A stretch of DNA of 64,000 bases from assembly GCA_951230915.1 (NCBI GenBank), contig OX579640.1, positions 10,622,981 to 10,686,980 of the forward strand, written 5' to 3'. Shown in pieces: positions 1 to 64,000 of this stretch. Made by a program: the position numbers and the translations under genes. Source of the DNA: Antitrichia curtipendula. Taxonomy: Eukaryota > Streptophyta > Bryopsida > Hypnales > Leucodontaceae. The notes under the pieces are model-generated. The model had not been told where the DNA came from. It searched no databases and saw only the letters and a program-made list of their open reading frames with translations. Within the stretch, counting starts at the first letter, position 1, and each line of letters starts with the position of its first letter.

Positions 1-745
1 CTGCATTATATCTGCGGGTGGAGTAATTCTCACAAATCTGAAAATGAAACAGTTAATTGCCGAGAAGGTTCACAGAACAGGCAGCCCAGCTCCAACCCAA
101 TTTCAACACATTGGACTGAACGCCTGCCAAAGCCGGACTGCCTGCGCACAGGGCCAACCAGCACGCGGCCTTTGGGTGCAAAGTTCGACGAGAATCCCCA
201 ACCCACTTTGAAATTCCCTCGTTTCCATGCCCTTTTTCGCCAGTCTTCCCCAAATCATGGAAACTGCCCCGCGTTGTGAGAAAAACACAACTTTAGCACA
301 AGTCCCTCTTCAGTTGCCCACATGCCCAGTCAAGAGACCACGTTTCTTCACCACGAGATGCCAATCTCGTCCACCTACAAATACAGACCTTCGTGATCCC
401 CATTCCTCATCTCGATCACTGGAACATTAGCAACTGGTGCAGCAGCTTCCATCAACTTCGAGCCTGCACTACGAATATCTGCAACCACATTTGCTCAAAT
501 ACAGTTGCAAACACAATTAGTTGTTCGATCGATTGTATACGAATTCCATTCGTCTAAATCGAAATTCTTTGTCACTTTGTTGAAAACCGCAGCCTGGACG
601 TTGAACGCTTGGGGGAATACTAAGTCCGTTGAATTACGAAGCTTGACTGTGTGTAGAGTTGATTGAATTCGATTTGGGAGCAGCTAGCTAGCTAGATCCG
701 CGATTGATTGCTGAGATCACCTGGGAACCCGAGCCGATATACACA
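1..745 (+). promoter_or_regulatory. Upstream region and 5' leader of PAL copy 1
   Basis: No gene is seen here. At 371-380 the sequence CCACCTACAA resembles the AC/P-box MYB elements known from phenylpropanoid gene promoters, and the overlapping TACAAATAC (377-385) is a weak TATA candidate. If transcription starts near 410, the leader is about 335 nt long. It contains no ATG before the one at 746, which supports that start. Promoter elements are read by eye only. Confidence 0.4.
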
Positions 746-2935
746 ATGGCAGCTGTGGAATTCGACTTCATGGCGTCGTCCCAGAGCTTCATGAATGCGG
801 GATGCGAGCCCGCAGTGAAGAAACCGACGACATCCCCCAGCTTCTGCAAGAATGCTCCCCAAACAGAGGTTTCCCGAGCAGATCCGCTCAACTGGGCGAA
901 GACGGCCGCGAAGATGCAAGGGAATCATCTGGACGAGATCAAGCAGATGGTGGTGACCTACTTCGACTCCACGGAAGTGGCGATTGAGGGCGTCAATCTC
1001 ACGGTGGGACAGGTCACGGCCATTGCACGCCGGCCCGACGTGGCGGTGGTGCTGGACGCGGCCAACGCCAAGGCCAGAGTGGACGAGTCCTCCAACTGGG
1101 TGTTGACGAAGATCATGAACGGCGGGGACATCTACGGAGTGACCACGGGATTTGGCGCCACCTCCCATCGTCGCACGCAGCAAGGTGTGGAGCTGCAGCG
1201 CGAGCTCATCCGCTTTTTGAATGCGGGGGTGGTGGTGAAGGGGCACTCATTGCCTGCGGAGACCACGCGCGCGGCCATGTTGGTGCGCACCAACACCTTG
1301 ATGCAGGGCTACTCCGGGATCCGTTGGGAGATTTTGGAGGCCATGGAGAAGTTGCTCAATGTGCATGTCACGCCCAAGCTGCCGTTGCGTGGGACGGTCA
1401 CCGCTTCCGGGGATTTGGTGCCCTTGTCTTACATTGCGGGGCTACTCACGGGCCGACCCAACTCGCGAGCTTGCACTCTCGATGGCCGGGAAGTTTCGGC
1501 ATTGGAAGGGTTGCGGATGGCGGGCGTGGAGAAGCCATTTGAATTGCAGCCTAAGGAGGGGTTGGCACTGGTCAACGGGACCGCCGTGGGGTCGGCATTG
1601 GCCTCCACGGTGTGCTTTGACGCCAACGTGTTGGCATTGCTTGCGGAAGTGTTATCCGCCTTGTTTTGTGAAGTGATGCAAGGGAAGCCGGAATTTGCCG
1701 ATCCCTTGACACACAAGTTGAAGCATCACCCGGGGCAAATGGAGGCTGCAGCGGTGATGGAGTGGTTGTTGGACGGGAGCGACTTCATGAAAGCTGCGGC
1801 CAAGCTCAACGAGACCGATCCCTTGAAGAAGCCCAAGCAAGATCGATACGCTTTACGCACTTCACCTCAGTGGTTGGGTCCCCAGATCGAGGTGATCCGC
1901 AGTGCCACGCACGCCATCGAGCGCGAGATCAACTCCGTGAACGACAACCCCATCATTGACGCCGCACGCGGGATTGCCCTGCACGGGGGGAACTTCCAGG
2001 GCACCCCCATCGGCGTGTCCATGGACAACATGCGCCTGGCGGTGGCAGCCATCGGCAAGCTCATGTTTGCCCAGTTCTCCGAGCTGGTGAACGACTACTA
2101 CAACAACGGCCTCCCTTCCAACTTGAGCGGGGGACCCAACCCGAGCTTGGACTACGGCATGAAGGGTGCCGAGATTGCCATGGCGTCGTACCTCTCCGAG
2201 CTCAACTACCTCGCCAACCCCGTCACCACCCACGTCCAGAGCGCGGAGCAGCACAACCAGGACGTGAACTCGCTGGGCTTGGTGTCCGCGCGCAAGACGG
2301 AGGAGGCCGTGGAGATTCTCAAGCTCATGAGCTCGACCTTCTTGGTGGGGTTGTGCCAAGCCATCGACCTCCGCCATGTGGAGGAGACCATGCAGTCCGC
2401 CGTGAAGCAAGTGGTGTTGCAGGCGGCCAAGAAGACGCTGTTCATGGGCCAGGACGGCGCCCTCCTGCCGTCGCGCTTCTGCGAGAAGGACCTCCTGCTG
2501 GTGGTGGAGCGTCAGCCCGTGTTCTCGTACATCGACGACGCGTCCTCCGACACGTACCCGTTGATGGAGAAGCTGCGCGGCGTGCTGGTCAGCCACGCCC
2601 TCAAGGACGCCTCCCGCTCCGTGTTTGAGCAGATCCCTGTGTTCGAGGCCCAAGTGCAAGAGCGGCTGCGCGTGGTGGTGCCCTTGGTGCGGGAAGCTTA
2701 TGACCAGAAGGGCCTTTCGGCGGTGCCCAACAGGATCGAGGCTTGCAGGACGTACCCGCTGTACCAATTCGTGAGGTCGGAGCTCGGGACGCAGTTGCTG
2801 TCCGGCTTGCGAACGGTGTCTCCCGGGACTGAAATTCAGAAAGTGTTCGAGGCGATGTCGGAGGGGAAGCTGATTCGACCTCTGTTGCAGTGCGTGCAAG
2901 GATGGACTGGCGCTCCTGGTCCATTCCCCTTGTAA
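746..2935 (+). CDS. PAL: Phenylalanine ammonia-lyase, copy 1
   Basis: Deaminates L-phenylalanine to trans-cinnamate and ammonia, the first step of phenylpropanoid metabolism, as a cytosolic homotetramer. It is one uninterrupted exon of 729 residues, close to the usual plant length of about 710-720. The MIO cofactor triad Ala-Ser-Gly is at residues 220-222 ([11 protein letters not shown]), the catalytic Tyr at 130 in [12 protein letters not shown], and the selectivity residue Phe at 157 (IRFLNAG), where bifunctional PAL/TAL enzymes carry His. The frame stays open upstream to 704, but that codon is TTG; the first ATG is at 746 in the good context CACAATGGC, and no ATG occurs in the leader. Many seed-plant PAL genes have one intron; this has none, as in several bryophyte genes. 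CHS lies 22 kb downstream in the same unit. Confidence 0.96.
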
Positions 2936-3601
2936 TTTCTTCCCTGAGATAACAGGGATTCTTTCGTTCCTTTCGTCACTTAGCCACACTTGTACATTCA
3001 CGTAAGTAAGTAGAGATTCTCTCAGTCCTAATCGGATTCGTGAGGCCATTTTCGAGGCACAGATTGTGACTCGTGTACATTTGATGAGCACTGGGTTCCA
3101 CATTGGGCCGTGCTTGAGCCTTTTATAACATGTTTTGGACGTCACAATGGGCGTCTACATTTTCAATTCAGGAGGTTCTTGGAGTGCCACCGTGGTTGTC
3201 ATTGGAATTTACATGCATTGTCGTCTCCCGATTGCAGTAGTAGTTCTCAGGAGTTGGCATTCAGACCGTTTCTTCTTAATAACCTTCCTTCCTAACTGGA
3301 ACACGAGAAAAGTTGCATGATCACATAGACCGACAGAAGAGTAAAGTACGCAAGAAGATTAAACGCAGAACGGAGGCCTTTCAATCGACATCGATCTGCT
3401 TTCCTGCACGAGTGCTCATGTTTCTCTCAAATTTTGGATCTCAACCCATCATTATGAGAAGAGTTGATATCTAGGATTTTCCTACACTACTGCGCAATTC
3501 ACCAGGCGTGGTTGACGTTGAGTTTGATGGCTTCGAGTTAATATTTAGCTTCAGTCAAACAAACAAGGAAGTATCCAGCACAGGGCCACAATGGGGAAAG
3601 C
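2936..3601. other. PAL 3' flank, no gene seen
   Basis: Presumed 3' untranslated region and spacer. Only short chance reading frames occur, and I see no repeat or RNA gene. Confidence 0.5.
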
Positions 3602-4124
3602 CTATACGTTCAGATTAAAAATGTTTAACGCTTGAACATGTCCGCCCAGCAATTCAGTTCGGGGTAAGTTCTCATTCTCATCTTCGATGTCGCCTCCGTG
3701 TTCGGTATATATCTTTGCTATCCTCATATAAAGCGGTTCAATATCATCTACTCTTCCAAGCTTATCCAATATCAGTTGTAAATGAAGCACAAGCTTGGGC
3801 TTAAATTCTGAAGTCATCGACATGCACCTTGCTGCAGTAATCTAGATTGCTCGGTTTTTCTTCTCAACCTCTGCAATCAAAATATTTGCATGATCGGAAC
3901 ATCAGTGTGGTGCTGAACGATATCTGCGTGACACTGGTTAGACAGAAACGTTCAGGTACAGAATTCTGAAAGTCATACCTACTCCTTCTGCCACTGAATC
4001 CCTCTGGCAGGACTGTGAAAAAGCTGGAAGACCGTTCACACTCTTGACACCTCCTTTTCTCAAAACTCCGGCCATTCTTTTGAATTCCGGGTTCTTGGAG
4101 GGGCATTACAAACGTTGGAAACCT
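3602..4124 (-). pseudogene. Possible exon remnants of an unidentified gene, copy 1
   Basis: Two minus-strand blocks look exon-like. One (3823-3602) encodes about 73 residues containing KLVLHLQLILDKLGRVDDIE and ends in a stop. The other (about 4124-3978) is bounded by an acceptor-like CTTTGCAG and a donor-like GTAG|GTATG and encodes a Lys/Arg/Cys-rich stretch. I do not recognise a family and could not join the blocks into one convincing gene. They may be a decayed gene or chance frames. Copy 2 is identical here. Confidence 0.25.
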
Positions 4125-4194
4125 GCAAAGAAGAGAATCTCCTCATTGAACAGGCTTCATGCCTGAAGCAAGTTCGAGTATGGACAGCTACACC

Positions 4195-4300
4195 TTGCTC
4201 CACCACAACTTGACGAACTTGTGGGCAATAACCTCTCTGCAAGCACCAGCCTTCAGCTATTGAACCACGAATGCTCTACCGATTGAGCTCATTCCAAACA
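4195..4300 (-). mobile_element. tRNA-derived SINE remnant, copy 1
   Basis: On the minus strand, GAGCTCAATCGGTAGAGC (4290-4273) matches the D-arm/A-box of a tRNA gene. About 50 bp further, the hairpin CCACAAG-TTCGT-C-AAGTTGTGG (around 4225-4201) looks like a decayed T-arm/B-box. The stem holds but the loop is degenerate and no acceptor stem pairs around it. That pattern fits a tRNA-related SINE head rather than a working tRNA gene. The element's tail and target duplication were not identified. Confidence 0.45.
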
Positions 4301-4707
4301 CTCTCAACCCTAAATTCAGGGTCATCGGCAAGTTTTGAGATTTTTTTCGACTTCATTTTCACTCATCCTGTATGTACAGCAATGGCGGAGACCACTTTGA
4401 CTTTCTTCTCTCAAGGTGAAAATGCATAATGCAGTTTTTTGAAGTTGAAGTGGCAAAGGGACTGTGACTAGAGCCCATAATACTAACCTTTCTTAAATTC
4501 TCTTACTAATCTGATTCAAAAAATATGCAACCAATGGGATGCCCATAAGGCCATAAGGTCCCTTCTGTTTCTACATCCTTAAATCAACTGAAAGTATCAT
4601 TAAGTCTTACACTTGACACTATGTCTCGTAATGTAAGCTCTAGAGCAATATATAGTCCATATCACGTGTGATTTTAGGGGGTTCTGAAAGCCTGGCTCCC
4701 ACAACAT
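4301..4707. other. Spacer, no gene seen
   Basis: No convincing gene or repeat. It holds the 7-T run (4341-4347) that is 8 T in copy 2, and the 4655 G/C difference. Confidence 0.5.
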
Positions 4708-4950
4708 TCACATCCTCCTCCTCAGCAGCTTGTAAACGTTCCCACGATTCTTCGGTTTGAAGTTTTCCATAATCGTGGCAGCCCTGCCTTCAATGCATTG
4801 ATGCCAGTGACATGGCGGATCCAAAAGCACATATGTATCAAACTTTGGAACTGTGAAAGAGTTCCATGCCACCAACTCGTCACAAATGTGTTTAGATTCC
4901 ATGACTGCCCTAGTGTCCGGGGACGACAGACTTTGCACGTTTCTTTGCAT
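4708..4950 (-). CDS. Hypothetical 80-residue reading frame, copy 1
   Basis: Starts at an ATG (4950-4948) and runs 80 residues to a stop at 4708. The composition is protein-like, with Trp, Cys and charged residues: a central KFDTYVLLDPPCHWHQC and a basic tail ending in KLLRRRM. The frame stays open a little further upstream, so this could be the last exon of a broken gene. I recognise no family. It lies downstream of the CHX gene on the same strand, 214 bp after its stop codon, with no sign of being part of it. It is unchanged in copy 2, which is uninformative given the recent duplication. Confidence 0.3.
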   Translation of the reverse strand: MQRNVQSLSSPDTRAVMESKHICDELVAWNSFTVPKFDTYVLLDPPCHWHQCIEGRAATIMENFKPKNRGNVYKLLRRRM

Positions 4951-5163
4951 GTGCAACTGGAGTCGACTGTTATATTTGAGTTAATCTGGTCCCTCAGTAA
5001 AATCTGACAAGCATGACCTTACGCCAACGCGATCTATTGAATGTTGCGAATTAGAGTTGACACTGTAGATCGTTAGCTCCATGATTCTCTGAATGTGATA
5101 CACTTCATGTTATACGCTATAGAGTGAAGCCCTAACTAGCTCCTATTGTACAGAAGGCAGCAC

Positions 5164-8100
5164 TCATGGTGAGGATAAAGAATCCTCCAGATCATGAAGT
5201 GCCCTTACGACGCTGCTTTGGGTTGCCCTAGAATACCCACACTCGCTGTGGTATCCGTCTCTGTTTCCACAGGGCGTGGAAGCATCGACGGAGGAAATGG
5301 AAGACCCCAGATCCACTTTTTCGATAACAGGGTGCAGGTTTCGATGAACATCGAGAGTGTTTGCAGAACTGGAGCTCCAGTGGTTGGCAAAATTGTGCTG
5401 CTTGACCAGCAGCAGTGACGCGTGCATGTGGAAGTGCTTCTTGGACACCAAAAAATCTCCCAAGGGTCCGAGGCCATGATCCTCCACAGCAAGGAAGGCA
5501 CAGGATTGAATGACAGGGCTGGCGGGATGCGAGTGCAACCCAGTGATGATCAAGTCATTGGGCTGCGCAGAATGGAACACGTCAAGGACGGAGTCCTCGA
5601 GGTTCTGCGTCTCAATTACTTTGAGTGTCAACTTTCTACAACTGATTTTATGCTCGCCGTTGCGTTTTAGGTCATCATCGTCTTCTACTTCTTCTGCAGC
5701 TTCCAAGATCGGAGCTAGAGCTTGCAAATCCAAGTGTCTCTCACTTTGCGACTCGATTATGTCCATGGAGATGCGAGCTTCTTCCGTGGACTGTGTTTTG
5801 CTTGCATCCATCTGCCCATTCGGTAAGTAGTCTCCACTGTTTTGCTTGCGTGGGACGGATCTCTGGGTGCCGATCCATGGCGCCTTGAAGAAACTCAAAA
5901 CTTCACAAGCGAACCATGTGAAACCGGTCCAGACTCGTGTAGCAACTGATTGAGTTTGCGAGTGCGACGTGAACAGGTGGCTTGAAATGTTTCGAATGTT
6001 GCCCAGGTGTTGGTTCCCCAGACCTTCGATCACGAACTGGATCACCGTGAGGCTGATACTGCCATGTTGCAACATGCGGCGTGCCAGCATTAGGGCTTCC
6101 CGGTCATCCGAGCCTCCGAAGAATAAGACGTAAATTTGTTGTGAGCAATTGGTCGAGGTGGTATCCAAGCCATTGTCAAGAAGTAGTCCAACTGAGCAGG
6201 GAGGGTTTTGCAACACCTTCATGTTCACTTCCTTCAATCCCGACATGACTGTCTCAAAGCTTCCGTCGTAACGTTGGCGCATGTGAAAGGGGAGCAACAG
6301 GAAATTCACACGGTTGGCGCATGAGGTGTTGCAGATGTCGATGTGCATGTTGTGGAAAGCACTGACGGCGACGGCGGTTTTCACTCTCACTCGGCTCAGC
6401 TGGGAGTAGGTCTGGAATGCTACTTCCACTCCGTCCAACTCTGAACTGCCCTGAAAGCACAAATCAGGTGGATTTTGTTATTGCAAAGAAAATCAAGCTC
6501 GAAAGCACCAACCTATCTTTTCCATGGTGTCCATTGCTATCTTTTATGACGATCTTAACACATTCCATGAGTGCACCTAATTTACTCTTCATCTGACAGC
6601 AAACACAATACTGTCCAGGATATGATTTAGACTCAATCACCATGTCTGAGAATAGTCTGCAACAACATGCTACTTCCTCTCAAGTGTCAATCCAGGAGCT
6701 ACTGTGAGGGAGCACTTGAATTGAGTGATGTCAGGGGCTTCCTTTTCCCAGACTCTGCAACTCAAGATGTGAGAGGTTTGAAAGAAGGAAGACTTCTGAG
6801 GATCGGAGCACGTTTTGAATCTCAGGGTTTTTCTAAACATTTACTGAGTAGGTCATATATGGAATTTCTTTTGTTCAATCTTAGGGTTTGGGGTTTAGGG
6901 TCTATATGAGATGCTCTTCCCTGATTCTTCTGAGATAAGTTTTCTCACCATCTATTTTCCCCAATAGGACTAATCGATTTAGTCATTTTAGAACCATGAA
7001 TCCTTCGCCTTTGGGGTGGGTGGGTTGTAGATTCTAATTGCTTTCTTGTGCAGCCATTGACGATGGCTTTCTAATTGAATTCAGACTACTGTTTTCTGCA
7101 GATATTGATTAGGACGCTGTTGCTACTCTTGTGAATTGAGGAGGAGGTTTACGGATGGTGCAATACATCACCTCTCGCTTGGAAAACGACGAGGACATCC
7201 GGATAGACGATAGTCGTTTCGAACTTTCGATCAGGTGAAGCACATACGCTCTCAGTGACTTGAAGTCTTTCCCTCTTGTGATTTCAATCATGTTTCTCAT
7301 GGAAGGGATGTTCCATGACCCAACAGGACAAAGCAGCATACGTAGTTCATCCTTATCATCCCCAGCGTCGATGCTGCGTCTCACGTAAGGTGGAATGTCA
7401 CGAGCTGGTGAATACATCCACATTACGACTGGCGTTGTTATGAAGGTGGTCACGAGGGCCATGATCACCAATATGGCAAATATTTCTTCATCTATGACCT
7501 GCAGGTAAAATTGGGCAATACTGAAGGTTGGTCAACACAAAAAACTTGGTAATAGAGTTTTATGACCTACTTTTTTCTTAGTCGTGGTGACTCTGAAGAT
7601 GTAGGAAACGTGTTAAAGTCTGACTGAGAGGACGAAGCAAGAGCTCTAACTTACCCCTTTTGAAAGACCGATGTTCAGGACTATGAGTTCCACCAGACCT
7701 TTGGTGTTCATGAGAAAGCCCAGGGCCAAAGCCTTGCGATTCTCCACACCCCAAAGCTTGGCCACAATAAATGTCCCCAGCACTTTTCCTATGCATGCTG
7801 TTGCTAGCACTATGATGAGAATCAACACTGCACCAGAAACGTAAGTTGCATTATTCAGATTGTCTTTGTTTGCCATTCATTTGATAATTGTTTATATAAT
7901 GTGAGACTAGCATTTCGGGGTAAGTTTTTGCCGTGAGATTCGCTTGAGAATTCTTTCTACCTCAAAGCATAGAGCTCATAACCGGTCTCACTGTTAGCTA
8001 GTGAAGATCCTCAACGTTCTTGTGATTCTTGTTGTTCTAACAAAATGGTTAATAAGAAAGAAAGGTCTCATACGTGCAGTTCCATTGTTCATTGCAGACA

Positions 8101-9338
8101 GGTGCGTCTTCAGTCCAGAAGATGCGAAGTAGAGGGGCAAGAAGAGGATGCTCACGTAGTCTTCAACCTTCTCAATCAGTATTGCTGCACAGAAAGAAAT
8201 CAATCCTTTAAATTTACTGTAAGTTGAGTTTGAACAGCACATTCGTTGCACTTTCTGTTGACTGATGAAGATGTACACCTATTCCAAGTTTATGATATCT
8301 GAAGCCAGCACCAAACAGAGCTCTTAAAATTTGTGTCATTGACACGAACTCCTAGAGCTGTTTATATCGTGATTGTAATGTAGAGGGGAAGGCCAATCTA
8401 AGTACCTGCGAATCGGCCGTCCTTAGGGATGATGAGCCCGCAGATGAAGGCTCCAAAAATGACATGAATACCAATTAAATCAGTGAGAAACGCCGCACCA
8501 AGAACAAGCAAAAGAGTCATTGCCACAACAGGCTCCGGAGGAAGCTCCCTGTAATGGGCCAGTGCATACGTAATCGGTGAAACGACCAAAAACATGAGGG
8601 CAAGAAAGGCTATGCCGAGGAGTGACACCCACAGTGCCACCAGTGGATTTGATTTTGAATTCGTTACAGCTACTGCCAGAGCCAGAAGGACCCATGCAAC
8701 CACGTCGTTTATTGCGGCTGCCGACATCGCCATTTGACCAATCTGCGAATGAAGAGACTGTTGGGTAAGCTCGTTCAACCTTCACTGATTTTTTTTATCA
8801 CAGTTCACGGATGTCAAGTGATTAAGTCCAACAGGATTGAGATTTCATGGTTTAAAGTGAACAATTTGATTCAAATCCATAAAAAATTAAAAAAATAAAG
8901 ATGAAGCCAAACTTATATTACCAGAACCAATGAAGAACAATGCAGGTGCGGGTCAAAATAACAATAGGAATGGACAACACACATTCTTTTTATGACGTAC
9001 TCTAAAGTGCCACGAGAGATAAGCTCGAAGCCTCTTGATCCTTCAGGGGTTAAGCTCAAGCTCACAACATTCTCATGCTGACGACATTCTCGTGCAGCTT
9101 ACACTACCGAATTCAAGAGATTTCCTCAGTGTTGAGAAGTTTGCGCTCTGTCAGAATGCGGGCGAGAACGGGGAAAGCAGTAATCAAGAGCGCCACGCCA
9201 AGGAACAATGTGAAGGTTCCAAAGTTTTGACCCAACTCCGGCAGAAGAACTTTGCATATGATATATGATGCTACTGTCCCAAGTCCAAACGGGAGGATCA
9301 TGCCTGCTGCTGCCATCCATACTGTCATTACTCCCGAC
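5164..9338 (-). CDS. CHX-type cation/H+ antiporter, 5' end missing, copy 1
   Basis: Monovalent cation/proton antiporter of the plant CHX family (CPA2), normally an endomembrane or plasma-membrane protein. Exon model on the minus strand: 9338-9125, 8742-8406, 8184-8074, 7827-7655, 7498-7172, 6450-5164, about 815 residues. Hallmarks are [25 protein letters not shown] with the conserved Asn-Asp pair, [28 protein letters not shown] and [18 protein letters not shown], followed by a long cytosolic C-terminal domain in one 428-residue exon. Five introns keep the frame; four have GT-AG ends. The first intron shown (9124-8743) would need a GA donor: the aligned exon end is ACTGAG followed by GAAATC, and a stop follows. 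The first membrane helices (about 100 residues) were not found upstream. It may be a 5'-truncated pseudogene or may use an unrecognised first exon. Confidence 0.75.
6881..6901 (+). repeat. Short telomere-like repeat in a CHX intron, copy 1
   Basis: Two to three imperfect units of the plant telomere repeat TTTAGGG lie in the 721-bp intron 7171-6451. They could be a telo-box or chance. The rest of that intron shows nothing recognisable. The same bases occur at 41825-41845. Confidence 0.4.
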
Positions 9339-9952
9339 CTGCCGTGAACAATCGTCCAGGTGAGTCAATCACTGAAGCCAAAAGCAATCATTTCTAATTG
9401 CTTCAATAGTAGAAATTAAACCTGCCTCCCAACCATTTGTGCCAGTTCAGTTCGATTTGAATCATCTTGTGAAAACCATAATTGAGATGGAGCCAAAATT
9501 TACATCATTAGAATCAGCTAAGACAATTGTACATGCTGGTTATAACTGAATATGGAATTGGAATAAAGAAAGTCTCCATATGACCGACTCGAAACTGCGG
9601 GCAAAAGCAAACGTGAGTCCCGATTTGGAGCTTTGGTTCTGACTGCTGACAAAGTTTGGAACACGATACAGAGAAACAGGGCAAGATGAAAAGTCAGTGG
9701 AGAGTTTAAGTACTTGCGAATTCAGTACTTGCGAAATGAATCATCGCTTGGAGCAGCTCAAGAAAGTTCCACCTACATATAGTCATGATTGTATGGTTCG
9801 ATTTGGAGCTGTGAATTTCAGCAAGTAACTTCGTGGTATCCAGTAAGAATTTAAAAATAAAGAAAAATCAACTCCTTAAGCTTATAGAGCGACCAGCATT
9901 TCTGAGAGGTCAACGCCTGAAGTCTCATTGAGTTCCAGAGCTACTTGCCGTC
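9339..9952. other. Spacer between CHX and micropeptide gene A
   Basis: I searched the minus strand here for the missing CHX N-terminal helices and saw none. Near the right end, the 20-30 bp before gene A resemble the leader of gene C (GAGCTACTTGCC against GAGCTAATTGCC). A TATA-like TTTAAAAATA lies near 9850. Copy differences: 9543 T/A. Confidence 0.45.
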
Positions 9953-10117
9953 ATGGCCGTGATGGACGATGGGGGATCATCGAAGTGGAGACCTCCGTCG
10001 ATCGAAGCGTCTATGAAAGTAGCTCGATCGATCGTTGCGATCATGACAACTTCTGGAGATCATTGTCGACTGTCGACGAGTGCAACCTTGGCAAGAATTT
10101 CCGCTTCATGCATTTGA
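9953..10117 (+). CDS. SSKWRPP-repeat micropeptide gene A, copy 1
   Basis: Short frame of 54 residues starting MAVMDDGGSSKWRPPS, with one copy of the motif GDGGSSKWRPPS that also occurs in genes B and C. No signal peptide or membrane segment is visible. The first eight codons and the bases before the ATG closely match gene C at 21066. After the motif, A carries four extra bases (TCGATCGA against TCGA in C). This shifts the frame, so A runs 36 codons past the point where C ends in SKRQ-stop; without those bases A would end in SKRL-stop. The long tail is therefore probably recent and not conserved. Function unknown. The homology to C continues for several hundred bases downstream. Confidence 0.55.
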   Translation: MAVMDDGGSSKWRPPSIEASMKVARSIVAIMTTSGDHCRLSTSATLARISASCI

Positions 10118-10607
10118 AAAACCCTGGCCAATGAATTCCAGGGCCAATACTTTGCTTTCTTGCAATAAGTTATTCAAACAAAGAACGCATTGCAATTGAA
10201 TGCCAGAGCTAGCGGCCTCCTGCGACCGGCAGAATGTAGTTCCTGATTCTTCACACAATGTGACAATTAACGATTCGAAAATAGTACCACAGCTTTGAAG
10301 TTGCTCAGATACTTGTTGACACATTATACTGGAGACTACGTACATTACATGATCAAAAGACTTTTAGACTTCACTGACTTGAATGTGCGTTTCAATCGAT
10401 TCTTGTCAGATCTGTCACTGTTAGGCTCACTTGTGAGCTGCATCTCAGTGTGGTCAATCGATCTGGACCAAATAAGATCTGTCTTCCATCATTGTCACGA
10501 GTTACTACCCGTAGACCTACTGGGAAATGAGTACCGATCATGAAGATCTATTTGGACAAACTGAAGTGTTACTTCGAACCTGTAATGACTCTGCCGTAAG
10601 CCCTGTC
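10118..10607 (+). other. Region downstream of gene A, paralogous to gene C trailer
   Basis: This stretch aligns with 21177-21740 over several blocks, for example CACAGCTTTGAAGTTGCTCA against CACGGCTTTGAAGCTGCTCA and CTCAGTGTGGTCAATC against CTGAGTGTGATCAATC. No reading frame is shared between the two, so this is most likely a long 3' untranslated region or a flank copied with the gene. Confidence 0.5.
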
Positions 10608-11539
10608 TTAACCCCTAAAGGACCATTGTCCCCTCGGGGGACAAATGGGTTTTCGGGCAGGTACCTACGAGCTGAAATTTTCTCCTGATTTTTTGAAACT
10701 TTTTTTGGAGGTAGAAAATCTGATTAGCTTTATGGGAATATAATTTTTTTCACAATCGGTGCCCGGGAAAAAAAGTTATGCCCAAATAAGCTCAAAACAG
10801 GGGTCGAGGGGCAGCAAAAAAAATTTGCAATTTTTTTTTTTTTTTTTTTCTAATTTTTTTTTCTTATAGATTATATTTTTGTCTATCTGAAAAGCTTTGA
10901 TTCATTTCATTTGGATTTTTTATGAGAATGTTATGGACAAGCTTGTTTTTCGGGCATTTAGAGCATCTTCCTGAAAAAATAACTTGTAGGATTCATTTCT
11001 GAATGTAATTTTTATAGTTTTTCAAAAAAAGAAGTTCCACAAGGTTTAGTTTTTTTGCTAGAACAATCTCACCATTGGAATTAGTGATTTTTAATTCCAT
11101 ATAAAAGATATTAATATTTTAGATTTTCTTTCTATCTTGTACCTACTTCTACTTAACAATTTCTTTAATAATGAAAATTAAGTTTTTTTGGATTTTCTTT
11201 TTTCCCCTAGACTCTCAACTCAATTCTCCACTATAAAGATTAAAAGCTCAAAACTCTGTAGTGCAAAATATTTAAGTTAAAAATGTTCAAAGTCATAAAA
11301 TCTAGTCCCGCAATGTGCTGAAAAACTTGTTTTTTTCACTTTAAACGCAGATATCTTGCAATCTGTGCGGTCAAAAATTCTGAAATTTTTTCCATACATT
11401 TTCATACTAGTTAGGTATAAGATCCTGCGGTTAGGTGTGAAAAAAAAAACAATTTCCAATTTCTTTTACTCTTTGCTATAGAAATGGCAGTTTTGAATGT
11501 TTTTTGGCAGAAAAATGGCCTTGGTCCTTTAGGGGTTAA
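10608..11539. mobile_element. TTAA-flanked piggyBac-like non-autonomous element, copy 1
   Basis: The ends are perfect 18-bp inverted repeats, TTAACCCCTAAAGGACCA at 10608-10625 and its reverse complement at 11522-11539. Taking TTAA as the target duplication leaves a 924-bp element starting CCCCTAAAGG. TTAA targets and ends beginning with CCC are features of piggyBac transposons. The interior is AT-rich with long T-runs and has no transposase frame. A diverged relative lies at 28713-29921. Family assignment rests on the ends alone. Confidence 0.65.
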
Positions 11540-12467
11540 AGTCAACGCTTGGCATTCTTACATTCCACTTGATCATTTGATAAAGAATTAGCTGCCTTCA
11601 ATTATGATCGGATCAGAAGAAGCAACGAGTGATTTTCACAAATCTTATCCTCCATGCAGACAATCGACTTAGGACTGAGGATAGAAGTGTCTAATCCAAA
11701 TGGAAAAACTGCTTGGCGAACTGCTTAGTGATATATATTAAAACTGTGCGTTTCATATTCCCAACATATGTCGTGACATTCGAGAGCATTGCACTGGAAG
11801 AACTAGGACGGGTACAGATGTGATCGGAATTTCAGGCGGGCGGAAAAAAAACGTACCCATTTCTTGAAATTTCGCCATGATACAGAATGGGTGGATCAAC
11901 TTTTGAGTTGGAATTCGTTTGTTGTTGATTTATCACTCTGAAAGTCCGGACTTATCAATGAATGTTTTCACGTCTAGTTCTGACTTCAGAGAGCGCAAAT
12001 GCAAAATGGCTGCGGACGCACATGGCATGACAATCTCGCCGCTTGCTTGACACACGTACAAGATAGACACGTTTGATCGGAACGGGGTGCTTAATTAAGA
12101 TAAATCGGTCTTTGAACACTTTGAGGTCTTTTATACATTGCCAACCAGGAATTGGCTCAGACCTAAGAATGGCAGCTACTCTACGTCACGCCCCCTGCTC
12201 TACAGAAACGGGGTCCCAACGAATGATCTACGATTCCGAATGTCGGAACGAGCGGGTCAACTAATTTGACACCAATGTTTTTTCGGCAGATCTGTCGAAA
12301 GGATGAAGCCTCGGAGAAATATTCTCTCTCTCGATTCTGAACCATCGCCTCCGCATTTCTAGCTTGGGCAACTGGTCACTCGGGGTGACTACCATTGCTT
12401 GGTGTTTGTATTGATTGCAGTATGTACAAAATTGTTGAATTTCAGCTGGCGCTTGATCTCCACGTGC
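11540..12467. other. Spacer, no gene seen
   Basis: Moderate GC, several short chance frames, no recognised gene or repeat. It includes the presumed 3' flank of gene B. Confidence 0.45.
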
Positions 12468-12668
12468 TCAAGTTGGATTATTTGAGAACCCCTTTCCGGG
12501 TCTCCACTTGGAGGATCCTCCGTCCCCTTCACAGTCGTCGTCGCAGCTGCAGCAGTGCGAGGGTGGCCTCCATCTAGAGGATCCGCCATCGCCTTCGCAG
12601 TCTTCGTAGTCCCCAGAGTAGGATGACGGGTTCCATTTCGAACCACCTCCATCACCTTCCGCACCCAT
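12468..12668 (-). CDS. SSKWRPP-repeat micropeptide gene B, copy 1
   Basis: Frame of 66 residues from an ATG at 12668-12666. It carries three diverged copies of the motif: EGDGGGSKWNPSS, EGDGGSSRWRPPS and EGDGGSSKWRPGK. The spacers are rich in Asp and Cys (GDYEDC and HCCSCDDDC). Serine, arginine, proline and glycine codons differ between the repeats while the residues hold, which suggests selection on the peptide. A good donor (GAA|GTAAGT) and acceptor (TGTGCCAG|CA) just upstream define a 71-bp leader intron, and a TATA-like CATATAAGG lies at 13004-12996. The frame upstream of the ATG stays open but has no Met. No signal peptide is visible. Function unknown. Confidence 0.6.
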   Translation of the reverse strand: MGAEGDGGGSKWNPSSYSGDYEDCEGDGGSSRWRPPSHCCSCDDDCEGDGGSSKWRPGKGFSNNPT

Positions 12669-12683
12669 GATTGCAATGCCTTG

Positions 12684-12754
12684 CTGGCACAGGAAGTACC
12701 CCAAGTGCTGAACTTTGCTGTCAAGTCTTACCACGAATTTATGTACTCACTTAC
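12684..12754 (-). other. Predicted 5' leader intron of gene B, copy 1
   Basis: Reads GTAAGTGAG at the 5' end and TTCCTGTGCCAG at the 3' end on the minus strand, 71 bp, near the lower size limit for plant introns. It sits 15 bp before the proposed ATG. Prediction from splice consensus only. Confidence 0.4.
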
Positions 12755-12995
12755 TTCGATAGAACCTGGGATGATCTCTGAACCTTGGGTCAAAACTTGC
12801 ACTGCCTTTTCGCAAGAATTAATACTCCAGGCGTGACTCAAGCTTCTCCCTGTGGAATCTACGAACCAGTGACAGGAGATTGATCTTTGAACTGGTTGGT
12901 ACCTCGAATCGAATGCGAGGTCGAGGGTTCGACTGGTGAGTATATTGAAAGAGCTGTAATGAGTTGTGAATGAGAGAGTGGAGGCCACTGCGGGT

Positions 12996-13004
12996 CCTTA
13001 TATG
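12996..13004 (-). promoter_or_regulatory. TATA-like box of gene B, copy 1
   Basis: CATATAAGG on the minus strand. A start of transcription about 30 bp downstream would give a leader of about 300 nt containing the predicted 71-bp intron and no ATG before 12668. Confidence 0.4.
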
Positions 13005-13689
13005 GGATTGGGAGCTCGCGTTCCACTACGCAGTCAGTCTCGTGCCGTGGGCTGAAGTGTTGACGGCATGGTCAAAGTTGCTGACCCACGTCGGTATGAC
13101 CAGCAACGCGTCCTTCGTTACAGCGTTCCGTTATGTTGTTGACGGGGAATGAGAGGATGAATGAGAAAAGAGCGACCTTGGATGAGAAAATGAGAGCAAC
13201 CTCACTTTGGATGAGAACGAGCGAACGAACCGGTGCCTTTGTCAAAGCTCCGGCCTCTGTATGCAGCAATTCCAAGAGGCGGCAGTGCGGCACCGCGGCA
13301 ACATTGATGAACGCACGAAATGAGGACCAGAGGGTGCGAACAAAGAGAGACAGAAATAGAAAAGGACATGGGAGCCACGTGCCAGGTTTTCAGTATAGAA
13401 ATAGAGGAGCTCCGTTGCTTGTTGGGGTCTTGCATTATTTTTTCCCAAACTCCCAATTAATCCTTAAACAGCGAGGAGGATGTTTGGCATCCGATGGATG
13501 ACAGAAAATCAACTTAGTAGGACGGAAGTGCAACTATTCATTCCCGGAATTTTGTTGTGAAAAGGGAAGGTCTTTTATAGTTCTTTGACTTCCAATGAGT
13601 GCTTTTGCTATTTCTTAAACCAACAACTCACATGGTAATGAAAAGGGATGATTTCCAAGGTCACCCCTTTGTCCTTTAAGGATTAACCC
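13005..13689. other. Upstream region of gene B, no gene seen
   Basis: Mixed-composition spacer with several short chance frames. It contains two TTGAC/GTCAA W-box-like cores near 13060-13080, of unknown relevance. Its right end (about 13668-13690) holds GTCCTTTAAGGATTAACCCTT, which looks like the terminus of the TTAA-element family. Confidence 0.4.
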
Positions 13690-16600
13690 TTGAATCTCCA
13701 AGGCACCAAACTCTATTGTCGACAACACTTTAAAGCTAATTAAAATTTTAACCAATTTATTATTTTTAGTAGTTTGTATATTTTTGAAATTATTTGTTGA
13801 ATTTTAGTTTTAGCATTAAAGTTTGATTTTAATAATGAATGATTATGATTTTTCTACTCCAGATTTTGTGCAAGAATGTCTATGGAAAATCTTTTTTATT
13901 TTTTGGGTTGAAGGCTCTTGAAAATAAACCTTAAAATATACTAACTTTTTTTGGAGAAATATTACATTTGAAATTTATTTGAACAAATCAATAGAGCACT
14001 GGAGTAGTGAAATAGTGCACAGTCACTAAGGATCTCTGATTAAACTAAATTTGGCTTTTACATTAATGGTCTATAGTCTACATTTCTAGCTTTTACATTA
14101 GTGGTCCCAGGTCGACATGGTGTGTCACCTTAAAGGCTTTTGAAATCACTGTGCCTACTTGGCCAATTGAGCATGCCAAAGCCCTTTTGCGATGAGTTTT
14201 TGGCTGTCTCACAGTGGCATCTCTTGAATAAGTTCTAAAAACTTTAGATTTGTTTGTACATACTTGAGATATACGGAATTTTTAAAGAAGTAGTGAAAAA
14301 TTCATATCAAATACAAATAAGCTTAATACATCTAAAAAATTATCGCATGCATACATCATATTCTAGAGTAGCTTGGTGCGAACTAAATTTATCATTCTCA
14401 ATTAGAAGTCAATAGCCCATGGTTTTAAGTCCACAATTCAAATTTAAAAAAATTAATCAATTCTAGGAGTTTTTCATCTTTTCAAATTGGAGTAGAAATT
14501 AGATTGTACAAGTTTAGGATTCATTAGTTCAATTTGAATTATTAAAAACTCCTTTATGACTTAAATTCAAATAAAAAAACAAAGAGGTAAAGGTTGCCAA
14601 AATATAGTAATGGAAAAGGCATTTTTGGTGATCCATGACTAATAAATCTTTTTTTCTAAATTATGTACTTCTTTGATGAGGGGCTTTTTACAGCCAATAG
14701 CCCCATATACATTTAAAGAATTGTCTACAATAAAATTGGATGGTCAAAACTTTGTGTGAATATTTATATAAAATGTTGTGACTTACGAGTTTAAATTTGA
14801 TGTTAAAATTTGTATACAATTTACAAGGATTTTTGTAAGTTATTGTCAAACTCATATAATCTACTTATTTACAAATTTGATATTCTTTTATATTAATTTA
14901 TTGCAATATAGTACATAACAATATTATACTGTAATAGGATTCTTGTAAAAAGTAGAAGAGAAGCCGTAGCGGTCTCATCGTCAATCAAAATTCCCTCAGC
15001 ATCCACCATTTCACAATCTGGCAACAATTGTGAGGACTCATTAGTACTCCTTGTTGTTTTTTGCAATTGATCAAATATAGTAGTCAAATTTTGCTTCAAA
15101 AAATGCATTGGAGTTTTGGGGTTCTTTTGCAATTTAGTCGCTTTTTTATGATTCTTAGTTATTGTGGAATCCTTATCCAACTAAAAATCCCTTTTTGTTT
15201 CCTTGTTCATTCCTTCTACCAAAACTACAAATATTGAAGATTCTACAACCTTCTTTTTGTTAGTAGTGAGGTTTTTTAACTTCTTTGACGGTAGTGCAAG
15301 TAGGGGAGAGGTCACCTTCAACAATGGTACATAGTACACTAGAATGGGGCCACATAGCAGTAGTCTCCAATCAATCATCTAGAGATCTCTAGATGTATGA
15401 AAATCATGGGATATGCACCTTGGAAATGTGGCGCTGGCGAGTCTCTTCATCACTCCTCTTAGAGTAGGTGTTGAAGAAGAACAATGACCAATTTGGAAAT
15501 TATCCTTTTAGCATAATAAATTCGTTCCAAAAGAGGCTTGTCAATAGAAATTTCATATCAATAAAGAAATGATCTTTGGTTTCTAGCTCCAATTAGAGAT
15601 CTATTTTCAACTCAATTGCTCAAAACATACATCATGCTTGTTACACACACTTAATAAATTAAAAATTCATATTACTTCCAATTGGTGAATACATCACCCA
15701 TTCACCGTTGTAACTTATACAAAATTGTTTCCCCGGGGAGATCACTTAGAGGGTCCATTAGGAACTACGTGCGTTAAGATTTTAGACCCCCTATCTTATG
15801 TTCTAAAATTTAAATAAAAGGAAAAGAAAAAAATATGAGTAGATTTTCCTATTTTGAAAGTTTATGTTTTGAATTATTGATAATTTTTTTGTTAATTATA
15901 ATTAGTTACTAATTTTTGAAATAAAAAGATACACTGCAAAGCTGAAAATAACTTTCACACCCCTATTTTATATAAGAAAAAATTGTATTAAAAATGCACA
16001 AAAAATTCTCAAAAATAAATCTCTACTGAAAGTTCCTATTCCTTGAATATTGATGCAGTGGTCATCTAAATGCATTCTCTATAAATATTTGAGTTGAAAA
16101 ACATGCCATTTTAGTTCATTTTTCAATGTTCTCTAGAAATCATTTAATATGGTATTTAAATTGGGAGTTTTGGACAATAGACACTTATAGCCTTTATTAA
16201 ACAATACTCAAAATTATAGGTCGAAACCAAAGTTCATTAAAAAGTAAATAGGGGGATAAAAATCACTTGAACACACGTGGTTAGTTATAGATACACTAAG
16301 TGATCTCCCCGAGATTGTTTCACAATTCAAACTCTTTATGAAATTTCCTCCTAATCTAATTCTATAAATTCTTTCATCGTCACATTTTACTCTCCAATTT
16401 GATTAAAACTTCTCTTCCTTTCCACTAGCATTCCCACACACTCTTCACATTCCTTCACACATAATTTCCAACTTGACACACACACATACAACAAATAAAG
16501 AAAACACAACCAATTTTGGGCTGGGACTTATATTGGACATTTTCTCAACAATGGGCAAAAGAAAAATGTAGAAGAACCACCCTTGATAGGATATAAGCCG

Positions 16601-19600
16601 ACGGTTACCAAAACAAGGAAGACGACTAACCTCCCACTACTACCTAATTGGGATTAACTCACAGGCTCTCTTACAAAACATTCATCCTATCAAGTTTGAT
16701 TAGATTGACATATTGCCGATAAGGATTGTAAATCTACCTAATTACCTCCACGCCCTTTTTGACTCATCCAATTAGACAAACACTTAGCACATTCCAACTA
16801 GACAATTGACTTAACTACATTCCACCTTCACTCCATTAGATCTCAATCAAAAGACCTAGGTGGACAATCCAAAAGGCACCAATTTGGATCAAAACAACAC
16901 AACAAAATGATCTATTTGGACTGAAACTTAACCAACAATCTATCAAAATACTATAAAACATCCACAAATTCAATCCAAAATTGCAAAATTAACAATCCAA
17001 TTAGGATATCTACATAGCCCTACATCTGATTGTTTGTGTCCCCGCAAACATCTATTTAATCTTTTTCACTCCTCGCTTAATTGGAACAACTTGCAACTAG
17101 GTATTCTCCTCCTCAAACTTAAGCTTTTTCACCAATTTGAAGCGTTCTTCCCAAATTGCCTCTTGATTGGAATAAAATGCCTTCACCAGTCCACGACTAG
17201 TTTTCGACTCTCGGTAGGTTCTTAAATGTACATTGTATACAAAAAATCTTTATTAAAAAGGATAATTCTTCAAATTCTATCTAGAGATCTTTCAATCCAA
17301 CTATGTAAAGTTCTCCACACTCAGGGATTATTTGAGAGACTTATACAATTTCAGTCCATTCTAAGTAAACAAAGCATTCCTTCGAATGGTTACGGGTGCA
17401 AAATTTGAACCATGTGAAATGCCCAAATCACTTGATTTCGGGAGATCTCTAGATATAAAGGAAATGGAAGACCTTCAGATGCATAGGGAGATTTTTAGAA
17501 TATATAAAATTCCAAATTTAGTAATTAGAATTTAGATGATATTTAAGTCTAATTAAATTATGAATTCCTTTTAAATGTAAGCATAGATGAAATCATTAGA
17601 GAAAATATGGACTCTTTGTAAGGTTGCCAAAAAGTGGTAAAAGGGATCCCAAAATTACATTTATTTTGTCCTTGCAAAAAAATTTCCCCTGATTTGCTTA
17701 GAAGTACTTGTAGTACCAACAAAAAGTGCCTTTAATAGAGTGCAATTGGGATGGATTCCAATAAAACCATGTTTAATTATTTTTTATTTGAAGAAATACT
17801 TCTAAGCTATGCTACAAGTAAAGCTTATAGACTCATCTTCGTTTGTGTCCATGACACTAGATTAAACAACCATAAGATCTAATTTAAACAAAAGCAGATG
17901 TCATAAATACCTTCCTATGACAAGAGTAGATTCAATGGAGTACAAAACTTGCTTATATAGTTGTTCCTCCAAATATTCACATAAGACATAGATAAGTTTC
18001 ATCAAAGTTTTGGTACTTCTAGTAGGCTCAATAGGGATCTTGAAATAGCTTGGCATGTCAAATCCATACAACCCTCTCAAGTCCCAAAGTCCATATTTTT
18101 TTCTAATGTATGTATTTAAAAGTCATTTACACAAGACAACATACTAACATTTATAGGATAAAGAATGGAAAAACTTTCTAAAAGCAATACTAGTTATTTC
18201 CATGCTTTTATGGTTGAAATAACAAAACATGGAAAGTGAAAATTTTGCCATTTGTGGTAGATGCTTCACTCAAGCTATGGATAAGCAAGGCATCATTGTC
18301 CAAGATCATTGTTCTCATTCTCACCAGAAGGAAATATTTCAAATCTAAGAGGGATAGAATGATCCTCATTGTGATGGAGGATTGAAATTGGACGAGAGTA
18401 TAATTGGATTATTTTGACCTACCCTTTAATCTTAAAGGGGTTACTTTGTTCTTCCCTATGTTAAGATATTCTAATTGATATGAAGGTTAATGAAGGTTTG
18501 TTGTTCTTGTCTTACATATATCTTATGCTATGAAATCTTGTACTAGAAGTGAAATCTTAATGTATGTTGATGTCAAAAAGATCGGAGTTGCTTTTCTATT
18601 GAACATAGATTGATTGTCCGGGTGATGATGATAGGGTTTAAAGAACGCATATGGAAGTAGAGCAAGATTGCAGCTGTGGTGGTTTCTCAGATTCATATCT
18701 TACAACACCCAGATTCTTTTTTATTTAATTTTCATTTTCTCAACACAATCTAGTCTCTCTTCTATGGTCTTATTTACTCTAAATGTACACTTAATATTTG
18801 TGGAATAGCACATTCTTTAGATGGCTTTCATATTGTCTCAATCTACAGACTCTAAGACAGTAGAGAACTTCCAAGTGTATATTAAATTGGAAATACATGT
18901 TAGGGAGTGTATTAAAGCTCAACTGAACTCATAAGGTAGTGCAATTAGTTAGAGAGGGTTCAATATAATGGCAAGTACACTAGACATTTGAAATGATTTA
19001 TTGATCAACTCAAGAATGTTAGTCGTGATTCATCCAAACCTTGATAATATCACAACCAAAATATACTTGACTACATGTCGTGATGTACATAACATTGTGA
19101 TAATCAATGGTGTAGCTTGTAAGAGTAGCAATGTAATTAGGGAGGAGGTTTAGAGCCTTCTGTATGCAAGCACTTGAATGTCAAATTGTCAACATTTGTG
19201 TTATACTCGTCAAATTTAGTGTCATATTTTTTCAAGATAGAAAAAAAACTGTGCCAATTATGGTTGATACTGAGGGCACCTAGAAAAGAATAGCTATCAA
19301 AGGATGGATATAATTAAGTCAAAGCTTGCTTAATATGAAAGTATTCATAATGAATTAAACACAATTATCCAATTATGCTGAAAATTAGTTTTGTCTTTTT
19401 TTCAACATTGTGACTAGTTTAGTTTTTCAGTACTTTATGATTTTTTTATAAAATTTTCAATCTTTTTTTGTTCATACAAGAAGATTGTCTATCATTTAAA
19501 TTCTTTTCAAGCTAAAATTTATTTGCCTAAAATTAAAGTTATTGATCAATATTCTTCCTCTTATTTGGTTCTTTTAGGCACTAACATGTTGCGTATATAG

Positions 19601-20075
19601 CCCTTCCAATGGAATTCCATATATCCTAGCATATAAGAATACAAAGGAAACCTTGCCTCAATTCAACCATCAATTTTCTCATGATCTTTTATGGTCCTTG
19701 TTAGTTATTTATATATACACATAGGACACATTCAATAATTTGAAGATTCTTGCACAGAAGTGAGCTAGCTTTTTCAAAATACATTACGTGCTCTACATAG
19801 TAAGAACGAGACAATGTAATTCAAGAAACTTAACTGACCTAGATCACAAATGGAGAAATGTGTCACTTGGTGTCAATTGTAAAATACGCTAACTCCTCTA
19901 ATCTTATAACAATAATAACACAACCTCACAAATAGAACCTTAGTGGAGAAAGTTATGGAGTGGCATCCACCTTCACAAATAATACCTCATACATTGTGAG
20001 AAGTTTAATCTCTGCTTCCTTAATGTACTTTATAACTGTCAAAATACTACCTCGCTCATTTTAAATAGAAGATTC
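13690..20075. other. AT-rich repeat island, copy 1
   Basis: A stretch of 6.4 kb of very AT-rich DNA with no intact gene. It contains a hAT-like element (15732-16313) and a degenerate minus-strand frame at 15378-14893, broken by one stop, whose Lys-rich product I do not recognise. The block at 16.5-17.4 kb is pyrimidine-rich and may be old retroelement sequence, but I see no reverse transcriptase or integrase motif. Six of the 14 copy differences fall here (14420, 15289, 15325, 17393, 18985, 19662). Confidence 0.5.
15732..16313. mobile_element. hAT-like non-autonomous element, copy 1
   Basis: The 582-bp element has inverted ends CCCGGGGAGATCACTTAG and, reading inward from the right, CTCGGGGAGATCACTTAG (17 of 18 identical). 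It is flanked by a perfect 8-bp direct repeat ATTGTTTC at 15724-15731 and 16314-16321. An 8-bp target duplication is typical of hAT transposons. The interior is AT-rich without a transposase frame. Confidence 0.7.
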
Positions 20076-20666
20076 ATGACTTCATACAGTAAAACTTACA
20101 AAACTCACCCTCATTTTGTACTGACAAATTTCGCACATCATTTACAATGTTTCGTAAGTGACCTCCGCGGACCCATTCTATTATTCAATTGGGGAGTGCT
20201 CGTGCGCACGTCTTTCAAAGCCACGAGCATGGTCTCCCGTTCTCCGACAGTCGAAATCACGCTGACGACCGTGATGTCGGCAACGGGACCCTACCAAGGA
20301 AGCTTTCAATTCGTCATCAAGCAAAAGTACAGAATACGCACACATTTCCTCACAAATCAATCATGTGTTTGTGACCCAATTGACCAACGATTTGTGCGTA
20401 ACTGTCGAATTGACCAAAAAAAGTTAATTAGTGACTCGTCGAATCGAATCATCCTTGCAAGTTCGAACCCCCGCCCAGGAGGCCAGGAGGCCAGGAGTCC
20501 TCCTCTGACTTCCAACTTTGGCGGAGAGTTAAGTTTCCCTGTGACCAACTCGAGCAAACTAACGGCTTCGACTTCAGAGGACACATCGCAGGTTTCGCGT
20601 ACGTTGCTGGTTGCCCTCGCCGGCGCAGCGCCGCTCAACACGAATATCTTTTGGCAAGCCACTTGA
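20076..20666 (+). CDS. Hypothetical 196-residue frame, copy 1
   Basis: A true ATG opens a 196-residue frame at the border where AT-rich DNA gives way to GC-richer DNA. No domain, signal peptide or membrane segment is recognised, and part of the frame runs through a short GAGGCCAG tandem repeat (about 20478-20497). The product is Ser/Thr-rich. It could be chance. It ends about 145 bp before the TATA box of gene C. Confidence 0.2.
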   Translation: MTSYSKTYKTHPHFVLTNFAHHLQCFVSDLRGPILLFNWGVLVRTSFKATSMVSRSPTVEITLTTVMSATGPYQGSFQFVIKQKYRIRTHFLTNQSCVCDPIDQRFVRNCRIDQKKLISDSSNRIILASSNPRPGGQEARSPPLTSNFGGELSFPVTNSSKLTASTSEDTSQVSRTLLVALAGAAPLNTNIFWQAT

Positions 20667-21065
20667 CTGTCAGATCATTATCCACTTCCTTGGAAGGTGA
20701 TTTCATTGAAGCAGCGTTGAAATGGACCAAACCTTGGGTGTCAAGATCAGGGGTACGCTGACAAAGTCCGCCTAATTTGAACAGAGATCGCTGCGGCAGG
20801 AATCAGAACGTATAAAAGACCATCGCACTCGCATTCTATCACAACAATAACATCTGATTGATCGACCAACGCAAACTCAAGCTCGACGCAGAATGCAGTG
20901 ATACATTGAACTACCGAACGTGTACCCGGAGCAACAATTTGACACTCTGAAGCCAGCTTCAGATCCATTCAATACTGCGAACTGATAGCTCTCTCTGTCT
21001 GATCCGATCCAAGCTTGCAGACCGGCCAGAGATCTGAATATTCAGTCCGGGAGCTAATTGCCACC
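20667..21065 (+). promoter_or_regulatory. Promoter and leader of micropeptide gene C, copy 1
   Basis: A clear TATA box, TATAAAAG at 20811-20818, is followed by an A/C-rich stretch where transcription should start near 20843. The leader would be about 220 nt. It contains one minimal upstream frame, ATG-CAG-TGA, at 20893-20901, which might affect translation. Confidence 0.55.
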
Positions 21066-21176
21066 ATGGCCGTGATGGGCGATGAGGGATCGTCCAAGTG
21101 GAGGCCTCCGTCCAAGTCTAGTCCCATGGGGGATGGCGGCTCCTCCAAGTGGAGACCTCCCTCGAAGCGTCAGTGA
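21066..21176 (+). CDS. SSKWRPP-repeat micropeptide gene C, copy 1
   Basis: Encodes only 36 residues: MAV, then two tandem repeats (MGDEGSSKWRPPSK and MGDGGSSKWRPPSK) joined by SSP, ending RQ. The start lies in GCCACCATGG, a near-ideal initiation context, and a TATA box stands 250 bp upstream. The two repeats differ at several third codon positions (TCGTCC against TCCTCC, AGG against AGA, CCG against CCC) but only once in the residues of the core motif. That points to selection on the peptide. No signal peptide or membrane segment is visible, so a cytosolic or nuclear role is more likely than secretion. The family is not known to me; related genes are at 9953 (plus) and 12468 (minus). Confidence 0.65.
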   Translation: MAVMGDEGSSKWRPPSKSSPMGDGGSSKWRPPSKRQ

Positions 21177-22420
21177 AACAAGCTCGTTGGGTTCATGACA
21201 ACTGCTCCAGATCATCTTCGACTGTTGGCGAAAGCAGCTGACTGAGGCAAAGAATCCAGCTTCAATTGAATGTCCCGGCCGGTTCTTTCTCTGCAAGGCA
21301 ACAAATTCTTCAATTAAGAATGAACTGCAATTGAATGTACGAGCTAGAAAGATATTGCAGGACCAACAGATCGACCGAATATGGACCGAGTTGGTCGGGT
21401 TCCCTGAATGGGGAGATCTCCACTATTCCATTAACTGCAATTCATTAGCTCCGACGGAGCCTCAGCTCCAAACTCAAAATACCAATTAGTTTGTACAGAT
21501 ACATTTTGGATGACTACAGTAGTTTCCTCATTCTTTGTTCACACATTGTGAAACGATTTGACATTAATATTCCACGGCTTTGAAGCTGCTCACTGGACAC
21601 CTTACACAGCTGTATACGTATGAAAAGCTTCCGTTTCTTGAAAGATTTGTGCGCTTCAATTGGTTCTTGTCTGTCAATGCTGAGCTAGGTTCATTTGTGA
21701 GATAAATCTGAGTGTGATCAATCTGGTGCGCACATAGAATTCAGCCCCACAACAATCGATGTAGAGTGAGGAGCAACTTCCAAACGTTTCTGATAACACA
21801 AAACGTGATTCCCATATCAACATTCCATGTTGAGCCTCCTCAACTTTGCACAAAGTGATTGGTAGAAGCGTTGCATGATTCCTGAAGCGTGATCCAAAAT
21901 TGGCATGCTTGCTGAAAAACGTTGCTCCAGCATGTTCCAAAACGCTGTGCATCTAGCGAAGAGTTTTACTGAATCACAATATCGAGCACTCCGAATTCGA
22001 ATACTACCGGACTGGATCAAAGGTCCAACTCATCGAAGAAACAGTACCGACCTTCAAATGTGTCATTGCGTTGGGCATGAACTCATTCAGAATTTTCGTT
22101 TTCCTTAGGATTAACGTGCCTTTCTAGTGACACAAGTCAATGGTCAATGGATGATCCATTTCGAAAAGGCGAGGTAAGTTACTATAAAGCTAGCTCCTAA
22201 TTAATTAGTCAGCAGGAGAAAGACATGCAATTTTGCGCTTGTTCAGTTGACGTCCCCTTCTGCTCTGCAACCGAATTCGAAAACAATCCTATTCAAATGA
22301 GCTCATTGATCGAGAAGATGAAAAGCCCTCATTCGTTAATGCAACGCTCAACTTAGCTCAGATTGCAATGGGACGAGAGTACGTACGTCTGAATTCTAGT
22401 TCCCCAAAAGGGCACCTGCG
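21177..22420 (+). other. Gene C trailer and spacer, copy 1
   Basis: The first 560 bp are paralogous to the region after gene A and probably form a 3' untranslated region. Beyond about 21760 I see no gene. A TATA-like CTATAAAGC lies near 22184. Confidence 0.45.
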
Positions 22421-22699
22421 ATGAGTGAAGGAGCTCTGGAGACTCAGTCTTGGCCGTTGTCGAAATCTGTAGAGGCCCAAGTGAGAACAACAAACGATTC
22501 GGAGAACAATTTCCGAAGAAGGAATAGTGTGCCACAGGTGGGACTCGTGAGGTTCCCGTTCCACATCGATCAATCGCGTTCCATTGTCCGACCAGGTCGC
22601 CTGATAGCCTACCCTCGACTCGCTCAGTGCCCTGGTCTAATTCAGTTGACTGCGATCAAATTTCTTCATTCTTGCGCCGCAATTCAGCAATCCCTGTAA
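22421..22699 (+). CDS. Hypothetical 92-residue frame, copy 1
   Basis: A true ATG opens a frame beginning MSEGALETQSWPLSKSVEAQ, hydrophilic at first and about 240 bp after a TATA-like CTATAAAGC. A donor-like CACAG|GTGGGA inside the frame suggests it might be a first exon. No family recognised and no following exon found before the CHX fragment. Confidence 0.2.
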   Translation: MSEGALETQSWPLSKSVEAQVRTTNDSENNFRRRNSVPQVGLVRFPFHIDQSRSIVRPGRLIAYPRLAQCPGLIQLTAIKFLHSCAAIQQSL

Positions 22700-22838
22700 C
22701 GCTTCCAATCAATAGTAGAAATAGAGAACTAGAATTGAAAGTAGTCGCACGTACGTACATGCAGTCATTCTTGCTGAAACAGCTGAGGCACTAATTATAG
22801 CCGTTGTTGCAGCCACTGGGAGAACGGGAGAGCATTAC

Positions 22839-22859
22839 ACCCCACCCACCCACCCACCC
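22839..22859. repeat. CCCA simple repeat, copy 1
   Basis: Four to five units of CCCA directly border the left end of the CHX fragment, which may mark the breakpoint of that earlier duplication. Confidence 0.8.
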
Positions 22860-22869
22860 GGTATTATAT

Positions 22870-23809
22870 TGGAAAACGACGACGACATCCGGATAGACGA
22901 TAGTCGTTCCGAACTTTCGATCAGGTGAAGCACATACGCTCTCAGTGACTTGAAGTCTTTCCCTCTTGTGATTTCAATCATGTTTCTCATGGAAGGGATG
23001 TTCCATGACCCAACAGGACAAAGCAGCATACGTAGTTCATCCTTATCATCCCCAGCGTCGATGCTGCGTCTCACGTAAGGTTGAATGTCACGAGCTGGTG
23101 AATACATCCACATTACGACTGGCGTTGTTATGAAGGTGGTCACGAGAGCCATGATCACCAATATGGCAAATATTTCTTCATCAATGACCTGCGGGTGAAA
23201 CTGGGCAACACTGAAGGTTGGTCAACACAAAAAACTTGGTAATAGAGTTTTAAGACCTACTTTTTTCCTTAGTTGTGGTGACTCTGAAGATGTAGGAAAC
23301 GTGTTAAAGTCTGACTGAGAGGACAAAGCAATAGCTCTAACTTACCCCTTAAATTGAAAGACCGATGTTCAGGACTATGAGTTCCACCAGACCTTTGTTG
23401 TTCATGAGAAAGCCCAGGGCCAAAGCCTTGCGATTCTCCACACCCCAAAGCTTGGCCACAATAAATGTCCTCAACACTTTTCCTATGCATGCTGTTGCTC
23501 GCACTATGATGAAAATCAACACTGCACCAGAAACGTAAGTTGCATTAGTATGGACAATTTCATTAAAATGGCAGTATTCCAAGTGCCACTTTGACAGTGT
23601 GCCATTTTCACCATCTAGGGCTAGTATAGATTTCAGAACGGCCGTTTTGATCTATCTAAGACAGTTGTAGATTTAAAACGGTCATTCTGAATTGTTTTCA
23701 TGCCATTTTAAAATAATATCGCCATTTTAATGAAACTGCCCATTATTCATATTGTCTTTGTTTGCCATTCATTTGATAATTATTTATATAATGTGAGACT
23801 AGCATTTCG
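22870..23809 (-). pseudogene. CHX antiporter fragment (two exons), copy 1
   Basis: This block copies 7180-7918 of the CHX gene in the same orientation, covering most of the 7498-7172 exon, the 156-bp intron, the 7827-7655 exon and part of the next intron. The exons carry several amino-acid changes (IPPY to IQPY, SSKR to SSER, KVLGTF to KVLRTF, MNTKG to MNNKG). A 3-bp insertion before the donor turns LSKG into LSI-stop. No other CHX exons are nearby, so it is a dead fragment. A 195-bp MITE has inserted into its intron. The left breakpoint lies 8 bp inside the source exon. Confidence 0.9.
23548..23742. mobile_element. MITE inside the CHX fragment, copy 1
   Basis: A 195-bp insertion, absent from the parent intron at 7847, flanked by TTA at 23545-23547 and 23743-23745. 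The ends are inverted: TGGACAATTTCATTAAAATGGC against TGGGCAGTTTCATTAAAATGGC, 20 of 22 identical. Inner sequences also pair (CAGAACGGCCGTTTTGATCT with AGATTTAAAACGGTCATTCTG), so the element can fold into a hairpin. The TTA target suggests PIF/Harbinger; the left end has three unpaired bases, so the exact edge is uncertain. Confidence 0.75.
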
Positions 23810-24588
23810 GACACATGTCATTGAATAACCAAACTACGTCATGAATACTTAGTTATGTACACTAGTCTCTTGCAATGAAATTCCGTTTCAAGTGTGTCAA
23901 AAATAAAAATAAAATAAAAATAAACTAGCGCCGCAGCATGATCTTACTTACTTCTAATTTGAGAGCGACCAATTTCAAGTGGTGATCAATACGCCCCCCG
24001 AGGACTCACACTCAACTACCTCCGTATGTGCACTCGTTTCTGGAATGCAATGTTTGAAACAAGCAATTCACCCGTACACAAACTCTGGAAACCTGATATT
24101 CACTTTGAAGTTCAGTAGAAACGAATGAAAGTAGGAACTGATGAGAATTGACTACAACAAGCTGTGAGTAAAAATGCTTGAGATTCCGCTCTTGTGCTCG
24201 CCCTCGACAACCGACTGGGTTAGAAGACTAAATGCCATGATTCAACTGCAAAGCAATCAACAGCTGTAAACTAATGCAATGGTTGTGCGACGGGGGTGCA
24301 AATGGTCAGTGGCATTGCGGAAACTCTTTGAAAGAATGACTTGTTTGTATCAATTATTCCTCCTGCTGGCTGCGGATTTCAGTTGGAAATCACTATGCAC
24401 AGCTGCACATGAATCAATGGCGTTGCAACCAATGCAAAACATGAATTAATGGACCTACCTAACTATGAAGAGTCTTATTCTAATTTGGACCTTTGTACAC
24501 TTTTCGTACAACACTGATAAGATCAGCTCCGAAAATGAATTCACAAGTTCAACCAATGGACCCAAATTCTAGCCCGTCGGGACCTCGC
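23810..24588. other. CHS 3' flank, no gene seen
   Basis: Spacer and presumed CHS 3' untranslated region. An A-rich stretch with AAAAT repeats lies at about 23900-23925. Nothing else recognised. Confidence 0.5.
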
Positions 24589-26038
24589 CTATTGATTGGC
24601 AGCGGCCCGGAGCACCAGCACCTCGAGCGTGAGTCCCGGCCCGAAGCCGATGAAGAAGCCGAAGTCGCTGCCCTCCCCGAGCGTGGAAGACCCCATCTTC
24701 AACGATCTCTGACGAATCTGGTCCAACACGAACAACACCGACGAGCTCGACATGTTGCCGTACTCCAGCAGCACGTCGCGGCTGCCCTGCATCTTGTCCT
24801 TGGACAGTTGCAGCTTGGCCTCCACCTGGTCCAAAATAGCGGGGCCTCCGGGGTGCACGGCCCAGAACATCTTGTTCCACGCAGGGGAGCCCACGCACTT
24901 GCGCGCCTCCGTCAGAAACTTCTCGATGTTCTTCGAGATGAGCCCGGGAATGTCCTTCATCAAATGGAAGATGAGTCCTGCTTCCGTGAGATGGCCGTCA
25001 ATGGCGCCATCACTTTCGGGCAAGATGGTCTCCCCGGCCCAGTGGACCTCAAACAAAGCCTTCTCCACTTGCGGCTTGGGGTCCGACCCGACCACGTACA
25101 CTCCCGCGCCATCCCCGAAGAGCGCCGAGCCCACCAATCCGTCCAAGTGATTCTCGCTCGGGGCTCGATACGTCACGGCCGTCACTTCGCTGCACACGGC
25201 CAGCACGCGCGCGTTCTTGTTGTTCTCGGCCAAGTCCTTGGCCACGCGCAACACCGAGGCGCCGCCGAAGCAGCCGGTTTGGTACATCATGACGCGCTTC
25301 ACGGTGGGCTTGAGGCCCAGCAACTTGGCCAGCGCGTGGTCGGCGCCGGGCATGTTCACGCCGCTAGTGGTGGCAAACACGATGTGCGTGATGTCGGACT
25401 TGCGGCCACCCCACTCCTTGATGGCCTTCAGCGCGGCCTCCGCCGTGAGCTTGGGCACCTGCACCACCACGATGTCGTGGCGTGCGTTCAACGAGGGCTC
25501 CATGTACGTGCAGATTCCCGGGTTGGCCTTCAGCACCTCCTCCGTCAAGAACAAGTGTCGCTTCCGGATTCCGGACTTGTCGCCTGTGGAATGGGATGAT
25601 CACACATATCACGTCAATTTCACTGAGGGCACCATGAGTACAATGTGCAGCTTTCTTCGAATTCATTCCACTCACATCAAATTGGGTAGACTACGAATTG
25701 CAGCTTGCATCACAATCCAAATATCCCCCAATCGATCACCCACATTGAACTACTTAATGGGGTTCATTGGCTATTAAACCAGGCTGGGCGGAATGAGTAT
25801 TCATACAATCAACTGAAGGGAATTATTAATTAGATGGTCACTTACAGATGCGTTTGAACTTGGCCTTGAGCGCCTCCTTCTCGCTGCAATTGGTGATGTT
25901 GAAGAAGAAATCCGGGTAATCCGATTGCAGAAACTCCGTGGGAGGTACGGCAGTGCCGATGTCCAACACGCACGCCGGTCCATCCGCACGAGGCTGTCCC
26001 CTAGGGAGCGCAGAGCTCACCGCAGTCTGAGAAGCCAT
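24589..26038 (-). CDS. CHS: Chalcone synthase, copy 1
   Basis: Type III polyketide synthase condensing p-coumaroyl-CoA with three malonyl-CoA to naringenin chalcone, the first flavonoid step. Exons 26038-25846 and 25583-24589 give 395 residues, the family's usual length. The 262-bp GT-AG intron splits Cys65 after its first base, the conserved CHS intron position. The catalytic triad is Cys169 (QTGCFGG), His308 (AVHPGGP) and Asn341 (YGNMSS), with gatekeepers Phe220 (ALFGDG) and Phe270 (LIFHLM). All are offset by 5 from alfalfa CHS2 numbering. The family signature GFGPGLTLE is near the end. All key residues are present, so a true CHS is likely, though stilbene-type specificity cannot be excluded by eye. 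Both differences from copy 2 (25213, 26003) are silent. Confidence 0.95.
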
Positions 26039-27032
26039 TGCGACGAGTTCGCTCCTGCAGACCGAAAACTGGTAAGTGCGTGCTAGTCGGGCTCCAATTC
26101 TCCGGTCTGAAAGTTGACTTTTCTGTGATTCAGTAGACCCAATCCGAATTGAATGAGAGCTTTGTAACTTGGAATCGAATCCAAGGCCTCTGTTTGTCAC
26201 TAGAGAATTCTTCGAGTGTGACGTCCAGTAAGTACGTTGCTGGAGCGCTAGGGATTGCTGTTTGCTGTTGTGAGGATTGGATGTGTGGTTTCAGGCTCTT
26301 TGTAGTGCTATTGGAGAGCAACGCGGGGCGAGAGTCTGCGGCGTCCCGTGTTGAGGATCGGAAGAGCGTGGAATGCTGGGAAGTCTTGGTCACGAGTTCC
26401 GTGGAGAAAAGGGAAAGGAATGGTCCACCAAGGGAGAATGGATGAAGGAGGTCAGCGTGCGGTTATTACGGAGTAGAATATTAGAATGTCAACTCCGTTG
26501 AGTTCCTCGTTGAATGTCCCTTTGTTGTTGTTGACGTCCGATGTTTGAAATATCTCGGGTTGTTTTTTTCAACTTCTTTATTGGCTCTGTCCCGAGCCAG
26601 AGACGTTTACCCAACGATTAATTTCAAGTTTGGGAGACTCGGACTTCCTGAGGTAGAGCTACTTGATCCCTGTGCCTCTTATTTTTGTGAAATAGGTGTG
26701 TAGTGAAGTATAATGACCAATATGACCTCAAACTATTGGCTTTGAATGGTTCCTACGTTACAATTGACGCTTCAAAGTTGTAAAGTAATAAGCTTTTTAG
26801 TGATTGGTTTTGGGTCATTCTCAAGGCACTTCAACATGCACCGATTGAACACTTTCAAATTTCTTCCAATCTTGACTTGAAAATTCATTGAAAAGACAAA
26901 AATTCTCCAAGCTTTCAACTTCCTAGAAAGAACCCCATTCACTCTCCAAGAAGATGGAGCACCACATTACTTTCGTCCCACTAGAGTAGCTCGCTCCTAA
27001 TCGGGACAAAGCCTCGTTGTTTTATCCTCCTT
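26039..27032 (-). promoter_or_regulatory. Upstream region of CHS, copy 1
   Basis: No gene is seen. A TGACGTCC bZIP-type ACGT element lies near 26219, of the class known in CHS promoters. No clear TATA box was found. Beyond about 26500 the DNA becomes AT-rich spacer. Confidence 0.35.
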
Positions 27033-27166
27033 AATATTTGATAACTTGTTCTTTTGTCAAAATCCCTTAGATGGTGTGCTTGTTGATTTCTCAATTTTGA
27101 ATATTTGATAACTTGTTCTTTTGTCAAAATCCCTTAGATGGTGTGCTTGTTGATTTCTCAATTTTG
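27033..27166. repeat. 67-bp direct repeat, two units, copy 1
   Basis: Two adjacent units of 67 bp starting AATATTTGATAACTTG, identical by eye (27033-27099 and 27100-27166). A small local duplication in spacer DNA. Confidence 0.9.
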
Positions 27167-28712
27167 AATAGATGTTGAGGCCAAAAAGTGGTCAATGGAT
27201 GACTTTTAAGATTTATGTACATAGATGCAAAGAATTGAATCATTTTTGGTAGAGTTTCATGGTTAAAGGTCTCATCCTTTCACAAGTTAAAGAATATTAA
27301 ATTGTATCTTCACTAAGTTAACTTAACTATTTGTTACATTGATTTCAAACAAGCATTTGATATAATTTATACTTACTTTAGTAGCAACCCCTATTTGTCA
27401 ATAAGAAGATTAAAAAACATATCCAAAATCTTAGAACATAATAACTAAAATTTTGAAAATATCAAACTCTAATGTCTAGACAAGAAACTAAATGCACTGC
27501 CATACCAAATTTTTTTAAATCATTTTTTAATATTAATTTACTAATATTTAATTATTTATCCCTTCAACAGCTCTGCTCAGTTTGAAAAAATTCAAATTTT
27601 CTATGATATAATTTTTATAACCTTTTTGAAGTTTGATATAAGAGTGCATATGCTAAAAATAGAGTTTTTAATATGATCTATTATGGTTAAATTTCATTTT
27701 TTTTTCACATAGATCTTTGAATAATCAACTTAAGAGTGCTCAACTTCAAAAATTCATTAAAATTACAATATTTAATCTCACCCCATGATTTTGGATTTAA
27801 CTGGCTAAATTTGTGAGATTATTAGCATGCGGCAAATATTAACATTATTATTTTTATCATTTCTAGTCAAAGTAATACAACTTTCTATATGCATTAAATG
27901 GTTTACCAAAGGAAAAAACTAGACCGTTTGGATTGATTTTTCTATTTTAAACAACATATAAAATACATCCATGCAATAACTATAATCTTCATTACACATG
28001 AGACGTAGCTTTGAGCTCTGCAATATCCACACCACCTCTCTAATAGATTCTAGGGATTAATGTATATTTCAACCACATTTGAAGTTCTTATATCTTCTTC
28101 AATAAGCTTGGGGAAAGGTTTCCATTCAAATTAATTTAAGTATTTCATCTTTGCAATATTGAACAACTATTACTTTCATGATAATAATTTTCATTTTTTA
28201 TTTGAGGTTTGGATATTATTTATTTTTAATTGAAGACTTAAAAGGGTGAAAGCACAAAATACTTGCTCATTTGGTTGCTTTTGACCATTTTAGAAGGTAA
28301 TATTGGAAGTACTATGAGCTTTTGAAAAAACACATTTTAAAATAATATAAAATATAAATAATGCAAAATTACTATAAATATAGTATTCTCAAAATTATAG
28401 GCATAAGAAATTTGGAACAATATGATTGTTTTTGAAAAATGGAAATAAGAGCAACAAACTTATTGGAATTATTGATTTGTATCTTAAGCTCGTATGACAA
28501 AATTTGATAAAAATATATTCAAATGACAAAAAAATTATTTTTTTCATTCAAAGGGATTTGTTTATATTTATATGGAATAAAGATGGTTTCAATTTTGTAA
28601 CCATGTAATTATTTCACAAATCAAAATATATTCACATTGAACAAAATATTATGTCTTTTCAAATTTAAGAGGATCATGGAAATGGTTTAATTATTACAAA
28701 ATAGAATTTTGT
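27167..28712. other. AT-rich spacer, no gene seen
   Basis: Very AT-rich with no coding frame or recognised element. Confidence 0.5.
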
Positions 28713-29921
28713 TTAAACCCTAAAGGACCAAATTGTAATTTTTGGCAACATGATAGTGATTTTGGGTAGCTCACTACAAATGAAACTTTTATTTTTATTT
28801 GAAATTTTCACACAACATATGCCAAAGGAGTAGCTTTAAGGCCCAACAATTCCATAACTTTTGACTACATGTTTAAAATATTATTGCATGATATGTAGTT
28901 TTCAGCGATCCACAAGCAGACTGGGCAATTCAAAAAAATTCTTTAAATATCACATTAAAAATAAAATAAAATTGAAATTGGTTTATTAGATTTATATATA
29001 CATAGAAAGATTTGAATCATTCCATTTTGATTGATGAGAGGAAAGTTACAATGAATTTTAGTTTGGGGCAATTATGAATTCTCTATTCTAAAATAAACTT
29101 TGAAGTCCTTTATTGAACTCAATTTTCAATATTTTTTGAGAAAAATAAAAAAATATAGGATATAGATTGTTAATTACAACATTGCAACCACTAGGATTGG
29201 CATTTTTCAATTTCATATCTAAATTCTCAACAATTTAGTCGTTTGAGGCATTCTCTATTGTTTTCTACTGTGTTTTTCCTATATATTGTACAACTCGAAA
29301 TGATCTGAATTTTTTACGCATGTAGCCAACTTGCTTTGAAAAATGAATCCAAAGAAACACCACCATTTTGGACATTCTTTCATGTAAATGTGACATTGTG
29401 AAGTGCAATGCCCAGCTTTTTGCACGGACAAAAAAAGGATTTTTGTCACTTCAAATGCTAATATCTTGCAATCTATACTATGGAAATTTCTGAATTTTTT
29501 TGACATCTTTTCATACCAACATACCACAAGATCCTATGGTTGTATGTGTCCAAAAATGATTTTTTCCTAAAACTTGATACTTGTACTAGAGATGGCAGTT
29601 GTAGGAGTTAAACCACTCAATAGTACTCAAAATCCCTAAACCCAAAAGGTTGGCAAATCAATAAAATTGACTTTTAAATAAAAAATGATTTTTAAATTTT
29701 TTTAAAAGCAAGGGATACAATTAAAGTCAAAACATCTAGAAATATATTTTTTTATTTTTGGCATTGGATTTAAAATTCAAAAGTTATAGCTTGGACAACA
29801 ACCAATTTTCCAAAATGCTACAAAAAACGGTCAATGTTTCTTGCAATGACCCTTGTATTAGAAATAGCAGTTTTGGAGTATTTTGAGTGAAAATATACTA
29901 GTCAAAATCTTTATGGGTTAA
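28713..29921. mobile_element. Diverged TTAA-flanked piggyBac-like element
   Basis: The left end TTAAACCCTAAAGGACCA (28713) and the right end, ending CTTTATGGGTTAA (29921), match the ends of the element at 10608. The inner block 29400-29600 is homologous to 11290-11530 (shared ATATCTTGCAATCT, AAGATCCT and ATGGCAGT). It is about 1.2 kb with an internal partial repeat near the right end. No transposase frame. Only its left 344 bp are visible in copy 2. Confidence 0.55.
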
Positions 29922-31299
29922 TATACATGCATGGCAGTGGGCTCTGTGTTACTATGTAATGTGTTTTAATTATATTGTTAACGTTTTAAGATAGTGGTTT
30001 AACATTTATTTCCTTTTGATGATTGGCCAAACATTGGCCTTTTATTAGTAAAGTTTTTGACAAAATTTTTTACTCATTTTCCAAAAATTTCACTACTTGT
30101 TTCTTAACCTTTATAAAATTTGATTTTGACATTAATTAATTAATAAAAACCAAAGACCATGTCATGCTACGGTATTTAATATTGAGCTTAACAACATCAA
30201 ATCAAAAAATTAATGCATGTGGAATTCTTTGTTTGACCTTGAAAATGAGTTTATGCATCCAAGCATGCAATAGAGTTTCTAAAGTTACCTCCCATTTCCT
30301 CAAGATCACCTCCAAAGATTGGGACGGGAATTAGACGGGGTTGAAGGACATCAGTCGCAACCACCAAGTAGATGGGGTGCAATGTCATTCTTCCACTAAT
30401 TTTTTTGGGTTGTTTGAAGCAAAAATTTGTTCTCAAAATACCTTTATGAACAAATGCTCTATTTTTTTGCTTCTTACTTATGCGTAGATCCAACATTAGA
30501 ATCACTTAGTTAAATTGTTAGAATATATCCTCCCAAAATTTGAAGTGAAAAAATTCATCAATTGTAAGATCTATGTAGTTGATTTTTAAAAACAAGAATT
30601 TTTCTATCGAATTTGGATATGAAGTTTCATATTTCAAACTTTTTGATCATCAACAAAAAATTTAGGTCTAGCAATTTGAGAAAATAAATCTCATGTTGAA
30701 AAAATAAGTTGCAAATCGGTAGTTGCAAGAAACACTTGTCCTATTCTTTGTCCCCTTGTCCTTGGAGAGGTACTTTTTGGCTCATAACTTTTGCATACTT
30801 TGTCCGGTTGGTGTAAAACTTGGAGTGAAGGTAGTTACAAAAGTTTCAAACATTACATACATTTTTTAATTCTTTAAGAATTTAGTTTATTATTTTTAAG
30901 CTGCCCCCAATTGGGTGTCTACCTTAGGCATTTGGGGGGTTTTAGTCCTATTTTCGACCCAAAAATGCGAATTGGAAGCCACAAATTGGACATGAGGGAG
31001 GTTTAGGGTCCTTACAAGGACTGACTAGGAGAATTTGTGAAAAAAAGAATACTAGAGTTGCTCACAGAGGCTCAATTTCACCATCCTTTGCGTAGAAGTC
31101 CTAAAGAGGGAAAAAAAAATTCTAGAGAAGTTTTTGGTGCAATGAGAGGCTTTCATTGTCAATAAAAATGGCTTTTGGGGGGGGGGATTTTCTGAGTTTT
31201 TTCCATCTTGTAGAAATGAAAAGGGACACAAACCCTTTTTCTGCTATTTTCTAGCATTTTCGGACAATAGTGCCTTTGGTAGTATCCTGCACCAATCTA

Positions 31300-31545
31300 T
31301 AGAATTATTGAGTACTCGTAAGTGCTCCACAGCGGGACCTTATCCTCGTATGCCACCCCGCTTTAATGCGCTTACTATTGTTCCCGCCACCTATCAAAAT
31401 CGCAGCCCGACTAAAATTCAAAACCGATGGTGGAGATTGCCGCTGCAGCGCGTCGGCGTAGTATTGGAGTATCGATAGTATTGCTAGTCCTATGCCCCGA
31501 AAACGCATTTTTGGCCAATAACCGTGAAGTATTTCTTGCAACTAC
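31300..31545. other. GC-richer islet in AT-rich DNA
   Basis: About 245 bp with several CG dinucleotides (GTCGGCGTAG, CCCGCC, GCGCTTAC) inside strongly AT-rich DNA. It looks like the remnant of a different sequence, perhaps an old insertion. I recognise neither gene nor element. Confidence 0.4.
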
Positions 31546-32404
31546 CCAAATATATGAAGAACAATTTAACATTAAATACTTCATATTCATTCTTGAAACT
31601 TTGTATGAAATGGCTAAAATAGTTGATAAGAAACACTAAATTGTAAAGGGCATCACCAATCCAACGCATTGAACTACAAAAATAATTGTTTATGTTACTA
31701 TCTTTGAATTGGAGTGGAAGTAGGATTTGAAATTGCTTTCATTGGATACACATGGAAAATTACACATAATAAAGATTAGAAAAAATTTAGATTTGGATTT
31801 TCAAAATTTGTCATGCCATTTGCACAATTTTATTTCCTAAGCCTTACTTAGTATGTCACATTATTTTATTCTATTTTAGCTTACTTTTAGCATGATTCTA
31901 TTTTGGTTGTCCAAAGTCCAAATTGGGATTTTTTTTTCTTTCGTGTATTTGATTTTTAATTTTCTTTCAAGAATAGTAATTTTATAAAGGTTTGTACCAA
32001 TCAAAAATAATAATACAATTGTTGATTCCTATCTTGCATTGTTTTGATGACACTCTAATCACTCTAATTAATTATAAATTTTCAATCCCAAAGGTTAGAA
32101 TGATATTGGACAAGAATGATTTGGAAGGTAATCTAAATTCTTTATATTGGTATGTTTTATGGCTAAAATTGTCATATTGTTGTTTTCCAGAAACCTTACT
32201 TCTAAACTTTGATTAACCATAAAATGCATAAGAAGATGTTTTGGAATATTTTAGAGAGACTTGAAGGATTAAGTGAAAAACGTTTTGTCATCCAAATTTA
32301 TTTGAATTCAATGAAATATGTTGTATAATAAGGTCTACTTCATTTACGAATTGCCAATTTTAGGCATTCAATTTTTTTTAATAATGTGTAACAAAATGTG
32401 TAGA

Positions 32405-33115
32405 CTTTATTAAGCATAATTATCATTGCATCCTTGCACAATTCTAATCAAGCATACCAAATTTCAGGTTCAAAAAAGCAATATTCCATTTGGGGTGGAA
32501 TTTTTATGTCAATTTTCATGGTTTTACTTATTATTTTATTGAACACAATTGGTGATGAATTTTTTTAATTCAATTGGATAGATATGTAGGGTTCATCCAT
32601 AGACACCTCTTTCATATTAAAAACACCCCATTAAATAACAAAAATATAATCTAGAGAGAATTCAATGTGAGGTATCATATGACCAAACTTTGTGAAATAG
32701 ATATCTCAACATTTTAACTAGGTTTTGGCAAAGTAATTGTACCATTATGATCAAATGTGAAAAATTAGTTACGAAATGCGGGTAAAATACCAAAATCTAA
32801 TTAAAATATAAAAATATCTATTTCACAAAGTTTGGTCATACAACACTTCACATAAAATTCTTCTTAGAGGGAATTATAAAACTTTTTTGGGAGATGCTTG
32901 TTGAAAGAAAGATGTTCACATGGATGTACCCTATATATCTATGTAATTAATTTAAAAAAATTCATCACTAATTGTTTCCAATAAAATATTAAATAAAACC
33001 ATGAAAATTGACTTCAAAAATCTACCAAAATGGATTTTTGCTTTTTTGAAACTGAAATTTGGTATGCTTCATCAGAATTGTGTAAGAATTGGATACTAAT
33101 TATGCAAGACCAAAA
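32405..33115. repeat. Long imperfect inverted repeat
   Basis: Arms at about 32405-32705 and 32815-33115 are inverted copies with indels, separated by about 110 bp. Matching pieces include AGCATACCAAATTTCAG with CTGAAATTTGGTATGCTT, and ACCAAACTTTGTGAAATAG with TTTCACAAAGTTTGGT. A transcript across it would fold into a hairpin of about 300 bp. Likely a fold-back transposon or an inverted duplication. Confidence 0.7.
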
Positions 33116-33422
33116 ATTCCCAAAAAACTATGTACTATGCAATAAAAATTAAAATGTTATAAATGGCTGATTTTTTCTCATGTTAGAATGCCACAATAGA
33201 ATAAAGTTGCACCATGGTGTTTCACTCTATAATAAACACCTATAGAAAAAATTTCAGATTTTTTGAACATATTTTGTATTTGGTATAAATATTTTTGACT
33301 CTCTATTTCAAAATTAACAACAATTTCAAAAATACTATGAATCCCTTATGGCTTAGATAAGACATGATTGTAATTACATCTTCAAAAAATAAACGTAGAA
33401 AATTGGTAAGAGGCCCGTTTTG

Positions 33423-33565
33423 TAACCCTTGAAGGACATTGAGGATTACAAGTGTCTAATGGATGACTTCATTGGTCATTGGAGAAACAAGAATGTACTT
33501 AATGGTATATAATTGGAGCATTTTGGTCACTACCTTTGTTTTAGGGGCCACATCCTTCAAGGATT
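33423..33565. mobile_element. Small inverted-end element
   Basis: TAACCCTTGAAGGACATT at 33423 is matched in inverted orientation by TTAATCCTTGAAGGATGTGG ending near 33566. The ends resemble the TTAACCC termini of the larger elements at 10608 and 28713, so this may be a short member of that family. Target duplication not clear. Confidence 0.35.
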
Positions 33566-34943
33566 AATAGTTAACCCTAGTCATACTAGCCATGACCATT
33601 GATTCCAAATTTCCAAGCCTCATTGACCATTTATTGCCATTTAGCAACTAGATTAGAATGAAATAAATCATACTTATTTTTCAAAAATGAAATAAAATGT
33701 GTATTACAAATCATTAAAAAAATTAAGTTTTTTTAATTTTAAACTTTGAAATTATTGTAAATTTTAAAAGTAAAAAATAAAAATAAATCATATCAAATAC
33801 AAAATATACTCCAAAAATCTAAATTTTTTAATATGTATGTATGTTCTAGTGTATAGCATTATGGTATAAACCAAAGTTACTGTGTCACTCTAAAATCAGA
33901 AAATCAACAAACCATGGTTAATGGCCCAAAGTTCATGTTGCTACAAAGTATTGAAATTTATAAATTTTTATAAATTTTTAATTGGAATAGAAATTGCACT
34001 TGATAAGCTTTATTAAATTAAATGGACTCGAATTCAAATAACATCATTTCTATGGCTAAATTCACATCAAGAGAAAATAATAAGAAATGACCAAATACAC
34101 TACTTATTCAAGGGTGATCCATAGATCAAACAACTTCTTCTTTAGAAAAGTCAATGATATCACAATGAGGGAATTTGCAATACTTACTCACTAAAAATGT
34201 ACTCAAGCAACTTCATGAAAACCAAAAATTGGGATGAAAAAATGTTTTTTCTCCATCCTACATTTTGAAGTGAAGTCATCCAATGGACCAAAAAACATTG
34301 GCAACAATGTTTACAAAATTGGCTAAACTTTGCTCCATTGCTACTTAAAATTTCAGTAGCTAAATGTACATTGGAGAAAATCCTAGAAAAAATTAGATTT
34401 GAGCCCAAATTGCAACAAACAATAAAATTTGATAGTCAATTTGCAACTTCCTCCACACTGGAATTAGCATCTATTTAGTTAGTTTTGTATTATGGTACTC
34501 CCAACAATCCTTTACAACTTGCAAAATCCTTTCTTTTCTACTTTTTTTTAATACTACTCACTCTCAAGGTAGCCCAAGTTGATGCTTGTTTGTCTTTAAA
34601 GTAGCATATTGTACTAAATTCCACAAACTAGGTAGCATATTGCACTACACTCTATAAACTAGTTTTAGGATAACTGGTCCGAAGCGAAGCGTCCTCAATT
34701 TATGGAGACCATTGTATCAGGGTCTGGGAAGAACTAGTGGCTAATTCAAAGTTAGCCGGTGGAATTGGAAAAATAACTGGTTGTAATTTGAAAACATAGG
34801 TAAAAAATTGGTGAAATAATCTATAAAATTTCTATTTTGAGTAAAAAATAGGGAAAATAACCAAACTCTGCACTTAGAAAAACCGGTTCAATATGGGAAT
34901 TGGAGGACACTAGCTGGTAACACTAAAGAAAACTTCCCGGACA

Positions 34944-35688
34944 CTGCATTATATCTGCGGGTGGAGTAATTCTCACAAATCTGAAAATGAAACAGTTAAT
35001 TGCCGAGAAGGTTCACAGAACAGGCAGCCCAGCTCCAACCCAATTTCAACACATTGGACTGAACGCCTGCCAAAGCCGGACTGCCTGCGCACAGGGCCAA
35101 CCAGCACGCGGCCTTTGGGTGCAAAGTTCGACGAGAATCCCCGACCCACTTTGAAATTCCCTCGTTTCCATGCCCTTTTTCGCCAGTCTTCCCCAAATCA
35201 TGGAAACTGCCCCGCGTTGTGAGAAAAACACAACTTTAGCACAAGTCCCTCTTCAGTTGCCCACATGCCCAGTCAAGAGACCACGTTTCTTCACCACGAG
35301 ATGCCAATCTCGTCCACCTACAAATACAGACCTTCGTGATCCCCATTCCTCATCTCGATCACTGGAACATTAGCAACTGGTGCAGCAGCTTCCATCAACT
35401 TCGAGCCTGCACTACGAATATCTGCAACCACATTTGCTCAAATACAGTTGCAAACACAATTAGTTGTTCGATCGATTGTATACGAATTCCATTCGTCTAA
35501 ATCGAAATTCTTTGTCACTTTGTTGAAAACCGCAGCCTGGACGTTGAACGCTTGGGGGAATACTAAGTCCGTTGAATTACGAAGCTTGACTGTGTGTAGA
35601 GTTGATTGAATTCGATTTGGGAGCAGCTAGCTAGCTAGATCCGCGATTGATTGCTGAGATCACCTGGGAACCCGAGCCGATATACACA
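34944..35688 (+). promoter_or_regulatory. Upstream region and leader of PAL copy 2
   Basis: Same as 1-745 except for G at 35143 (A at 200). The AC-like element is at 35314-35323 and the weak TATA candidate at 35320-35328. Upstream DNA left of 34944 is AT-rich repeat sequence; whether copy 1 has the same DNA there is not visible. Confidence 0.4.
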
Positions 35689-37878
35689 ATGGCAGCTGTG
35701 GAATTCGACTTCATGGCGTCGTCCCAGAGCTTCATGAATGCGGGATGCGAGCCCGCAGTGAAGAAACCGACGACATCCCCCAGCTTCTGCAAGAATGCTC
35801 CCCAAACAGAGGTTTCCCGAGCAGATCCGCTCAACTGGGCGAAGACGGCCGCGAAGATGCAAGGGAATCATCTGGACGAGATCAAGCAGATGGTGGTGAC
35901 CTACTTCGACTCCACGGAAGTGGCGATTGAGGGCGTCAATCTCACGGTGGGACAGGTCACGGCCATTGCACGCCGGCCCGACGTGGCGGTGGTGCTGGAC
36001 GCGGCCAACGCCAAGGCCAGAGTGGACGAGTCCTCCAACTGGGTGTTGACGAAGATCATGAACGGCGGGGACATCTACGGAGTGACCACGGGATTTGGCG
36101 CCACCTCCCATCGTCGCACGCAGCAAGGTGTGGAGCTGCAGCGCGAGCTCATCCGCTTTTTGAATGCGGGGGTGGTGGTGAAGGGGCACTCATTGCCTGC
36201 GGAGACCACGCGCGCGGCCATGTTGGTGCGCACCAACACCTTGATGCAGGGCTACTCCGGGATCCGTTGGGAGATTTTGGAGGCCATGGAGAAGTTGCTC
36301 AATGTGCATGTCACGCCCAAGCTGCCGTTGCGTGGGACGGTCACCGCTTCCGGGGATTTGGTGCCCTTGTCTTACATTGCGGGGCTACTCACGGGCCGAC
36401 CCAACTCGCGAGCTTGCACTCTCGATGGCCGGGAAGTTTCGGCATTGGAAGGGTTGCGGATGGCGGGCGTGGAGAAGCCATTTGAATTGCAGCCTAAGGA
36501 GGGGTTGGCACTGGTCAACGGGACCGCCGTGGGGTCGGCATTGGCCTCCACGGTGTGCTTTGACGCCAACGTGTTGGCATTGCTTGCGGAAGTGTTATCC
36601 GCCTTGTTTTGTGAAGTGATGCAAGGGAAGCCGGAATTTGCCGATCCCTTGACACACAAGTTGAAGCATCACCCGGGGCAAATGGAGGCTGCAGCGGTGA
36701 TGGAGTGGTTGTTGGACGGGAGCGACTTCATGAAAGCTGCGGCCAAGCTCAACGAGACCGATCCCTTGAAGAAGCCCAAGCAAGATCGATACGCTTTACG
36801 CACTTCACCTCAGTGGTTGGGTCCCCAGATCGAGGTGATCCGCAGTGCCACGCACGCCATCGAGCGCGAGATCAACTCCGTGAACGACAACCCCATCATT
36901 GACGCCGCACGCGGGATTGCCCTGCACGGGGGGAACTTCCAGGGCACCCCCATCGGCGTGTCCATGGACAACATGCGCCTGGCGGTGGCAGCCATCGGCA
37001 AGCTCATGTTTGCCCAGTTCTCCGAGCTGGTGAACGACTACTACAACAACGGCCTCCCTTCCAACTTGAGCGGGGGACCCAACCCGAGCTTGGACTACGG
37101 CATGAAGGGTGCCGAGATTGCCATGGCGTCGTACCTCTCCGAGCTCAACTACCTCGCCAACCCCGTCACCACCCACGTCCAGAGCGCGGAGCAGCACAAC
37201 CAGGACGTGAACTCGCTGGGCTTGGTGTCCGCGCGCAAGACGGAGGAGGCCGTGGAGATTCTCAAGCTCATGAGCTCGACCTTCTTGGTGGGGTTGTGCC
37301 AAGCCATCGACCTCCGCCATGTGGAGGAGACCATGCAGTCCGCCGTGAAGCAAGTGGTGTTGCAGGCGGCCAAGAAGACGCTGTTCATGGGCCAGGACGG
37401 CGCCCTCCTGCCGTCGCGCTTCTGCGAGAAGGACCTCCTGCTGGTGGTGGAGCGTCAGCCCGTGTTCTCGTACATCGACGACGCGTCCTCCGACACGTAC
37501 CCGTTGATGGAGAAGCTGCGCGGCGTGCTGGTCAGCCACGCCCTCAAGGACGCCTCCCGCTCCGTGTTTGAGCAGATCCCTGTGTTCGAGGCCCAAGTGC
37601 AAGAGCGGCTGCGCGTGGTGGTGCCCTTGGTGCGGGAAGCTTATGACCAGAAGGGCCTTTCGGCGGTGCCCAACAGGATCGAGGCTTGCAGGACGTACCC
37701 GCTGTACCAATTCGTGAGGTCGGAGCTCGGGACGCAGTTGCTGTCCGGCTTGCGAACGGTGTCTCCCGGGACTGAAATTCAGAAAGTGTTCGAGGCGATG
37801 TCGGAGGGGAAGCTGATTCGACCTCTGTTGCAGTGCGTGCAAGGATGGACTGGCGCTCCTGGCCCATTCCCCTTGTAA
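35689..37878 (+). CDS. PAL: Phenylalanine ammonia-lyase, copy 2
   Basis: The 729-residue protein is identical to copy 1, with the MIO triad at 220-222, Tyr130 and Phe157. The only difference found is a silent Gly codon change, GGC here against GGT (37863 against 2920), six codons before the stop. The start is the ATG at 35689; the frame is open further upstream only from a TTG. Both copies should be functional if expressed. Confidence 0.96.
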
Positions 37879-38544
37879 TTTCTTCCCTGAGATAACAGGG
37901 ATTCTTTCGTTCCTTTCGTCACTTAGCCACACTTGTACATTCACGTAAGTAAGTAGAGATTCTCTCAGTCCTAATCGGATTCGTGAGGCCATTTTCGAGG
38001 CACAGATTGTGACTCGTGTACATTTGATGAGCACTGGGTTCCACATTGGGCCGTGCTTGAGCCTTTTATAACATGTTTTGGACGTCACAATGGGCGTCTA
38101 CATTTTCAATTCAGGAGGTTCTTGGAGTGCCACCGTGGTTGTCATTGGAATTTACATGCATTGTCGTCTCCCGATTGCAGTAGTAGTTCTCAGGAGTTGG
38201 CATTCAGACCGTTTCTTCTTAATAACCTTCCTTCCTAACTGGAACACGAGAAAAGTTGCATGATCACATAGACCGACAGAAGAGTAAAGTACGCAAGAAG
38301 ATTAAACGCAGAACGGAGGCCTTTCAATCGACATCGATCTGCTTTCCTGCACGAGTGCTCATGTTTCTCTCAAATTTTGGATCTCAACCCATCATTATGA
38401 GAAGAGTTGATATCTAGGATTTTCCTACACTACTGCGCAATTCACCAGGCGTGGTTGACGTTGAGTTTGATGGCTTCGAGTTAATATTTAGCTTCAGTCA
38501 AACAAACAAGGAAGTATCCAGCACAGGGCCACAATGGGGAAAGC
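37879..38544. other. PAL copy 2 3' flank, no gene seen
   Basis: Identical by eye to 2936-3601. No gene or repeat recognised. Confidence 0.5.
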
Positions 38545-39067
38545 CTATACGTTCAGATTAAAAATGTTTAACGCTTGAACATGTCCGCCCAGCAATTCAG
38601 TTCGGGGTAAGTTCTCATTCTCATCTTCGATGTCGCCTCCGTGTTCGGTATATATCTTTGCTATCCTCATATAAAGCGGTTCAATATCATCTACTCTTCC
38701 AAGCTTATCCAATATCAGTTGTAAATGAAGCACAAGCTTGGGCTTAAATTCTGAAGTCATCGACATGCACCTTGCTGCAGTAATCTAGATTGCTCGGTTT
38801 TTCTTCTCAACCTCTGCAATCAAAATATTTGCATGATCGGAACATCAGTGTGGTGCTGAACGATATCTGCGTGACACTGGTTAGACAGAAACGTTCAGGT
38901 ACAGAATTCTGAAAGTCATACCTACTCCTTCTGCCACTGAATCCCTCTGGCAGGACTGTGAAAAAGCTGGAAGACCGTTCACACTCTTGACACCTCCTTT
39001 TCTCAAAACTCCGGCCATTCTTTTGAATTCCGGGTTCTTGGAGGGGCATTACAAACGTTGGAAACCT
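38545..39067 (-). pseudogene. Possible exon remnants of an unidentified gene, copy 2
   Basis: Same two minus-strand exon-like blocks as in copy 1 (38766-38545 and about 39067-38921). Family not recognised; may be chance frames. Confidence 0.25.
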
Positions 39068-39137
39068 GCAAAGAAGAGAATCTCCTCATTGAACAGGCTT
39101 CATGCCTGAAGCAAGTTCGAGTATGGACAGCTACACC

Positions 39138-39243
39138 TTGCTCCACCACAACTTGACGAACTTGTGGGCAATAACCTCTCTGCAAGCACCAGCCTTCAGC
39201 TATTGAACCACGAATGCTCTACCGATTGAGCTCATTCCAAACA
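39138..39243 (-). mobile_element. tRNA-derived SINE remnant, copy 2
   Basis: Same A-box-like and decayed T-arm hairpin as in copy 1, no change seen. Confidence 0.45.
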
Positions 39244-39651
39244 CTCTCAACCCTAAATTCAGGGTCATCGGCAAGTTTTGAGATTTTTTTTCGACTTCAT
39301 TTTCACTCATCCTGTATGTACAGCAATGGCGGAGACCACTTTGACTTTCTTCTCTCAAGGTGAAAATGCATAATGCAGTTTTTTGAAGTTGAAGTGGCAA
39401 AGGGACTGTGACTAGAGCCCATAATACTAACCTTTCTTAAATTCTCTTACTAATCTGATTCAAAAAATATGCAACCAATGGGATGCCCATAAGGCCATAA
39501 GGTCCCTTCTGTTTCTACATCCTTAAATCAACTGAAAGTATCATTAAGTCTTACACTTGACACTATGTCTCGTAATGTAAGCTCTAGAGCAATATATACT
39601 CCATATCACGTGTGATTTTAGGGGGTTCTGAAAGCCTGGCTCCCACAACAT
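39244..39651. other. Spacer, no gene seen
   Basis: Holds the 8-T run (39284-39291) that shifts the offset between copies by one, and C at 39599 where copy 1 has G. Confidence 0.5.
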
Positions 39652-39894
39652 TCACATCCTCCTCCTCAGCAGCTTGTAAACGTTCCCACGATTCTTCGGT
39701 TTGAAGTTTTCCATAATCGTGGCAGCCCTGCCTTCAATGCATTGATGCCAGTGACATGGCGGATCCAAAAGCACATATGTATCAAACTTTGGAACTGTGA
39801 AAGAGTTCCATGCCACCAACTCGTCACAAATGTGTTTAGATTCCATGACTGCCCTAGTGTCCGGGGACGACAGACTTTGCACGTTTCTTTGCAT
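39652..39894 (-). CDS. Hypothetical 80-residue reading frame, copy 2
   Basis: Identical to the copy 1 frame, including the PPCHWHQC segment and the basic KLLRRRM end. Family unknown; may be the last exon of a broken gene. Confidence 0.3.
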   Translation of the reverse strand: MQRNVQSLSSPDTRAVMESKHICDELVAWNSFTVPKFDTYVLLDPPCHWHQCIEGRAATIMENFKPKNRGNVYKLLRRRM

Positions 39895-40107
39895 GTGCAA
39901 CTGGAGTCGACTGTTATATTTGAGTTAATCTGGTCCCTCAGTAAAATCTGACAAGCATGACCTTACGCCAACGCGATCTATTGAATGTTGCGAATTAGAG
40001 TTGACACTGTAGATCGTTAGCTCCATGATTCTCTGAATGTGATACACTTCATGTTATACGCTATAGAGTGAAGCCCTAACTAGCTCCTATTGTACAGAAG
40101 GCAGCAC

Positions 40108-43100
40108 TCATGGTGAGGATAAAGAATCCTCCAGATCATGAAGTGCCCTTACGACGCTGCTTTGGGTTGCCCTAGAATACCCACACTCGCTGTGGTATCC
40201 GTCTCTGTTTCCACAGGGCGTGGAAGCATCGACGGAGGAAATGGAAGACCCCAGATCCACTTTTTCGATAACAGGGTGCAGGTTTCGATGAACATCGAGA
40301 GTGTTTGCAGAACTGGAGCTCCAGTGGTTGGCAAAATTGTGCTGCTTGACCAGCAGCAGTGACGCGTGCATGTGGAAGTGCTTCTTGGACACCAAAAAAT
40401 CTCCCAAGGGTCCGAGGCCATGATCCTCCACAGCAAGGAAGGCACAGGATTGAATGACAGGGCTGGCGGGATGCGAGTGCAACCCAGTGATGATCAAGTC
40501 ATTGGGCTGCGCAGAATGGAACACGTCAAGGACGGAGTCCTCGAGGTTCTGCGTCTCAATTACTTTGAGTGTCAACTTTCTACAACTGATTTTATGCTCG
40601 CCGTTGCGTTTTAGGTCATCATCGTCTTCTACTTCTTCTGCAGCTTCCAAGATCGGAGCTAGAGCTTGCAAATCCAAGTGTCTCTCACTTTGCGACTCGA
40701 TTATGTCCATGGAGATGCGAGCTTCTTCCGTGGACTGTGTTTTGCTTGCATCCATCTGCCCATTCGGTAAGTAGTCTCCACTGTTTTGCTTGCGTGGGAC
40801 GGATCTCTGGGTGCCGATCCATGGCGCCTTGAAGAAACTCAAAACTTCACAAGCGAACCATGTGAAACCGGTCCAGACTCGTGTAGCAACTGATTGAGTT
40901 TGCGAGTGCGACGTGAACAGGTGGCTTGAAATGTTTCGAATGTTGCCCAGGTGTTGGTTCCCCAGACCTTCGATCACGAACTGGATCACCGTGAGGCTGA
41001 TACTGCCATGTTGCAACATGCGGCGTGCCAGCATTAGGGCTTCCCGGTCATCCGAGCCTCCGAAGAATAAGACGTAAATTTGTTGTGAGCAATTGGTCGA
41101 GGTGGTATCCAAGCCATTGTCAAGAAGTAGTCCAACTGAGCAGGGAGGGTTTTGCAACACCTTCATGTTCACTTCCTTCAATCCCGACATGACTGTCTCA
41201 AAGCTTCCGTCGTAACGTTGGCGCATGTGAAAGGGGAGCAACAGGAAATTCACACGGTTGGCGCATGAGGTGTTGCAGATGTCGATGTGCATGTTGTGGA
41301 AAGCACTGACGGCGACGGCGGTTTTCACTCTCACTCGGCTCAGCTGGGAGTAGGTCTGGAATGCTACTTCCACTCCGTCCAACTCTGAACTGCCCTGAAA
41401 GCACAAATCAGGTGGATTTTGTTATTGCAAAGAAAATCAAGCTCGAAAGCACCAACCTATCTTTTCCATGGTGTCCATTGCTATCTTTTATGACGATCTT
41501 AACACATTCCATGAGTGCACCTAATTTACTCTTCATCTGACAGCAAACACAATACTGTCCAGGATATGATTTAGACTCAATCACCATGTCTGAGAATAGT
41601 CTGCAACAACATGCTACTTCCTCTCAAGTGTCAATCCAGGAGCTACTGTGAGGGAGCACTTGAATTGAGTGATGTCAGGGGCTTCCTTTTCCCAGACTCT
41701 GCAACTCAAGATGTGAGAGGTTTGAAAGAAGGAAGACTTCTGAGGATCGGAGCACGTTTTGAATCTCAGGGTTTTTCTAAACATTTACTGAGTAGGTCAT
41801 ATATGGAATTTCTTTTGTTCAATCTTAGGGTTTGGGGTTTAGGGTCTATATGAGATGCTCTTCCCTGATTCTTCTGAGATAAGTTTTCTCACCATCTATT
41901 TTCCCCAATAGGACTAATCGATTTAGTCATTTTAGAACCATGAATCCTTCGCCTTTGGGGTGGGTGGGTTGTAGATTCTAATTGCTTTCTTGTGCAGCCA
42001 TTGACGATGGCTTTCTAATTGAATTCAGACTACTGTTTTCTGCAGATATTGATTAGGACGCTGTTGCTACTCTTGTGAATTGAGGAGGAGGTTTACGGAT
42101 GGTGCAATACATCACCTCTCGCTTGGAAAACGACGAGGACATCCGGATAGACGATAGTCGTTTCGAACTTTCGATCAGGTGAAGCACATACGCTCTCAGT
42201 GACTTGAAGTCTTTCCCTCTTGTGATTTCAATCATGTTTCTCATGGAAGGGATGTTCCATGACCCAACAGGACAAAGCAGCATACGTAGTTCATCCTTAT
42301 CATCCCCAGCGTCGATGCTGCGTCTCACGTAAGGTGGAATGTCACGAGCTGGTGAATACATCCACATTACGACTGGCGTTGTTATGAAGGTGGTCACGAG
42401 GGCCATGATCACCAATATGGCAAATATTTCTTCATCTATGACCTGCAGGTAAAATTGGGCAATACTGAAGGTTGGTCAACACAAAAAACTTGGTAATAGA
42501 GTTTTATGACCTACTTTTTTCTTAGTCGTGGTGACTCTGAAGATGTAGGAAACGTGTTAAAGTCTGACTGAGAGGACGAAGCAAGAGCTCTAACTTACCC
42601 CTTTTGAAAGACCGATGTTCAGGACTATGAGTTCCACCAGACCTTTGGTGTTCATGAGAAAGCCCAGGGCCAAAGCCTTGCGATTCTCCACACCCCAAAG
42701 CTTGGCCACAATAAATGTCCCCAGCACTTTTCCTATGCATGCTGTTGCTAGCACTATGATGAGAATCAACACTGCACCAGAAACGTAAGTTGCATTATTC
42801 AGATTGTCTTTGTTTGCCATTCATTTGATAATTGTTTATATAATGTGAGACTAGCATTTCGGGGTAAGTTTTTGCCGTGAGATTCGCTTGAGAATTCTTT
42901 CTACCTCAAAGCATAGAGCTCATAACCGGTCTCACTGTTAGCTAGTGAAGATCCTCAACGTTCTTGTGATTCTTGTTGTTCTAACAAAATGGTTAATAAG
43001 AAAGAAAGGTCTCATACGTGCAGTTCCATTGTTCATTGCAGACAGGTGCGTCTTCAGTCCAGAAGATGCGAAGTAGAGGGGCAAGAAGAGGATGCTCACG

Positions 43101-44282
43101 TAGTCTTCAACCTTCTCAATCAGTATTGCTGCACAGAAAGAAATCAATCCTTTAAATTTACTGTAAGTTGAGTTTGAACAGCACATTCGTTGCACTTTCT
43201 GTTGACTGATGAAGATGTACACCTATTCCAAGTTTATGATATCTGAAGCCAGCACCAAACAGAGCTCTTAAAATTTGTGTCATTGACACGAACTCCTAGA
43301 GCTGTTTATATCGTGATTGTAATGTAGAGGGGAAGGCCAATCTAAGTACCTGCGAATCGGCCGTCCTTAGGGATGATGAGCCCGCAGATGAAGGCTCCAA
43401 AAATGACATGAATACCAATTAAATCAGTGAGAAACGCCGCACCAAGAACAAGCAAAAGAGTCATTGCCACAACAGGCTCCGGAGGAAGCTCCCTGTAATG
43501 GGCCAGTGCATACGTAATCGGTGAAACGACCAAAAACATGAGGGCAAGAAAGGCTATGCCGAGGAGTGACACCCACAGTGCCACCAGTGGATTTGATTTT
43601 GAATTCGTTACAGCTACTGCCAGAGCCAGAAGGACCCATGCAACCACGTCGTTTATTGCGGCTGCCGACATCGCCATTTGACCAATCTGCGAATGAAGAG
43701 ACTGTTGGGTAAGCTCGTTCAACCTTCACTGATTTTTTTTATCACAGTTCACGGATGTCAAGTGATTAAGTCCAACAGGATTGAGATTTCATGGTTTAAA
43801 GTGAACAATTTGATTCAAATCCATAAAAAATTAAAAAAATAAAGATGAAGCCAAACTTATATTACCAGAACCAATGAAGAACAATGCAGGTGCGGGTCAA
43901 AATAACAATAGGAATGGACAACACACATTCTTTTTATGACGTACTCTAAAGTGCCACGAGAGATAAGCTCGAAGCCTCTTGATCCTTCAGGGGTTAAGCT
44001 CAAGCTCACAACATTCTCATGCTGACGACATTCTCGTGCAGCTTACACTACCGAATTCAAGAGATTTCCTCAGTGTTGAGAAGTTTGCGCTCTGTCAGAA
44101 TGCGGGCGAGAACGGGGAAAGCAGTAATCAAGAGCGCCACGCCAAGGAACAATGTGAAGGTTCCAAAGTTTTGACCCAACTCCGGCAGAAGAACTTTGCA
44201 TATGATATATGATGCTACTGTCCCAAGTCCAAACGGGAGGATCATGCCTGCTGCTGCCATCCATACTGTCATTACTCTCGAC
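40108..44282 (-). CDS. CHX-type cation/H+ antiporter, 5' end missing, copy 2
   Basis: Exons 44282-44069, 43686-43350, 43128-43018, 42771-42599, 42442-42116 and 41394-40108 on the minus strand. The protein matches copy 1 apart from one codon near the start of the first visible exon: AGA (Arg) here against GGA (Gly), from base 44278. That codon lies two residues after the acceptor. The same non-GT donor (GAG followed by GAAATC) and the same absence of N-terminal helices are found, so both defects predate the tandem duplication. Either both copies are 5'-truncated pseudogenes or they share an unrecognised first exon. Confidence 0.75.
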
Positions 44283-44896
44283 CTGCCGTGAACAATCGTC
44301 CAGGTGAGTCAATCACTGAAGCCAAAAGCAATCATTTCTAATTGCTTCAATAGTAGAAATTAAACCTGCCTCCCAACCATTTGTGCCAGTTCAGTTCGAT
44401 TTGAATCATCTTGTGAAAACCATAATTGAGATGGAGCCAAAATTTACATCATTAGAATCAGCTAAGACAATTGTACATGCTGGTTAAAACTGAATATGGA
44501 ATTGGAATAAAGAAAGTCTCCATATGACCGACTCGAAACTGCGGGCAAAAGCAAACGTGAGTCCCGATTTGGAGCTTTGGTTCTGACTGCTGACAAAGTT
44601 TGGAACACGATACAGAGAAACAGGGCAAGATGAAAAGTCAGTGGAGAGTTTAAGTACTTGCGAATTCAGTACTTGCGAAATGAATCATCGCTTGGAGCAG
44701 CTCAAGAAAGTTCCACCTACATATAGTCATGATTGTATGGTTCGATTTGGAGCTGTGAATTTCAGCAAGTAACTTCGTGGTATCCAGTAAGAATTTAAAA
44801 ATAAAGAAAAATCAACTCCTTAAGCTTATAGAGCGACCAGCATTTCTGAGAGGTCAACGCCTGAAGTCTCATTGAGTTCCAGAGCTACTTGCCGTC
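44283..44896. other. Spacer before micropeptide gene A, copy 2
   Basis: As 9339-9952; A at 44487 where copy 1 has T at 9543. No CHX N-terminal exon seen. Confidence 0.45.
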
Positions 44897-45061
44897 ATGG
44901 CCGTGATGGACGATGGGGGATCATCGAAGTGGAGACCTCCGTCGATCGAAGCGTCTATGAAAGTAGCTCGATCGATCGTTGCGATCATGACAACTTCTGG
45001 AGATCATTGTCGACTGTCGACGAGTGCAACCTTGGCAAGAATTTCCGCTTCATGCATTTGA
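44897..45061 (+). CDS. SSKWRPP-repeat micropeptide gene A, copy 2
   Basis: Identical 54-residue frame with one SSKWRPPS motif and the same four extra bases after it, so the frame extension relative to gene C predates the tandem duplication. Function unknown. Confidence 0.55.
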   Translation: MAVMDDGGSSKWRPPSIEASMKVARSIVAIMTTSGDHCRLSTSATLARISASCI

Positions 45062-45551
45062 AAAACCCTGGCCAATGAATTCCAGGGCCAATACTTTGCT
45101 TTCTTGCAATAAGTTATTCAAACAAAGAACGCATTGCAATTGAATGCCAGAGCTAGCGGCCTCCTGCGACCGGCAGAATGTAGTTCCTGATTCTTCACAC
45201 AATGTGACAATTAACGATTCGAAAATAGTACCACAGCTTTGAAGTTGCTCAGATACTTGTTGACACATTATACTGGAGACTACGTACATTACATGATCAA
45301 AAGACTTTTAGACTTCACTGACTTGAATGTGCGTTTCAATCGATTCTTGTCAGATCTGTCACTGTTAGGCTCACTTGTGAGCTGCATCTCAGTGTGGTCA
45401 ATCGATCTGGACCAAATAAGATCTGTCTTCCATCATTGTCACGAGTTACTACCCGTAGACCTACTGGGAAATGAGTACCGATCATGAAGATCTATTTGGA
45501 CAAACTGAAGTGTTACTTCGAACCTGTAATGACTCTGCCGTAAGCCCTGTC
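45062..45551 (+). other. Region downstream of gene A, copy 2
   Basis: Same as copy 1; paralogous to the trailer of gene C (from 56121). Confidence 0.5.
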
Positions 45552-46483
45552 TTAACCCCTAAAGGACCATTGTCCCCTCGGGGGACAAATGGGTTTTCGG
45601 GCAGGTACCTACGAGCTGAAATTTTCTCCTGATTTTTTGAAACTTTTTTTGGAGGTAGAAAATCTGATTAGCTTTATGGGAATATAATTTTTTTCACAAT
45701 CGGTGCCCGGGAAAAAAAGTTATGCCCAAATAAGCTCAAAACAGGGGTCGAGGGGCAGCAAAAAAAATTTGCAATTTTTTTTTTTTTTTTTTTCTAATTT
45801 TTTTTTCTTATAGATTATATTTTTGTCTATCTGAAAAGCTTTGATTCATTTCATTTGGATTTTTTATGAGAATGTTATGGACAAGCTTGTTTTTCGGGCA
45901 TTTAGAGCATCTTCCTGAAAAAATAACTTGTAGGATTCATTTCTGAATGTAATTTTTATAGTTTTTCAAAAAAAGAAGTTCCACAAGGTTTAGTTTTTTT
46001 GCTAGAACAATCTCACCATTGGAATTAGTGATTTTTAATTCCATATAAAAGATATTAATATTTTAGATTTTCTTTCTATCTTGTACCTACTTCTACTTAA
46101 CAATTTCTTTAATAATGAAAATTAAGTTTTTTTGGATTTTCTTTTTTCCCCTAGACTCTCAACTCAATTCTCCACTATAAAGATTAAAAGCTCAAAACTC
46201 TGTAGTGCAAAATATTTAAGTTAAAAATGTTCAAAGTCATAAAATCTAGTCCCGCAATGTGCTGAAAAACTTGTTTTTTTCACTTTAAACGCAGATATCT
46301 TGCAATCTGTGCGGTCAAAAATTCTGAAATTTTTTCCATACATTTTCATACTAGTTAGGTATAAGATCCTGCGGTTAGGTGTGAAAAAAAAAACAATTTC
46401 CAATTTCTTTTACTCTTTGCTATAGAAATGGCAGTTTTGAATGTTTTTTGGCAGAAAAATGGCCTTGGTCCTTTAGGGGTTAA
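45552..46483. mobile_element. TTAA-flanked piggyBac-like element, copy 2
   Basis: Identical by eye to 10608-11539, with the same perfect 18-bp inverted ends and TTAA flanks, so it was already in place before the tandem duplication. Confidence 0.65.
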
Positions 46484-47411
46484 AGTCAACGCTTGGCATT
46501 CTTACATTCCACTTGATCATTTGATAAAGAATTAGCTGCCTTCAATTATGATCGGATCAGAAGAAGCAACGAGTGATTTTCACAAATCTTATCCTCCATG
46601 CAGACAATCGACTTAGGACTGAGGATAGAAGTGTCTAATCCAAATGGAAAAACTGCTTGGCGAACTGCTTAGTGATATATATTAAAACTGTGCGTTTCAT
46701 ATTCCCAACATATGTCGTGACATTCGAGAGCATTGCACTGGAAGAACTAGGACGGGTACAGATGTGATCGGAATTTCAGGCGGGCGGAAAAAAAACGTAC
46801 CCATTTCTTGAAATTTCGCCATGATACAGAATGGGTGGATCAACTTTTGAGTTGGAATTCGTTTGTTGTTGATTTATCACTCTGAAAGTCCGGACTTATC
46901 AATGAATGTTTTCACGTCTAGTTCTGACTTCAGAGAGCGCAAATGCAAAATGGCTGCGGACGCACATGGCATGACAATCTCGCCGCTTGCTTGACACACG
47001 TACAAGATAGACACGTTTGATCGGAACGGGGTGCTTAATTAAGATAAATCGGTCTTTGAACACTTTGAGGTCTTTTATACATTGCCAACCAGGAATTGGC
47101 TCAGACCTAAGAATGGCAGCTACTCTACGTCACGCCCCCTGCTCTACAGAAACGGGGTCCCAACGAATGATCTACGATTCCGAATGTCGGAACGAGCGGG
47201 TCAACTAATTTGACACCAATGTTTTTTCGGCAGATCTGTCGAAAGGATGAAGCCTCGGAGAAATATTCTCTCTCTCGATTCTGAACCATCGCCTCCGCAT
47301 TTCTAGCTTGGGCAACTGGTCACTCGGGGTGACTACCATTGCTTGGTGTTTGTATTGATTGCAGTATGTACAAAATTGTTGAATTTCAGCTGGCGCTTGA
47401 TCTCCACGTGC
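46484..47411. other. Spacer, no gene seen
   Basis: As 11540-12467, no gene or repeat recognised. Confidence 0.45.
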
Positions 47412-47612
47412 TCAAGTTGGATTATTTGAGAACCCCTTTCCGGGTCTCCACTTGGAGGATCCTCCGTCCCCTTCACAGTCGTCGTCGCAGCTGCAGCAGT
47501 GCGAGGGTGGCCTCCATCTAGAGGATCCGCCATCGCCTTCGCAGTCTTCGTAGTCCCCAGAGTAGGATGACGGGTTCCATTTCGAACCACCTCCATCACC
47601 TTCCGCACCCAT
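47412..47612 (-). CDS. SSKWRPP-repeat micropeptide gene B, copy 2
   Basis: Identical 66-residue frame with three motif repeats and Cys/Asp-rich spacers. The predicted leader intron is 47628-47698 and the TATA-like box 47940-47948. Function unknown. Confidence 0.6.
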   Translation of the reverse strand: MGAEGDGGGSKWNPSSYSGDYEDCEGDGGSSRWRPPSHCCSCDDDCEGDGGSSKWRPGKGFSNNPT

Positions 47613-47698
47613 GATTGCAATGCCTTGCTGGCACAGGAAGTACCCCAAGTGCTGAACTTTGCTGTCAAGTCTTACCACGAATTTATGTACTCACTTAC

Positions 47699-48633
47699 TT
47701 CGATAGAACCTGGGATGATCTCTGAACCTTGGGTCAAAACTTGCACTGCCTTTTCGCAAGAATTAATACTCCAGGCGTGACTCAAGCTTCTCCCTGTGGA
47801 ATCTACGAACCAGTGACAGGAGATTGATCTTTGAACTGGTTGGTACCTCGAATCGAATGCGAGGTCGAGGGTTCGACTGGTGAGTATATTGAAAGAGCTG
47901 TAATGAGTTGTGAATGAGAGAGTGGAGGCCACTGCGGGTCCTTATATGGGATTGGGAGCTCGCGTTCCACTACGCAGTCAGTCTCGTGCCGTGGGCTGAA
48001 GTGTTGACGGCATGGTCAAAGTTGCTGACCCACGTCGGTATGACCAGCAACGCGTCCTTCGTTACAGCGTTCCGTTATGTTGTTGACGGGGAATGAGAGG
48101 ATGAATGAGAAAAGAGCGACCTTGGATGAGAAAATGAGAGCAACCTCACTTTGGATGAGAACGAGCGAACGAACCGGTGCCTTTGTCAAAGCTCCGGCCT
48201 CTGTATGCAGCAATTCCAAGAGGCGGCAGTGCGGCACCGCGGCAACATTGATGAACGCACGAAATGAGGACCAGAGGGTGCGAACAAAGAGAGACAGAAA
48301 TAGAAAAGGACATGGGAGCCACGTGCCAGGTTTTCAGTATAGAAATAGAGGAGCTCCGTTGCTTGTTGGGGTCTTGCATTATTTTTTCCCAAACTCCCAA
48401 TTAATCCTTAAACAGCGAGGAGGATGTTTGGCATCCGATGGATGACAGAAAATCAACTTAGTAGGACGGAAGTGCAACTATTCATTCCCGGAATTTTGTT
48501 GTGAAAAGGGAAGGTCTTTTATAGTTCTTTGACTTCCAATGAGTGCTTTTGCTATTTCTTAAACCAACAACTCACATGGTAATGAAAAGGGATGATTTCC
48601 AAGGTCACCCCTTTGTCCTTTAAGGATTAACCC
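47699..48633. other. Leader and upstream region of gene B, copy 2
   Basis: As 12755-13689. No other gene seen. Confidence 0.4.
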
Positions 48634-51600
48634 TTGAATCTCCAAGGCACCAAACTCTATTGTCGACAACACTTTAAAGCTAATTAAAATTTTAACCAAT
48701 TTATTATTTTTAGTAGTTTGTATATTTTTGAAATTATTTGTTGAATTTTAGTTTTAGCATTAAAGTTTGATTTTAATAATGAATGATTATGATTTTTCTA
48801 CTCCAGATTTTGTGCAAGAATGTCTATGGAAAATCTTTTTTATTTTTTGGGTTGAAGGCTCTTGAAAATAAACCTTAAAATATACTAACTTTTTTTGGAG
48901 AAATATTACATTTGAAATTTATTTGAACAAATCAATAGAGCACTGGAGTAGTGAAATAGTGCACAGTCACTAAGGATCTCTGATTAAACTAAATTTGGCT
49001 TTTACATTAATGGTCTATAGTCTACATTTCTAGCTTTTACATTAGTGGTCCCAGGTCGACATGGTGTGTCACCTTAAAGGCTTTTGAAATCACTGTGCCT
49101 ACTTGGCCAATTGAGCATGCCAAAGCCCTTTTGCGATGAGTTTTTGGCTGTCTCACAGTGGCATCTCTTGAATAAGTTCTAAAAACTTTAGATTTGTTTG
49201 TACATACTTGAGATATACGGAATTTTTAAAGAAGTAGTGAAAAATTCATATCAAATACAAATAAGCTTAATACATCTAAAAAATTATCGCATGCATACAT
49301 CATATTCTAGAGTAGCTTGGTGCGAACTAAATTTATCATTCTCAATTAGAAGTCAATAGCCCAAGGTTTTAAGTCCACAATTCAAATTTAAAAAAATTAA
49401 TCAATTCTAGGAGTTTTTCATCTTTTCAAATTGGAGTAGAAATTAGATTGTACAAGTTTAGGATTCATTAGTTCAATTTGAATTATTAAAAACTCCTTTA
49501 TGACTTAAATTCAAATAAAAAAACAAAGAGGTAAAGGTTGCCAAAATATAGTAATGGAAAAGGCATTTTTGGTGATCCATGACTAATAAATCTTTTTTTC
49601 TAAATTATGTACTTCTTTGATGAGGGGCTTTTTACAGCCAATAGCCCCATATACATTTAAAGAATTGTCTACAATAAAATTGGATGGTCAAAACTTTGTG
49701 TGAATATTTATATAAAATGTTGTGACTTACGAGTTTAAATTTGATGTTAAAATTTGTATACAATTTACAAGGATTTTTGTAAGTTATTGTCAAACTCATA
49801 TAATCTACTTATTTACAAATTTGATATTCTTTTATATTAATTTATTGCAATATAGTACATAACAATATTATACTGTAATAGGATTCTTGTAAAAAGTAGA
49901 AGAGAAGCCGTAGCGGTCTCATCGTCAATCAAAATTCCCTCAGCATCCACCATTTCACAATCTGGCAACAATTGTGAGGACTCATTAGTACTCCTTGTTG
50001 TTTTTTGCAATTGATCAAATATAGTAGTCAAATTTTGCTTCAAAAAATGCATTGGAGTTTTGGGGTTCTTTTGCAATTTAGTCGCTTTTTTATGATTCTT
50101 AGTTATTGTGGAATCCTTATCCAACTAAAAATCCCTTTTTGTTTCCTTGTTCATTCCTTCTACCAAAACTACAAATATTGAAGATTCTACAACCTTCTTT
50201 TTGTTAGTAGTGAGGTTTTTTAACTTCTTTGATGGTAGTGCAAGTAGGGGAGAGGTCACCTTCAACAACGGTACATAGTACACTAGAATGGGGCCACATA
50301 GCAGTAGTCTCCAATCAATCATCTAGAGATCTCTAGATGTATGAAAATCATGGGATATGCACCTTGGAAATGTGGCGCTGGCGAGTCTCTTCATCACTCC
50401 TCTTAGAGTAGGTGTTGAAGAAGAACAATGACCAATTTGGAAATTATCCTTTTAGCATAATAAATTCGTTCCAAAAGAGGCTTGTCAATAGAAATTTCAT
50501 ATCAATAAAGAAATGATCTTTGGTTTCTAGCTCCAATTAGAGATCTATTTTCAACTCAATTGCTCAAAACATACATCATGCTTGTTACACACACTTAATA
50601 AATTAAAAATTCATATTACTTCCAATTGGTGAATACATCACCCATTCACCGTTGTAACTTATACAAAATTGTTTCCCCGGGGAGATCACTTAGAGGGTCC
50701 ATTAGGAACTACGTGCGTTAAGATTTTAGACCCCCTATCTTATGTTCTAAAATTTAAATAAAAGGAAAAGAAAAAAATATGAGTAGATTTTCCTATTTTG
50801 AAAGTTTATGTTTTGAATTATTGATAATTTTTTTGTTAATTATAATTAGTTACTAATTTTTGAAATAAAAAGATACACTGCAAAGCTGAAAATAACTTTC
50901 ACACCCCTATTTTATATAAGAAAAAATTGTATTAAAAATGCACAAAAAATTCTCAAAAATAAATCTCTACTGAAAGTTCCTATTCCTTGAATATTGATGC
51001 AGTGGTCATCTAAATGCATTCTCTATAAATATTTGAGTTGAAAAACATGCCATTTTAGTTCATTTTTCAATGTTCTCTAGAAATCATTTAATATGGTATT
51101 TAAATTGGGAGTTTTGGACAATAGACACTTATAGCCTTTATTAAACAATACTCAAAATTATAGGTCGAAACCAAAGTTCATTAAAAAGTAAATAGGGGGA
51201 TAAAAATCACTTGAACACACGTGGTTAGTTATAGATACACTAAGTGATCTCCCCGAGATTGTTTCACAATTCAAACTCTTTATGAAATTTCCTCCTAATC
51301 TAATTCTATAAATTCTTTCATCGTCACATTTTACTCTCCAATTTGATTAAAACTTCTCTTCCTTTCCACTAGCATTCCCACACACTCTTCACATTCCTTC
51401 ACACATAATTTCCAACTTGACACACACACATACAACAAATAAAGAAAACACAACCAATTTTGGGCTGGGACTTATATTGGACATTTTCTCAACAATGGGC
51501 AAAAGAAAAATGTAGAAGAACCACCCTTGATAGGATATAAGCCGACGGTTACCAAAACAAGGAAGACGACTAACCTCCCACTACTACCTAATTGGGATTA

Positions 51601-54600
51601 ACTCACAGGCTCTCTTACAAAACATTCATCCTATCAAGTTTGATTAGATTGACATATTGCCGATAAGGATTGTAAATCTACCTAATTACCTCCACGCCCT
51701 TTTTGACTCATCCAATTAGACAAACACTTAGCACATTCCAACTAGACAATTGACTTAACTACATTCCACCTTCACTCCATTAGATCTCAATCAAAAGACC
51801 TAGGTGGACAATCCAAAAGGCACCAATTTGGATCAAAACAACACAACAAAATGATCTATTTGGACTGAAACTTAACCAACAATCTATCAAAATACTATAA
51901 AACATCCACAAATTCAATCCAAAATTGCAAAATTAACAATCCAATTAGGATATCTACATAGCCCTACATCTGATTGTTTGTGTCCCCGCAAACATCTATT
52001 TAATCTTTTTCACTCCTCGCTTAATTGGAACAACTTGCAACTAGGTATTCTCCTCCTCAAACTTAAGCTTTTTCACCAATTTGAAGCGTTCTTCCCAAAT
52101 TGCCTCTTGATTGGAATAAAATGCCTTCACCAGTCCACGACTAGTTTTCGACTCTCGGTAGGTTCTTAAATGTACATTGTATACAAAAAATCTTTATTAA
52201 AAAGGATAATTCTTCAAATTCTATCTAGAGATCTTTCAATCCAACTATGTAAAGTTCTCCACACTCAGGGATTATTTGAGAGACTTATACAATTTCAGTC
52301 CATTCTAAGTAAACAAAGCATTCCTTCGAATGGTTATGGGTGCAAAATTTGAACCATGTGAAATGCCCAAATCACTTGATTTCGGGAGATCTCTAGATAT
52401 AAAGGAAATGGAAGACCTTCAGATGCATAGGGAGATTTTTAGAATATATAAAATTCCAAATTTAGTAATTAGAATTTAGATGATATTTAAGTCTAATTAA
52501 ATTATGAATTCCTTTTAAATGTAAGCATAGATGAAATCATTAGAGAAAATATGGACTCTTTGTAAGGTTGCCAAAAAGTGGTAAAAGGGATCCCAAAATT
52601 ACATTTATTTTGTCCTTGCAAAAAAATTTCCCCTGATTTGCTTAGAAGTACTTGTAGTACCAACAAAAAGTGCCTTTAATAGAGTGCAATTGGGATGGAT
52701 TCCAATAAAACCATGTTTAATTATTTTTTATTTGAAGAAATACTTCTAAGCTATGCTACAAGTAAAGCTTATAGACTCATCTTCGTTTGTGTCCATGACA
52801 CTAGATTAAACAACCATAAGATCTAATTTAAACAAAAGCAGATGTCATAAATACCTTCCTATGACAAGAGTAGATTCAATGGAGTACAAAACTTGCTTAT
52901 ATAGTTGTTCCTCCAAATATTCACATAAGACATAGATAAGTTTCATCAAAGTTTTGGTACTTCTAGTAGGCTCAATAGGGATCTTGAAATAGCTTGGCAT
53001 GTCAAATCCATACAACCCTCTCAAGTCCCAAAGTCCATATTTTTTTCTAATGTATGTATTTAAAAGTCATTTACACAAGACAACATACTAACATTTATAG
53101 GATAAAGAATGGAAAAACTTTCTAAAAGCAATACTAGTTATTTCCATGCTTTTATGGTTGAAATAACAAAACATGGAAAGTGAAAATTTTGCCATTTGTG
53201 GTAGATGCTTCACTCAAGCTATGGATAAGCAAGGCATCATTGTCCAAGATCATTGTTCTCATTCTCACCAGAAGGAAATATTTCAAATCTAAGAGGGATA
53301 GAATGATCCTCATTGTGATGGAGGATTGAAATTGGACGAGAGTATAATTGGATTATTTTGACCTACCCTTTAATCTTAAAGGGGTTACTTTGTTCTTCCC
53401 TATGTTAAGATATTCTAATTGATATGAAGGTTAATGAAGGTTTGTTGTTCTTGTCTTACATATATCTTATGCTATGAAATCTTGTACTAGAAGTGAAATC
53501 TTAATGTATGTTGATGTCAAAAAGATCGGAGTTGCTTTTCTATTGAACATAGATTGATTGTCCGGGTGATGATGATAGGGTTTAAAGAACGCATATGGAA
53601 GTAGAGCAAGATTGCAGCTGTGGTGGTTTCTCAGATTCATATCTTACAACACCCAGATTCTTTTTTATTTAATTTTCATTTTCTCAACACAATCTAGTCT
53701 CTCTTCTATGGTCTTATTTACTCTAAATGTACACTTAATATTTGTGGAATAGCACATTCTTTAGATGGCTTTCATATTGTCTCAATCTACAGACTCTAAG
53801 ACAGTAGAGAACTTCCAAGTGTATATTAAATTGGAAATACATGTTAGGGAGTGTATTAAAGCTCAACTGAACTCATAAGGTAGTGCAATTAGTTAGAGAG
53901 GGTTCAATATAATGGCAAGTACACTAGAAATTTGAAATGATTTATTGATCAACTCAAGAATGTTAGTCGTGATTCATCCAAACCTTGATAATATCACAAC
54001 CAAAATATACTTGACTACATGTCGTGATGTACATAACATTGTGATAATCAATGGTGTAGCTTGTAAGAGTAGCAATGTAATTAGGGAGGAGGTTTAGAGC
54101 CTTCTGTATGCAAGCACTTGAATGTCAAATTGTCAACATTTGTGTTATACTCGTCAAATTTAGTGTCATATTTTTTCAAGATAGAAAAAAAACTGTGCCA
54201 ATTATGGTTGATACTGAGGGCACCTAGAAAAGAATAGCTATCAAAGGATGGATATAATTAAGTCAAAGCTTGCTTAATATGAAAGTATTCATAATGAATT
54301 AAACACAATTATCCAATTATGCTGAAAATTAGTTTTGTCTTTTTTTCAACATTGTGACTAGTTTAGTTTTTCAGTACTTTATGATTTTTTTATAAAATTT
54401 TCAATCTTTTTTTGTTCATACAAGAAGATTGTCTATCATTTAAATTCTTTTCAAGCTAAAATTTATTTGCCTAAAATTAAAGTTATTGATCAATATTCTT
54501 CCTCTTATTTGGTTCTTTTAGGCACTAACATGTTGCGTATATAGCCCTTCCAATGGAATTCCATATATCCTAGCATATAAGAATACAAAGGAAACCTTGC

Positions 54601-55019
54601 CTCAACTCAACCATCAATTTTCTCATGATCTTTTATGGTCCTTGTTAGTTATTTATATATACACATAGGACACATTCAATAATTTGAAGATTCTTGCACA
54701 GAAGTGAGCTAGCTTTTTCAAAATACATTACGTGCTCTACATAGTAAGAACGAGACAATGTAATTCAAGAAACTTAACTGACCTAGATCACAAATGGAGA
54801 AATGTGTCACTTGGTGTCAATTGTAAAATACGCTAACTCCTCTAATCTTATAACAATAATAACACAACCTCACAAATAGAACCTTAGTGGAGAAAGTTAT
54901 GGAGTGGCATCCACCTTCACAAATAATACCTCATACATTGTGAGAAGTTTAATCTCTGCTTCCTTAATGTACTTTATAACTGTCAAAATACTACCTCGCT
55001 CATTTTAAATAGAAGATTC
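48634..55019. other. AT-rich repeat island, copy 2
   Basis: As 13690-20075, with six single-base differences (49364, 50233, 50269, 52337, 53929, 54606). The degenerate frame is at 50322-49837. No intact gene. Confidence 0.5.
50676..51257. mobile_element. hAT-like non-autonomous element, copy 2
   Basis: Same 582-bp element with 18-bp inverted ends and the 8-bp ATTGTTTC target duplication (50668-50675, 51258-51265). Confidence 0.7.
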
Positions 55020-55610
55020 ATGACTTCATACAGTAAAACTTACAAAACTCACCCTCATTTTGTACTGACAAATTTCGCACATCATTTACAATGTTTCGTA
55101 AGTGACCTCCGCGGACCCATTCTATTATTCAATTGGGGAGTGCTCGTGCGCACGTCTTTCAAAGCCACGAGCATGGTCTCCCGTTCTCCGACAGTCGAAA
55201 TCACGCTGACGACCGTGATGTCGGCAACGGGACCCTACCAAGGAAGCTTTCAATTCGTCATCAAGCAAAAGTACAGAATACGCACACATTTCCTCACAAA
55301 TCAATCATGTGTTTGTGACCCAATTGACCAACGATTTGTGCGTAACTGTCGAATTGACCAAAAAAAGTTAATTAGTGACTCGTCGAATCGAATCATCCTT
55401 GCAAGTTCGAACCCCCGCCCAGGAGGCCAGGAGGCCAGGAGTCCTCCTCTGACTTCCAACTTTGGCGGAGAGTTAAGTTTCCCTGTGACCAACTCGAGCA
55501 AACTAACGGCTTCGACTTCAGAGGACACATCGCAGGTTTCGCGTACGTTGCTGGTTGCCCTCGCCGGCGCAGCGCCGCTCAACACGAATATCTTTTGGCA
55601 AGCCACTTGA
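55020..55610 (+). CDS. Hypothetical 196-residue frame, copy 2
   Basis: Identical to the copy 1 frame; no recognised domain and possibly chance. Confidence 0.2.
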   Translation: MTSYSKTYKTHPHFVLTNFAHHLQCFVSDLRGPILLFNWGVLVRTSFKATSMVSRSPTVEITLTTVMSATGPYQGSFQFVIKQKYRIRTHFLTNQSCVCDPIDQRFVRNCRIDQKKLISDSSNRIILASSNPRPGGQEARSPPLTSNFGGELSFPVTNSSKLTASTSEDTSQVSRTLLVALAGAAPLNTNIFWQAT

Positions 55611-56009
55611 CTGTCAGATCATTATCCACTTCCTTGGAAGGTGATTTCATTGAAGCAGCGTTGAAATGGACCAAACCTTGGGTGTCAAGATCAGGGGTAC
55701 GCTGACAAAGTCCGCCTAATTTGAACAGAGATCGCTGCGGCAGGAATCAGAACGTATAAAAGACCATCGCACTCGCATTCTATCACAACAATAACATCTG
55801 ATTGATCGACCAACGCAAACTCAAGCTCGACGCAGAATGCAGTGATACATTGAACTACCGAACGTGTACCCGGAGCAACAATTTGACACTCTGAAGCCAG
55901 CTTCAGATCCATTCAATACTGCGAACTGATAGCTCTCTCTGTCTGATCCGATCCAAGCTTGCAGACCGGCCAGAGATCTGAATATTCAGTCCGGGAGCTA
56001 ATTGCCACC
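55611..56009 (+). promoter_or_regulatory. Promoter and leader of micropeptide gene C, copy 2
   Basis: TATAAAAG at 55755-55762, leader of about 220 nt and the same minimal upstream frame ATG-CAG-TGA at 55837-55845. Confidence 0.55.
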
Positions 56010-56120
56010 ATGGCCGTGATGGGCGATGAGGGATCGTCCAAGTGGAGGCCTCCGTCCAAGTCTAGTCCCATGGGGGATGGCGGCTCCTCCAAGTGGAGAC
56101 CTCCCTCGAAGCGTCAGTGA
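56010..56120 (+). CDS. SSKWRPP-repeat micropeptide gene C, copy 2
   Basis: Identical 36-residue frame with two MGD-GSSKWRPPSK repeats, the GCCACCATGG start context and the RQ end. Function unknown. Confidence 0.65.
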   Translation: MAVMGDEGSSKWRPPSKSSPMGDGGSSKWRPPSKRQ

Positions 56121-57364
56121 AACAAGCTCGTTGGGTTCATGACAACTGCTCCAGATCATCTTCGACTGTTGGCGAAAGCAGCTGACTGAGGCAAAGAATC
56201 CAGCTTCAATTGAATGTCCCGGCCGGTTCTTTCTCTGCAAGGCAACAAATTCTTCAATTAAGAATGAACTGCAATTGAATGTACGAGCTAGAAAGATATT
56301 GCAGGACCAACAGATCGACCGAATATGGACCGAGTTGGTCGGGTTCCCTGAATGGGGAGATCTCCACTATTCCATTAACTGCAATTCATTAGCTCCGACG
56401 GAGCCTCAGCTCCAAACTCAAAATACCAATTAGTTTGTACAGATACATTTTGGATGACTACAGTAGTTTCCTCATTCTTTGTTCACACATTGTGAAACGA
56501 TTTGACATTAATATTCCACGGCTTTGAAGCTGCTCACTGGACACCTTACACAGCTGTATACGTATGAAAAGCTTCCGTTTCTTGAAAGATTTGTGCGCTT
56601 CAATTGGTTCTTGTCTGTCAATGCTGAGCTAGGTTCATTTGTGAGATAAATCTGAGTGTGATCAATCTGGTGCGCACATAGAATTCAGCCCCACAACAAT
56701 CGATGTAGAGTGAGGAGCAACTTCCAAACGTTTCTGATAACACAAAACGTGATTCCCATATCAACATTCCATGTTGAGCCTCCTCAACTTTGCACAAAGT
56801 GATTGGTAGAAGCGTTGCATGATTCCTGAAGCGTGATCCAAAATTGGCATGCTTGCTGAAAAACGTTGCTCCAGCATGTTCCAAAACGCTGTGCATCTAG
56901 CGAAGAGTTTTACTGAATCACAATATCGAGCACTCCGAATTCGAATACTACCGGACTGGATCAAAGGTCCAACTCATCGAAGAAACAGTACCGACCTTCA
57001 AATGTGTCATTGCGTTGGGCATGAACTCATTCAGAATTTTCGTTTTCCTTAGGATTAACGTGCCTTTCTAGTGACACAAGTCAATGGTCAATGGATGATC
57101 CATTTCGAAAAGGCGAGGTAAGTTACTATAAAGCTAGCTCCTAATTAATTAGTCAGCAGGAGAAAGACATGCAATTTTGCGCTTGTTCAGTTGACGTCCC
57201 CTTCTGCTCTGCAACCGAATTCGAAAACAATCCTATTCAAATGAGCTCATTGATCGAGAAGATGAAAAGCCCTCATTCGTTAATGCAACGCTCAACTTAG
57301 CTCAGATTGCAATGGGACGAGAGTACGTACGTCTGAATTCTAGTTCCCCAAAAGGGCACCTGCG
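56121..57364 (+). other. Gene C trailer and spacer, copy 2
   Basis: As 21177-22420; the first part is paralogous to the region after gene A. No other gene seen. Confidence 0.45.
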
Positions 57365-57643
57365 ATGAGTGAAGGAGCTCTGGAGACTCAGTCTTGGCCG
57401 TTGTCGAAATCTGTAGAGGCCCAAGTGAGAACAACAAACGATTCGGAGAACAATTTCCGAAGAAGGAATAGTGTGCCACAGGTGGGACTCGTGAGGTTCC
57501 CGTTCCACATCGATCAATCGCGTTCCATTGTCCGACCAGGTCGCCTGATAGCCTACCCTCGACTCGCTCAGTGCCCTGGTCTAATTCAGTTGACTGCGAT
57601 CAAATTTCTTCATTCTTGCGCCGCAATTCAGCAATCCCTGTAA
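57365..57643 (+). CDS. Hypothetical 92-residue frame, copy 2
   Basis: Identical to the copy 1 frame; family not recognised and coding status doubtful. Confidence 0.2.
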   Translation: MSEGALETQSWPLSKSVEAQVRTTNDSENNFRRRNSVPQVGLVRFPFHIDQSRSIVRPGRLIAYPRLAQCPGLIQLTAIKFLHSCAAIQQSL

Positions 57644-57813
57644 CGCTTCCAATCAATAGTAGAAATAGAGAACTAGAATTGAAAGTAGTCGCACGTACGT
57701 ACATGCAGTCATTCTTGCTGAAACAGCTGAGGCACTAATTATAGCCGTTGTTGCAGCCACTGGGAGAACGGGAGAGCATTACACCCCACCCACCCACCCA
57801 CCCGGTATTATAT

Positions 57814-58753
57814 TGGAAAACGACGACGACATCCGGATAGACGATAGTCGTTCCGAACTTTCGATCAGGTGAAGCACATACGCTCTCAGTGACTTGAAGT
57901 CTTTCCCTCTTGTGATTTCAATCATGTTTCTCATGGAAGGGATGTTCCATGACCCAACAGGACAAAGCAGCATACGTAGTTCATCCTTATCATCCCCAGC
58001 GTCGATGCTGCGTCTCACGTAAGGTTGAATGTCACGAGCTGGTGAATACATCCACATTACGACTGGCGTTGTTATGAAGGTGGTCACGAGAGCCATGATC
58101 ACCAATATGGCAAATATTTCTTCATCAATGACCTGCGGGTGAAACTGGGCAACACTGAAGGTTGGTCAACACAAAAAACTTGGTAATAGAGTTTTAAGAC
58201 CTACTTTTTTCCTTAGTTGTGGTGACTCTGAAGATGTAGGAAACGTGTTAAAGTCTGACTGAGAGGACAAAGCAATAGCTCTAACTTACCCCTTAAATTG
58301 AAAGACCGATGTTCAGGACTATGAGTTCCACCAGACCTTTGTTGTTCATGAGAAAGCCCAGGGCCAAAGCCTTGCGATTCTCCACACCCCAAAGCTTGGC
58401 CACAATAAATGTCCTCAACACTTTTCCTATGCATGCTGTTGCTCGCACTATGATGAAAATCAACACTGCACCAGAAACGTAAGTTGCATTAGTATGGACA
58501 ATTTCATTAAAATGGCAGTATTCCAAGTGCCACTTTGACAGTGTGCCATTTTCACCATCTAGGGCTAGTATAGATTTCAGAACGGCCGTTTTGATCTATC
58601 TAAGACAGTTGTAGATTTAAAACGGTCATTCTGAATTGTTTTCATGCCATTTTAAAATAATATCGCCATTTTAATGAAACTGCCCATTATTCATATTGTC
58701 TTTGTTTGCCATTCATTTGATAATTATTTATATAATGTGAGACTAGCATTTCG
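57814..58753 (-). pseudogene. CHX antiporter fragment (two exons), copy 2
   Basis: Same two-exon fragment as at 22870-23809 with the same in-frame stop and the same inserted MITE. The (CCCA)n tract borders its left end at 57783-57803. Confidence 0.9.
58492..58686. mobile_element. MITE inside the CHX fragment, copy 2
   Basis: Same 195-bp element with about 22-bp inverted ends and TTA flanks, inserted before the tandem duplication. Confidence 0.75.
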
Positions 58754-59532
58754 GACACATGTCATTGAATAACCAAACTACGTCATGAATACTTAGTTAT
58801 GTACACTAGTCTCTTGCAATGAAATTCCGTTTCAAGTGTGTCAAAAATAAAAATAAAATAAAAATAAACTAGCGCCGCAGCATGATCTTACTTACTTCTA
58901 ATTTGAGAGCGACCAATTTCAAGTGGTGATCAATACGCCCCCCGAGGACTCACACTCAACTACCTCCGTATGTGCACTCGTTTCTGGAATGCAATGTTTG
59001 AAACAAGCAATTCACCCGTACACAAACTCTGGAAACCTGATATTCACTTTGAAGTTCAGTAGAAACGAATGAAAGTAGGAACTGATGAGAATTGACTACA
59101 ACAAGCTGTGAGTAAAAATGCTTGAGATTCCGCTCTTGTGCTCGCCCTCGACAACCGACTGGGTTAGAAGACTAAATGCCATGATTCAACTGCAAAGCAA
59201 TCAACAGCTGTAAACTAATGCAATGGTTGTGCGACGGGGGTGCAAATGGTCAGTGGCATTGCGGAAACTCTTTGAAAGAATGACTTGTTTGTATCAATTA
59301 TTCCTCCTGCTGGCTGCGGATTTCAGTTGGAAATCACTATGCACAGCTGCACATGAATCAATGGCGTTGCAACCAATGCAAAACATGAATTAATGGACCT
59401 ACCTAACTATGAAGAGTCTTATTCTAATTTGGACCTTTGTACACTTTTCGTACAACACTGATAAGATCAGCTCCGAAAATGAATTCACAAGTTCAACCAA
59501 TGGACCCAAATTCTAGCCCGTCGGGACCTCGC
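58754..59532. other. CHS copy 2 3' flank, no gene seen
   Basis: As 23810-24588, no change noticed. Confidence 0.5.
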
Positions 59533-60982
59533 CTATTGATTGGCAGCGGCCCGGAGCACCAGCACCTCGAGCGTGAGTCCCGGCCCGAAGCCGATGAAGA
59601 AGCCGAAGTCGCTGCCCTCCCCGAGCGTGGAAGACCCCATCTTCAACGATCTCTGACGAATCTGGTCCAACACGAACAACACCGACGAGCTCGACATGTT
59701 GCCGTACTCCAGCAGCACGTCGCGGCTGCCCTGCATCTTGTCCTTGGACAGTTGCAGCTTGGCCTCCACCTGGTCCAAAATAGCGGGGCCTCCGGGGTGC
59801 ACGGCCCAGAACATCTTGTTCCACGCAGGGGAGCCCACGCACTTGCGCGCCTCCGTCAGAAACTTCTCGATGTTCTTCGAGATGAGCCCGGGAATGTCCT
59901 TCATCAAATGGAAGATGAGTCCTGCTTCCGTGAGATGGCCGTCAATGGCGCCATCACTTTCGGGCAAGATGGTCTCCCCGGCCCAGTGGACCTCAAACAA
60001 AGCCTTCTCCACTTGCGGCTTGGGGTCCGACCCGACCACGTACACTCCCGCGCCATCCCCGAAGAGCGCCGAGCCCACCAATCCGTCCAAGTGATTCTCG
60101 CTCGGGGCTCGATACGTCACGGCCGTCACTTCGCTGCACACGGCCAGCACGCGCGCATTCTTGTTGTTCTCGGCCAAGTCCTTGGCCACGCGCAACACCG
60201 AGGCGCCGCCGAAGCAGCCGGTTTGGTACATCATGACGCGCTTCACGGTGGGCTTGAGGCCCAGCAACTTGGCCAGCGCGTGGTCGGCGCCGGGCATGTT
60301 CACGCCGCTAGTGGTGGCAAACACGATGTGCGTGATGTCGGACTTGCGGCCACCCCACTCCTTGATGGCCTTCAGCGCGGCCTCCGCCGTGAGCTTGGGC
60401 ACCTGCACCACCACGATGTCGTGGCGTGCGTTCAACGAGGGCTCCATGTACGTGCAGATTCCCGGGTTGGCCTTCAGCACCTCCTCCGTCAAGAACAAGT
60501 GTCGCTTCCGGATTCCGGACTTGTCGCCTGTGGAATGGGATGATCACACATATCACGTCAATTTCACTGAGGGCACCATGAGTACAATGTGCAGCTTTCT
60601 TCGAATTCATTCCACTCACATCAAATTGGGTAGACTACGAATTGCAGCTTGCATCACAATCCAAATATCCCCCAATCGATCACCCACATTGAACTACTTA
60701 ATGGGGTTCATTGGCTATTAAACCAGGCTGGGCGGAATGAGTATTCATACAATCAACTGAAGGGAATTATTAATTAGATGGTCACTTACAGATGCGTTTG
60801 AACTTGGCCTTGAGCGCCTCCTTCTCGCTGCAATTGGTGATGTTGAAGAAGAAATCCGGGTAATCCGATTGCAGAAACTCCGTGGGAGGTACGGCAGTGC
60901 CGATGTCCAACACGCACGCCGGTCCATCCGCACGAGGCTGTCCCCTGGGGAGCGCAGAGCTCACCGCAGTCTGAGAAGCCAT
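59533..60982 (-). CDS. CHS: Chalcone synthase, copy 2
   Basis: Exons 60982-60790 and 60527-59533 give the same 395-residue protein as copy 1, with Cys169, His308, Asn341 and the intron in the Cys65 codon. The two base differences are both silent: an Asn codon (AAT here, AAC in copy 1, base 60157) and a Pro codon (CCC here, CCT in copy 1, base 60947). Both copies should encode active enzyme if expressed. Confidence 0.95.
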
Positions 60983-61976
60983 TGCGACGAGTTCGCTCCT
61001 GCAGACCGAAAACTGGTAAGTGCGTGCTAGTCGGGCTCCAATTCTCCGGTCTGAAAGTTGACTTTTCTGTGATTCAGTAGACCCAATCCGAATTGAATGA
61101 GAGCTTTGTAACTTGGAATCGAATCCAAGGCCTCTGTTTGTCACTAGAGAATTCTTCGAGTGTGACGTCCAGTAAGTACGTTGCTGGAGCGCTAGGGATT
61201 GCTGTTTGCTGTTGTGAGGATTGGATGTGTGGTTTCAGGCTCTTTGTAGTGCTATTGGAGAGCAACGCGGGGCGAGAGTCTGCGGCGTCCCGTGTTGAGG
61301 ATCGGAAGAGCGTGGAATGCTGGGAAGTCTTGGTCACGAGTTCCGTGGAGAAAAGGGAAAGGAATGGTCCACCAAGGGAGAATGGATGAAGGAGGTCAGC
61401 GTGCGGTTATTACGGAGTAGAATATTAGAATGTCAACTCCGTTGAGTTCCTCGTTGAATGTCCCTTTGTTGTTGTTGACGTCCGATGTTTGAAATATCTC
61501 GGGTTGTTTTTTTCAACTTCTTTATTGGCTCTGTCCCGAGCCAGAGACGTTTACCCAACGATTAATTTCAAGTTTGGGAGACTCGGACTTCCTGAGGTAG
61601 AGCTACTTGATCCCTGTGCCTCTTATTTTTGTGAAATAGGTGTGTAGTGAAGTATAATGACCAATATGACCTCAAACTATTGGCTTTGAATGGTTCCTAC
61701 GTTACAATTGACGCTTCAAAGTTGTAAAGTAATAAGCTTTTTAGTGATTGGTTTTGGGTCATTCTCAAGGCACTTCAACATGCACCGATTGAACACTTTC
61801 AAATTTCTTCCAATCTTGACTTGAAAATTCATTGAAAAGACAAAAATTCTCCAAGCTTTCAACTTCCTAGAAAGAACCCCATTCACTCTCCAAGAAGATG
61901 GAGCACCACATTACTTTCGTCCCACTAGAGTAGCTCGCTCCTAATCGGGACAAAGCCTCGTTGTTTTATCCTCCTT
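60983..61976 (-). promoter_or_regulatory. Upstream region of CHS, copy 2
   Basis: As 26039-27032, with the TGACGTCC element near 61163. No gene seen. Confidence 0.35.
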
Positions 61977-62110
61977 AATATTTGATAACTTGTTCTTTTG
62001 TCAAAATCCCTTAGATGGTGTGCTTGTTGATTTCTCAATTTTGAATATTTGATAACTTGTTCTTTTGTCAAAATCCCTTAGATGGTGTGCTTGTTGATTT
62101 CTCAATTTTG
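61977..62110. repeat. 67-bp direct repeat, two units, copy 2
   Basis: Same pair of 67-bp units as in copy 1, so the local duplication is older than the tandem one. Confidence 0.9.
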
Positions 62111-63656
62111 AATAGATGTTGAGGCCAAAAAGTGGTCAATGGATGACTTTTAAGATTTATGTACATAGATGCAAAGAATTGAATCATTTTTGGTAGAGTT
62201 TCATGGTTAAAGGTCTCATCCTTTCACAAGTTAAAGAATATTAAATTGTATCTTCACTAAGTTAACTTAACTATTTGTTACATTGATTTCAAACAAGCAT
62301 TTGATATAATTTATACTTACTTTAGTAGCAACCCCTATTTGTCAATAAGAAGATTAAAAAACATATCCAAAATCTTAGAACATAATAACTAAAATTTTGA
62401 AAATATCAAACTCTAATGTCTAGACAAGAAACTAAATGCACTGCCATACCAAATTTTTTTAAATCATTTTTTAATATTAATTTACTAATATTTAATTATT
62501 TATCCCTTCAACAGCTCTGCTCAGTTTGAAAAAATTCAAATTTTCTATGATATAATTTTTATAACCTTTTTGAAGTTTGATATAAGAGTGCATATGCTAA
62601 AAATAGAGTTTTTAATATGATCTATTATGGTTAAATTTCATTTTTTTTTCACATAGATCTTTGAATAATCAACTTAAGAGTGCTCAACTTCAAAAATTCA
62701 TTAAAATTACAATATTTAATCTCACCCCATGATTTTGGATTTAACTGGCTAAATTTGTGAGATTATTAGCATGCGGCAAATATTAACATTATTATTTTTA
62801 TCATTTCTAGTCAAAGTAATACAACTTTCTATATGCATTAAATGGTTTACCAAAGGAAAAAACTAGACCGTTTGGATTGATTTTTCTATTTTAAACAACA
62901 TATAAAATACATCCATGCAATAACTATAATCTTCATTACACATGAGACGTAGCTTTGAGCTCTGCAATATCCACACCACCTCTCTAATAGATTCTAGGGA
63001 TTAATGTATATTTCAACCACATTTGAAGTTCTTATATCTTCTTCAATAAGCTTGGGGAAAGGTTTCCATTCAAATTAATTTAAGTATTTCATCTTTGCAA
63101 TATTGAACAACTATTACTTTCATGATAATAATTTTCATTTTTTATTTGAGGTTTGGATATTATTTATTTTTAATTGAAGACTTAAAAGGGTGAAAGCACA
63201 AAATACTTGCTCATTTGGTTGCTTTTGACCATTTTAGAAGGTAATATTGGAAGTACTATGAGCTTTTGAAAAAACACATTTTAAAATAATATAAAATATA
63301 AATAATGCAAAATTACTATAAATATAGTATTCTCAAAATTATAGGCATAAGAAATTTGGAACAATATGATTGTTTTTGAAAAATGGAAATAAGAGCAACA
63401 AACTTATTGGAATTATTGATTTGTATCTTAAGCTCGTATGACAAAATTTGATAAAAATATATTCAAATGACAAAAAAATTATTTTTTTCATTCAAAGGGA
63501 TTTGTTTATATTTATATGGAATAAAGATGGTTTCAATTTTGTAACCATGTAATTATTTCACAAATCAAAATATATTCACATTGAACAAAATATTATGTCT
63601 TTTCAAATTTAAGAGGATCATGGAAATGGTTTAATTATTACAAAATAGAATTTTGT
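62111..63656. other. AT-rich spacer, no gene seen
   Basis: As 27167-28712. Confidence 0.5.
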
Positions 63657-64000
63657 TTAAACCCTAAAGGACCAAATTGTAATTTTTGGCAACATGATAG
63701 TGATTTTGGGTAGCTCACTACAAATGAAACTTTTATTTTTATTTGAAATTTTCACACAACATATGCCAAAGGAGTAGCTTTAAGGCCCAACAATTCCATA
63801 ACTTTTGACTACATGTTTAAAATATTATTGCATGATATGTAGTTTTCAGCGATCCACAAGCAGACTGGGCAATTCAAAAAAATTCTTTAAATATCACATT
63901 AAAAATAAAATAAAATTGAAATTGGTTTATTAGATTTATATATACATAGAAAGATTTGAATCATTCCATTTTGATTGATGAGAGGAAAGTTACAATGAAT
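63657..64000. mobile_element. Left part of the diverged piggyBac-like element, copy 2
   Basis: Begins TTAAACCCTAAAGGACCA and is cut by the window end. Matches 28713-29056. Confidence 0.5.

What the first reader, a model, noticed from the sequence alone, without database searches (positions are those of the whole stretch)
9953..21176. Unrecognised family of micropeptide genes built on a GDGGSSKWRPPS repeat
Three short genes per unit, on both strands (A 9953-10117 plus, B 12668-12468 minus, C 21066-21176 plus), together carry six copies of a motif close to [EM]-G-D-G-G-S-S-K-W-R-P-P-S. Seen directly: the residues are kept while codons vary (Ser-Ser as TCATCG, TCGTCC, TCCTCC, TCCTCT; Arg AGA/AGG; Pro CCT/CCC/CCA; Gly in all four forms). 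Gene C has a TATA box and a GCCACCATGG start. Inference: translated, selected micropeptides of 36-66 residues. No signal peptide is visible, so secretion is not supported. I know no family with this motif.
Basis: partly seen in the sequence, partly recalled or inferred. Interest (0 to 1): 0.87.

Follow-up and report, generated by a model that had tools for sequence, protein, structure and literature searches.

The report
Moss family of repeat-motif micropeptides
The window holds real members of an apparently undescribed family of tiny moss genes that encode one to four copies of a short peptide motif (about GDGGSSKWRPP), kept by selection and with relatives in peat moss, but what the peptides do is still unknown.

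Summary
In detail: A, B and C lie at the stated places with six motif copies; 200 simulated units gave none. I merged matches in the 400-Mb source genome into 42 loci on four contigs, some broken. The intact members read encode 19-77 residues with 1-4 motif units, and the first unit starts at residue 5 in 24 of 25.

Selection acts on protein: pooled pN/pS is 0.21 for C-type and 0.15 for B-type genes. C-type coding sequence is 90-99% identical while flanks fall to 48-92%. Gene A in the window is frameshifted just after its motif; its last 34 or so residues are former 3' sequence.

Relatives exist elsewhere: besides P0001, already in the query, 12 hits have E<=0.01, all on unnamed records. Two annotated Sphagnum 'hypothetical proteins' carry three related units. 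No Pfam or PDB match was found, and the motif strings searched are absent from the held paper library. Chalcone synthase accompanies only the window's cluster.

Most likely each motif is a short ligand for one conserved partner, presented by a leaderless disordered peptide. A danger-peptide precursor is the boldest live reading. Expression was not testable.

The parts
9953..10117 (+). Gene A, one motif (core 9965-10000); frameshifted after the motif, probably a decaying copy
12468..12668 (-). Gene B, three motifs (cores 12656-12621, 12593-12558, 12527-12492), acidic/Cys linkers, 66 aa
12996..13002 (-). TATA-like TATAAGG about 330 bases upstream of B
   Evidence: sequence read directly
20811..20817 (+). 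TATA box TATAAAA of gene C; in the alignment of 14 A/C-type genes, 10 rows have GTATAA here, L017 has GCATAA, and L009 and the two A rows have neither
21066..21176 (+). Gene C, two motifs (cores 21078-21113 and 21129-21164), 36 aa, GCCACCATGG start
44897..45061 (+). Gene A, second tandem unit
47412..47612 (-). Gene B, second tandem unit
56010..56120 (+). Gene C, second tandem unit
704..2935 (+). Neighbour: phenylalanine ammonia-lyase frame (PF00221), second copy at 35647-37875
5164..9300 (-). Neighbour: plant cation/H+ antiporter (CHX-type) pieces; Pfam matches on 5164-6462 and 8398-8778, upper end a guess
24589..26200 (-). Neighbour: chalcone synthase, large exon 24589-25554 (Pfam); a probable first exon within 25838-26200 rests on reading the ORF list

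Best explanation
These are real protein-coding genes of a moss micropeptide family. SHOWN by computation: they encode hydrophilic peptides with no room for a signal peptide, in which a core close to G-D-G-G-x-S-[KR]-W-x-P is repeated 1-4 times. Core residues are kept while linkers, charge, repeat number and C terminus change. INFERRED: the core is a short linear recognition element that binds one conserved partner inside the cell. Repeats give several binding sites per peptide, and the family works as a disordered multivalent ligand, decoy or inhibitor whose dose is set by tandem duplication. I put 'coding and selected' at about 0.95 and this deployment of the motif at about 0.4.
For: Pooled pN/pS 0.21 (C-type, 10 members, 45 pairs) and 0.15 (B-type, 6 members, 15 pairs). 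Seven C-type loci, 21 pairs: coding 90-99% identical with no gap except one codon at the end of L010, against 48-91% for 220 bases upstream and 50-92% for 500 bases downstream, with many gaps. L012 aligns with L013 over the coding region and otherwise only over one 100-base stretch. In 21 of the 23 database proteins (P0016 and P0023 not aligned) the invariant columns are D, G, G, S of the first unit. First unit starts at residue 5, counted from the first Met of the frame, in 24 of 25 own-genome members, though residues 2-4 vary. Charge at pH 7 runs from +6.5 (53-aa C-type) to -6.4 (B), so the motif, not bulk charge, is kept. AlphaFold2 on P0001, not on a window peptide, gives mean pLDDT 63.1 and pTM 0.17. 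B and P0012 share an N terminus (14/19).
Against: No partner, transcript or peptide is shown. D-type genes have pooled pN/pS 0.65 (4 members, 6 pairs), because their tails drift. dS among C-type copies is lower than flank divergence for many pairs, so gene conversion may help to homogenise them. Pairs are not independent. The 67-core codon table fixed D2, S6 and W8 in its search pattern and limited positions 1, 3, 4 and 7, so their constancy there is by construction; only the codon variety counts. Trp is not invariant in the Sphagnum-type proteins (Tyr, Ile).
Confidence: 0.4

Rival explanations
1. Leaderless danger-peptide (phytocytokine) precursors: the repeat peptide is stored in the cytosol, cut out by proteases on wounding, and sensed by a surface receptor, as with systemin or Pep peptides.
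For: [quoted passage not shown] PMC13157962, passages seen). Repeats of one peptide with free linkers, Lys/Arg beside many units, tandem clusters and apparent lineage restriction resemble such families.
Against: The first motif sits at a fixed place near the N terminus. B has acidic linkers and no dibasic site. The Lys/Arg inside the core would also be a cleavage site. No receptor tested.
Confidence: 0.3
2. Antimicrobial peptides: cationic Trp/Pro-rich repeats damage microbes.
For: The 53-aa C-type has 3 Trp and net charge about +6.5.
Against: B, with the same core, has net charge -6.4; no signal peptide by inspection.
Confidence: 0.08
3. Peptide made by an upstream ORF that controls a downstream main ORF, or a conserved DNA/RNA element rather than a peptide.
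For: Small frames with long 5' leaders. A short frame starting M[SY][EK]LER about 155 bases after the stop appears in 5 of 8 C-type loci.
Against: That short frame is not kept: its ATG is lost in L013 and L016a, small insertions or deletions shift it in L017 and L015a, and L010 and L011b lack it. No long downstream frame shows in 1 kb of unspliced sequence at 8 loci. No Rfam match at the gathering threshold. Changes are concentrated at synonymous sites.
Confidence: 0.03
4. Regulators of the phenylpropanoid genes (PAL, CHS) beside which they lie.
For: PAL, CHX-type and CHS genes share the 34,944-base unit.
Against: None of the 42 listed chalcone-synthase matches lies within the peptide clusters at C10:1.09-1.80 Mb, C9:11.81-11.86 Mb or C8:21.71-21.76 Mb, or at C3:41.92 Mb; the nearest is C9:11.38 Mb, about 0.4 Mb from the C9 trio. 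PAL was not mapped genome-wide.
Confidence: 0.04

Closest known systems
Sphagnum 'hypothetical proteins' CY35_07G103200 (S. magellanicum, P0017) and BDL97_07G095400 (S. fallax, P0014)
   Same: Three units in a row, in P0017 GDGGSSNYKPP, GDGKGSPWNPP and GDGGGSKIKPG; profile-profile probability 97.2, E 4e-11 for that single comparison
   Different: 121 and 128 aa, longer N terminus, Tyr or Ile in place of Trp in two units; database-wide profile E-values only 0.2 and 0.02. They were found with the same profile, so one search is not independent
Leaderless phytocytokine precursors (systemin, PROPEP, Zip1)
   Same: No signal peptide, short peptide as unit, lineage-restricted (PMC13157962, passages seen)
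   Different: No sequence match in the Pfam and PDB searches (whether these hold systemin or PEP was not checked); 1-4 repeats; motif near the N terminus; perception untested
SCOOP and other tandemly expanded plant peptide families
   Same: Many copies in tandem (recalled) and lineage restriction (SCOOPs confined to Brassicaceae, PMC13157962, passages)
   Different: The SCOOP12 precursor has a predicted signal peptide (PMC13157962, passages); these do not, and the motif differs

Membership tests
Leaderless phytocytokine precursor | No N-terminal signal peptide | tested here: met
   By inspection only: motif from residue 5 and hydrophilic throughout; no signal-peptide predictor was run
Leaderless phytocytokine precursor | Released peptide triggers a receptor-dependent response | not testable with these tools
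   needs experiment
Systemin / PEP families by sequence | Sequence match to a family profile or solved chain | tested here: inconclusive
   0 Pfam families for A, B, C at E<=10 and 0 PDB chains at E<=10 for the 53-aa C-type; not checked whether those libraries hold systemin or PEP
Sphagnum CY35_07G103200 family | Same ordered motif units | tested here: met
   weak by single sequence, and P0021, one of six proteins in the profile, lacks a clear third unit
Conserved-peptide uORF | Conserved main ORF downstream on the same transcript | tested here: not met
   8 loci, 1 kb; 9 loci; unspliced sequence only
Cationic antimicrobial peptide | Conserved positive charge | tested here: not met
   +6.5 (53-aa C-type) to -6.4 (B), five peptides computed

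The most novel reading that the evidence does not exclude
A moss-wide class of leaderless, repeat-encoded danger peptides: one precursor carries several copies of a GDGGxSKWxPP ligand, dose is set by tandem gene amplification, and a cognate moss receptor exists. It would be an analogue of systemin/Pep signalling in bryophytes that arose independently.
Probability: 0.22. Interest if true: 0.85.

Novelty: new variant of a known kind. Interest (0 to 1): 0.6.

Why it matters
Peptide families of this size are easy to miss, because gene finders tend to skip frames under 100 codons and these have no signal peptide to attract attention. Here an ultra-short motif has been kept, apparently across mosses, while nearly everything around it drifted, which points to a strict binding partner. 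The family gives moss biologists a clear, small test case for intracellular or danger-peptide signalling outside flowering plants.

Tried and rejected
Pfam for A, B, C and for P0003, P0004, P0017: none. PDB with the 53-aa C-type: none. Rfam on the window at gathering threshold: none. B alone in the protein collection: 1 candidate, none scored. Viral contigs: 4 pattern stretches, no relative. Prokaryote genomes: 25 pattern stretches, no relative. Plasmids with P0001: none. Motif strings KWRPPS, DGGSSKW, DGGGSKW, DGGSSNYKPP, DGGASKW, DGGSSRW, DGGDSKW in papers: 0. The two Sphagnum locus tags: 0 papers. Papers were seen only as search listings with abstract openings; only PMC13157962 was opened, for 12 passages. 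Co-function with chalcone synthase, uORF and antimicrobial readings were set low (see rivals). A short downstream frame that I first overlooked was checked and is not conserved. Resemblance of the C-type end PPSKR to systemin and IDA ends is recalled and was judged too short to count.
Full report
WHAT IS THERE. The window covers most of two units of a tandem array with a 34,944-base period; the 29,056 bases that can be compared are 99.95% identical. Genome hits show the same spacing once more upstream (C8:10598010, 10632954, 10667898). The unit also holds phenylalanine ammonia-lyase, pieces of a CHX-type cation/H+ antiporter and chalcone synthase. Chance is excluded for practical purposes: 6 observed against 0 in 200 simulated units, with the caution that the pattern was written after the fact.

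HOW BIG IS THE FAMILY. The source genome is a 400-Mb, 303-contig assembly. An exact DNA pattern gave 47 matches (45 forward, 2 reverse) and none for the backwards control. A search with P0001 gave 61 matches at E<=10. I merged them by hand into 42 places: 19 on C8, 19 on C10, 3 on C9, 1 on C3. One match that lacks the motif (C2:47402970) was left out, as were two weak new ones (C9:8115368, C4:14824574), which I did not read. The searches give lower bounds. Some places are broken or truncated: L009, L014 (the frame at 4117), L051, L056, the C10:1729610 place, and the A copies in L004, L007 and the window. Subtypes read: C (mostly three 17-residue units, ending KRQ; two units in the window), L012 (a diverged C-like gene), B (three or four units with acidic/Cys linkers, ending GKGF, RKGF or GKGFSNNPT), D (MAGAGDGGDSKWKPPKR plus a drifting tail), E (MDTAGDGGASKWRPP), A (one unit), and L061 with three units.

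WHY IT IS PROTEIN. In seven C-type loci, 21 pairs, the coding sequence is 90-99% identical while 220 bases upstream range from 48 to 91% and 500 bases downstream from 50 to 92%, with many gaps. NG86 counts give pooled pN/pS 0.21 for 10 C-type members, 0.15 for 6 B-type and 0.65 for 4 D-type. Left out of that count: duplicate loci (L003, L005, L006, L008, L016, L018, L052, L060, L064), broken ones (L009, L056), the one-unit A genes, E-type L051/L053 and L061. Pairs are not independent. In the four D-type genes the first 17 residues are the same apart from Ala or Thr at position 2, while the tails differ. L012 and L013 align over the coding region and otherwise only over one 100-base stretch elsewhere. 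In 67 cores from 22 sources, 45 of them distinct in DNA, kept residues use up to four codons (the search pattern fixed D2, S6 and W8 and limited positions 1, 3, 4 and 7).

A DOWNSTREAM FRAME. A frame of 32-39 codons that holds a M[SY][EK]LER start appears about 155 bases after the stop in 5 of 8 C-type loci. The alignment shows that its ATG is lost in L013 and L016a, that it is shifted in L017 and L015a, and that L010 and L011b lack it. So it is shared 3' sequence, not a kept gene, and the uORF reading stays low.

GRAMMAR. The first unit starts at residue 5, counted from the first Met of the frame, in 24 of 25 own-genome members; the script's own tally of 16 of 25 counts from the nearest Met, and eight A- and C-type members have a second Met at residue 4. 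Among 23 database proteins the unit starts five residues from an in-frame Met in 12 (10 from the listed start, P0001 and P0005 from an inner Met); the other 11, which include the six Sphagnum-type proteins, do not fit. Linkers, net charge (+6.5 in the 53-aa C-type, -6.4 in B), repeat number and C terminus all vary. AlphaFold2 on alignment A1, which models P0001 and not a window peptide, is low confidence (mean pLDDT 63.1, pTM 0.17, one helix at 45-55), as expected for a disordered peptide.

RELATIVES. P0001 came up at E 2.1e-6 with the 53-aa C-type query, 1 of 18 candidates. The profile search, whose query included P0001, listed 23 of 7,983 scored candidates at E<=10, 13 of them at E<=0.01, P0001 included; more candidates existed than were scored. 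The 12 others at E<=0.01 are on contigs of about 1-7 kb without an organism name. Two of the weaker hits are named: Sphagnum fallax BDL97_07G095400 (E 0.02) and S. magellanicum CY35_07G103200 (E 0.2). The profile of six Sphagnum-type proteins aligns with ours unit by unit, probability 97.2, and 27 of its 44 invariant residues lie at 50-83, where the first two units are. P0021, one of the six, lacks a clear third unit, and the proteins were found with the same Gly/Pro-rich profile, so this is support, not proof. L061 matches P0016 (27/37) and B matches P0012 at the N terminus (14/19), which suggests that subtypes predate the species. Prokaryote genomes, viral contigs and plasmids gave no relative.

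HOW IT MAY WORK. Shown: coding, selected, without room for a signal peptide, repeat-based. Inferred: the conserved core is a recognition peptide for one partner. I favour an intracellular multivalent ligand because the first unit is fixed near the N terminus, charge is free, and B has no dibasic cleavage site. A leaderless danger-peptide precursor remains close behind; such precursors are an accepted class (PMC13157962, passages only). The link to phenylpropanoid genes looks incidental: of 42 listed chalcone-synthase matches, those near peptide genes are all in the C8:10.2-10.7 Mb cluster, and the nearest elsewhere is about 0.4 Mb from the C9 trio.

VERDICT. A real, apparently undescribed family, known at most as unnamed hypothetical proteins. 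Novelty in print was checked only by motif strings and two locus tags in the held library and cannot exclude subscription papers.

Noticed in passing
window 1-64000: Tandem array of 34,944-base units, 99.95% identical where comparable, with PAL, CHX-type, CHS and the peptide genes; larger repeats of about 190 kb are suggested by spacings upstream on C8.
   Followed up: partly
window 7179-7853 and 22869-23547: A repeat of the CHX neighbourhood, about 97% identical, lies downstream of gene C.
   Followed up: no
L050, L059 downstream of the D-type gene: About 1 kb downstream, a second ATG frame opens (MAVMENLKK in L059, MAGCESVMEKLKK in L050; read from the DNA); it may be another small gene.
   Followed up: no
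window 12468-12668 and relatives: B-type linkers carry a shifting Cys/Asp cluster (HCCSCDDDC and variants) that could bind metal; it is not strictly conserved.
   Followed up: no
G000 contigs C8, C4, C2, C1, C3: Chalcone-synthase-like genes are numerous: 42 listed matches at E<=0.001, 20 of them at 90% identity or more.
   Followed up: no
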